Source of the DNA: Terriglobia bacterium | GTDB lineage: Bacteria > Acidobacteriota > Terriglobia > UBA7540 | Direction of reading: 5' to 3' | NCBI GenBank assembly: GCA_020073545.1 | Contig: JAIQEZ010000037.1 | Span: 1-36,736, forward strand | Length of the DNA stretch: 36,736 nucleotides | In this document: piece after piece, positions 1 to 36,736 of the stretch | How the letters are laid out: every line of letters starts with the position of its first letter | How positions within the stretch are numbered: position 1 is the first letter of the stretch | Position numbers and translations under genes: made by a program | Notes under the pieces: generated by a model | Told to the model about the DNA's origin: nothing | The model's database searches: none | The model's input: the letters and a program-made list of their open reading frames with translations, nothing else

Positions 1-294
1 ATTCAAACCCTCGAACAGTTGGGTCTGCCCAAAAGCCTCCGGGAAGTCTGCATGAATGAACGGGGTTTAGTTTTGGTGACCGGACCCACGGGAAGCGGAA
101 AAACGACCACCCTGGCGGCCATGATCGATATCATCAATAACTCCCTCAAAGGCCACATCATTACCATCGAGGATCCTATTGAATTCATGCATGAATCAAA
201 AAAATGTTTGATGAATCAGCGGGAAGTCGGTTCCCATACCCTAAGCTTCGCGAACGCCCTTCGTGCTGCCCTGCGTGAGGACCCGGATATCATC
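1..294 (+). CDS. pilT: PilT-type twitching ATPase, internal fragment (both ends missing)
   Basis: The frame is open from base 1, so the gene begins upstream of the window; the TTG at 19 is not a real start. The translation reads like PilT, the hexameric ATPase that powers type IV pilus retraction at the inner membrane. Visible are the Walker A motif GPTGSGKT (ORF residues 22-29 counted from base 19), the Asp box IEDPIEF, the QREVG segment and the start of the ALR.ALREDPDI Walker B region. Directly after DPDII, where PilT normally continues LVGEMRD, the protein becomes a GH3 glycosidase. The Walker B end, the His box and the C-terminal domain are therefore absent, and this piece cannot be a working PilT. 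Base composition is visibly more AT-rich than the GH3 part (for example 181-235), which supports a foreign join. Confidence 0.85.
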
Positions 295-1824
295 GCTTTC
301 AATCCCTTGAACGGAGTTCCCGCTTCCGCCAACAGCTACACCATCAAGCAGATCTTGAAAGGCGAGTGGAAGTTCCAGGGCTTTGTGGTGAGCGATTGGA
401 CCTCGGTGGCAGAACTGATCCCGCACGGAATCGCTCTGGACGGCGAGACGGCCGCGCGCAAGGCCTTCCTGGCGGGCGTGGATATGGATATGGTAGACGG
501 GCTTTACACGAACCTCGTAAAGCTGGTGCGCTCGGGTGCGGTGCCGGAAAGCGCCGTCGATGATGCCGTGCGCCGCATTCTGCGTGTGAAGTTTGCGCTG
601 GGCTTGTTCGAGCACCCCTATGCTCCGGAAGGAAACGCTCCGGCGGACATTCCCGCTGCGAGCCGTGACCTGGCGCGCACCGTGGCGGAAGAATCGTTCG
701 TCCTGCTCAAGAACCAGGCGCTGTCAGGCGGCGCACCCACGCTGCCCATCGACTCGAATGTCCACAGCCTCGCTCTGATCGGCCCATTGGCTGACGACGC
801 GGCAGACATGTTGGGGCCGTGGGCGACGGCCCGCGCCAATGCCCAGGATGTGGTCACACTGCGGGCAGCACTGGCCGAGCGTGCCGCCACCAGCCGCTTC
901 AAGCTGGTCTACGCCCGAGGCACCGAGATTTGGGGAGACTCCGAATCCGGGTTCGCCGAAGCAGTCGACGCTGCCAGCCAGGCTGACTTGGTAGTAATGG
1001 CGCTGGGCGAGGATGACTCCTCGAGTGGCGAGGCAGGCTCGCGCGCCCACCTGGACCTTCCCGGAAATCAACAGAAGCTGCTCGAAGCTGTGGCCGCAAC
1101 CGGCAAGCCGATTGTCCTGGTCCTTTTCAACGGACACCCTCTGGCGCTGACTCCGGTGGCGCCCAGAGCAAGCGCCCTCGTGGAAGCGTGGTTTCCCGGC
1201 ACAGAGGCCGGCCCCGCGCTCGCGCGTGTGCTGTTTGGGGATACCGATTCCAGTGGGCGGCTCACGGTCAGCTTGCCTCGCGCCGTCGGCCAGGAACCGC
1301 TCTACTACAACGCCTTCAATACCGGACGCCCCGCGGAGGGCATCGACCTGAGCCATCGACCGATGAACGCCGAGGAACGCTACCACTCACGTTACTTCGA
1401 TGAGCAGAACTCCCCGTTGTTCCCCTTCGGCTTTGGGTTGTCCTATACGAAGTTCAGTTATTCGCCGCTGACGCTCAGCGCCGGGAAACTCAGCGCTTCG
1501 GAAACAAACGCGGGGAAGGCAAGGCCACTAAAGGTTTCGGCGGAAGTGAAGAACGCGGGAGACCGGCCCGGAACCGAAGTGGTGCAACTTTACATCCGCC
1601 AGCAGGGCACAAGTGTGGAACGCCCCGGGCGCGAACTCAAGGGCTTCCAGCGGGTGACGCTTGGCCCCGGCGAGTCGAAACGGGTCGAGTTCACGCTCGG
1701 CCGGGAGGAGCTGAAGTTCTGGAACCTCGAGATGAAGGATGTTCTGGAACCCGCCCGCGTGACCGTCTGGATTGCCCCCAACAGTGCGGCAGGGTCCGAG
1801 GTACAGTTCGAGATCACGAAATAA
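295..1824 (+). CDS. GH3 beta-glucosidase (BglX-like), N-terminal half missing, fused in frame to PilT fragment
   Basis: About 509 residues match the second half of BglX-type family GH3 enzymes, which hydrolyse terminal beta-D-glucosides or beta-xylosides, usually in the periplasm. In the ORF numbered from base 19, the end of the TIM barrel carries the catalytic nucleophile Asp126 in GFVVSDW. The alpha/beta sandwich domain carries the likely acid/base Glu338 in SGEAGSRAHLDLP. A C-terminal fibronectin-III-like domain (VKNAGDRPGTEVVQLY to about residue 595) closes the protein. A full BglX is about 750 residues, so roughly the first 250 residues, including signal peptide and most of the barrel, are lost at the PilT junction. 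As it stands the product would be non-functional. If the join is an assembly error, the true gene is a normal GH3 enzyme that may belong with the glycosidases further right. Confidence 0.85.
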   Translation, partial: AFNPLNGVPASANSYTIKQILKGEWKFQGFVVSDWTSVAELIPHGIALDGETAARKAFLAGVDMDMVDGLYTNLVKLVRSGAVPESAVDDAVRRILRVKFALGLFEHPYAPEGNAPADIPAASRDLARTVAEESFVLLKNQALSGGAPTLPIDSNVHSLALIGPLADDAADMLGPWATARANAQDVVTLRAALAERAATSRFKLVYARGTEIWGDSESGFAEAVDAASQADLVVMALGEDDSSSGEAGSRAHLDLPGNQQKLLEAVAATGKPIVLVLFNGHPLALTPVAPRASALVEAWFPGTEAGPALARVLFGDTDSSGRLTVSLPRAVGQEPLYYNAFNTGRPAEGIDLSHRPMNAEERYHSRYFDEQNSPLFPFGFGLSYTKFSYSPLTLSAGKLSASETNAGKARPLKVSAEVKNAGDRPGTEVVQLYIRQQGTSVERPGRELKGFQRVTLGPGESKRVEFTLGREELKFWNLEMKDVLEPARVTVWIAPNSAAGSEVQFEITK

Positions 1825-1922
1825 GCGCGAGCTCCTACGCGTGCGGAGCAGCGGGTGGGGGCGCGAGTTCACATCGCCAACCCGCGTGGTGGTGGCCTCT
1901 CCACGGGCTGAAGGCGTAATTC

Positions 1923-2597
1923 TCACTTAAACCGGAAAACCAAACCTGCGCTAGGAACGATGTTGTGGCTGGTTCCCGTGATGAAGCTGGGCTGTCCTGC
2001 CAGGTAATCCCTGAATTCCAGTCGCAAGGCGAGGTGCCGGTGGAAGACGATGTCCGTGCCGCCTCCAAAATTCCAAACGAACTGATAGCCGTTGTTCGTG
2101 TTGAATGGGTAGGTTCCAGGAAAGACCGCGACGGTGCCCAGCGTGGGGCCACTGAAGCGGTTGAGGCCCAATCCAGCAGTCGTGAATGGCTGGATGGGAG
2201 TCTTGGCCCAGAGGTAGCGCACGTAATTAAAGGAGACGAGGTCGACGCGTTTGTAGAGGGGGCCCGACGTCAGCGTCCCTTGCTGAATGGAGAATTGGTT
2301 AGGGCTGAAGGAATAGCTCGCTTCCAGGGCATTACGCGGCGTGAAGCGGAAGTGCGCCCCTGCGGTCAAGCGCCCCGTGAAGGAGAAGGAGCTCGACGCG
2401 GCGGACCCCGCGGTGAAATCTGTGAAAGTGCAAGACCCCACGGGCGGACAGGGTATGATTCCACTTCCACCATTCAGGATAGAGCCGCCCCCTTCCGCGA
2501 ACACCTCGAAACGCGGAGGACGGTTCTGCGCGCCAGCCCAGGGGGAAATCATCAACAGGGGCAGAATCCACGGGACAGGGATTCGGATAGCTCGCAT
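1923..2597 (-). CDS. Outer-membrane beta-barrel protein (porin/OmpA-N-like), 224 aa
   Basis: The product has an N-terminal signal peptide (MRAIRIPVPWILPLLMISPWAGAQ) and alternating hydrophobic strands rich in aromatic residues and glycine. It ends in GLVFRFK, close to the usual aromatic-terminated last strand of outer-membrane barrels. I recognise the beta-barrel fold of small OMPs of about 8 strands but not a specific function. The ATG at 2597 is chosen over the upstream TTG (2612) because GGAGAGGAG lies just before it. An insert with CPPVGSC near residue 50 could form a disulfide in an extracellular loop. It is convergent with the GH3 gene (98 bp between stops) and seems monocistronic. Confidence 0.7.
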   Translation of the reverse strand: MRAIRIPVPWILPLLMISPWAGAQNRPPRFEVFAEGGGSILNGGSGIIPCPPVGSCTFTDFTAGSAASSSFSFTGRLTAGAHFRFTPRNALEASYSFSPNQFSIQQGTLTSGPLYKRVDLVSFNYVRYLWAKTPIQPFTTAGLGLNRFSGPTLGTVAVFPGTYPFNTNNGYQFVWNFGGGTDIVFHRHLALRLEFRDYLAGQPSFITGTSHNIVPSAGLVFRFK

Positions 2598-2748
2598 GCC
2601 TCTCCTCTCCAATATCTAAGCCCTTTGTACACGGGCCAACACTATTGCGGTACTCAACTGCTGAACGAGACCGTCTTTTCCGCGCGCTGGCCCTTATGAT
2701 GTTCCCTCTGCCGATGGGGTTGTCTCCAGCGTCGTCCCGCACCCCAGC

Positions 2749-3762
2749 TCAGCACTGGTTTGCGCGGCCGTTGCGGGAGAAGACGCGGCTCGTGACGTTA
2801 TCTTTCAGCAGCGTCCAAAACGAGGCGTCGAGGTAGGAGCGAATGGAGACGTAGCACTCGCCGCATTGATTCGCGGGCACCCACTTTTTGAGGATTTCTT
2901 TTTGCGAGGTGTAGGTCTGGTCGAACATTGAGCAGGCGCGGAGGCCGCCCGAGGGCGTCACCACCAGAAAGCGCCGGCCGGCCTGGCAGCCGGGGATAGT
3001 TCCATGCAGGAAGAAATCGTGAATACCTGAAAGTGTCCAGGGAGAGTTGGCGATGCGGCCGTTCCGGGCCTTGAGGGTGACGAGCTCATAGAGCGTGCGG
3101 CGCAGCAGGTTCAGGTCTTCAACCGAGCGGATGTAGTGGTCCATGCTGTGGGTGCGCAGCGGCGTGTAGGCGCTGTAGGAAATGTTCACGCCCCACTGCT
3201 TGGCGCGCTCGTAAATGTCGCGCAAAGCGGGCAGATTCTCGCGCGTGATGGCGGTGTTTAGGGCAACATCGTCGTGACCGCGCGCGGCGAGCGTGGGCAC
3301 CAGCTTCGCGAGGTGCGCGTAGAGGCCGGGGGAGCGCCGGAAGTCGTCGTGGCGCTCGTCCGGGAAATCCAGCGAAATTGAGAACTGGTTCACGCCCAGC
3401 GCCCGCAGGGCCAAATACTTCTCTTCCGTGAACAACCGTCCATTCGTCACCAGGATGGTGTAAGGCAGGCCGCTGGGTTCCTTCACGGCGCGCACGATGT
3501 CTTCAAGATCCTTGCGGAGCAGCGGCTCCCCGCCCGACAACTGCACGGCCATGGGCTTGAGCTGCGCGCGCAGCCGGCGGTAATCCGCCGCGCGCAAAAG
3601 GTCAGGCGGCTCCGGCTTGATGCCGCCCTTGTCGCAATGCTGGCAGTCTGCGGTGCAGGAATGCGTCAGCTCAAAGGAAACCACCAGCGGGCGGTCCGTG
3701 CAGAAGCTCCACGTGCCTCTGGCGATCATGCGGGCGGCGCGGGTAAAGGGAATGGTTTTCAC
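2749..3762 (-). CDS. Radical SAM protein with SPASM-like C-terminal cysteines, 337 aa
   Basis: The canonical iron-sulfur motif CTADCQHC (Cys36, Cys40, Cys43) and the GGEP motif in QLSGGEPLLR identify the radical SAM superfamily, which generates a 5'-deoxyadenosyl radical from SAM. The C-terminal third has further cysteines (GCQAGRRF, LRACSMF, NQCGECY and a terminal NQC) resembling a SPASM or twitch domain that holds auxiliary iron-sulfur clusters. Such proteins often modify peptides or cofactors, but no precursor peptide or partner enzyme is adjacent, so the substrate is unknown. It is divergent from a second radical SAM gene starting at 4313. The two share RMIA(R/K)G near the N-terminus, C.AG.R and a G-L-x3-C-S pattern, so they are probably paralogues. 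Confidence 0.8.
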   Translation of the reverse strand: MKTIPFTRAARMIARGTWSFCTDRPLVVSFELTHSCTADCQHCDKGGIKPEPPDLLRAADYRRLRAQLKPMAVQLSGGEPLLRKDLEDIVRAVKEPSGLPYTILVTNGRLFTEEKYLALRALGVNQFSISLDFPDERHDDFRRSPGLYAHLAKLVPTLAARGHDDVALNTAITRENLPALRDIYERAKQWGVNISYSAYTPLRTHSMDHYIRSVEDLNLLRRTLYELVTLKARNGRIANSPWTLSGIHDFFLHGTIPGCQAGRRFLVVTPSGGLRACSMFDQTYTSQKEILKKWVPANQCGECYVSIRSYLDASFWTLLKDNVTSRVFSRNGRANQC

Positions 3763-4312
3763 TAAGGACTCTCCGAAACAGTTTCTGGGGCCTGGGGATC
3801 TTGGACGCTGCGAGGGTCCACTGAACTACTTCCACACTTCCCGGACGATGACTGGAAGCCGTACGAGGTTCCTAGGATCGACTAGTGCCGTTCCAACTAT
3901 TTGGCGCTAACTCCTCCTCCGAGACAGGAAGTTGATTCTTGGGAATGCACCGTCTGCTTGGGAGCGACCAGTTGAAACGACACTAGCATACCCCAACCGA
4001 GGTCCCGGCGACAAGCGCAAGCTGCTCCGCGAGCTACAGTTTGTCCGATATTCCTGTGAACTGGGGTCTTTCAAGCATTGAGCGGCCAAAACCGGCACTT
4101 CAAGCGTGATTTCTAGCCATTCAAATCCTGCCTGTTGTCAGCCTTTCGGACCTCGTGTACCCTTAAGTCCCTTTGGTTTTCTCGGCTCAGGGTTCGCCCG
4201 AGACAGACGCTTCAGAAGGCCTGGAACGGCTCCTGTTGCCGCGGAGCCCGGCTACAGGCAGTTGCCGGAGCCGCCAGTTGGGAGCAGTTCCGAGCCAACC
4301 TGGGATCACACC
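3763..4312. other. Intergenic region between divergent radical SAM genes (550 bp)
   Basis: No convincing gene is present. An open frame runs upstream of the 4313 start back to 4106, but it lacks coding character and has no ribosome site. The stretch must hold the promoters of both radical SAM genes; I could not identify clear -35/-10 pairs. It contains a 17-base word (3882-3898) that recurs exactly upstream of the TPR gene at 22975-22991. Confidence 0.5.
3882..3898 (+). repeat. 17-bp exact repeat, copy 1
   Basis: The word CTAGTGCCGTTCCAACT occurs here and again at 22975-22991, both in noncoding DNA on the same strand. Flanks differ. It could be an end of a decayed mobile element, a dispersed repeat fragment or a regulator site. 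No transposase lies near either copy. Confidence 0.6.
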
Positions 4313-5341
4313 ATGAACCGACTCGCCCTGCGGCGAAAACTGCGCTTCTGGAACACGCGCCTACGCGAATGGCGCATGATTGCGAAGGGCCTCGCCTCGA
4401 AGCGCCACCCGGTGCTGGCGCATCTTATTCCCATCCGGCGCTGCAATCTCTCCTGCACTTACTGCAACGAGTTCAACGATTTCTCGAAGCCCGTTCCGCT
4501 GGAAGTGATGTTCGGCCGCGTCGATCGCCTGGCCGCGCTCGGCACGACCATTATCACCATCAGCGGAGGCGAGCCGCTCCTGCACCCGCATCTCGAGGAA
4601 ATCATCCGTCGCATTCGCCGTCACGGCATCCTGGCGGGCATGATCACCAACGGCTACTTGCTCACGCCGCAGCGCATCGAGCACCTGAACCGCGCGGGTC
4701 TCGACCACTTGCAGATTTCCATCGACAACGTGCTGCCCGACGAGGTTTCCAAAAAGAGCCTGAAGGTGCTCGACCGAAAGCTGCGCATGCTCGCGGAATA
4801 TGCGATTTTCCAGGTGAACATCAACTCGGTGCTGGGCAGCCCCGTGCGGCATCCCGAGGACGCGCTCACGGTGGCGCGACGCGCGCTCGAGCTGGGCTTC
4901 ACGAGCACGGTGGGCATCCTGCACGACCACGACGGCCAGCTTCAGCCGCTGGGCGAGCACCAGCGTGAGCTCTTCGCGCACATCATGCAGATGGGCAAGC
5001 GTTCCTACGCGCGTTTCAACCTGTTCCAGAAGAACATTTCGCAAGGCGTCCCCAACGACTGGCGCTGCCGCGCCGGCAGCCGCTATCTCTACATTTGCGA
5101 AGACGGCCTGGTGCACTACTGCTCGCAGCAGCGCGGTTTCCCCGCCATCCCCCTCGAGCGCTACACCCGCGAGCACCTCGCGCACGAATACCATACTGAG
5201 AAGCCTTGCGCCCCGCACTGCACCGTCTCCTGCGTGCAGCAAGTCGCCATGCTCGACAACTGGCGCTCGCCCCAAACCCGCCCGGCTTTTGTGCCTGTCG
5301 AGGCCCTGCTGCCCTTTCCGAACCCGCTGGGCGAAAGCTGA
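4313..5341 (+). CDS. Radical SAM protein with SPASM-like C-terminal cysteines, 342 aa
   Basis: The motif CNLSCTYC (Cys44, Cys48, Cys51) and ISGGEPLLH mark a radical SAM enzyme. C-terminal cysteines in [14 protein letters not shown] and the cluster CAPHCTVSC suggest an auxiliary cluster of SPASM or twitch type. The frame is open from 4106, but the ATG at 4313 is preferred because homology to its divergent neighbour begins there (basic N-terminus, RMIAKG at residues 21-26). No strong Shine-Dalgarno precedes it. The reaction and substrate are not known. The gene is followed by a perfect 7-bp inverted repeat directly at its stop codon. The paralogous pair may act on related substrates or as successive steps. 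Confidence 0.8.
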
Positions 5342-5363
5342 CGCGCGCGTTGCAGGCGCGCGT
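5341..5363 (+). terminator. Stem-loop at end of radical SAM gene (weak terminator candidate)
   Basis: A 7-bp GC stem (5341-5347 with 5357-5363, 9-nt loop) starts at the last base of the stop codon. There is no T-run after it, so factor-independent termination is doubtful. Confidence 0.3.
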
Positions 5364-5364
5364 C

Positions 5365-5386
5365 GTCCCCGCAGAGCGGGAATCCA
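5365..5386. repeat. REP-like dispersed palindrome (CCCGC-aga-GCGGG)
   Basis: The arms 5368-5372 and 5376-5380, followed by AATCC, give the GCGGGAATCC word also found at 31402-31411. This is the common short intergenic palindrome family of many GC-rich genomes. Confidence 0.5.
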
Positions 5387-5625
5387 GGAAAATCCCCCAG
5401 CTGTCAACCGCGCACGTGCCGGCGCAACGCTGATGCGCCGGCGCGCCGGGGTGCGGTTGCACCTGGCATGAACGAGGCGTACAATGCCCGCACCTCGAAT
5501 CCGGCGCGGATGTCGGATCCTCTCAGGGTCCGATTCTGGGCAGGACGACGCGGGCCCGGCCACAGATTGAAGAGCAGGAATTCCCGATGCGGCCATGCGC
5601 GTCGTGATGATTCGGAGGGCAGTCG

Positions 5626-5877
5626 ATGCCACACAGTATTTGGGGTTGGATTCTGGTGGGACTGATCGCAGGCTGGCTCTGCGGCAAGATCACGCGCGGG
5701 AGGGGCTTCGGCCTGATTGGCAACTTGCTGCTGGGATTAATTGGCGGAGTCGTGGGAGGTTGGCTTTTCGGGAAACTTGGCGTCGTGGCTTTCGGATTCA
5801 TCGGAAGCTTAGCCGCCGCCACCGTGGGCGCCGTCCTCCTGGTGGCAATTGCCGGCCTGTTCGGCGGGCACCACTAA
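5626..5877 (+). CDS. GlsB/YeaQ/YmgE-family small membrane protein, 83 aa
   Basis: This is a short, glycine-rich, very hydrophobic protein with about three membrane segments (WGWILVGLIAGWLCG; GLIGNLLLGLIGGVVGGWLFG; GSLAAATVGAVLLVAIAGLFG). The pattern I.GWI..GLIAG.....I....G.G...N...G..G...GG.LFG is that of the YeaQ/YmgE/GlsB family, formerly called transglycosylase-associated proteins. These are inner-membrane stress-response proteins of unclear biochemical role. Length is typical. The ATG at 5626 is preceded by GGAGGG about 8 nt upstream. It stands alone among small plus-strand genes, and nothing around it indicates a specific pathway. Confidence 0.85.
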   Translation: MPHSIWGWILVGLIAGWLCGKITRGRGFGLIGNLLLGLIGGVVGGWLFGKLGVVAFGFIGSLAAATVGAVLLVAIAGLFGGHH

Positions 5878-5928
5878 TGTCTGCAGCCACAGCGAGCGCT
5901 CTATCTCGCCCGCGCACGCGGACGGGGC

Positions 5929-5949
5929 GGGCGGACACGAGGTCCGCCC
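5929..5949. repeat. Intergenic palindrome, 8-bp stem
   Basis: GGGCGGAC (5929-5936) pairs perfectly with GTCCGCCC (5942-5949) around a 5-nt loop. It lies in a noncoding stretch between the GlsB-like and ABM genes and resembles dispersed hairpin repeats of GC-rich genomes. There is no T-run. Confidence 0.5.
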
Positions 5950-6156
5950 CTACGACTGCGAACGCTCTTCTCGCCCGCGCGCGGTCGAAGGGTCGCGGAT
6001 CCCAAAGGTCGGGTCAGTGGATACTGGCGCACGGCGGGTCAAAGGAGACTCTGGGCTCCGATCTTGCGCCCCTGCCGGGGCTGTAAAACGGCCGGCCGCA
6101 ACGGGAAGACTTTGTCAGCTGACTTCCGAACTGGGGTACTACTCTGAGGTGACAAT

Positions 6157-6447
6157 ATGTTCATAGTTATAATCTCTTTTCCACCCATCAAGCCGGGCAG
6201 AGAAGGCGAATTCGAGGAGTGGTTTGCTTCGTCAAACCAAGAGTTTTCCAAGTTCAAGGGTTTCATTAGGCGAAGGCTCTTGAAACCTACGGAGGGCGGC
6301 AACTACGCGGCTATTGTGGAGTTTGAGAATCGAGAGGCCTTCCAGGCGATGCATAGCAGCCCTGCACATGACGAAGCAGGTGTGCTTGTAAAACCCCTAT
6401 TCGACGGCCGCCCGACACCCCATTTCTTCGAGGTGGTCACCGGCTAG
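6157..6447 (+). CDS. Antibiotic biosynthesis monooxygenase (ABM)-domain protein, 96 aa
   Basis: The sequence shows the ABM ferredoxin-like alpha/beta fold: an N-terminal strand MFIVIISFPPIKPGREGEFEEWF, a middle GFIRRRLL strand, and the segment YAAIVEFENREAFQAMHSSPAHDEA. The family includes small dimeric cofactor-free monooxygenases and haem-degrading enzymes (IsdG/HmoB-like), but most members are uncharacterised. No haem-ligand pattern can be assigned with confidence. Length is normal for a single domain and there is no signal peptide, so it is cytoplasmic. It uses the ATG at 6157 after a GAGG-like site. It is separated from its neighbours by noncoding DNA and is probably monocistronic. Confidence 0.75.
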   Translation: MFIVIISFPPIKPGREGEFEEWFASSNQEFSKFKGFIRRRLLKPTEGGNYAAIVEFENREAFQAMHSSPAHDEAGVLVKPLFDGRPTPHFFEVVTG

Positions 6448-6610
6448 GGCGCAGATCATATTCCACGCCGGAGCTCATATGCTGGGGAGAAACAGCACTT
6501 CGCTCATTCCGCCTTGGGGGGTAGTTATCGCTCTTGTGAACACCGCGGCGGGTGGATGGTGGGTTCCATGATTCTCGCGAGGGCTTCAAGCCTTCCGCAT
6601 GGCTCTCGCC

Positions 6611-8962
6611 TCAAGGCAAAACCAACTCCTGGTTGGGAGAGATGTGTGCCGTCGCATGCCCCGGCTCCCAAACCGTAACGGTCGCGGGCCGGGCTGCGTC
6701 AAACACCTTCACTTTACCGTCAGGAAGGAGTTTCACGCGAACCCTTCCGCCGCTATCCACGGAAACCCATTTGGCCTTGTTCCTGTATAGAGTCGCTTGG
6801 CCGTTGGTCGATTCTATGGAATAGGTGTCGCCGCGACAGAGAATTCCGGCGATCGAGGAATCACCCCATGGGGGAGCCCCAACCCCGACGGAACCATCCA
6901 GATCCGGCCAGAATCCGAATCCCCCCAGGATTATCGCGGCTCCGGGCATGCTCGACCATGCCTGTCGGAGGCCGAAGTCGTCCTCTAACGCTCGTCCATC
7001 GGGGTAGTACGCCGAATAGACTTCCGCCGGGGTCAGCCAGTTCCTCTCCAAGCCATATTCCCACCAGCGCAGCAAGGGATAACGCCAGTCTTCGTCCCGT
7101 CTCCACAAGCGAACGAACGCATTCACGCCGTCGAGGTACGGCCACTCGCCGGCGTTGTGGTAGGAATAGGGCAAAAAGGAGGATCGCCTGGTCTCAGCCT
7201 TGCGCCCGTAGAGGGGATTGCAGGCCAGAATGCCCCAGTCACCCAGGCGTTTGTCGACGAAGCGGGATTCCAGCGTGTCTTTTGCCGTGGCCAACAGCCT
7301 TTCAGTCTGGGAATCACTCGGAATTCCAAAAAGGGCAGTAACCAGGCTGTCGGTGGTAAGGTGGTCTTCTGCACTGCCGTCCTTGCGCCGATAGTCCACA
7401 TAGTGCCCGGCATCTTCGAGCCAGAGTTCTTTGTTGATCGCGGCCTTCGTTTGGGCAGCGCGGGCCTGATACTGCTGGGATAATTCGCTGTTGCCGGTTT
7501 CCTGGGCTATCTGGGCGGCGCAGACCAGCGCCCGATAGTAAAGGGCCTCATCGTAGGTGACGTGATGGCTCCGGAGGACCTCGTCAGCCCAGTCCCCCGC
7601 GTCGGCCTCCGGTTTTACCATCAAACCGGAACCTTCGGTATCCGTGGAGGCGAGATAGGCTAGGGCCTTCTGAGCTTTCGGCCAAGCCTCCCCCAGGACG
7701 GAGAGATCCTTGGTCCACGCCAGGTAGTCGTATAACTGCATGACGAAGAGGGCAGGGGAATCATAGTGGAACTCATTGAAAGGCTTGCCATCGAACTGCA
7801 CCGCGCTGGGAGCGCGGCCGTCGGTCTGAATGCCTCTTGCCAACAAGAGAAGATTGCTCCGCACATATTCGGGATGAAAAGGCAGGGCAAGTTGAACTGC
7901 CCAATAGGAATCGCGATAGTAAGCGCGCAAGGGCGCCCGGTAGCGAATGCCCGCAAAAAAGGCGTTGAAGTCGGATTCGGGGGCCGACTTGAAGGAAGCC
8001 AGAGCATTATCCAGCGTGGCCGTGAACATACTCTTGAGCAGGGGATCGGACACCTGCAAGGTTTCAGCGAGGGCGCGACTTCGCTCGTTGGCCGCTTGTT
8101 CCGCCTTGTCAAAATCCTGGAACGTCTGTTCGTAGGATGGGCGATCGGCCGTCACCACTACGCGGAGGTGCTGGACGGCTTCCTCGGCGCCTACTCCGGC
8201 GGTCAATGCGAACTTTTCGTGGATGTAGTTCAACTTCCGGGGGTGTAGACCACTGCCGACAGCCATGCGTCCCGGCCAATTGATGGCCCACAGCCTGATG
8301 TCAGCTTTGTGCGCCTTCCTATCGAGGCTCGTGAAAGTGAAATGGAGGAAGACAGCATTGGTCTTTTCGTCGACGAAGGCCGTGAGATGGACCTGCGCGC
8401 CACCGCGGGCCGCAGTCATCACCACCAGACCGGCACGCACCGAAAAGGCGTCGCAGTCTTTTGGGTCCACTCCGTCCAAAGAGATTCGGGTAAACCAGGT
8501 CGCGGGCAGTATGAGGTCGTCCCCGCCCACCACCGAGTAACGGACCAGGCGGAACCGGCTGTCCACACGGGCGATGGCCCGCGTGTTGGTCAGGTCGTAG
8601 GTAACGAGCGAATTGACCGGCCGGATGAGCAGCGACCCGTCGGGTTGAGCCACGGCGTGCTGAAAGGAGGGAAGCGGCGTGAGTGAGATTTCCTGCGTTC
8701 CCTCTGCCACGGTGGTCTTGGCGGGAAGATAGTTCCTGGCGGCCACGGAGACCGTTCCCTCCGTGCCCGTTGGGACCGTGATGGTTCCCCGCGAATCCGT
8801 GACGAGCTGCCGGCCGGAGACGAACTCAGTCACGATCGCCCCGGCGATGGGTGACCCGGTCACTGAATCGCGAACCGTCAACTGGGCAGAAGCAGAGTAG
8901 GCAAGAGGCGCGAAAAGAAGTGCGGCAGTGAGAGGGGCCCACAAAGGAAAGTGACGAAACAT
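6611..8962 (-). CDS. Secreted six-hairpin glycosidase-like protein with N-terminal carboxypeptidase-regulatory domain, 783 aa
   Basis: A Sec signal peptide (residues 1-27, ending YSASAQ) leads into a carboxypeptidase-D regulatory-like beta-sandwich (about 28-98: LTVRDSVTGSPIAGA...). A beta-rich domain follows, then a long alpha-helical region typical of (alpha/alpha)6 six-hairpin enzymes (YYRDSYWAVQLALPFHPEYV; DAGDWADEVLRSHHVTYDEA; SYHNAGEWPYLDG). It resembles glycogen-debranching or GH78/GH63-type catalytic domains, but I cannot place it in one family. Acidic residues in GDWADE and in the NAGEW segment are candidate catalytic residues. The ATG at 8962 is chosen over the upstream frame because AGAGGG and the signal peptide fit it. 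It is the last gene of a minus-strand glycosidase run, 52 bp after the GH31 stop. A role in trimming an oligosaccharide in the periplasm is inferred. Confidence 0.7.
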   Translation of the reverse strand: MFRHFPLWAPLTAALLFAPLAYSASAQLTVRDSVTGSPIAGAIVTEFVSGRQLVTDSRGTITVPTGTEGTVSVAARNYLPAKTTVAEGTQEISLTPLPSFQHAVAQPDGSLLIRPVNSLVTYDLTNTRAIARVDSRFRLVRYSVVGGDDLILPATWFTRISLDGVDPKDCDAFSVRAGLVVMTAARGGAQVHLTAFVDEKTNAVFLHFTFTSLDRKAHKADIRLWAINWPGRMAVGSGLHPRKLNYIHEKFALTAGVGAEEAVQHLRVVVTADRPSYEQTFQDFDKAEQAANERSRALAETLQVSDPLLKSMFTATLDNALASFKSAPESDFNAFFAGIRYRAPLRAYYRDSYWAVQLALPFHPEYVRSNLLLLARGIQTDGRAPSAVQFDGKPFNEFHYDSPALFVMQLYDYLAWTKDLSVLGEAWPKAQKALAYLASTDTEGSGLMVKPEADAGDWADEVLRSHHVTYDEALYYRALVCAAQIAQETGNSELSQQYQARAAQTKAAINKELWLEDAGHYVDYRRKDGSAEDHLTTDSLVTALFGIPSDSQTERLLATAKDTLESRFVDKRLGDWGILACNPLYGRKAETRRSSFLPYSYHNAGEWPYLDGVNAFVRLWRRDEDWRYPLLRWWEYGLERNWLTPAEVYSAYYPDGRALEDDFGLRQAWSSMPGAAIILGGFGFWPDLDGSVGVGAPPWGDSSIAGILCRGDTYSIESTNGQATLYRNKAKWVSVDSGGRVRVKLLPDGKVKVFDAARPATVTVWEPGHATAHISPNQELVLP

Positions 8963-9014
8963 GGAATCAGCCCTCTTTTCGGAGAGCGCAGCCGGCCGGT
9001 TTTGACCCCGACTC

Positions 9015-11285
9015 CTACAGCGCCCCTTCCACCGGATTCCCTTCAAACACGATCTCCCTTGTCAGATTCTCCGCGGGAAGGTTGACCTTGATGGTCCGTC
9101 GGTGAGGCGCCCGCATCTTCGACCCAGCTCGCAGGCTTACGGCTAGACGCCGGGCACGATCCTTCCAAGCGAACCTAAGCCACATTTCTCCGTCCTTCAG
9201 AAAATCAAACGTGACACCGTCGTCCTCGTAGAGCGTGAATTCGCCATCCGCGCCGGGATAGATCTTTATCATAAGTGGGCTCTCGGTCGGCTCAGCCGTA
9301 TATTGCTTGACGGGCCCGAAGGGAAGAATCGCGCCTGCCCTCACATAAAGAGGCATCGTGGCAAGATCCACGGGCCGGGAGATTTCACGAGCGCCCTCCA
9401 TCCTTTCGTTCGTCCAGAAGTCATACCAAGTCCCGCGCGGTAAGTAAAGGGTTCTGGTCTTTGCGCCTTCCTCGGTGACCGGAGCAACGAGGAGGTCCCG
9501 CCCCCACAAATACTGATCGGAGCGCACCACGGCCCGGGGATCATCATCGTAGTGGAGCCACAGGGCGCGCATGAGGGGCAGTCCCGTGTCGTGGGCTTCG
9601 CGGACCAACGTGTAGGTGTAGGGGAGAAGGCGGTAACGAAGCTCGAGGTATTTCCTGCAGATGGGTTCAATTTGCGGGTTGTGCAGTTCCTTAATACCGG
9701 GGAGGCCGCTGTTCGGACCGTATCCTTTAAGCTCGGTCGGACCGTAATCGCCTGTGTTCCACTGCCAAGGGCGTCGGAGCTTCCATGTCCGACCATGCGA
9801 CCGAAACAATGGGCAGAAGGCGCTGAATTGAAACCAGCGGGCGTAAAGCTCGCCCGTCAGTTCCGGGGTCGTAACAAAGCCGCCGGTGTCCGTTCCCCAG
9901 TAGGGCATTCCGCTGAGCCCGGTGTTGATGCCCACCGCAACTTGCGACCGCAGCGCTTCCCAGGTGGAGTCGATGTCTCCGGACCACAGCCATCCGTAAC
10001 GCTGCATTCCCGCGTAGCCGTTGCGATTCAGCGTATAAGGCCGCAGGCCTGGCCTCTCCACTTGGGGACCTTCCCAGTACATGCGATTTCGAGCGAGGCA
10101 AACCTCGGGATCAAGGGAGTCACCTTCATCAGCCCACCAGCCGTCGACACCCAGACGAAACACCTCGAGATGCTTCGACCAATAGTTCGCCGCGCTATCC
10201 GAATCCCCGGACCCGCCGGAGGCGTCAGCGGCGCGACCCTGTAAGTGTTTGGGTGGATTCACGACATGCAGCGCCAGCTTGAAGTGTTCCTTGTGCAGTT
10301 CCTCGAACATTCGCTGGGGGTCAGGAAAAACCTCCTGGTTGAAAGTGAATGACCCGTGTCCACGGTTCCAGCCCGAAGGGCAAAAACCTGTCCCTAGGTA
10401 GATCAGTACGTCGCAGGGAAGACGGTCCTCGCGGAATTTCCGGGCTTCTGACATCACCTCGTTGCGGTTCGCCAACGTTCGATGTGATTGTTGGTAACCC
10501 AGGGACCAAATGGGGGGCATGTGGGGGAACCCGGTCAGGCGGGCATATTCGGCCAGGATTTCCTGGGGCTCGTGGGAGGCGACCAGAAAGAAATCCATGG
10601 GCAGGGCCGTCCCGGACGCCCAAGGCCGGAAGCGCCCTTCGTTGGCCGTGAGATCAAAACTGCCGAAAGGAAGATGGAAGAACAGTGCCCATCCGCCTGC
10701 ACCCACCAGCCAGGGAATGGAAACTCGCGCGCCGATAGTAGCCAGGTCCGGGGTGCCTTGACCATGCTTCATGGAGTAGTCGTGCCCTCGGCGGTCAAAT
10801 TGCGGACCGCCCTCACCCAATCCGAAGACCGGGGCCCCCTGGGTAAGGAACCCGACGCTCCCGTCACTCATGTCGATCTGAAGACGCTGGAGCTCGGCTT
10901 GGTTCTGATCCCGGATGATCAACGTCAGGGGCTGGGGAAGAATCTTCAGCTCGAAGGTCCCACAGGCGAGGTTACTTTCAGCGGAGACCGACCGGATGCG
11001 GATCGGCGCCTCCCCCCCTGGCGAGGCGACCAGGACTCCGCCATCAGGGATGGGTTGCGCCTGCTCCTGGGAATTGAGGGGGAGCAGGGACACGCGAAGG
11101 GTTCGCGCGCTCACCGGAGAGATCGCGAGCTCGGCTGCTAATCCAGCCACTTTGAGGCCCGGGGTCTGAGCCGTCAATGCCGAGAAGCCCGAGCCCGTCC
11201 AGCCCGGCTTGGTCAGCAACAGCGCGCCGGCCCCGGCAGCCCCCATTCGGGCGATCGCTTTCCTTCTCGAACAGGATTTCCCCAC
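9015..11285 (-). CDS. GH31 family alpha-glycosidase (alpha-xylosidase or alpha-glucosidase type), Tat-exported, 756 aa
   Basis: GH31 enzymes are retaining alpha-glycosidases acting on alpha-xylosides, alpha-glucosides or related bonds. Domains run in the usual order: an N-terminal beta-sandwich (about 45-250, with GLGEGG), the TIM barrel with nucleophile Asp386 in GVDGWWADEGDS and acid/base Asp437 in WLWSGD, then C-terminal beta domains from about residue 620 (LYLPRGTWYDFWTNE, LYVRAGAILPFGP, LYEDDGVTFDF). The N-terminus SRRKAIARMGAAGAGALLL is a twin-arginine signal. The start is a GTG at 11285, with AGGG upstream. Only 20 bp separate it from the preceding TIM-barrel gene, so the two are almost surely co-transcribed. 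Substrate specificity cannot be read from the sequence; the neighbouring arabinofuranosidase suggests a plant-type or mixed side-chain substrate. Confidence 0.9.
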   Translation of the reverse strand: MGKSCSRRKAIARMGAAGAGALLLTKPGWTGSGFSALTAQTPGLKVAGLAAELAISPVSARTLRVSLLPLNSQEQAQPIPDGGVLVASPGGEAPIRIRSVSAESNLACGTFELKILPQPLTLIIRDQNQAELQRLQIDMSDGSVGFLTQGAPVFGLGEGGPQFDRRGHDYSMKHGQGTPDLATIGARVSIPWLVGAGGWALFFHLPFGSFDLTANEGRFRPWASGTALPMDFFLVASHEPQEILAEYARLTGFPHMPPIWSLGYQQSHRTLANRNEVMSEARKFREDRLPCDVLIYLGTGFCPSGWNRGHGSFTFNQEVFPDPQRMFEELHKEHFKLALHVVNPPKHLQGRAADASGGSGDSDSAANYWSKHLEVFRLGVDGWWADEGDSLDPEVCLARNRMYWEGPQVERPGLRPYTLNRNGYAGMQRYGWLWSGDIDSTWEALRSQVAVGINTGLSGMPYWGTDTGGFVTTPELTGELYARWFQFSAFCPLFRSHGRTWKLRRPWQWNTGDYGPTELKGYGPNSGLPGIKELHNPQIEPICRKYLELRYRLLPYTYTLVREAHDTGLPLMRALWLHYDDDPRAVVRSDQYLWGRDLLVAPVTEEGAKTRTLYLPRGTWYDFWTNERMEGAREISRPVDLATMPLYVRAGAILPFGPVKQYTAEPTESPLMIKIYPGADGEFTLYEDDGVTFDFLKDGEMWLRFAWKDRARRLAVSLRAGSKMRAPHRRTIKVNLPAENLTREIVFEGNPVEGAL

Positions 11286-11305
11286 GTGCGCGAACCCTAT
11301 CTGAG

Positions 11306-13111
11306 TCAGGCAATGCCTGCTCGATGCTTAGCGCGCGCGATAATCTGCGCCATCACGTTCTGGTAACGCTCGAACGTGTCGTCGACCACTGTGAGGGTCG
11401 GGATGGCCAGCTCATTGAGCGATAGCGTTTCGGGATCGAACTTGCTGAATCCGGATTCGTGAACGCCGCTACTTCCGCGTCCGGGAGCGGGATGGCTGAG
11501 GTGCTGGAAGAAGCGGGCGTATTTGGTGACGGCCGCGGGGTATACAAACTCTGAAAAGGCATGATAGAGGGAAATAAAGGACATCAGCGCGTCGTAGTGC
11601 ATTTCACCGCAGCACAGCACGCCAGGGTGCTTTCGGGCGAGATCCGCAACGAGCTGTTGCGTGCCCACATGGGTGTCCGCCTTGGTGTTGTTTTCCCAGC
11701 CACCCGCGATGTCGAGGAAGTACGCGTCAGCAGGGTAGCGACTGAGAACATCGTCGATTCGAGAAACCAGCCACTCACGCCAGGAGCCGACCCCGACGTT
11801 CATGTAGGGCATCCAGCCTTCCATGTGCCGGTCGTTGTCCCAGTCCACCCAATTCAGGTAAAAGGGATCACCATCAATCTGTGCCGTCGTGGCGTCCGCA
11901 AACTTCGAGAACTCGGGGAGACGTTCGTTGGCTGAGTTGATCCCGAACATGGGCATCATGTGGAAACCCATCTGCCGGCCGGTTTCCAGGAGTGCCTTGA
12001 AGCCCGCTTCGCCGCCCAGGCGCGGCTCAGGCTGGTAGAGCGGGTAATTCCAGTAGTAGCGGCCATCCCAAGCCGCAATGAAAACCAGGACGCGCGCGGC
12101 AGGAATCTGGGAAGCGACCCAGCGCAGGATGGTTTGCATCTTGGCGTAATCGTTAAAAATATATCCCGTCCAGTGCATGCCATGAAGGGAGACAGCGAGC
12201 GCAACGTTGCGGAGCCAATCCGGAACGTCCTCACGTTTCTCCCAATCAGGAATGTTGAAGGCTCGCTCCACGTGCTTGAAATGGGGCTGAAACGCCGCCT
12301 CCTGCGAAGCCACCGCACCGGCACGCCAGACGGGGCTCTCCAGCGTGTTACTCTTCTTCCAGCCCTCCCTTTCGTAGACCAGTTCGGCCCGGTAAGAGCG
12401 TTCGCCGGGTTGGAGATAGAACCGGTTCGCCCGAACCGCCTGGTTGAGGGCGGACAAAAAGAAAAACTCGTTGTCTCCTTGTTGAATGACCAGGAGCGGC
12501 GTGTTCAGTCCTCGCGCGATGAAAAGCGCACCTCCACCAAAGGGGTAGCCAAAGAGTAATTCGTCATCTTTGGGGTCAAAGAAGCGCTGGCCGCCGGCTG
12601 AAATCTTTCCGCGCGGAACGCCCCGAACAATCGCCGCGATCGACTTGACGGGCTGTTCCATTTCGATGCGGGCATCCCATTCGATGAAAGTCCCGTTCTT
12701 GTGGAACCGAGCGCGCAGCCGGCCGGGAGCTTTTTCCTGACCCCCCGCCCAGACGAAGCCGGAGCAGGAAACCTCCAATCCGTCTGACTTGTCCTCGACG
12801 GTCATTTGCTCACGATCCAGCGCGTAGGTATTCTCAAATGTGTACACGCGAAAAGAAAACTGCAACCCCGCAAATTCCACCGAGGGCTCGGGAAAATCGA
12901 AGCTGAACTTCATGAAGCTTTCACCACGTGGAGGAACGTAAACCCCACTGCTAGAACTCAGGGGAAGAACGCGATCCGGCTTGGCGGGATTCCCGGGCGC
13001 GGAGGCGGAAGCTCCCAACGATGCGGCCATCGCCGGGACAGGAAGAATCGAGCCGGTTCCCGCAACCACGGCACTCTTCAGTAGTGTACGCCGGGAAATC
13101 TTGTCACCCAT
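11306..13111 (-). CDS. Tat-exported TIM-barrel putative glycoside hydrolase of unknown specificity (DUF6259-like?), 601 aa
   Basis: The N-terminus MGDKISRRTLLKSAVVAGTGS is a twin-arginine signal. The ATG at 13111 is fixed by AGGAGGAAC before it, so the longer open frame upstream is not used. Residues 55-280 form a beta-rich domain. Residues 300-600 look like a TIM barrel: ARVLVFIAAWDGRYYW, GFKALLETGRQMGFHMMPMFG, then PADAYFLDIAGG (Asp467) and VLCCGEMHYDA (Glu503). The Asp after one strand and Glu after the next are plausible catalytic residues of a retaining glycosidase. I do not recognise an established GH family; resemblance to DUF6259-type proteins is tentative. It sits between GH127- and GH31-type genes, 131 bp after the first and 20 bp before the second, so a carbohydrate role is likely. 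Confidence 0.65.
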   Translation of the reverse strand: MGDKISRRTLLKSAVVAGTGSILPVPAMAASLGASASAPGNPAKPDRVLPLSSSSGVYVPPRGESFMKFSFDFPEPSVEFAGLQFSFRVYTFENTYALDREQMTVEDKSDGLEVSCSGFVWAGGQEKAPGRLRARFHKNGTFIEWDARIEMEQPVKSIAAIVRGVPRGKISAGGQRFFDPKDDELLFGYPFGGGALFIARGLNTPLLVIQQGDNEFFFLSALNQAVRANRFYLQPGERSYRAELVYEREGWKKSNTLESPVWRAGAVASQEAAFQPHFKHVERAFNIPDWEKREDVPDWLRNVALAVSLHGMHWTGYIFNDYAKMQTILRWVASQIPAARVLVFIAAWDGRYYWNYPLYQPEPRLGGEAGFKALLETGRQMGFHMMPMFGINSANERLPEFSKFADATTAQIDGDPFYLNWVDWDNDRHMEGWMPYMNVGVGSWREWLVSRIDDVLSRYPADAYFLDIAGGWENNTKADTHVGTQQLVADLARKHPGVLCCGEMHYDALMSFISLYHAFSEFVYPAAVTKYARFFQHLSHPAPGRGSSGVHESGFSKFDPETLSLNELAIPTLTVVDDTFERYQNVMAQIIARAKHRAGIA

Positions 13112-13242
13112 CAGTTCCTCCTCTTGAGGGTCTGGTTGAATCGCGCGCTGGGAACCAGACCCTCGCAGGAAACACGCTTGCACCCCGCCTGGGATTATCG
13201 CTCAGTGATCCCGCGGGCAGGGCGGGGAAGTCGGCTGGGTCT

Positions 13243-15198
13243 TCAAACCGCAGCAGAAGTCGTTTTCCAGTACACCGCGTACCTTTCTCCAAACAGCTTA
13301 TAGAGCGGGATCAAGGTGAGTTTTTGCGCCTGCCCTACGGTTTGGAAGGTCAGAGCTTGGTCGGAGACCGGTTTCAGCCAACCCACCGGATCATTCGGGC
13401 TGGTGGCGATGGCGGGAACAGGAATCGGGTCACCGCTGGGGGCGGTGTCGTACCCCGAATAGAACATCGACTTGGTGAGACCCTCGGTTCCCAGTCGCCC
13501 GGCTAGCACCAGCGGTCCATACATCGCGGCCTGTAGAGTGTGGTCATCAGGCATGGTTTCGATACGGAGGCTCATGGGCAGGCTGACCTCCACTCGGTCA
13601 CCTTCTTTCCAGGTGCGGTTCAGCGTCAAGTAGCTCGAGGGGCTTGAGAACGCGCCAAGGTTCGTTCCGTTCAGCTTGACCATGCCCCCGCGGGTCGCCC
13701 AGTAGGGAATTCTGATGTTGAGGGCCAGTTCGGTGGGCTTATCCGCGTGAACGACCAAGGTGGCGCCTTCTTCCTCGGGGAAATTGGTTTGCTGTTCAAG
13801 GCGCAAGCCCTTTTCAGGCCAATTCACCTCCGAGGCGATGAACAGATTCACGAAGATGCCGTGGTCATCGTGGAAGTAAATCGAGTCGGCAGTCTTGGCA
13901 AACTCTTCGACACCCGTCCCGGTGCAGCACCAGAAGGAGTCGTAAGTAGTATTGAAGTACTTCCAGTATCCGGACGCGAGCGGGAGGAAGTAGCCCATTC
14001 CGCTGTCTTGCAGGTTCTGTGTTCCCAGCCGGCTGTTGAAGAGCGTGCGCTCGTAATAGTCCATCACGCCCGGGTCGGCTGTCCATCCGAAGATGTGGCG
14101 TGCCAGTTTGAGCATGTTATAGCCGCAGCAGCATTCCTCGGTGAGCTTGCCCAGCTCCGTCGAGAGCTTTCCGGGCGGCGTGCGCCAGAACTCGTCGTTG
14201 CTGGTGCCTCCCGTGCAATAGATCCGCTCGCCGGTGACCTCCTGCAGGAAATAGGAGGCAATGTCGTGATAGCGAGGTTCACCGGTGAGTTCGTAGCGAC
14301 GGGCGGCGCCGATGACTTGCGGGATGTGGGTATTGGCGTGGATTCCCTTCAGCTCGTCGCGATGTTCAGCCAGCGGGTCAAGGAACATCGCCTTCTCAAA
14401 TCGTCCCGCCAACGCCATGTAATGCGGCTTGCCGGTCACGGCAGAGAGGTTCCCGAGCACCTCGTTCATGCCGCCGAATTCCGTTTGCAGAATCCGCTGC
14501 ATGTGCTCGTCACTGATGCTCTCCTGCCAGTGCCAGACCCACCCCGCCATGCCCTCCGCTACCGAGAGCGCCTGGTCGTTCCCACAGTGGACGTACATGT
14601 CCAGGAGGCCGGCCATGATCTTGTGATAGGTGTAGAAGGGAGCCCAGACCCTCCGGCCCTCGCGCAGCCGGTCGAAGAGCTCTTCGGGGAAGGCGCTGAG
14701 GTAGCTGTTCTTCAGGGCCTTTTGGCAATTGGCCAATTCGCTGACCAGCGCATTGCCCTTATCCTTCAATTCACTATCCCCAGCGCTGGCATACATCAAT
14801 GCGCAGGCGGACAAGTAGTGGCCTCCGGTGAAATGACCGCGTAATTCGCAGTCGGGTTTTTCCCATCCTCCCAACGGCTCAGCCGAGGAAGGGATCCCCG
14901 CATTCACGCGAAAGGTATGGAGAAGCCGGTCAGAGGGGAGCAGGTGGAGATAGCGCCGGTTCGCTTCCAGGGCATCCTGAAACACGCCCTTTCGCAAGCG
15001 GACTTGGGTCAAGGGGAAGGGCTCGACTTTCCCTAAGATTTTCTGCTTGCTTGCTGGCTTATTTCTCATTCCGGGCGTCATCGCGGCAGTGACCTGCGCG
15101 GGACTAGCCAACAGCTGATTGGGCAGTAGGGCCGCTCCCGCTACCGCCGCTGCTGTAGAAACAAACTGCCTTCTGGTTGGTCGATTAAGATTTGTCAT
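13243..15198 (-). CDS. GH127/GH146-type (DUF1680) beta-L-arabinofuranosidase, Tat-exported, 651 aa
   Basis: This matches the DUF1680 family, whose characterised members (HypBA1, GH127; and GH146) release L-arabinose from beta-L-arabinofuranosides of hydroxyproline-rich glycoproteins or pectic side chains. It has the (alpha/alpha)6 barrel followed by beta-sandwiches. The zinc and catalytic set Glu-x-Cys...Cys-Cys is visible as Glu355, Cys357 (in TEECCCGYNMLKL) and Cys424-Cys425 (in FWCCTGTGVEEF). The start ATG at 15198 has GGGAGGAA upstream and opens a twin-arginine signal (RRQFVSTAAAVAGAALL). An unusual run of three cysteines (356-358) replaces the usual E.CN.YNM. It is the first gene of the glycosidase run and lies 208 bp after the APC permease stop, so its promoter probably lies in that gap. 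Confidence 0.9.
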   Translation of the reverse strand: MTNLNRPTRRQFVSTAAAVAGAALLPNQLLASPAQVTAAMTPGMRNKPASKQKILGKVEPFPLTQVRLRKGVFQDALEANRRYLHLLPSDRLLHTFRVNAGIPSSAEPLGGWEKPDCELRGHFTGGHYLSACALMYASAGDSELKDKGNALVSELANCQKALKNSYLSAFPEELFDRLREGRRVWAPFYTYHKIMAGLLDMYVHCGNDQALSVAEGMAGWVWHWQESISDEHMQRILQTEFGGMNEVLGNLSAVTGKPHYMALAGRFEKAMFLDPLAEHRDELKGIHANTHIPQVIGAARRYELTGEPRYHDIASYFLQEVTGERIYCTGGTSNDEFWRTPPGKLSTELGKLTEECCCGYNMLKLARHIFGWTADPGVMDYYERTLFNSRLGTQNLQDSGMGYFLPLASGYWKYFNTTYDSFWCCTGTGVEEFAKTADSIYFHDDHGIFVNLFIASEVNWPEKGLRLEQQTNFPEEEGATLVVHADKPTELALNIRIPYWATRGGMVKLNGTNLGAFSSPSSYLTLNRTWKEGDRVEVSLPMSLRIETMPDDHTLQAAMYGPLVLAGRLGTEGLTKSMFYSGYDTAPSGDPIPVPAIATSPNDPVGWLKPVSDQALTFQTVGQAQKLTLIPLYKLFGERYAVYWKTTSAAV

Positions 15199-15406
15199 GG
15201 GTTCCTCCCTCCAAAACAACAAGATGATACCGCATCGTTGCGGAACAAAGGGTAGTTAGTTGTTCGAACCGAAGGGCGATTTGAGTAAGGGAAATCCTTC
15301 ATGGCCCTCCCGCTCCGTTTCAGAAACGCAAAAGCAACATCAACGTGCTCCCTTACACCGACGCGCGCTGCGAAGCGTCCGGTCTAGGCCGCTCCGTGTC
15401 GGTCTT

Positions 15407-16903
15407 TCAGCCCGCCCACAGCCGCCGCAGCCGGTAAACCGGCAACCCGCAAGCCACGATCAACAGTCCCGGCCAGGTCGTATAGGGGCGGTAAATGAAC
15501 AGGCAAAGAACTACGACCGTCGCGCCCAGGATGTACGCGGCCGGGACCACCGGGTAGCCCGGCACTTTGTAGGGCCGGTCCGCTGCGGGCCGTGTGGCTC
15601 GCAGCCGGAAAAGACCGGCTATCGTCAGGACATAAAAAATCAGAGCCGCGGAAATAACGTAATCCAGCAAGTTGCTATAGACGTTGCCGTACTTGGCAGT
15701 AGAGGAATCAAAGGTTCTGGGCAGAACCAGGGCTGCGGCCCAAACCCCCTGCGCCAGAAGTGACCAGCCTGGAACCCTCGCCCGGTTCAGGCGCCCGGCG
15801 GGAGCGAAGAACAAGCGGTCGCGAGCCATGGCGTAGTAGGCGCGCGACCCTGCCAGCACGAGGCTGTTGATGCATCCAAACGTGGAGATCATGATGGCGA
15901 CGGCCATCAGCGTCCTGCCCAAGCCGGGAAAGATCGCCTGCAACGTCGCAGTGCCCACGCGATCGTAGGGAGCATCCTGGATCGCAGGGAGTGGCAAGGT
16001 TGCGAGGTAGGCAACGTTCGCCAGCACGTACAGCGCAATCACTGTCAATGTCCCCAGCCCCAACGCGAGAGGAAGAGTCCGGCGTGGATTCTTGACCTCG
16101 TCTGCCGCGAGGGTCACGTCGTGCCAGGAATCGGCAGCGAAGAGCGAACCTGACTGGGCGACGCAAATCGCCGCGAGGAGCCCCAGCGTCGTAGCTACGT
16201 CCAATCCCGGGACGCCTGAACGATGGAGGTGAGCAGTCCAGAGGTGTGCGAAGTTCGCCTTTACCGCGGCGGCGTTCCAGCCCAGCCCGAGCCCAACCGC
16301 GATGAGCCCCAGCAGCGCTCCAACCTTGGCCGCCGTGAAAAGATTCTGGACCCATTTCCCATACCCCAATCCTCGGCTATTGGTCCAGGTCAGCAGGGCA
16401 ATAACCAGAATTGCCACGAGCTGAGAAGTTGATAGTGAAAGTGCGTAGCTGGGAGACACGTGAAGCGGAGGAATTAGATAACGGTCTTCCGCGACTGCCG
16501 GCCAAAGCACCCCGAGAAACCTGGCAAAGGCCACTCCGACCGCGGCAATGGTTCCGGTTTGGATGACGGTGAAAAAGGTCCAGCCGTAGAGAAAGCCCCA
16601 CAGAGGTGAGAAGGCCTCGCGCAAGTACACGTACATGCCGCCGGTACGCGGCATCATCGAGGCGAGTTCGCCGTAGGAAAGCGCGGCGGCAATGGTCAAT
16701 GCACCGGCGAAAACCCACGCCAGCAGCAGACCGCCCGAGCTGCCAATCTCGCGTGCCATGGCGGCAGGCACGATGAAGATGCCAGATCCGATCATCGCGC
16801 CGGCCACGATCATCACGCAGTCAAACAGGCTGAGGCCCTGGACAAAGCCTGTCGCGGGAGGCGTTGTTGCTCCGGGCACGACCGAATGGGTTGAGACACT
16901 CAT
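15407..16903 (-). CDS. APC-family amino acid permease, 498 aa
   Basis: The product has 12 predicted membrane segments. The TM1 motif AGAMIGSGIFIVPA is the unwound substrate-binding signature (G-S-G) of the amino acid-polyamine-organocation superfamily. The SRAYYAMARDRLFF segment in the loop after TM8 is also typical. Members exchange or import amino acids with protons across the inner membrane; the substrate is not predictable here. The start ATG at 16903 gives MSVSTHSVVPG before TM1. It lies between the TonB receptor, with a strong terminator separating them, and the GH127-type gene. If it belongs to the locus functionally, the imported glycan may come with peptide or amino acids, for example from a glycoprotein. 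That link is an inference. Confidence 0.88.
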   Translation of the reverse strand: MSVSTHSVVPGATTPPATGFVQGLSLFDCVMIVAGAMIGSGIFIVPAAMAREIGSSGGLLLAWVFAGALTIAAALSYGELASMMPRTGGMYVYLREAFSPLWGFLYGWTFFTVIQTGTIAAVGVAFARFLGVLWPAVAEDRYLIPPLHVSPSYALSLSTSQLVAILVIALLTWTNSRGLGYGKWVQNLFTAAKVGALLGLIAVGLGLGWNAAAVKANFAHLWTAHLHRSGVPGLDVATTLGLLAAICVAQSGSLFAADSWHDVTLAADEVKNPRRTLPLALGLGTLTVIALYVLANVAYLATLPLPAIQDAPYDRVGTATLQAIFPGLGRTLMAVAIMISTFGCINSLVLAGSRAYYAMARDRLFFAPAGRLNRARVPGWSLLAQGVWAAALVLPRTFDSSTAKYGNVYSNLLDYVISAALIFYVLTIAGLFRLRATRPAADRPYKVPGYPVVPAAYILGATVVVLCLFIYRPYTTWPGLLIVACGLPVYRLRRLWAG

Positions 16904-17060
16904 GGGTTACTCAGGAGCGTGGGTGCACCCCAGGTTTCCAATGGCAACGCCGCCGCTCCTTTCAGGAATCCCCTTCGAGACGAAACCGTCCCCTTTCCCA
17001 TGGCAAGCCTCGTGGATGGGACTAGGTGATGGGCAAGAGCTGTTGAGGTCCGTCGAGCGT

Positions 17061-17100
17061 AAAGAAAAAACCCCAGCACCCGGGCGACCCGGGTGCTGGG
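17061..17100 (-). terminator. Rho-independent terminator of the TonB receptor gene
   Basis: A perfect 13-bp GC-rich stem (17072-17084 with 17088-17100, 3-nt loop) is followed on the minus strand by a T-rich tract (complement of 17061-17071). It begins 34 bp after the receptor stop codon, exactly placed to end that transcript before the APC permease gene. Confidence 0.92.
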
Positions 17101-17134
17101 ATTGCAGGGCTTGAAGAGGAGGGTTCGATCCGAA

Positions 17135-20100
17135 TCAGAATATGATCTTCAAGCCTAACTGAATGTTTCTTGCCGGGAAGACCGCCGTGGACCTTCCGAA
17201 GGTGCCGGACGTCATGCTTCCATCGGGGTTTTGCAGGTTCACGTTGTTGAACAGGTTGAAGAACTCACCCCGGAGCTGCATGGTCGCGGCTTCATCCTTC
17301 CAGAACCACGGGATCTTGGTGTTCTTGACGATGTTGAAGTCGGTGTTGATGTATCCTGGACCGATGTAGGCGTTGCGGCCGAGGTCTCCTTCCTGACCTA
17401 GGCTCGGTGCTGGGAAATCGGACCTCTGGAAGATACCCGTCAGGAACTGCTGTTTGGTCCCACTCTTGAAGGTACCGAACGAGGGAGTTGTGGGATAGTC
17501 GTAGTTGAACCCGTCGGCATTGTAGTCGCAGCCAGTATTGCCAACTACTTGGCGAGTGGGGTCAGTATCGGGCAGGTCATATACCGGGATGAACGACTGG
17601 TCACAGAAAACGTTGTAGGCAGTGCCTTTCTGGAGGATGACCACGGCGCCCGCCTGCCATCCGCCAAGCAGCCTGCTCAGCGCCCCCGGCCCTTTCGGAC
17701 CAGGGAAATCGTACACGAAGCTGGCAGCCACTTTGTGCCGGACGTCGAAGTCGGAAAGCCCGCGGTTAAGGTTCAAGTTGGACATATCCACGATGTTCAA
17801 GCCCGTTCCGAAACTGCTGGCCGTATCGATGGCTTTGCCGACCGTGTAAGCGGCCTGGAAATCCAGACCGCGGCTGAATCGCTTTTTCACGCTGAAGTTG
17901 CCGCCCTTATAGGTTGAGATGCCATTGGACTGGCCGTAATCAATGCCTCCAAAGCTCGAATTCAGCCGATCCAACTGGACGCCGTACACAGGGGCGCCGG
18001 CGTCGTTCGTGCCGGTTTGGACCACAGGTCCCAGCATGTCGCCGTCGAAGCGGTTGACGTCATAGCCTTGGTATAGCTTGCGACCGACGGAACCGACGTA
18101 GTTGCCCTCTACCACCCAGTTGTTGGTGAAGGCGTACTGCACGCCGAGGAACCAGTTTTCAGCATACTGAGTGCGGAGGTTGGGGTCCCACGGTTGGATC
18201 CCGGCCTTCGCCCCGATGAGGCTGCCGTTCGGATTGACGCCGACCGTAATGCCCGTCATCGCCGGGTATCCGTAAGGGGGACTCGTCGACGTGCCCAGAC
18301 CATATACGACTTGTGGCCCGGAGATGAACGTATTTGCTGTGACAGTTGCGAACATGGGAAGCTGGACACAGCAATCGTGGAAGAACTGGCCGGCAGCCCG
18401 GTCGTAGAAGACTCCTATGCCCCCCCGGACTGACATCTTGCCCTTTCCTGTCGGGTCCCAGGCGATGCCGATACGAGGAGCGAGATTGTTCTTGTCAGCG
18501 GCGATGTATGGGGATGCCTGGATCATCGAAGCATTAGTAATCCGCGAGACGAAGTCGCTCCCGCTGCCGAATACGATGCGTGAAAACATGTCCTTGGGTC
18601 CGTTGTAGCCGGGTACTTGGAACACCTCATAGCGGAGCCCCAGGCTCAACGTCAGGTTGGACTTGACCTTCCAGTCATCGTTCACAAATAACCCGAAACG
18701 CTGAAAGTTAGGCGTGAAGTTGTAGGAGATTTGTTGCCCGGTCTGCGGATTGTACCCGTAGTGGCTCTCCTGGTAGGGGCTGTCAAGGGCAAAATCGAAC
18801 AGATTGAGGAAATCGTAGAAGTACCGGCTGTACTCACCTGCGAAATTCGACCCGCCGCCCCAACCCATATCATGCCCGAGGTTCCCGCCGAACTTGAACG
18901 CGTGCTTCCCGCGGTTCCAGCTCAGCACGTTCCGCCACTCGCCATTGGTCTGCATGAAGGTCGGACCGCTGAATCCCATTCCGTAATTGGTGATGCCTGG
19001 AACCGTGATTTGGGGAATTTCAGGATGCGCAACCGCTACATCCACGTCTCCCCGCACCCGGACGTACGTAAGCGACCCTTCGTAAAGCAACGAGGACGAG
19101 AAGAGGTGGGTAAAGTTCAGATTCAGGTAATTCGAATATTCCGGCTCGGGCATGGTGAACGCCGGATAGATCGAGGTTGAGAAAGTCGCTTGCCGGCTCG
19201 TCCTGTACCAGTTGCCGTATAGCCGGTTAGCGCCCGTGCCAAAGTTCTGGTCGAGCCGGATATTCCACTGGAGGCCGTTGCGGGGAATCGTCTGGCTGGA
19301 CGAGATGAACTGGGTCATTGGGAAGTTGCAGGCCAAATCCCCAATGGGCGTCGTGATCGTTTCACTCCCGGTGCAAGTGCTTCCCGACACAGACCCCGCG
19401 GTGGACGCAGTCCCCCCGAGAATCCCCACGGGCAGGAAGCTCTTCGCTATGAAGGTGCCGATGTTGTTGGGATAATTCGCCGTCAGGAGATTGATGAAAT
19501 CCGGCGTGAGCACGGTGGCTGAGGTGGTTGTTCCGGAGCCCGACCGCAGGAAATCCATCGAACCGAAGAAGAAGGTGTGGTCCTTGCGGATGGGCCCGCC
19601 CAAACTCCAGCTGCCTTCATTGCGCCGAAAGACGGGAATCTTGTCGAGCGAGCCGTCGGCGCGCACGATGTTCTGGGACTGGAAAATGTTTCCCGCCGTC
19701 AGACGATTGTTGGTGTGGAAGTAGCCCATAGTCCCGTGAACGCCGTTGGTTCCCGACTTGGTGACGACGTTGGTGACGGACGAGGAGTTGCGTCCGTACT
19801 CGGCCGAAAAGTTGTTGATCGAGACGCGCAGCTCCTGGACCGAATCGGCGTTGGGATTGACGTTGGTGACGCCACCGCGCGGGCTGCCGTTGGCGCTCGC
19901 CGAATCAATCAGGTAGCTGTTCGACTCCGGGCGCTGGCCGTTGGCCTGGATGTTTACCCCGTACTCAGCGCTGAAGATGTCGCCTGAGGCCTGCGCATAG
20001 GCCTGCCCTCCGCCCGCAGGCAAACCGACGATGCCCGCCGTTAGGACGACGAGCGAGTAGAAGTTCCGGCCTACCATGGGCAGGTTCGCCACGCGCGTTT

Positions 20101-20524
20101 CGTTAATCTGCGCCGAGACTCTTGCCTGGGAGGTCTCAACCGCAGGCGGCGCCGCCGTGACCGTCACTTCGGTCGAGGCGGTTCCCAGTTCCAGGGTGAT
20201 ATTGACCTGCTTGGTCTGCTTGCCTTCCAGCCGGATGTTTTGTTGAACCGTGGTCTTGAACCCCTTCGCGCTCGCGGTAATCTCGAACAAATGAGCGGGG
20301 AGAGAGGGAATGTTGTAGTTTCCTGCTGAGGACGTTTGCACAGTTCGTGTGATGCCCGTCTCCACGTCCTTGGCCACTACTGTCGCGTCGGGCACCAGGG
20401 CGCCCGAGGGGTCGCTGACCGTCCCCTCGAGAGCGCTTTCGAACTGTGCCCAGGCGCTCAGGGAAGAGAAGACCAGTAGAACTAACAGGGCTACGAGCCC
20501 GATAAGGCTTCTTCGCATACTCAT
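17135..20524 (-). CDS. Oar-like TonB-dependent outer-membrane receptor with carboxypeptidase-regulatory domain, 1129 aa
   Basis: Signal peptide MSMRRSLIGLVALLVLLVFSSLSAWAQ is followed by a carboxypeptidase-regulatory-like domain (about 28-110, GTVSDPSGALVPDATV). A plug region follows (about 115-270, with NLPMVGRNFYSLVVLTAG), then a long beta-barrel ending NIQLGLKIIF with the terminal Phe used for barrel assembly. This arrangement is the Oar/CarboxypepD-TonB type that acidobacteria carry in many copies, used for uptake of large substrates such as oligosaccharides or peptides. ATG 20524 is chosen because GGGAGGAA precedes it by about 9 nt; the longer frame to 20578 has no site. It has its own near-consensus promoter and terminator. 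No SusD partner is present. Position next to four glycosidase genes supports a glycan substrate, which is inferred. Confidence 0.9.
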   Translation of the reverse strand: MSMRRSLIGLVALLVLLVFSSLSAWAQFESALEGTVSDPSGALVPDATVVAKDVETGITRTVQTSSAGNYNIPSLPAHLFEITASAKGFKTTVQQNIRLEGKQTKQVNITLELGTASTEVTVTAAPPAVETSQARVSAQINETRVANLPMVGRNFYSLVVLTAGIVGLPAGGGQAYAQASGDIFSAEYGVNIQANGQRPESNSYLIDSASANGSPRGGVTNVNPNADSVQELRVSINNFSAEYGRNSSSVTNVVTKSGTNGVHGTMGYFHTNNRLTAGNIFQSQNIVRADGSLDKIPVFRRNEGSWSLGGPIRKDHTFFFGSMDFLRSGSGTTTSATVLTPDFINLLTANYPNNIGTFIAKSFLPVGILGGTASTAGSVSGSTCTGSETITTPIGDLACNFPMTQFISSSQTIPRNGLQWNIRLDQNFGTGANRLYGNWYRTSRQATFSTSIYPAFTMPEPEYSNYLNLNFTHLFSSSLLYEGSLTYVRVRGDVDVAVAHPEIPQITVPGITNYGMGFSGPTFMQTNGEWRNVLSWNRGKHAFKFGGNLGHDMGWGGGSNFAGEYSRYFYDFLNLFDFALDSPYQESHYGYNPQTGQQISYNFTPNFQRFGLFVNDDWKVKSNLTLSLGLRYEVFQVPGYNGPKDMFSRIVFGSGSDFVSRITNASMIQASPYIAADKNNLAPRIGIAWDPTGKGKMSVRGGIGVFYDRAAGQFFHDCCVQLPMFATVTANTFISGPQVVYGLGTSTSPPYGYPAMTGITVGVNPNGSLIGAKAGIQPWDPNLRTQYAENWFLGVQYAFTNNWVVEGNYVGSVGRKLYQGYDVNRFDGDMLGPVVQTGTNDAGAPVYGVQLDRLNSSFGGIDYGQSNGISTYKGGNFSVKKRFSRGLDFQAAYTVGKAIDTASSFGTGLNIVDMSNLNLNRGLSDFDVRHKVAASFVYDFPGPKGPGALSRLLGGWQAGAVVILQKGTAYNVFCDQSFIPVYDLPDTDPTRQVVGNTGCDYNADGFNYDYPTTPSFGTFKSGTKQQFLTGIFQRSDFPAPSLGQEGDLGRNAYIGPGYINTDFNIVKNTKIPWFWKDEAATMQLRGEFFNLFNNVNLQNPDGSMTSGTFGRSTAVFPARNIQLGLKIIF

Positions 20525-20570
20525 ATTATTAATTCCTCCCGAATTTGGGGCCCCGGGCGGGACCCCATGG

Positions 20571-20589
20571 ATGGGCAAAGCAAGCCCAT
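20571..20589 (-). other. Hairpin in the receptor 5' leader
   Basis: A 6-bp stem (20571-20576 with 20584-20589, 7-nt loop) lies about 47 nt upstream of the receptor ATG. It is near, but not over, the ribosome site at about 20533-20540. A role in translation control is possible but unproven. Confidence 0.35.
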
Positions 20590-20813
20590 GAGGTTGCTCC
20601 TGTGGGACCTGGGGGATTCGAATGGTGAAGATATGCCGTTACCTTATGATCGGTTCACGAGTACCACCCGAAAGGCCGACATAACCAGTCGTTTTTCCAG
20701 TCCCGACCAGTAACGACCCAAGACGTGACGCAGGCGTTCAAACTACAGTGGTTGATTTCTGAAGCTCTCGACTACCTGATTGCGCTAGTTCCCTTTGACC
20801 GCCGAACGCTTTA

Positions 20814-20823
20814 TTGTATACAA
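20814..20823. promoter_or_regulatory. Candidate GntR/FadR-type operator TTGTATACAA
   Basis: This perfect 10-bp palindrome fits the TNGT-N-ACNA pattern known for FadR-subfamily GntR operators. It lies immediately downstream of the predicted transcription start of the receptor gene, a position where bound protein would block transcription. A GntR/FCD regulator is encoded at 26704-27489; pairing of the two is inference. Confidence 0.5.
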
Positions 20824-20837
20824 AATTGAACGCCATC

Positions 20838-20866
20838 TGTATAACCGATATGTAAGCGCTTGTCAA
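20838..20866 (-). promoter_or_regulatory. Sigma70-type promoter for the TonB receptor
   Basis: On the minus strand the -35 box is TTGACA (complement of 20861-20866, six of six matches). Then comes exactly 17 bp, then TATACA (complement of 20838-20843, four of six). An A8 tract (complement of 20870-20877) just upstream may act as an UP-like element. The predicted start is near 20831, giving a leader of about 300 nt before the ATG at 20524. Confidence 0.7.
20854..20861. promoter_or_regulatory. AAGCGCTT palindrome at the -35 edge (LacI-type core?)
   Basis: AAGCGCTT is the core of many LacI/CcpA-type operators and here abuts the -35 box, a typical repressor position. The outer bases are only partly symmetrical, and no LacI-family gene is in the window, so this is tentative. 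Confidence 0.3.
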
Positions 20867-21484
20867 CTCTTTTTTTTGACCCCGGTAATATCTTTCAGCT
20901 ATGGGCGCGAAGCAGTTTAGAAGCAAGGGCTTAGGTCCCCTCTGGGGGTCCGCCGGGGATAAATAATGATAGCGATTACATTTCTTGCCAAGCTCGGGGG
21001 CCTTCCGCGATTGCAGAAAACCGGCTGCGGTCACCGCCCTGGAAACCAAGCGGTTCGGCATGCCTTGCGTGAGGATGTGCCCCGGCAAGGGTTTCAGAGC
21101 CACGCCCCCCAGGGAAGGGGATTGCGCCTCCCGAGCATTAGCGTTTCTGGTCCTGTACGAAACGTGGGGGGGGAAAGTCCCGCCACGGCAGCTACTTCCC
21201 CCTAAGTTTAAGAGGGAGATGATACCCCCCCACGTGATAGAGTGCGCTGGCACGAGGCGCAGCATAGAAGCGCCGTTTGTGAGTTGTCAAGGCATGGTGC
21301 AGTTTGATACAGTTTCGAGCGGCGCGAAGCGGCCCAGCATGCCGAACGCAACCTGTAACCACGGGTAGCAGTGTCGGCCGGTCGACGGGCGTCATCCCCT
21401 GTGGAGGGCCTATGCCGTGCAGCCGTCCGTTGCACGCGGTCGTCGGACGGGTGGCAAACGGGCCCTGGCAGCGAGGGAAGGCCC

Positions 21485-22786
21485 ATGGAAGCAAGATCTG
21501 AGTCGGACCGGACACCCAATCCGCAAAGAGATACCTCGCCCCTTGATACACTTCAGACCGCGGCAATCCTCCGTGAACTGGAACGAATCCTGAAGAGTCC
21601 CTCATTTCGGACGAGTAAGCGCTGTCAACAGTTCCTTTCCTGTGTCGTTCAGCATAGCCTGGAAGGACACACTGAGCTTTTGAAGGAACGAAGCATCGGA
21701 GCGGAACTCTTTCAGCGCCCTATTAGCTACGCCACAGGGGAAGACGGAGTGGTCCGCGTGTTGGCCAGCGAGGTACGGAAGCGGCTGGCACAGCACTATC
21801 ACGAGCGAGCGGGTTCGTCGCCGGTGCGCATTGAGCTTCCGGTGGGCGCCTACGTGCCGGAGTTCCATTGGAATCCGGATGCGCCTCCGATGGATCTCGA
21901 AACGCCTCACCTGGCCAAGAATCCCAGCAAGCTCCGGGTTCTGACCATGACAGCGCTCGGCCTCGGCATTGTGCTGGTTGTTGTGGTGGTCACGACCCGC
22001 GTTCGTTCCGGAAGGCCGCCGGAGTCCGCTCTCGACCAATTCTGGTCCCCGGTTTTTGCCACTTCGCAGCCCGTCCTGATCTGCCTGGCGAAACCGGCGC
22101 TCTATCGACCATCGCCGGAGCTTTACCAGAGGTACTCAAATACCCATCCGGAGGCTTTCCAAACCGAAGTGGAGCGGTGGAACGAACTGCTTCCCCTGGA
22201 CCCGAATGAGAAGCTGCTGTGGCGGGACGTGATTCCCTTCCCTGAATTTGGCGTGGCCGTGGGGGACGCACGTGTGGCGGCCGGGCTTTCCGCCCTGTTC
22301 GCCCGGATCAATAAGCCGAGCCAAGTCAGGATCGGCAACAACTACTCGTTTGAGGACCTGCGCAACTCTCCTGCCGTGCTGGTAGGAGCCTTCAATAACC
22401 GGTGGACACTGCAAATGACTGCCAACTTGCACTTCACGTTCGCGGAAGGCGACAGCAAGGGGCCCTTCCGGATCCAGGAGCAAGGCCCCTCCGGAAGGAT
22501 GTGGTTCCCTAAATGGGCTCCCCAAGGTCGGGCCACCGAAGACTTCGCGGTCGTTACCAGACTACTGGACTCCAAGACAGGCCAGTTGCTGATCACCGCG
22601 GCGGGAGTCGCCGCCAATGGTACGCAAGCGGCAGGAGAGTTCATTTCCAGCGAAGACTTTCTGACAGAGTGCCTCCGCACCGCACCGCCGGACTGGCAGA
22701 AGAAGAATCTGCAGGTGGTCGTGCAGACCACTGTGACCGAATCAGTCGCTGGCCCCCCTCGCGTCGTCGCCACGTACTTCTGGTAG
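21485..22786 (+). CDS. Membrane-tethered regulator-like protein: cytoplasmic N-domain, one TM, exported domain of unknown function, 433 aa
   Basis: Residues 41-128 match a domain pattern frequent in acidobacterial regulators and adenylate-cyclase-like proteins: F..S..C.QFL..VV...L.G....LKE..IG..LF.R...Y....D..VRV.A...R..L..HY, ending VRIELPVGAYVPEF. One membrane helix follows (about 152-171, VLTMTALGLGIVLVVVVVTT). Residues 180-433 form an exported domain (QPVLICLAKPALY; VLVGAFNNRWT; FAVVTRLLDSKTGQLLITAAGVAANGTQAAGEF) with no function I recognise. The topology recalls ToxR/CadC one-component regulators, though DNA binding is unproven. The ATG at 21485 follows GAGGGAAGG. It is transcribed divergently from the TonB receptor over 960 bp, so it is a candidate regulator or sensor for that locus. 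Confidence 0.65.
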   Translation: MEARSESDRTPNPQRDTSPLDTLQTAAILRELERILKSPSFRTSKRCQQFLSCVVQHSLEGHTELLKERSIGAELFQRPISYATGEDGVVRVLASEVRKRLAQHYHERAGSSPVRIELPVGAYVPEFHWNPDAPPMDLETPHLAKNPSKLRVLTMTALGLGIVLVVVVVTTRVRSGRPPESALDQFWSPVFATSQPVLICLAKPALYRPSPELYQRYSNTHPEAFQTEVERWNELLPLDPNEKLLWRDVIPFPEFGVAVGDARVAAGLSALFARINKPSQVRIGNNYSFEDLRNSPAVLVGAFNNRWTLQMTANLHFTFAEGDSKGPFRIQEQGPSGRMWFPKWAPQGRATEDFAVVTRLLDSKTGQLLITAAGVAANGTQAAGEFISSEDFLTECLRTAPPDWQKKNLQVVVQTTVTESVAGPPRVVATYFW

Positions 22787-23165
22787 TCCTAGACAAGGCT
22801 AACCCGACCCGTGTGACTGCGGCACAGCCGTGCCGTGTGGGTGATCCTCTTCGCCGAGAACTCACTCCGTCTGCTGGTGGGTCAAATCGAAGAACTCCTT
22901 GGACGACGGCTCTTTGAGTGGTCACGGGGGCAGGCTCCCTCGAGGTCTTGATATTTAGTGGTGGATTGTGCATCCTAGTGCCGTTCCAACTCGATCCGTG
23001 TACGACCCGCATCAAGCAGAAGCTGAATGCCTGGTGGGCTCGCCCCGTACCAACCAGCCCGACACCGGGAGGTCACATCAGGGGAAGTAGCTTGGTACGG
23101 GGCTCGGCAAATCGGCTCTTGTCAAGACGAGCTGGAACGGTACTCGGGTCGGTTGTGAGGAGCGC
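22787..23165. other. 379-bp intergenic region upstream of TPR operon
   Basis: No gene is visible. A 6-bp stem-loop (22820-22825 with 22830-22835) lies 34 nt after the upstream stop but lacks a T-run. The exact 17-bp repeat copy sits at 22975-22991. A promoter for the TPR genes is expected but not clearly readable. Confidence 0.45.
22975..22991 (+). repeat. 17-bp exact repeat, copy 2
   Basis: It is identical to 3882-3898 and on the same strand, again upstream of a plus-strand gene (about 175 bp before the TPR start; copy 1 is about 415 bp before the radical SAM start). Its origin is unknown. Confidence 0.6.
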
Positions 23166-24776
23166 ATGTCTAGGATTTTTCCAGTGTGCCCACGAAGAGG
23201 TTTCGGCAAGAAGATCGGGGAGTGTTTGGGAGCCGCGCTGCTTCTTGGCGGGTTGGCAGGCACCGCCCGGCCTCAGGCTTCCCGGCCCTCGCCAGTTTTC
23301 ACGCAGGTCGAGTCTTACATCCAGCAGCGGCAGTACGACCGCGCCATAGCGCTCCTCCAGGAGATTATGGAGAAGTCCCCCAGCGACCCCGTGGCTCACA
23401 ATCTGATGGGGATTGCACTCACCTCGTCCGGGAAGCCGGAAGAAGGAAACGTTCACTTCCAGGCTGCCCTTAAATCGGACCCCGAGTTCTTTCCTGCCTT
23501 GAAGAACTTGGCCCTGAACGAGCTGGCCATGCACCGCCTGGAAGCGGCTCGAAGCCACTTTGAGCAAGTCCTGGAGCATGCTCCGCAGGACCCGGTTGCC
23601 CATCTGTCCCTGGGGGAGATCCATTACGCGAAGCGCGAATTCGGCCCGGCGGTTGACGAGTACCTCAAGAGCGCGGGCCTGTTCGAGAGGGACCCGCGCA
23701 TGGTCCTCCGTTTCGCCAGAAGCTGCTTCGAATCAAACCAGGGCCAAAGGGCAGCGGAGGCATTGGAGCACCTGAGCCCAGGCGCCGACGGCAGGTCTCA
23801 TTTCCAAGCCGGCGTGATGCTGGCCCAACTGGAGAAATACCCTTCCGCCGCCCGCCAATTCGAGCTGGCCAAGAAGGACTACCCTGACCCGTATGAGGTG
23901 GGGTTCAACCTGACGTTGGCTTACGTGAGAAGCCTGAACTATCCCGCCGCGATTCAAGCTGCGCAGGAGCTGATTGCGCAGGGCTACCGAAAAGCCGAGT
24001 TGTATAACCTCCTGGCGGAGGCGTACGAACACAACAATCAGACCATCGAAGCCTACGATGCTTTGCGTACGGCGACTCAGATCGACCCCCGGGATGAGAA
24101 CAACTATCTTGACCTGATGGCGCTCGGCGTCGACCACGCCAATCTCGAGCTGGCGGTAGATGTCGCCAATATTGGTCTGCGGAACATTCCAAACTCCTAC
24201 CGGTTGATCATGCAACGGGGCGCCGTGAGGGCTTTTCATGGGCAAATCACCCCCGCCCTCGAAGACTTCGAGGCAGCGGCAAAACTCGAACCCAAGCGGG
24301 ACTTGCCCTATTTCGGTATGTGCATGGCGCTGATGCAAAAAGACCAGACCCCCCAAGCCGTAGAAATTGCGCGTCAGAGGTTGGCGATCAGCCCGGACGA
24401 TTATCTCTTGCTCTATGCCTTGGGCGAGATTCTTAGCCGATCCGGCGCCTCGAGTGGACACGAGGAGGAATCCGTGCAACTTCTGGAACGGTCTATCCGT
24501 TTAAAGCCAGATTTTGCCACGGCGCGCGCGGCGTTGGGAAAAGTCTACCTCAGGCGCGGCGAAGACGACCGCGCACTCGTAGAGCTCGAGAGAGCCCTCC
24601 AGCTTGATCCTACCGACCTCACGCCGTGTTACCAGCTTGCCCAGATCTATCGTCGAAAAGGGGACAAGGAGCGAGCCGCCGAGCTCTTCGCCAAGTTCGA
24701 GAAATTCCGGGACGAGGATCGCGAGAGACACATCAACCGCAACTTACTCAAGCTTCTTCGCGAAGGGGAAAAGTAA
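23166..24776 (+). CDS. Secreted tetratricopeptide-repeat protein, 536 aa
   Basis: A basic N-terminus and hydrophobic stretch (KKIGECLGAALLLGGLAGTARPQA) form a likely signal peptide. From about residue 48 to 520 the protein consists of roughly a dozen 34-residue TPR units, for example AHNLMGIALTSSGKPEEGNVHFQAALKSDP and ARAALGKVYLRRGEDDRALVELERALQLDP written in part. It ends in a charged helix. TPR arrays are protein-interaction scaffolds, and no enzymatic domain is present. The ATG at 23166 follows GAGGAG. The next TPR gene starts 67 bp after its stop on the same strand, so they likely form a two-gene operon. In acidobacteria secreted TPR proteins often accompany TonB-receptor loci; a role in envelope assembly or substrate handling is a guess. 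Confidence 0.8.
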   Translation: MSRIFPVCPRRGFGKKIGECLGAALLLGGLAGTARPQASRPSPVFTQVESYIQQRQYDRAIALLQEIMEKSPSDPVAHNLMGIALTSSGKPEEGNVHFQAALKSDPEFFPALKNLALNELAMHRLEAARSHFEQVLEHAPQDPVAHLSLGEIHYAKREFGPAVDEYLKSAGLFERDPRMVLRFARSCFESNQGQRAAEALEHLSPGADGRSHFQAGVMLAQLEKYPSAARQFELAKKDYPDPYEVGFNLTLAYVRSLNYPAAIQAAQELIAQGYRKAELYNLLAEAYEHNNQTIEAYDALRTATQIDPRDENNYLDLMALGVDHANLELAVDVANIGLRNIPNSYRLIMQRGAVRAFHGQITPALEDFEAAAKLEPKRDLPYFGMCMALMQKDQTPQAVEIARQRLAISPDDYLLLYALGEILSRSGASSGHEEESVQLLERSIRLKPDFATARAALGKVYLRRGEDDRALVELERALQLDPTDLTPCYQLAQIYRRKGDKERAAELFAKFEKFRDEDRERHINRNLLKLLREGEK

Positions 24777-24843
24777 GGCTTCCGGAGCGAGGCCCGCTTC
24801 AATCCACTCGTGGTCGGAGGGGGCGCGCTGCGAGGAGCGATCT

Positions 24844-26562
24844 ATGTCGGTCACAGGTCCAACGAAATCGAATCGGTCGGGGAGTGCGATTGGGAGCCCC
24901 GGACTGGCCCCCTGCCTCATCTTCCTTGTCCTGATTGCACCCCGCTTGGGTCCCCAACAACCAACTGGGCTAGGGGAGGCGGCTACTGCCTCGGCGGAAC
25001 AGTATCGGCGGGAGGGCATTGCCCTTCTGGAGCAGCGCAAACTGCGCGAGGCGCTGGCCCGCTTCCGCTCGGCGGTGGAGCTCGACCCGGCGGACGCCAT
25101 TTCCCACGATTACATCGGGGTGATCCTCGGCGACGTAGGCATTACGGCAGCGGTGGTTGCGGAATTCCAGAAAGCGATCGAAAGCGATCCGAGCTTTTGT
25201 CCAGCTCATTACCATCTGGCTCTGGCCTACGATCGAACCGGTCGCACCGCGGAAGCGATCGAGGAGTATCAGCAAGCCCTGCGTTTCAAGCCTGACCTGG
25301 TCGAAGCCCGCTACGCGCTCAGTGCCGCGTGCTGGAAGATGGGAGACCTGGACGGAGCAATCAGCTTGCTGCAAGAGATTGTGGCAGCGAAGCCGCAATT
25401 CTGGGAGGCGCGGTACAACTTGGGGCTCGAGCTCTGGCAACGCTATCGCCAGCCGGAAAAGCTCCCGCACAAGACCGACCTCGACGAGGCGATCCTCCAA
25501 CTGCGCGCAGCCGTCCAACAGCAGCCTGAGCAGCCCAAGATCTATCTGGCGCTTGGTCAGGTCCTGGCCGAAACGCAAGATCCCTCCGGAGCTCTCCAAA
25601 TCCTCCGCAAAGCTGCCGACCTTGCTCCCCGCGACCCTGCGTACTGTTACAGTCTTGGGCAGGCCCTGCGCATGAAGGGTGACCTCGAGGCGGCAGAAGC
25701 CGAGCTGCGCAAAGCCCTCCAGCTTGATCCCCAGCAGGTGCCGGCCCGGCGGTCGCTGGGGCTTGTGCTGCGGCAAAAGGGAGACTTACAAGCGGCTGCT
25801 GTCGAACTGCGACTCGCGGCCAGCCAACAACCCGAGAACGCCGAGGTTCGGCACAATCTCGGCGCGGTTCTGCTCGGTCTGAATGACCTCCGCGGCGCCA
25901 TCGATGAACTCCGCCAAGCCGTGCGGCTGGATCCGTACTCCTCCGAAGCCCGTCTGACGCTCGCCCGGGCGCTGCAGAGAGCCGGGGAGGACGGACCTGC
26001 TCAGAAGGAACGGGAAGAGGCGCAGAGGATCGATGCGCTGCACCGGGCGCGCGGCCGCGCCGTGGTCCTGCTGCAGGCTGCCGCCGATCACCTGCAGGCG
26101 GGCGACACGGCCAAGGCGCTCGCAGAACTCCGTGAAGCAACCACCCTAAGCCCGGATTTCGCCGAAGCGCATTGGCAACTTGCGGCAGCTCTCGGGCAGT
26201 CTTCCGGAGACTTGGCGGAAATCATCAAGGAACTTCACACCGTCTTTGAGCTGAATCCTGACTATGCGCGGGCGCATTTTCAGTTGGGCCTCGCCCGCCA
26301 AAAACAAGGTCTGACAGGACTGGCGAAGGCTGAATTCAGCCGTGCGTTGGAACTGGCCCCGAGTCTCTGCGAGGCGCGTCGCGCTCTGGCCGAAATGGCC
26401 GCGGCAGAGCGTGATTGGCCAAAGGTCATCGCAGAGTATCAGAAGTACCTCGCCTGGAGACCGAACGACGACGCAGTGCAAAAAGCGCTCTCTGCGGCGC
26501 AGGAGAACCTGAAGCGGCAGCAATCCCGCAATTCCCACCTCATTGACGAGCCCGCCCACTAA
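24844..26562 (+). CDS. Secreted tetratricopeptide-repeat protein, 572 aa
   Basis: A short basic N-terminus and a hydrophobic segment (LAPCLIFLVLIAPRL, with a cysteine at about residue 24) suggest export; a lipobox is not convincing. About twelve TPR units fill residues 50-560, with regular units such as CYSLGQALRMKGDLEAAEAE and HNLGAVLLGLNDLRGAIDEL. A helical break near KEREEAQRIDALHRARGRAV may separate two repeat blocks. The ATG at 24844 is supported by GAGGAG and lies 67 bp after the previous TPR gene; the open frame further upstream overlaps that gene and is not used. It is convergent with the GntR gene (141 bp between stops). The function is probably protein-protein scaffolding in the periplasm; partners are unknown. 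Confidence 0.8.
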   Translation: MSVTGPTKSNRSGSAIGSPGLAPCLIFLVLIAPRLGPQQPTGLGEAATASAEQYRREGIALLEQRKLREALARFRSAVELDPADAISHDYIGVILGDVGITAAVVAEFQKAIESDPSFCPAHYHLALAYDRTGRTAEAIEEYQQALRFKPDLVEARYALSAACWKMGDLDGAISLLQEIVAAKPQFWEARYNLGLELWQRYRQPEKLPHKTDLDEAILQLRAAVQQQPEQPKIYLALGQVLAETQDPSGALQILRKAADLAPRDPAYCYSLGQALRMKGDLEAAEAELRKALQLDPQQVPARRSLGLVLRQKGDLQAAAVELRLAASQQPENAEVRHNLGAVLLGLNDLRGAIDELRQAVRLDPYSSEARLTLARALQRAGEDGPAQKEREEAQRIDALHRARGRAVVLLQAAADHLQAGDTAKALAELREATTLSPDFAEAHWQLAAALGQSSGDLAEIIKELHTVFELNPDYARAHFQLGLARQKQGLTGLAKAEFSRALELAPSLCEARRALAEMAAAERDWPKVIAEYQKYLAWRPNDDAVQKALSAAQENLKRQQSRNSHLIDEPAH

Positions 26563-26703
26563 CGGGGATCTGTGTCAAAACTGGTTGATGGGACCTGTAG
26601 ACACGGAAGGTGGGGCTTGATCCAAGCATTTCGTCAAGTGGAAGGGGGGTTGGGCAGAGTGGCGTGCGCCCGCGGCCATTTGGCACAATCCTGGGACAGC
26701 TTT

Positions 26704-27489
26704 CTACCAACTGCCGCGTTCGCCGACAGTATCGATGACTCGGAAGAGCCGCTCCGCGCCGTTCAGCCAGTTCGTCTGGATGCCACGTTCTGCTCGGTCG
26801 CAGTCCCCTTGCTCGAGCGCTTGGATAATTACCGCGTGTTCGTCCGCGGTTAGACCAAGTTTCTCTACAATCACACTGGCATACAGCCGCCAATACCTCT
26901 CGGCCTGGGGTTTGACGGCCCTGAGCAGTCTGCGCAAGCGAGGTCCTGCGCTGGCATCCACCACGGTTTGATGAAAACTCAGGTCGAGGTTGAAAATGAG
27001 GTTGGGATCCTCTCGCCCTGCCAGACCCAACTCCCGGAGTCCTTCATTGAGTTCTCGCAGCTTCTGGATGACGACGGACCGTGCTGCCAGATCGAGCTGC
27101 GCGGTTTTCCGTGCCGCCAAGCCTTCCAGATGGCCGATGATCGCATAGAGCTCCCCCGCGTCTTCCTTGGTAAGGGGAGCCACGGTCAGGCGTTCCTTAG
27201 TGCGATCCCCGGAGGCTGAAATAACGAATCCCTCCCGTTGGAGCATATGAAGGGCGCCCCGCACGGGCGTGCGGCTTACCCCGAGGTGTTCCGCCAGTTC
27301 CGCTTCGACAACTCGGCTGCCCGGCGCGAGTCGTCCGTGCACGATCATGTCACGAATCTGCCGGTATGACTTCCTCAGGTTGCTAACACGTTCCGTGCGC
27401 CCCGAGCGCTGATCTCCCTGCGCCTGCCCGTTGACGGAGGTTGAAAGGGTTCCCGTCTCGGCCATCCAATTCTCAGAGTCAGTCTTCAT
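26704..27489 (-). CDS. GntR-family regulator, FadR/FCD subfamily, 261 aa
   Basis: An N-terminal winged helix-turn-helix (about 41-92: YRQIRDMIVHGRLAPGS, EAELAEHLGVSRTPVRGAL, LQREGFV) is followed by an all-helical FCD ligand domain (about 110-250). These regulators bind short palindromes as dimers and release them on binding sugar acids, organic acids or fatty acids. Of the usual metal-site residues Asp-x3-His...His...His, Asp169, His173 and His218 are present. The last position, 22 residues on, is Asn240 instead of His. It lies 63 bp after the GH127-type stop on the same strand, so it is probably the last gene of that transcript. A matching-type palindrome lies at the TonB receptor promoter. 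The ATG at 27489 has only a weak ribosome site; an in-frame ATG at residue 9 is an alternative. Confidence 0.9.
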   Translation of the reverse strand: MKTDSENWMAETGTLSTSVNGQAQGDQRSGRTERVSNLRKSYRQIRDMIVHGRLAPGSRVVEAELAEHLGVSRTPVRGALHMLQREGFVISASGDRTKERLTVAPLTKEDAGELYAIIGHLEGLAARKTAQLDLAARSVVIQKLRELNEGLRELGLAGREDPNLIFNLDLSFHQTVVDASAGPRLRRLLRAVKPQAERYWRLYASVIVEKLGLTADEHAVIIQALEQGDCDRAERGIQTNWLNGAERLFRVIDTVGERGSW

Positions 27490-27552
27490 AGGATAACCCC
27501 GTGCTTCCGGTGTCTTCCGCGGGTATCGAGAAACCCGAGCCTGCCACCAGCC

Positions 27553-29532
27553 TCAGTTCAGCGTGTATGGGAACGCTGTGATCCGCAGTTTGGTGGAACC
27601 GTAAGGAACAAGGGAGATCGTCTCCACCGGTTGTTTGCTTTTTACGGGGCTTATGGGCAAAGGTCCCGCGGAATCATCCACGATTTGCCATTCCGGCAGC
27701 CGTCGCGCTTTCACCTTAATCTCCAGGGGAGCGCCCTCGGCACTGAAGGGTTGATCGCCAAGAGGAGTCTCCGTGACCTCGAAGGATTTTGCCAGGTTGT
27801 CCTTGTCGATGGCCAGCGCGTAGTTCCACGGGGTAGTGGGATAGATTTCCCAATCGGATGCCGGTCCCGTCTGCTTGATCTTGTGCCAGCTCTCCCCCAT
27901 CTTGAGCGAGAACACCAAAGGCCCGCGTTCCACGGCAATCGAGTTGTTGTACCAATTGGAATTGACGACCCGCATGGGGAAGCGCAGTTCGACTCCGTCA
28001 CCGCTCTTCCATTCGCGCTCCACGCGGAAAAACTCGCCGGCTCTCACGCCCTCGAGCGTCGTGCCATTGACTGCCACTGCGGCGCCGGCCGCCCACGCAG
28101 GAATTCTCAGGACGAGAGGGAACTTGACGGGCTGGCCAGGATTCACGGAAAGGGTTACGGTTTCCCGGAAGGGGTAGTCCGTCTTTTCCTGGATGGTGAC
28201 GGGCGTTCCTTCCGCGACCAAGGTGGACACTTCGCTGGGGCCATACACGACCGCCGCGAGGCCGTGATCTGGGGTGCCCATCCACAGGTTGGCCACGAAC
28301 TTGGGCCATCCTTGATGCATGTTGGCAGTGCAGCAGCCGAAATTGGGTTCCAGGCCATAAAGGTTCGAGTCGGGACCGTTGGTCGTCCAGCGGTGGTTCG
28401 CAAAGCTGCACAGGACTTGGTTCGCCTGCTGATCGTACTGGTGGGCCCACATGTCGGCGGTCAGAGTTCCGGGCAGGGCGTTATAGGCGATCCTTTCCAG
28501 GCGATCTCCCAAAGCGGAATCTCCGAAAATGGAAATGTCCGTCTCCAGGGAGAACATGGCTTCCACGACCGCGCAGAGCTCCGTTCCTTGCGAGGGGTCG
28601 CGCCCGGCGTAGTGCTCGTCCGCTCCAAACAACCCGAAGGGTTGCCCGTGAAATTGGTCGAGATCCTTCAACATCTGGTACAGACTTTCCCGATCCTTCT
28701 GCGCTCCGGTAATCAGCCACCACACGGGGGCAGCCTTCATGGCCATGGCATTGTTCACGCCGTGGGTGGAGAGGTTGGCTTGCGAATTGTCAATCTTCCC
28801 TTGGAAGCGGAAGTCAGCGAACTGCGCCTCCCAATCGTGCCCTTGAGCGTGCATTCGGCGAGCTAGCTCCAGCAGGCTCTTGTCCCCGGTGCGGTTATAG
28901 AGCCATAGAATGCTCAGCACCTCGTCGTGCCACCGAAAGATCGCCCACTCCTTGAGCGGCCTCGCATCCAGTTGTTGGGCCTGGTAAGCAAAGTACTTTT
29001 GCATAAGGGGAATCACGCGCGGATCGCCTGTGGCCTCCTGATACTGCATGAGCACCTTCAACATGACGTAGTTCGGCCACCAGTCCGTGTTCCGGGTGGG
29101 GCCGATCCAGCCATTGGGTTGCGGGTGTTCGAGTGTCCAGTCCACCCACTTCTTCGCCTTGGCGATGAGCCTCTCGTCACCGGTCAAATACGCCAGGGGC
29201 ACGAGCCCATCCAGGAAATAGGGCCCTCGCTCCCAGCTCTCTCCCGTGCCGCCCAGCCAGCCGCTGTTTGGGCCGACGTCGGGCCAGAATTCGTCGAGGT
29301 GACCGCTCAGGCCATTGGCCTGGATGCGCAACTGTCGCAGCAACCAACCCGTGGGCTTGACTGAGGTAAGCGGCAGCAGGTTGAAGGCGTTCGGTTGGAG
29401 CGGGGCCCGGTTCGGCGTCGCACCGGAGGGTTGTGCAGCAAGGCCCTGTGGGGCGCTCATGCTTAAAGCCAACCACACCAGGAAGGCCAGCTTGAGAGAC
29501 GTTCGCTTCACAATTGCCAGGGTATGCATCAT
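27553..29532 (-). CDS. Second DUF1680/GH127-type glycoside hydrolase, Sec-exported, 659 aa
   Basis: A signal peptide (TSLKLAFLVWLALSMSAPQGLAA, to about residue 33) is followed by an (alpha/alpha)6 barrel and C-terminal beta-sandwich domains. The Glu-x-Cys...Cys-Cys zinc and catalytic set of beta-L-arabinofuranosidases is intact as Glu318, Cys320 (GTELCAVVE) and Cys400-Cys401 (FGCCTANMHQGWPKF). The rest differs clearly from the GH127-type protein at 13243-15198 (no CCCGYNML or WCCTGTG), so it is from a different subgroup and probably has a different substrate. The ATG pair at 29532/29529 has a weak AAAGGA site. It lies 214 bp after the MFS transporter stop and 63 bp before the GntR gene, making an enzyme-transporter-regulator group. 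Confidence 0.85.
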   Translation of the reverse strand: MMHTLAIVKRTSLKLAFLVWLALSMSAPQGLAAQPSGATPNRAPLQPNAFNLLPLTSVKPTGWLLRQLRIQANGLSGHLDEFWPDVGPNSGWLGGTGESWERGPYFLDGLVPLAYLTGDERLIAKAKKWVDWTLEHPQPNGWIGPTRNTDWWPNYVMLKVLMQYQEATGDPRVIPLMQKYFAYQAQQLDARPLKEWAIFRWHDEVLSILWLYNRTGDKSLLELARRMHAQGHDWEAQFADFRFQGKIDNSQANLSTHGVNNAMAMKAAPVWWLITGAQKDRESLYQMLKDLDQFHGQPFGLFGADEHYAGRDPSQGTELCAVVEAMFSLETDISIFGDSALGDRLERIAYNALPGTLTADMWAHQYDQQANQVLCSFANHRWTTNGPDSNLYGLEPNFGCCTANMHQGWPKFVANLWMGTPDHGLAAVVYGPSEVSTLVAEGTPVTIQEKTDYPFRETVTLSVNPGQPVKFPLVLRIPAWAAGAAVAVNGTTLEGVRAGEFFRVEREWKSGDGVELRFPMRVVNSNWYNNSIAVERGPLVFSLKMGESWHKIKQTGPASDWEIYPTTPWNYALAIDKDNLAKSFEVTETPLGDQPFSAEGAPLEIKVKARRLPEWQIVDDSAGPLPISPVKSKQPVETISLVPYGSTKLRITAFPYTLN

Positions 29533-29746
29533 CTGTTGAAAGTCCTTTCTCTAGTGGCCCTGCCAGGATCGGCCGCGGGAATGGTTGCCGGCGTGACTTG
29601 GCAGGCGGCATGGGAGACGTGAGAACCTGCGGGGCGGATAAATGCCTGTGGCAGGCAGTGTCTTTCGACCAGAATCGTCATCAAACTGAAGATCACGACC
29701 ATGGGCCCGACTCTGCAGCAACCGATAAGGTTAGCACCAAACGCCT

Positions 29747-31090
29747 TTAGTGCAAAACTTCTCCTTCGGTTTCCTTCAGAAACAACGTGAAGATTACGGC
29801 GCCCACCAGGAAGGTCGATATGAATGACACCGTTAAGGAAAAGCTGGTATTCCTGGCCAGCAAGAACCCTATCACCAGCGGGGCCAGGGAGTTCGATATC
29901 CGTTGCACGGTTAATCCCACACTGTAACCCACACCCCGAACGTCGGTGGGATACAGTTCCCCCATCCACGTATCCCAAACTCCCCACGCGCCCTGATTGA
30001 AGAAATAAAGTCCAAAGCTCCAGAGGTACATCTGCCCCAAGGTCATGGATTGTGCGAACGCAAACCCGAAGATGGCCGCGAGGCTGATGAAAATGACCAT
30101 GATCTTCTTGCGGCCGTAGCGGGCCGTCAGCCACGACGCGGTCATGTAGCCGGGGAACATGACCAACGCCGTGAGCGCAATGAACTCGTCTCCCTGGGGA
30201 GTGGACAGGCCTTTCTTGCTCAAGAGGATGGGCATCCAGGAGGCCAACGCCCAGTAGCCCCAGCAAAAGCAGAAGTTGACCACCGACTGAAACACCGTCA
30301 CCGAGAGAAGCTTGCGATGAAACAACTCACGGAAGGAGCCCCGCTTGTATTGGTCCACCGTAAGTTCAATTCGGTCCAGGTCAAACGTCAACCGGCCTTG
30401 CGACAGCCGCCGCAGCGACTGCTTCGCGAGTTCCTGTTCCCCTTCACCCACTGCCCAGTAGGGGGATTCGGGAGCCGCCGCCCAAACTACGAATGCCCAA
30501 AGGCCAGCCAACGAACTTACCGCCAGGATCCAGTGCCAGCTTGTGGCCCGAAGAGCGTGCGTCACGCCAATAGCAATCAGCATCCCGATCGGCCAGCCGG
30601 AGGCCAGGTAAACCGTCGCGCGGCCGCGGCTCTTAACGGGGAGCAACTCCTCAAAATAGACGAAGGAAGAAACCAGGACTCCTGACAGTGCCACCCCGGA
30701 GACAAAGCGCGTCCACCACAGCATTCCATAGCTGAACGAAATTGAACTTACAAGGGACAGCACGCCGTAGGAAGCCAGGCTCGCCATCATCGATTTCTTG
30801 CGACCCACGTAGTCTGTGATCTTGCCCCATAATAAGCAGCCAGGTATCATCCCCAGAAAGATGGAACCAATCAGTGAGCCGAGTTTGGTAGGCGCGAGTT
30901 TGAAGTCCGCGGCAATCACGTCGCTGGCCATGATGATGATCATCATTTCCCAGGCTTCAATGACAAAGGAGAAGAAGATGGCGATGCCCGCTTTCCAGTG
31001 TTCCCGGGTCAGCGGCATCTCGGCAAATATCTCGCCAACCCCAACCTGCCTGGTTCCTGCGGAGGTCTGAAACGAAGTCATAGCGGACAT
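29747..31090 (-). CDS. MFS metabolite:H+ symporter (SV2/NiaP-like), about 447 aa
   Basis: The product has twelve membrane helices with the MFS motif A in loop 2-3 (GKITDYVGRKKSM) and its copy in loop 8-9 (ARYGRKKIM). The N-terminal FVIEAWEMMIIIM and the loop-4 region resemble metabolite/H+ symporters of the SV2/NiaP type, which import organic acids, sugars or aromatic acids. The start is uncertain: ATG 31090 or 31081 gives a normal short cytoplasmic N-terminus, while an in-frame GTG at 31165 would add 25 residues with no better ribosome site. Upstream lies a palindrome-rich gap; downstream is the GH127-type gene. It probably carries a product of that enzyme or a substrate of the HyuAB/glycyl-radical genes upstream. 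Confidence 0.85.
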   Translation of the reverse strand: MSAMTSFQTSAGTRQVGVGEIFAEMPLTREHWKAGIAIFFSFVIEAWEMMIIIMASDVIAADFKLAPTKLGSLIGSIFLGMIPGCLLWGKITDYVGRKKSMMASLASYGVLSLVSSISFSYGMLWWTRFVSGVALSGVLVSSFVYFEELLPVKSRGRATVYLASGWPIGMLIAIGVTHALRATSWHWILAVSSLAGLWAFVVWAAAPESPYWAVGEGEQELAKQSLRRLSQGRLTFDLDRIELTVDQYKRGSFRELFHRKLLSVTVFQSVVNFCFCWGYWALASWMPILLSKKGLSTPQGDEFIALTALVMFPGYMTASWLTARYGRKKIMVIFISLAAIFGFAFAQSMTLGQMYLWSFGLYFFNQGAWGVWDTWMGELYPTDVRGVGYSVGLTVQRISNSLAPLVIGFLLARNTSFSLTVSFISTFLVGAVIFTLFLKETEGEVLH

Positions 31091-31203
31091 GCTCGAATGG
31101 ATAAATCGGTTGGGAAGCCACCTCGAGAGAGGTTTCGCCGCAGACCGACGAGCGTTTAGGTTCACCGTAAGGGCGACGTTTCAAGCGGGGATGAGGCCCC
31201 GCC

Positions 31204-31238
31204 CGCGGAGAATAAACGCTGGCTTCTTATTCTCCGCG
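31204..31238. repeat. 12-bp perfect inverted repeat upstream of MFS gene
   Basis: Bases 31204-31215 pair perfectly with 31227-31238 around an 11-nt loop. It lies upstream of the MFS start and has no T-run. It could be a large operator, an RNA structure or part of a mobile palindrome. Confidence 0.65.
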
Positions 31239-31242
31239 CTGG

Positions 31243-31286
31243 ATTCCCGCCCTATGGCAAGCTCAGGGCAAGCTCTTCGCGGGAAT
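31243..31286. repeat. REP-like palindrome with ATTCCCGC/GCGGGAAT arms, long loop
   Basis: The arms 31243-31250 and 31279-31286 are separated by 28 nt. They are the same arms as at 31390-31409, indicating two copies of one repeat family. Confidence 0.6.
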
Positions 31287-31389
31287 GACTGAGAAGTAGA
31301 CCCGCCTGGGGAAATCAGCGCCCAGGGGTTTCCGCCCCCGACGTCAACCGACCTCCCTGCTTTTGCGATCCCTCCTCCTATTCATGGTC

Positions 31390-31409
31390 ATTCCCGCGAA
31401 AGCGGGAAT
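31390..31409. repeat. REP-like palindrome with GAAA tetraloop
   Basis: A perfect 8-bp stem (31390-31397 with 31402-31409) closes a GAAA loop. It is a typical member of the CATTCCCGC...GCGGGAATCC dispersed repeat family; degenerate kin lie at 5365-5386. Confidence 0.7.
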
Positions 31410-31511
31410 CCCCTCGGCCATACGGGGAGGGAGTAGCAATCGCAAACGGCCATCGCGGCGCCGGCGGGAGGCGGAAGCGTCGCGGCGGAACAGAATTCCC
31501 GCGCTTGCCGT

Positions 31512-33278
31512 CTAGTCTCCAGCCTTTGAGCTTTCCTGCCGCAGGCGCGCTCTCAACGCGAGGGTCGCAGGTTCATCCACTTCCCGTCTTTCGGGGTCAA
31601 GCACGACTCCGTAAACGCTCCCGGCCTCTTGAGCAGAGATCAAGCCGGCTTTACCGTCCTCGATCACGAGCGCCGGATCTCTTTCTAACGCGTCCCCCCA
31701 GCCTCCTCCCGCGCCTGTCCTTATGCTTACCACGTCGTTCTTTTGCAGCTTGCACGCCACGATTTTCCTTATGCGGTGCAGAGTTTTCTCTTCCCTCCGT
31801 ACCAGGATGCAGTTGAGCGTGCCGGGGCTCCCCCCTTCCATGCTCCAGGGACGGACGACGGCCCGATTGATGTCGGTAGTCAGTTCCGCCGCACTATTCA
31901 GGATTCGGTAATCCTTGACAATACCGAAGCCGCCTCGATACTTGCCGTGGCCGACGCCGTCCTCCGTGTTGAACTCGTACCTGTCGACCAGCAGAGGATA
32001 CCTGTTTTCCAGGATCTCAACACTCGAGGCGAAGGTTTCTCCGTCGGCAAAGCTCACCAGCCCACTCTCGCCGTCGCGGTCGTATCCGGCGCCCCAGCCA
32101 CCCGGGTTGGGTTCGACCAAGGCGAACGGCTCGCCGGTCTTGTCGTTGACTCCGGCGAGGATCAACCCGACGACGCTCAAGAAATGACCGGCCGTAAGCC
32201 TGTCCTTAGCGTGGGGCGCCAGGGCCTTCCACACGAGATCGGCCGCATAGGTCAGCGCCTCCCAGTAAACAGAAACGGGAGCCGGCCTGACCGCGTTGAA
32301 CACAGTCCCTTCCGGCGCGATGACCTTCAACCGGGAAACGAGGCCTTGATTGTAGCGGGCGTGGGGATCGATCAGGCACATGTATACGATTCTCACCGCC
32401 GCCACCGTCCCCGGATAAGTCGTATTGAGGGAGAAGGGAAGTTGCGCCGCATTGCCGCTGAAGTCGACCTTGAATTCGTGGTCGTTGATTTCGATCTCCG
32501 CATGCACCGGCAGTGGCTGATCGTCCTTTCCACCCTCGTCCAGGAAATCGTCGGCACGAAACCGGCCCTTGGGCAAGGATTGGAGACGGTTTCTGGCGAT
32601 TTCCTCCCCGGTCGTAAGAATACTCTGCAACGCGGCAAAGTAGGTCTCGATCCCGTACTTGTCGATGATTTTCCCGACGCGTTTGGCGGCGACTCTGACC
32701 CCGGCCACTTGGGCTTCCAGGTCGCCGATGGACATGTCGGGGATGCGGGAATTGCTTTTGATGATTTCCAGGACATCCACGTTGGGTTTCCCCTCGCTGT
32801 AAATCTTGCAGGGTGGAATCTGCAACCCTTCCTGGAAAATCTCGGTTCGTCCCGGGCCCCAGCTCCCAAACGTCATTCCCCCGATGTCGTTCCAGTGACC
32901 CTTGCTGGCGGCGAAGGCTACGAGGGTGTCGCGATAGAATATGGGCATGACGATTGCGACGTCGTTCAGATGGGTCCCCGAAATGTAGGGGTCGTTGAGA
33001 ATGATGGCGTCTCCCGGCCGCAATCCCTCTCTGCCGTATTTCCTCAGGACTCCCTTGACCGTAAAGTCAAGCACCCCTACGAACACGGGGCAAGACACGG
33101 CCTGTGCCGTGACATTTCCCTCCGGGTCCGTTAGCGCCGCGGAAAAGTCCAGAACGTCATAGATGATGGGGCTTTTTGCGGTTCGAGCTGTAACCGTGAA
33201 CATCTCATCGCTGGCGGAAACCAGCGCGTTATGAATAATGTTGAGCGTGAAAGCGTCACCGCCGCTTGGCAAGGCCAT
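31512..33278 (-). CDS. hyuB: Hydantoinase B/oxoprolinase-family subunit, 588 aa
   Basis: HyuB-family proteins partner with HyuA to form ATP-dependent enzymes such as N-methylhydantoinase, 5-oxoprolinase and acetone/acetophenone carboxylases. Family segments seen are LRPGDAIILNDPYISGTHLND (in part), VAFAASKGHWNDIGG, DFSGNAAQ, NTTYPGTVAAVR and GGGWGDALERDP at the C-terminus. Length is normal. The ATG at 33278 lies one base after the hyuA stop, so the genes are translationally coupled. The cytoplasmic substrate cannot be told from sequence; the nearby MFS carrier and glycyl radical enzyme suggest a small-molecule catabolic route. Confidence 0.9.
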   Translation of the reverse strand: MALPSGGDAFTLNIIHNALVSASDEMFTVTARTAKSPIIYDVLDFSAALTDPEGNVTAQAVSCPVFVGVLDFTVKGVLRKYGREGLRPGDAIILNDPYISGTHLNDVAIVMPIFYRDTLVAFAASKGHWNDIGGMTFGSWGPGRTEIFQEGLQIPPCKIYSEGKPNVDVLEIIKSNSRIPDMSIGDLEAQVAGVRVAAKRVGKIIDKYGIETYFAALQSILTTGEEIARNRLQSLPKGRFRADDFLDEGGKDDQPLPVHAEIEINDHEFKVDFSGNAAQLPFSLNTTYPGTVAAVRIVYMCLIDPHARYNQGLVSRLKVIAPEGTVFNAVRPAPVSVYWEALTYAADLVWKALAPHAKDRLTAGHFLSVVGLILAGVNDKTGEPFALVEPNPGGWGAGYDRDGESGLVSFADGETFASSVEILENRYPLLVDRYEFNTEDGVGHGKYRGGFGIVKDYRILNSAAELTTDINRAVVRPWSMEGGSPGTLNCILVRREEKTLHRIRKIVACKLQKNDVVSIRTGAGGGWGDALERDPALVIEDGKAGLISAQEAGSVYGVVLDPERREVDEPATLALRARLRQESSKAGD

Positions 33279-33279
33279 T

Positions 33280-35352
33280 TTAGGTTCGCTCCAGGATAAG
33301 GTTTCCAGTTTCGTGGACGACTGCCGTGAACGAGCTGGGGATGACTATCGTGGTTGTGGGTTCCTCGATAATGGCGGGGCCGCGGAAGCGAGCCCCGGCC
33401 GGCAAGAGATCCCGGCGATACACCGCCGTGCGCACGCGGCCGGCGTTCCCCCAGAAGACCGTTCGATCCGCTCCCTGCAACTCTCGAGTACTTGGCGCCG
33501 CGGACTTGGTCGGCTCCGGCGCAGGTTTCCTTACGATCGCCACAGCGCCCACGCGCAGGTTCACCAATTCCACCGGGCTTTCGAGGCGGAATCCGTATTC
33601 CCTTTCGTGAAACTGATTGAAAGTGGACCCGATCGTGTGGACCTCTTCTTCGGTGAGTCGCCCCGTCCCGACTGGCACGGTGAGGGTATGTTCCTGGCCG
33701 TAGTAGCGGAGGTCGGCGGTTCTCTCTAACTGAACGCCCGAGGTGACTCCTTCCTGAGCGTACAAGGCCAGGATCTGCCGCTCTAAAGCTTCGTAGGCGC
33801 TATTCAGGCGGCTCCCCGTGTCTCGCGAATCCAGCCGCCTGACCAAAGTCTGCACCACAGTATGCTTGATATCGCTCATCAACAATCCCCACGCCGAGAA
33901 GTTTCCCGGTGGAATGGCGGGAATAACAATCTTGGGGATTTCCAGTTCTTCGGCGATGAAGGGAGCGATCATCGGACCGGACCCGCCGTAAGCCACCAAC
34001 GCGAAATCCCGCGGATCGTAACCTCGCTGCACCGAGACAAGCCGCAGGAGTTGCGCGGCATTGTCGTTGGCGATTCGCAGGATGGCGAACGCCGCTTCCT
34101 CGAGAGAAATCCGGAAATGGTTCGCAATGGTGGAAACAACCTTCTCTGCCGCATCCCGATAGATCTTAAGGGCGCCTCCCAGGAAATAGTTCGGATTGAG
34201 GAACCCCGCCACAAGGTACGCATCCGTCAGCGTGGGCTGTGTCCCCCCCAATCCATAGCAGGCCGGTCCCGGGTCCGCAGCGGCATTCAGAGGACCCACT
34301 CGCAGGCTGCCCACCTCGTCGAGCCACGCGATGCTTCCGCCGCCGATCCCGATCTCATTGATGTCCACCACGGGAACCTTGATGGGATAACCCGGCCGGT
34401 ATTCCGTTCTCTCCACGGCATAGTCGGGCGTAAACCTCATCTGCAGGTCCTCGACGAGACTGGCTTTCGTAGTGGTGCTTCCGCCGTCGAGGGCCAGGAT
34501 GTTCCTTGTTCCGAGACGCTCGGCAACCGCGAGCGCTCCCACCACGCCCGCCACCGGTCCGGATTCCACCGTTTCAATGGGCCGCTGGGCAGCATAATCG
34601 AAAGAGGCGACTCCACCGCCGGAAAGCATCATGTAAAGGGTGGCGTTCATCCCCAGCTCGTGAAAATCGCGCGAGAGGTTGCGCAGGTATTTGGCAACCA
34701 AGGGCCGCACGTAAGCATTCAAAACGCAGGTGTTGGTCCGCTCGTATTCCCTCCATTCCCGGGAGATATCACTCGAGATGGACACAAAGGGAGTCCCTTC
34801 GGACCTCTGTCCCGAGCAGAGTCCGTTGATGATCTCTGCTGCCCGGGCTTCGTTGGCGGGATTGCTATAGCTGTTGATAAAGCAAATGGCGATGCCCTCC
34901 ACCTGCTCCTTGAGCAAGGTGCGGTACACATTCAACAGCTCTTCTTGATTGATCGGTTGAAGAACCCGGCCGTCCGCCGAGGTGCGCTCGGTGACTTCCA
35001 GCCTTCTGGTCCGGGGAACGAACGGCTCCGGCTTCAAATATCGAAGGTTGAAAACATCCCGGCGATTCGACCTCTGCAGAGCGAGGATGTCGCGGAAGCC
35101 TTGGGTGGTGATCAGTCCGACTTTGACGCCCTTTCTCTGGAGAATGGTGTTGATGACCAGCGTTTGACCGTGAAGGAGTTGGCCAACCTTGGCGGGATCG
35201 ATTCCGCTCAGCTTGAAGACCTCTTTGACGCATCGGCCCAGATCATCCGGTGTGGTTCGGGTCTTGGACCAGGACATTTGCCCGGTTTCCTCGTCCACGG
35301 CGAGGAGGTCTGCAAACCCCCCACCGATGTCAATCGCGACTCTCAGTGACAT
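33280..35352 (-). CDS. hyuA: Hydantoinase A/oxoprolinase-family subunit, 690 aa
   Basis: HyuA is the ATP-binding (actin/hexokinase-fold) subunit that activates the substrate by phosphorylation. Visible are the N-terminal domain (VAIDIGGGFADLLAVD), LLHGQTLVINTILQRKG, the second phosphate loop LDGGSTTTKASLV, GIGGGSIAWLD, ADPGPACYGLGG and YGGSGPMIAPFIAEEL. The first phosphate loop departs from the usual DIGGTFTD (Thr-to-Gly and Thr-to-Ala) and the second from GGTSTD, which may mark a subfamily or altered chemistry. The ATG at 35352 follows AAGGAGCTGAA. It is directly followed by hyuB with a one-base gap. The upstream 404-bp gap carries a dispersed repeat, so co-transcription with the glycyl radical enzyme is uncertain. 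Confidence 0.9.
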   Translation of the reverse strand: MSLRVAIDIGGGFADLLAVDEETGQMSWSKTRTTPDDLGRCVKEVFKLSGIDPAKVGQLLHGQTLVINTILQRKGVKVGLITTQGFRDILALQRSNRRDVFNLRYLKPEPFVPRTRRLEVTERTSADGRVLQPINQEELLNVYRTLLKEQVEGIAICFINSYSNPANEARAAEIINGLCSGQRSEGTPFVSISSDISREWREYERTNTCVLNAYVRPLVAKYLRNLSRDFHELGMNATLYMMLSGGGVASFDYAAQRPIETVESGPVAGVVGALAVAERLGTRNILALDGGSTTTKASLVEDLQMRFTPDYAVERTEYRPGYPIKVPVVDINEIGIGGGSIAWLDEVGSLRVGPLNAAADPGPACYGLGGTQPTLTDAYLVAGFLNPNYFLGGALKIYRDAAEKVVSTIANHFRISLEEAAFAILRIANDNAAQLLRLVSVQRGYDPRDFALVAYGGSGPMIAPFIAEELEIPKIVIPAIPPGNFSAWGLLMSDIKHTVVQTLVRRLDSRDTGSRLNSAYEALERQILALYAQEGVTSGVQLERTADLRYYGQEHTLTVPVGTGRLTEEEVHTIGSTFNQFHEREYGFRLESPVELVNLRVGAVAIVRKPAPEPTKSAAPSTRELQGADRTVFWGNAGRVRTAVYRRDLLPAGARFRGPAIIEEPTTTIVIPSSFTAVVHETGNLILERT

Positions 35353-35756
35353 TTCAGCTCCTTACCCCACACGAAGTATGGAAACGATTACCCTCACTGT
35401 CACCCTGAGCCCGTTCTGTGGACGAAGGGTCTGCAGGGGGTTTGGATGCAGGACAGAACTGCAGATGCTTCGTCGTCCCGCAAGCCGGGACTCCTGACAA
35501 TGACGGCCATCGGGAGTCTTTCGGCACCCTGCTGGAAAAGCATCTGGAGACAGGACGAGGCTTTGGAGTCTTTGTGACAACGCTGCTGGAGCGCCGCCCA
35601 CCCGCTTTCACAAAGGCTCTCTAGCCCCGCCGAAGAAGGGAAGGGTAAGGAGTGCAGATTCTTTTTCGCCGCTCTTGGCGGCGGGGCCCCCGACGATGCG
35701 GGATACATTTCACCCCGCTCTTCCTTTCCCCCGAAGAACTGTCTCCCAACAAGCTG
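35353..35756. other. 404-bp intergenic region upstream of hyuA
   Basis: No supported gene. The part next to hyuA holds a MITE-like repeat (35398-35505). The remainder shows no clear promoter or terminator. Confidence 0.5.
35398..35505. repeat. MITE/REP-like dispersed repeat, about 108 bp
   Basis: It opens with TGTCACCCTGAG and GACGAAGGGTCTGCA and closes with CTTCGTCGTCCCGC...CTCCTGACAATGACG, so its ends are imperfect inverted repeats. This matches, from memory, the widespread TGTCA(C/T)CCTGAG...GAAGG(G/A)TCTGC intergenic repeat of acidobacterial and other metagenomic genomes. No coding capacity is seen. Confidence 0.55.
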
Positions 35757-36599
35757 CTAGACCCGAAGTACGGGGGACGTTTCAAAGGCTTTCTGCTCAG
35801 TGCGAGCGATGATTTCGTTCTGCAGCGCTTCGGTCAAATCGCAGAAGTAATCACTGTAGCCGGCCACCCGCACGATGAGGTCGCGATATTTCTCCGGATT
35901 GGCCTGGGCGGCTCGCAAGGTCTCCGCCGTAATGACGTTGAATTGAATGTGGTGGCCGTCCAGCTTGAAGTACGACCGGACCAAGTGGGCAAGGCTATCG
36001 AGGCCTTGCTCATCTTCCAGCAGCTTGGGTGTGAACTTCTGGTTCAGCAACGTTCCCCCGGTGCGGGCATGGTCCATCTTGGCGGCTGACTTCAGTACCG
36101 CCGTCGGCCCACTCCGATCCGCTCCTTGCACGGGGGAGATTCCTTCGGAAACCGGTTCCCAGGCTCGGCGGCCGTCGGGTGTGGCTCCCGTTACCGAGCC
36201 AAAGTAGACGTGGCATGTCGTGGAAAGGAAGTTGACCCGGTACAACCCACCCTTGGTGTTCTTGCGTCCGTTCACTTCGTCGTAAAAGGCATTGAACACA
36301 TCCACGTAAGCCTGGTCGGCGTAATCGTCATCATTGCCAAATCTAGGAGTCTTGTTCCACAACATCTGGCGGGTTCTTTCGTGGCCCTGGAAGTTCGAGG
36401 CCAGAGTGGCGAGCAGTTCCTGCATCGAAATGGTCTTCTGCTCGAAGACGTGATAGCGGAGGGCGGTGAGGCTGTCAGCACAACTCGCCGGACCGACCCC
36501 CATGATGTAGGTGGTGTTGTAGCGCGGACCGGCGTTGTTGTAATCCCGGCCCTTCGCAATGCAGTCGTCGACGAGCAGAGAAAGGAAAGGCGCGGGCAT
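35757..36599 (-). pseudogene. Glycyl radical enzyme (PFL/dehydratase-like), C-terminal part only, N-terminal domain lost
   Basis: The translated C-terminal about 280 residues match pyruvate formate-lyase-like glycyl radical enzymes, oxygen-sensitive enzymes that include dehydratases and lyases of choline, glycerol and hydroxyproline. The glycyl radical site is RVAGYSDYF with Gly247, 33 residues from the end as usual; PAPFLSLLVDDCIAKG and GPRYNTTYIMGVG are also typical. A complete enzyme has about 780-850 residues, so the active-site Cys region is missing. In-frame similarity continues past the ATG at 36599 (NIIERLYAEY) to about 36650. The frame then meets TAG at 36696, and the two other minus frames also close within the last 80 bases. 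The gene is thus interrupted near the window edge by mutation, rearrangement or misassembly. No activating enzyme is visible here. Confidence 0.8.
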
Positions 36600-36736
36600 G
36601 TACTCGGCATAGAGCCGTTCAATAATGTTGTTTCCCGGTTGGGTGGTGTGCGCGGAATGTCCACGAATTCCTCCGACTACGGCTGATAGACAGCGCTATT
36701 GCTCATATAGATGAAAGGGCAAGGAGCGGGCCGGTG

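Follow-up and report, generated by a model that had tools for sequence, protein, structure and literature searches.

Analysis of the window, i.e. the whole stretch of 36,736 nucleotides under study, indicates that a HypR-like GntR/FCD repressor very probably controls a receptor-GH127 operon through a palindrome at positions 20813-20824 in response to hydroxyproline. From the site, its match to the motif, its conservation with the regulator and the gene content, all of which were computed here, we infer binding, repression, the ligand and the operon structure. The connection between this operator and the GntR regulator, proposed in the initial annotation, is supported by comparative genomics (the motif was obtained from regions upstream of the regulator's orthologues, and site and regulator co-occur), with binding itself predicted, and its setting is wider than the single window showed.

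Receptor promoter and candidate operator

The TTGACA-17-TATACA promoter with an A8 tract described upstream of the receptor gene is present on the minus strand (20866-20838), with the -35 box TTGACA at 20861-20866, the -10 box TATACA at 20838-20843 after a spacer of 17 nt and the A8 tract 5' of the -35 box at 20870-20877. The transcription start is predicted at about 20831, as deduced from the -10 box that ends 7 nt before it. The candidate GntR operator ATTGTATACAAA, a strandless element at 20813-20824, encloses the core palindrome TTGTATACAA (20814-20823). This palindrome had been placed at the predicted start; it does lie near the start, but just after it, at about +8 to +19. Its proposed fit to the FadR-subfamily pattern TNGT-N-ACNA was likewise correct in part: the site is a palindrome with TKGT/ACMA boxes, but its GT-AC spacing is 2 nt and not a single N. 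With the receptor ATG at 20524 and the start at about 20831, the leader would be about 307 nt long; no Rfam family reached the gathering score in the leader (20525-20830) or in the whole window. In the receptors of relatives, a TTGACA box is likewise seen about 200-340 nt before the gene. An additional TTGACA block at 21285-21290 (minus strand), far 5' of the receptor gene, resembles the sequence at position -515 before L017, the closest orthologue, in which the nearer promoter is, by eye, lost; the block is maybe an alternative promoter.

Genes of the window

Pfam searches identified on the minus strand an Oar-like TonB-dependent receptor (CarboxypepD_reg and OMP_b-brl_4; 17135-20524), an amino acid permease of the APC family as the second gene of the proposed receptor operon (15407-16903), a protein of the GH127 beta-L-arabinofuranosidase family (13243-15222), a GH31 family enzyme (9015-11285) and a six-hairpin-type glycosidase (6611-9046). 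On the same strand, a 625-aa protein encoded at 11306-13183 gave no match in Pfam or NCBIfam, and is kept in the loci of relatives. Since all these genes lie on one strand, separated by gaps of 231, 184, 59 and 20 nt and by one overlap, the receptor, permease, GH127, 625-aa protein, GH31 and glycosidase genes likely form one operon, and the unit controlled is probably the whole receptor-permease-GH127-GH31 operon. Relatives of the APC-family permease adjoin GntR orthologues in 23 of 80 loci. Oar-like receptors have 32 matches in the genome; Acidobacteriota have many such TonB-dependent receptors, most of them without an assigned substrate.

The GntR/FCD regulator, the putative binder of the operator, is encoded at 26704-27489 on the minus strand and was recognised by Pfam and by its conserved neighbourhood. 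Directly 5' of gntR lies the gene of a second GH127 family protein (27553-29532), and Pfam further assigned, also on the minus strand, an MFS transporter (29747-31165) and hydantoinase/oxoprolinase B and A subunits (31512-35352), for which NCBIfam caprolactamase models score far under the cut-off. The hydantoinase/oxoprolinase genes stand between the MFS gene and a trans-4-hydroxy-L-proline dehydratase gene, of which the C-terminal part (35757-36736, minus strand; best family NCBIfam NF043068, and tblastn) is present, broken by the contig end. In the ORF at 19-1824 (plus strand), a PilT-type stretch (type II/IV secretion ATPase-like) runs into a GH3 glycosidase, which may be an unusual fusion or reflect faulty assembly where the contig ends.

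Regulator and its orthologues

The gntR product contains PF00392 (57.1 bits, cut-off 27) and PF07729 (59.2 bits, cut-off 24.3), i.e. the winged helix-turn-helix and FCD domains of the FadR/FCD subfamily of the GntR family. In an alignment inspected by eye, the FCD metal ligands Asp-x3-His and the later Glu-His are retained in the clade of the window protein, and the third metal-ligand His of Sinorhizobium meliloti HypR is seemingly Asn. A search of solved structures with the GntR profile returned 24 matches, the best of them 7xp0 (E 8.2e-21), with NanR and PdhR among the weaker ones.

A close copy of the regulator occurs in six of 41 genomes, the window's own (G000) counted; the other five copies (G009, G010, G011, G012 and G014) are 56-67% identical to the window protein. 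These copies adjoin shared gene sets comprising, in varying combinations, the receptor, TPR proteins, GH127, GH31 and the 625-aa protein. Within the class, 43 of 399 genomes have an orthologue at E <=1e-40, and a collection search for orthologues gave 80 loci from Acidobacteriota, Gemmatimonadota and one labelled Verrucomicrobia. FCD genes on plasmids of Deinococcus, Meiothermus, Agrobacterium and Pantoea have unlike neighbourhoods and were kept as outgroups rather than counterparts.

Operator motif

Expectation maximisation (EM) from random seeds was applied to 76 of the 80 upstream regions, with the window excluded and four regions dropped as too short or near-copies; the training loci include genomes G009-G012 and G014, with their GntR upstream regions only. 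The resulting motif, ATTGTATACAAT, had a log-likelihood of 215 versus 37.0-60.7 in six Markov controls, and at width 24 the procedure converged on its doubled form. It is a palindrome with TKGT/ACMA boxes, as described for FadR/FCD operators in PMC4494728. Furthermore, judged by 1514 other stretches taken from these loci, three k-mers were enriched in the 400 nt before GntR genes: TTGTATACAA in 9 loci versus 0.32 expected, ATTGTATACA in 10 versus 0.42 and ATTGTAGACA in 7 versus 0. The best site before GntR in six loci (L089, L104, L105, L112, L118 and L123) is ATTGTATACAAA, identical to the window site. The k-mers, the de novo EM motif and the best sites all give the sequence found at the receptor, and not the different conserved sequence that, according to the initial annotation, would speak against the link to GntR.

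A score of at least 7 was reached by a site in 55 of the 80 GntR upstream regions, leaving 25 without such a site. In 25 loci a second palindrome stands at a distance of exactly 12 bp; any other distance occurs in at most three loci. Tandem palindromes would suit two dimers side by side. As many as 73 of 120 sites in the 80 loci fall outside ORF bodies, although ORF bodies make up 89% of the bases. Before 13 paralogous FCD genes the best sites scored between -1.2 and 11.0, with moderate ones in L055 (11.0) and L057 (10.7). With the matrix learned from the GntR orthologues, the window site obtains 19.8, where 21.2 is the maximum, and ranks first in 36.7 kb; the second-best match, 11.4, lies within gntR itself. 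Among 400 Markov-simulated windows the median maximum was 11.2 and the highest 17.4, and none reached 19.8. The window site lacks the partner palindrome 12 bp away.

Sites at receptors of relatives

Among the 80 loci, 25 receptors were found by an N-terminal match, and 15 of these have a site of at least 11 within 500 nt, versus 6.9% of 1600 random stretches. The comparison of receptors across genomes covered 29 of the 30 loci L016-L045 (L022 has no N-terminus) and two paralogues. Receptors of relatives that have the GntR mostly have the site, and those without the GntR do not: among five genomes in which the GntR and an orthologous receptor occur together, four show tandem-site sums of 10.3-24.2 at the receptor (G000 21.5, G009 12.0, G011 10.3, G014 24.2), versus a maximum of 8.4, followed by 2.7, in the 23 genomes without the GntR. 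Since the G000 site has no 12-bp partner, its sum of 21.5 stems from a single strong palindrome. The closest receptor orthologue, in G010, has a tandem sum of -4.1 and a degraded single site (6.9) at the corresponding place; in this genome the GntR is retained and is preceded by a tandem site. No tandem site was found at the best receptor of G012 or at the two paralogues.

Hydroxyproline genes behind the sites

The initial annotation had seen no second copy of the palindrome, which holds within the window; the genome-wide scan it advised for carbohydrate genes revealed one further perfect site, but this precedes a dehydratase activase gene. The own genome thus has two exact copies of TTGTATACAA, one in the receptor promoter and one, intergenic, at C189:2513, the latter being the only tandem site (up to 2 mismatches) in the 5.28-Mb genome; the receptor, suggested as a special target, is not the only predicted one. 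Most one-mismatch sites elsewhere in the genome lie inside ORFs and were hence not counted as targets. The gene behind the C189 site encodes a glycyl-radical activase with trans-4-hydroxy-L-proline dehydratase activase as its best equivalog (384.4, cut-off 425). By tblastn, the dehydratase is split: residues 1-498 are on C189 (1-2438), ending at the contig edge, and residues 502-785 are at the edge of the window. From these two halves it follows that the window gntR is probably located 3' of the C189 operator, after the hydantoinase-type, MFS and GH127 genes. Between the genes from the C189 site to gntR, intervals of 404, 346 and 214 nt leave room for other promoters, and no site stands directly before gntR in the own genome; autoregulation there is therefore uncertain.

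In G010, the dehydratase is intact (1316.9, cut-off 1100) and is encoded two genes after the GntR. In the own genome too, an Acidobacteriota genome, a glycyl-radical trans-4-hydroxyproline dehydratase gene was observed, divided over two contigs.

Among 63 proteins encoded behind sites (those of 62 of 100 genes in relatives and one of the own genome, leaving out the GntR genes and some others, including several long receptor-like ORFs, partly for size), Pro_racemase is the commonest family (18 of 63), followed by receptor barrels (9), the prolyl-oligopeptidase type (8), GH127 (3) and Ldh_2 (2). Three Pro_racemase proteins examined had 4-hydroxyproline epimerase as their best NCBIfam model, at 404.7-428.7, under the cut-offs of 442 and 450. 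Predicted operators are accordingly found before hydroxyproline catabolic genes, as in a HypR-like regulon. The neighbours of the GntR orthologue on a Granulicella tundricola plasmid encode a carboxypeptidase-regulatory-domain (receptor-like) protein, aminopeptidase P, prolyl isomerase, a protein of the dihydrodipicolinate-synthase family and FAD/2Fe-2S oxidoreductases; a gene of the proline racemase family stands beside the stretch.

Proposed regulation and alternatives

We propose that the GntR/FCD protein would bind ATTGTATACAAT-type palindromes as a dimer and, bound just past the receptor start, would block transcription of the receptor-permease-GH127-(625-aa protein)-GH31-glycosidase operon. 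The same protein may also act on the tandem operator that precedes the genes of the dehydratase activase and of the dehydratase, upstream of gntR. The repressor would be released by hydroxyproline itself or by a closely related product of plant glycoproteins rich in this amino acid, and uptake, deglycosylation and hydroxyproline breakdown would be switched on together. The presence of GH127 together with hydroxyproline genes suggests a hydroxyproline-rich plant glycoprotein as the substrate. The broader proposal is evenly balanced: in soil Acidobacteriota, and in Gemmatimonadota through a related GntR, a sugar-type locus for uptake and glycosidases might be under the control of an amino acid, hydroxyproline. 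In this regulon, hydroxyproline-rich plant glycoproteins such as extensins and arabinogalactan proteins would be taken up, stripped of beta-L-arabinofuranose and degraded by the glycyl-radical dehydratase, with one repressor acting on tandem palindromes 12 bp apart. If true, soil bacteria would couple the uptake of glycans to the breakdown of hydroxyproline. Moreover, once tested, an operator whose regulator has a ligand that can be guessed could yield a predicted substrate for one Oar-like receptor.

The overlapping palindromes of the initial annotation were also recognised, AAGCGCTT (20854-20861, strandless) being the one that overlaps the -35 box and spacer. It has the AAnCGnTT form of a LacI-family operator, so that a second regulator may act at the receptor promoter, and its position over the -35 box suggests a second regulatory input. 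In addition, a genome pattern search found TGTAATCGCTATCA at 20967-20980 (minus strand), an exact match to the cre-like pattern TGWAANCGNTNWCA. That a LacI-family repressor at AAGCGCTT, perhaps also at 20967-20980, exerts the main control and leaves TTGTATACAA secondary or inert seems unlikely. Consistent with such control, AAnCGnTT cores occur in the receptor promoter region of L016, L018, L019, L020 and L021 (five of the six shown), and these palindromes precede 6 of 25 receptors of GntR loci versus 54 of 1600 random stretches. Six LacI genes exceed the cut-off in the genome, one of which carries AAGCGCTT about 50 nt before its own start (G000:C84; L067 1438-1449). However, LacI control leaves the palindrome's tracking of the GntR gene unexplained, and no LacI gene was found among the 20 window ORFs scanned with Pfam. 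Nor is TTGNNAAGCGCTT commoner in the genome than its reversed control; the cre-like pattern has 4 matches in 5.28 Mb, equal to its reversed control (4), and was rejected as a mark of a genome-wide LacI regulon. A pattern joining AAGCGCTT to TTG was likewise dropped, with 3 genome matches and 3 in the control.

It is similarly doubtful that the GntR protein, while binding here, responds to an arabinose-type sugar or to an acid other than hydroxyproline. Glycosidases abound in the window, and the FCD domain binds varied carboxylic acids according to PMC4494728; nevertheless, the recurrent partners of the regulator are the hydroxyproline epimerase family, the dehydratase with its activase, prolyl peptidases and the amino acid permease. 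This regulon content makes hydroxyproline the more likely predicted signal, rather than a sugar.

Some members of the FadR subfamily activate transcription. Activation of the receptor by GntR is nonetheless improbable here, even if such activators are also discussed in PMC6608401, as the window site lies 3' of the predicted start, and in relatives TTGAC occurs within -60 to +10 of 11 of 63 sites and in 8 of these 11 begins 20-31 nt ahead of the centre of the site, which would place the site over the -10 box. Both placements, just after the start in the window or over the -10 box in relatives, suit repression.

A chance palindrome is extremely improbable: TTGTATACAA with up to one mismatch matches once in the window, and such a 10-bp palindrome occurs at least once in 14 of 100 shuffled windows (mean 0.15), but the matrix was learned elsewhere and the site combines an exact promoter position with conservation alongside the regulator.

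Comparison with known systems

The literature searched contained no paper linking such a receptor operator, a GntR regulator and hydroxyproline; for TTGTATACAA as an exact string, the matches listed were, by title, mostly on cloning vectors and primers, and were set aside. A region of pSymB of S. meliloti holds genes for GntR/FCD, Ldh_2, a binding protein, DAO, aconitase X and proline racemase, and from this gene content, the record being unannotated, we take it to be the hyp cluster. On 50 kb of pSymB, the three top matches of our matrix (15.3, 13.0 and 11.4; 1.1 matches of at least 11 expected) lie in front of the gene of the binding protein, next to that of the GntR and ahead of that of Ldh_2. 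In PMC5343134, S. meliloti HypR is described as a repressor of the GntR family for which 4-hydroxyproline is the inducer; the predicted members of Proteobacterial HypR regulons comprise, in some taxa, a TonB-dependent receptor and a permease (PMC5343134). S. meliloti HypR shares with the window protein the GntR/FCD type and the tie to hydroxyproline genes, and is listed in PMC4494728 with a GT-AC spacing of 2 nt, like the window site. However, the S. meliloti GntR is 26% identical to the window protein (tblastn) and falls outside the Acidobacteriota-Gemmatimonadota clade (support 100/99) on a long branch of unsettled placement. As identity is low and the tree does not group the two, orthology was not supported and we call the window protein HypR-like. 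In contrast to the S. meliloti system, the window locus adds GH127 and GH31 enzymes and the glycyl-radical dehydratase.

The HypR of Streptomyces coelicolor, a FadR-subfamily repressor of hydroxyproline use (PMC6608401), shares its subfamily with the window regulator, but its motif as given there, CTNTGC(A/C)ATGTCAC, differs from the palindrome, and the window site ATTGTATACAAA does not match it. According to PMC4494728, many FadR-subfamily regulators have TKGT/ACMA boxes, so another FCD protein could bind here. The same survey (Suvorova 2015, PMC4494728) describes extra, weaker half-sites 7-12 nt from the centre of GntR-family sites, whereas here, in 25 loci, a complete second palindrome accompanies the first at exactly 12 bp. 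Finally, the HypBA1/GH127 system of Bifidobacterium longum is described as acting on hydroxyproline-linked arabinosides, and GH127 enzymes as acting on the beta-L-arabinofuranose of hydroxyproline-rich glycoproteins (PMC10850190, PMC7263609). The likeness to the window lies in the GH127 family enzyme, whose specificity here is putative, and in hydroxyproline-rich glycoprotein substrates; in B. longum, as presented in these papers, the sugar is the food and enters through an ABC importer, whereas the window locus is linked to genes for hydroxyproline breakdown and would rely on a TonB-dependent receptor for uptake.

Follow-up and report, generated by a model that had tools for sequence, protein, structure and literature searches.

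We analysed a 36,736-nt contig of a Terriglobia bacterium (JAIQEZ010000037.1; the whole stretch is referred to as the window), in which a gene for a membrane-tethered regulator, P0001, lies head to head with a gene for a TonB-dependent receptor. The features of this divergent pair were as follows.

17135..20524, minus strand: divergent Oar-like TonB-dependent receptor with CarboxypepD_reg and OMP_b-brl_4 domains (Pfam PF25183, E 3e-128)
21284..21313, plus strand: promoter-like element TTGTCA-18-TACAGT with direct repeats CAAGG / GCAGT / ACAGT, a candidate operator (alignment to the related locus L032, shared motif)
21473..21481, plus strand: ribosome-binding site GAGGGAAGG of the P0001 gene (from the sequence; GAGG is also present in L032)
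21485..22786, plus strand: membrane-tethered regulator gene P0001, 433 aa (open reading frame, full-length relatives, dN/dS)

The P0001 gene ran from an ATG at 21485 to a stop ending at 22786, exactly where an earlier sequence-only reading had placed it, and its coding nature was backed by the nearest relative, which was 81% identical across the entire length (dN 0.11, dS 0.56 for the whole gene). The dN/dS values against this relative were 0.045/0.72 for the N-terminal domain (N-domain) and 0.095/0.58 for the exported domain, and the ratio against L032 was about 0.2. Relatives were found across Terriglobia and beyond, with full-length identities of 81, 66, 61 and 53% and down to 33-34%. P0001 is a real coding gene under purifying selection, and chance was excluded for the gene and its divergent layout because both are conserved across many Acidobacteria. 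The P0001 sequence had no match in Pfam, NCBIfam or PDB and its domains were therefore named from structure and context. Three stretches that had looked conserved in the sequence-only reading did fall inside conserved blocks of the alignment of relatives, but only some of their residues were invariant: W307 alone in NNRWT, R359 and very nearly T365 in TRLLDSKTGQ, and G374, T380 and A383 in AGVAANGTQAAGEF. Outside these stretches the invariant residues of the exported domain included W187, D353 and W404. The domains of P0001 are listed below.

21557..21877, plus strand: cytoplasmic N-domain, residues 25-131, predicted OmpR/PhoB-type winged helix (structure prediction, structural matches, weak Trans_reg_C matches in relatives)
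21746-21805, plus strand: predicted recognition helix, residues 88-107 (structure prediction)
21824-21871, plus strand: predicted wing strands, residues 114-129 (structure prediction)
21938..21994, plus strand: single transmembrane helix, residues 152-170 (hydropathy, AF2 helix 149-174, charge bias)
22022..22783, plus strand: predicted exported alpha/beta domain, residues 180-433 (structure prediction, VIA fold comparison)

The N-domain was folded alone with 17 relatives, giving a model with a pLDDT of 88.5 and a pTM of 0.81. Numbered from the start of the fragment at residue 25, the model showed helices at 21-35, 44-52 and 65-83 followed by strands at 90-93 and 102-105, which is the order of a winged helix. 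In VIA structural comparison the best 11 rows were all OmpR/PhoB-type DNA-binding domains at Z 6.1-7.2 (RstA 7.2, SaeR 7.0, GlnR 6.9, RpaA 6.3, PhoB 6.3 and ArlR 6.3), a range below 8 in which scores can reflect a common arrangement. A list headed throughout by one family is unlike what unrelated matches give. A Foldseek search with the N-domain alone returned nothing significant (best E 0.8). Pfam scanning of 51 relatives gave weak Trans_reg_C matches in 7 (best E 8e-4), with any other family matched by at most 2, and PF00486 Trans_reg_C matched neither the whole of P0001 nor, at E 5, its N-domain. When its profile was compared with that of Trans_reg_C proteins from the same genome, only the recognition-helix segment aligned, and weakly (22.7% probability, P 9e-4). 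We infer that the recognition helix corresponds to D-x-V-V-R-V-x-A-x-x-x-R-K-R-L and the wing to V-x-I-E-L-P-x-G-x-Y-x-P-x-F. The fold model, the structural matches and the seven Trans_reg_C relatives thus give the DNA-binding fold suspected in the sequence-only reading moderate structural support as a putative OmpR/PhoB-type wHTH, for which P0001 itself has no significant sequence match.

The single helix that had been proposed to join a cytoplasmic and an exported domain was borne out by one strong hydropathy peak at 152-170, and almost every relative likewise had one. The AF2 model of whole P0001 (pLDDT 76) placed a helix at 149-174 and a separate alpha/beta domain from about residue 180. 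Lysine and arginine were commoner before than after the membrane helix among the relatives (31 to 10), and from this charge bias we infer the membrane orientation. VIA matches of the exported-domain model reached Z of about 8-10.7, at roughly 3-3.9 A across 111-163 residues. They were headed by the N-domain of GH67 (1mqq; Z 10.7, 2.9 A over 122 residues) and included GH115 (10.5), the cellulose export protein BcsB (10.1), GH84 (9.8) and an archaeal S-layer anchoring domain (9.2). Pfam, including GH67N PF03648 and GH20b PF02838, gave no match to the exported domain, and hhalign against GH67N and GH20b profiles from the same genomes was not significant (P 0.025 and 0.12). The domain had earlier been called novel; this held for its sequence but not for its predicted fold, which resembles the non-catalytic N-domains of GH67, GH84 and GH115 and BcsB. 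Such a predicted fold would not by itself be proof of sugar binding. The exported domain occurred in 47 of 396 acidobacterial genomes with up to 7 scored copies per genome, the Acidobacteriaceae being a group whose genomes reach 7 or more, and in two fetched sets a recognisable N-domain was present in 53/53 and 19/20 of the open reading frames bearing it.

The P0001 gene was separated by 960 bp from the gene on the opposite strand that had been read as a TonB receptor and that is Oar-like by Pfam. A receptor adjoining a single-pass membrane protein is also the arrangement of a FecI/FecR-like sigma/anti-sigma transducer system, an explanation that we find barely credible here, as the cytoplasmic part of P0001 resembles a wHTH and not an anti-sigma domain. 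In Pfam scans no sigma factor was found among the scanned window genes, the receptor had no STN domain and P0001 had no FecR domain.

Pairing was surveyed in 83 N-domain open reading frames from relatives, 53 of which had a P0001-type exported domain, and was counted in the 49 of these family members whose upstream sequence extended for 1.3 kb or more. An Oar-like receptor was divergent within 1.3 kb in 33/49 and within 2.6 kb in 40/49, and about a third of the family members had no close divergent receptor. Each of the Terriglobia genomes had no fewer than 25-36 scored matches to Oar-like receptors, from up to 146 candidates. As 29 candidates were scored in most genomes these per-genome counts are lower bounds, and the background was therefore drawn from control DNA of the same genomes, where 4 receptors per 260 kb, in regions chosen by hand and not randomly, gave an expected pairing of about 1%. 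The observed pairing was about 60-70 times this background (binomial 3e-54, or 2e-31 if receptor density were five times higher). A replication on 20 loci of additional genomes, some of them in families beyond the class, placed the receptor within 1.3 kb in 11/19 and within 2.6 kb in 14/19. Distances between regulators co-varied with distances between their receptors (Mantel r 0.42 for 40 pairs and 0.48 for 31 pairs, 0/5000 permutations each), a correlation to which shared ancestry contributes. The pairing counts and the co-variation support the main claim of the sequence-only reading, that this family is tied to TonB receptors.

Such pairing could also come from an old gene order that was passed on vertically with no functional link, and since related genomes were sampled the cases are not fully independent. 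This account is nevertheless very improbable: the divergent layout was kept by regulators as diverged as 26-40% identity and in genomes outside the class, it recurred in several paralogous regulator-receptor pairs of a single genome (G038, G021), and TPR or propeller versions of the same N-domain chassis do not have it. At one locus (L035) two diverged family members, 2614-3858 (plus strand) and 4152-5369 (minus strand), lay tail to tail, each with an outer divergent receptor.

The intergenic DNA between regulator and receptor was poorly alignable between the window and L032, apart from TTGTCA-N18-TACAGT, which was conserved at 21284-21313. Motif discovery in 32 intergenic regions returned GTcAAGT..GttACgGT (score 86.9 against 64.6 +/- 2.9 in shuffles), which can be read as direct repeats recurring every 10 bp. 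Three repeats exactly 10 bp apart (CAAGT, ACnGT, ACAGT) were present in L035, L036 and L037, and the window copy, GGTGCAGTTTGATACAGT at 21296-21313, was imperfect with spacings of 11 bp and then 10 bp. Direct repeats about one helical turn apart are typical for OmpR/PhoB-type domains. Generic promoters were a possible confound, and the motif was therefore tested against 498 upstream regions of other genes. With relatives above 45% identity excluded from training, 6/33 held-out regions scored at P<0.05 (Fisher 9e-9 against this background). In new genomes the motif scored at P<0.05 on the regulator-sense strand in 6/19 (Fisher 6.5e-5) and on the other strand in 1/19. This recurring repeat in the shared intergenic DNA is a candidate operator. 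Two other kinds of element were rejected: the receptor side had a further conserved block (AACGACCCAAGACG) that was common to L032 and absent from other relatives, and the relatives lacked the inverted repeats seen at 21162/21225 and 21420/21444.

The motif overlapped the -35/-10 of the regulator promoter, almost solely on the regulator-sense strand, and autoregulation is therefore as well supported by it as receptor control. The N-domain may then bind DNA while P0001 acts as a repressor or mere autoregulator, with the receptor as a passive neighbour. We consider this improbable, given that receptor pairing and co-variation extend across many families of the phylum.

The receptor was followed on its own strand by a run of genes that included several glycosidases.

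15407..16903, minus strand: APC-type permease downstream of the receptor (Pfam)
13243..15222, minus strand: GH127 beta-L-arabinofuranosidase-type enzyme of the receptor-side gene run (Pfam)
11306..13183, minus strand: 625-aa protein with no match in the Pfam scan, within the receptor-side glycosidase run
9015..11285, minus strand: GH31 glycosidase of the receptor-side gene run (Pfam)
6611..9046, minus strand: glycosidase matching MGH1-like, GH116 and rhamnosidase families, receptor-side run (Pfam)

Further right the window had another GH127-like gene as well as an MFS sugar transporter, and by these annotations (GH31, GH127, GH116/MGH1-like, MFS sugar transporter) it is a glycan locus. Among 57 receptor-side neighbours in relatives were GH31 (4), GH84 (3), GH130 (3), GH123_N (2) and GH67 (1) proteins, together with 3 GDSL esterases and 8 TPR proteins. 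The 57 control proteins had no GH family among the 25 families listed, which include every family with at least 2 members. At L059 (G046:C142) a GH67 alpha-glucuronidase gene, 1970-4201, was directly divergent to the regulator and overlapped the receptor gene by 4 bases, so that a sensor resembling a GH67 N-domain in predicted fold lies beside a GH67 gene. Downstream of P0001 the window had two long TPR proteins on the plus strand, 23166-24776 and 24604-26562, whose open reading frames as called overlap by about 170 bases.

The same N-domain was also found with other exported parts. Eight of the 9 receptor-paired N-domain proteins that had no P0001-type exported domain carried two malectin domains.

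L118 (= G000:C195), L064, L102, L109, L110, L113, L116 and L117: malectin siblings of P0001, with the same N-domain and layout

One of these, L118 (8275-9870, minus strand), is the source genome's only other N-domain gene, and it lies divergent to an Oar-like receptor. N-domain proteins bearing TPR or propeller domains had a divergent receptor within 1.3 kb in 0/8 (Fisher 2.4e-4). As 8/9 of these receptor-paired proteins were malectin versions and 0/8 of the TPR or propeller versions had a close divergent receptor, carbohydrate-type sensors go with receptors. Two further N-domain proteins of about 417 aa, L099 (8796-10046) and L098 (2379-3629), had an exported part that matched neither the P0001 profile nor Pfam, and L099 adjoins a receptor. 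This exported part is possibly a third sensor type.

The signal sensed by the exported domain of P0001 is probably a carbohydrate; domain swapping, the most telling observation, together with glycosidase neighbourhoods supports, but does not prove, a glycan ligand. P0001 could instead regulate the receptor operon while sensing something other than sugar, such as receptor occupancy by contact, envelope stress, pH or a peptide. Regulator-receptor co-variation would fit direct contact too, the exported fold is also like that of the archaeal S-layer anchoring domain and BcsB, and Oar-like receptors need not import sugars. Some neighbourhoods had TPR proteins and GDSL esterases instead of glycosidases, and in the window an APC permease, of the amino-acid type, adjoins the receptor. 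We nonetheless rate non-sugar sensing as rather doubtful, because the same chassis bears malectin domains at receptors and because the neighbourhoods of the window and its relatives are rich in glycosidases.

We consider it fairly likely that P0001 is a one-component, probably glycan-sensing transmembrane regulator that activates the neighbouring receptor and glycosidase operon. A ligand, most likely an (oligo)saccharide, would be imported by the divergent Oar-like receptor or released by the enzymes of its operon, would bind the exported domain in the periplasm and would alter the oligomeric state of P0001. With its tethered winged helices paired on the direct repeats between the two genes, P0001 would bring polymerase to one of the divergent promoters or to both. 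The receptor and its glycosidase operon, and possibly the regulator gene as well, would thereby be switched on rather than repressed. CadC/ToxR-type regulators are thought to act in a similar manner (for CadC, PMC5430869).

The predicted wHTH, the single helix and the exported C-terminal domain would place P0001 with the ToxR/CadC-type transmembrane transcription regulators (TTRs), which likewise combine in a single protein an N-terminal cytoplasmic OmpR/PhoB-type wHTH, one membrane helix and an exported C-terminal sensor. Unlike them P0001 has a wHTH too divergent for Pfam, an exported domain with no known sequence relatives and a pairing with TonB receptors, and no ToxS-like partner was seen beside the gene. 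A survey found TTRs somewhat enriched in Acidobacteriae (PMC10269533) and relied on Pfam DNA-binding models, which do not recognise P0001, and it would therefore miss this protein. The exported domain is absent from curated libraries as well, so that Pfam-based surveys of membrane regulators omit the family. For sugar sensing the working analogues are SusR and ChiS/TfoS (PMC11633381, PMC11856585), in which, as in the P0001 model, a periplasmic sugar is sensed and a transporter or glycan-response operon is controlled. These belong to different phyla, and their likeness to P0001 is one of working mode in the proposed model. The hybrid two-component systems (HTCS) of Bacteroidetes polysaccharide utilisation loci also combine periplasmic glycan sensing and DNA-binding output with an adjacent TonB receptor. 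HTCS have kinase and receiver domains, and P0001 was rejected as a member as Pfam found neither a histidine kinase nor a receiver domain in it. The GH67, GH84 and GH115 N-domains and BcsB share the predicted fold of residues 180-433, whereas P0001 has no detectable sequence relation to them, has no catalytic domain and has a DNA-binding domain attached. The malectin siblings share the N-domain, the layout and the divergent receptor of P0001, with two malectins in place of the GH67N-like domain. A literature search with partial journal coverage, which counts as weak evidence, returned no description of the P0001 family or of its link to Oar-like receptors, and the searched literature gave neither the regulation nor the imported substrates of Terriglobia Oar-like receptors. 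The TTR class is known; the P0001 family, with its sequence-novel exported domain and its receptor pairing, would be new within it.

A P0001-type sensor beside a receptor names a regulator for it and gives a handle on the receptor substrate through the exported domain, and head-to-head pairing offers a testable answer to how soil Acidobacteria choose among dozens of receptors. In a broader reading, on which our judgement is evenly balanced, there is a phylum-wide modular acidobacterial system in which a Pfam-invisible OmpR-type chassis carries interchangeable carbohydrate-type sensors and every copy governs the Oar-like receptor and glycosidase operon that lie head to head with it. If so, the sensor would be either a glycosidase N-domain that is non-catalytic and has become a sensor, or a tandem of malectins, and the system would be to Acidobacteria what SusR/HTCS control is to polysaccharide utilisation loci elsewhere.

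One further glycosidase-related gene was present at the contig edge of the window, where in an open reading frame at 19-1824 (plus strand) part of a type II/IV secretion ATPase (PF00437, residues 7-92) was joined to a GH3 enzyme. The GH3 part was without most of its N-terminal domain, and the open reading frame is an unusual fusion or else the product of an assembly join.
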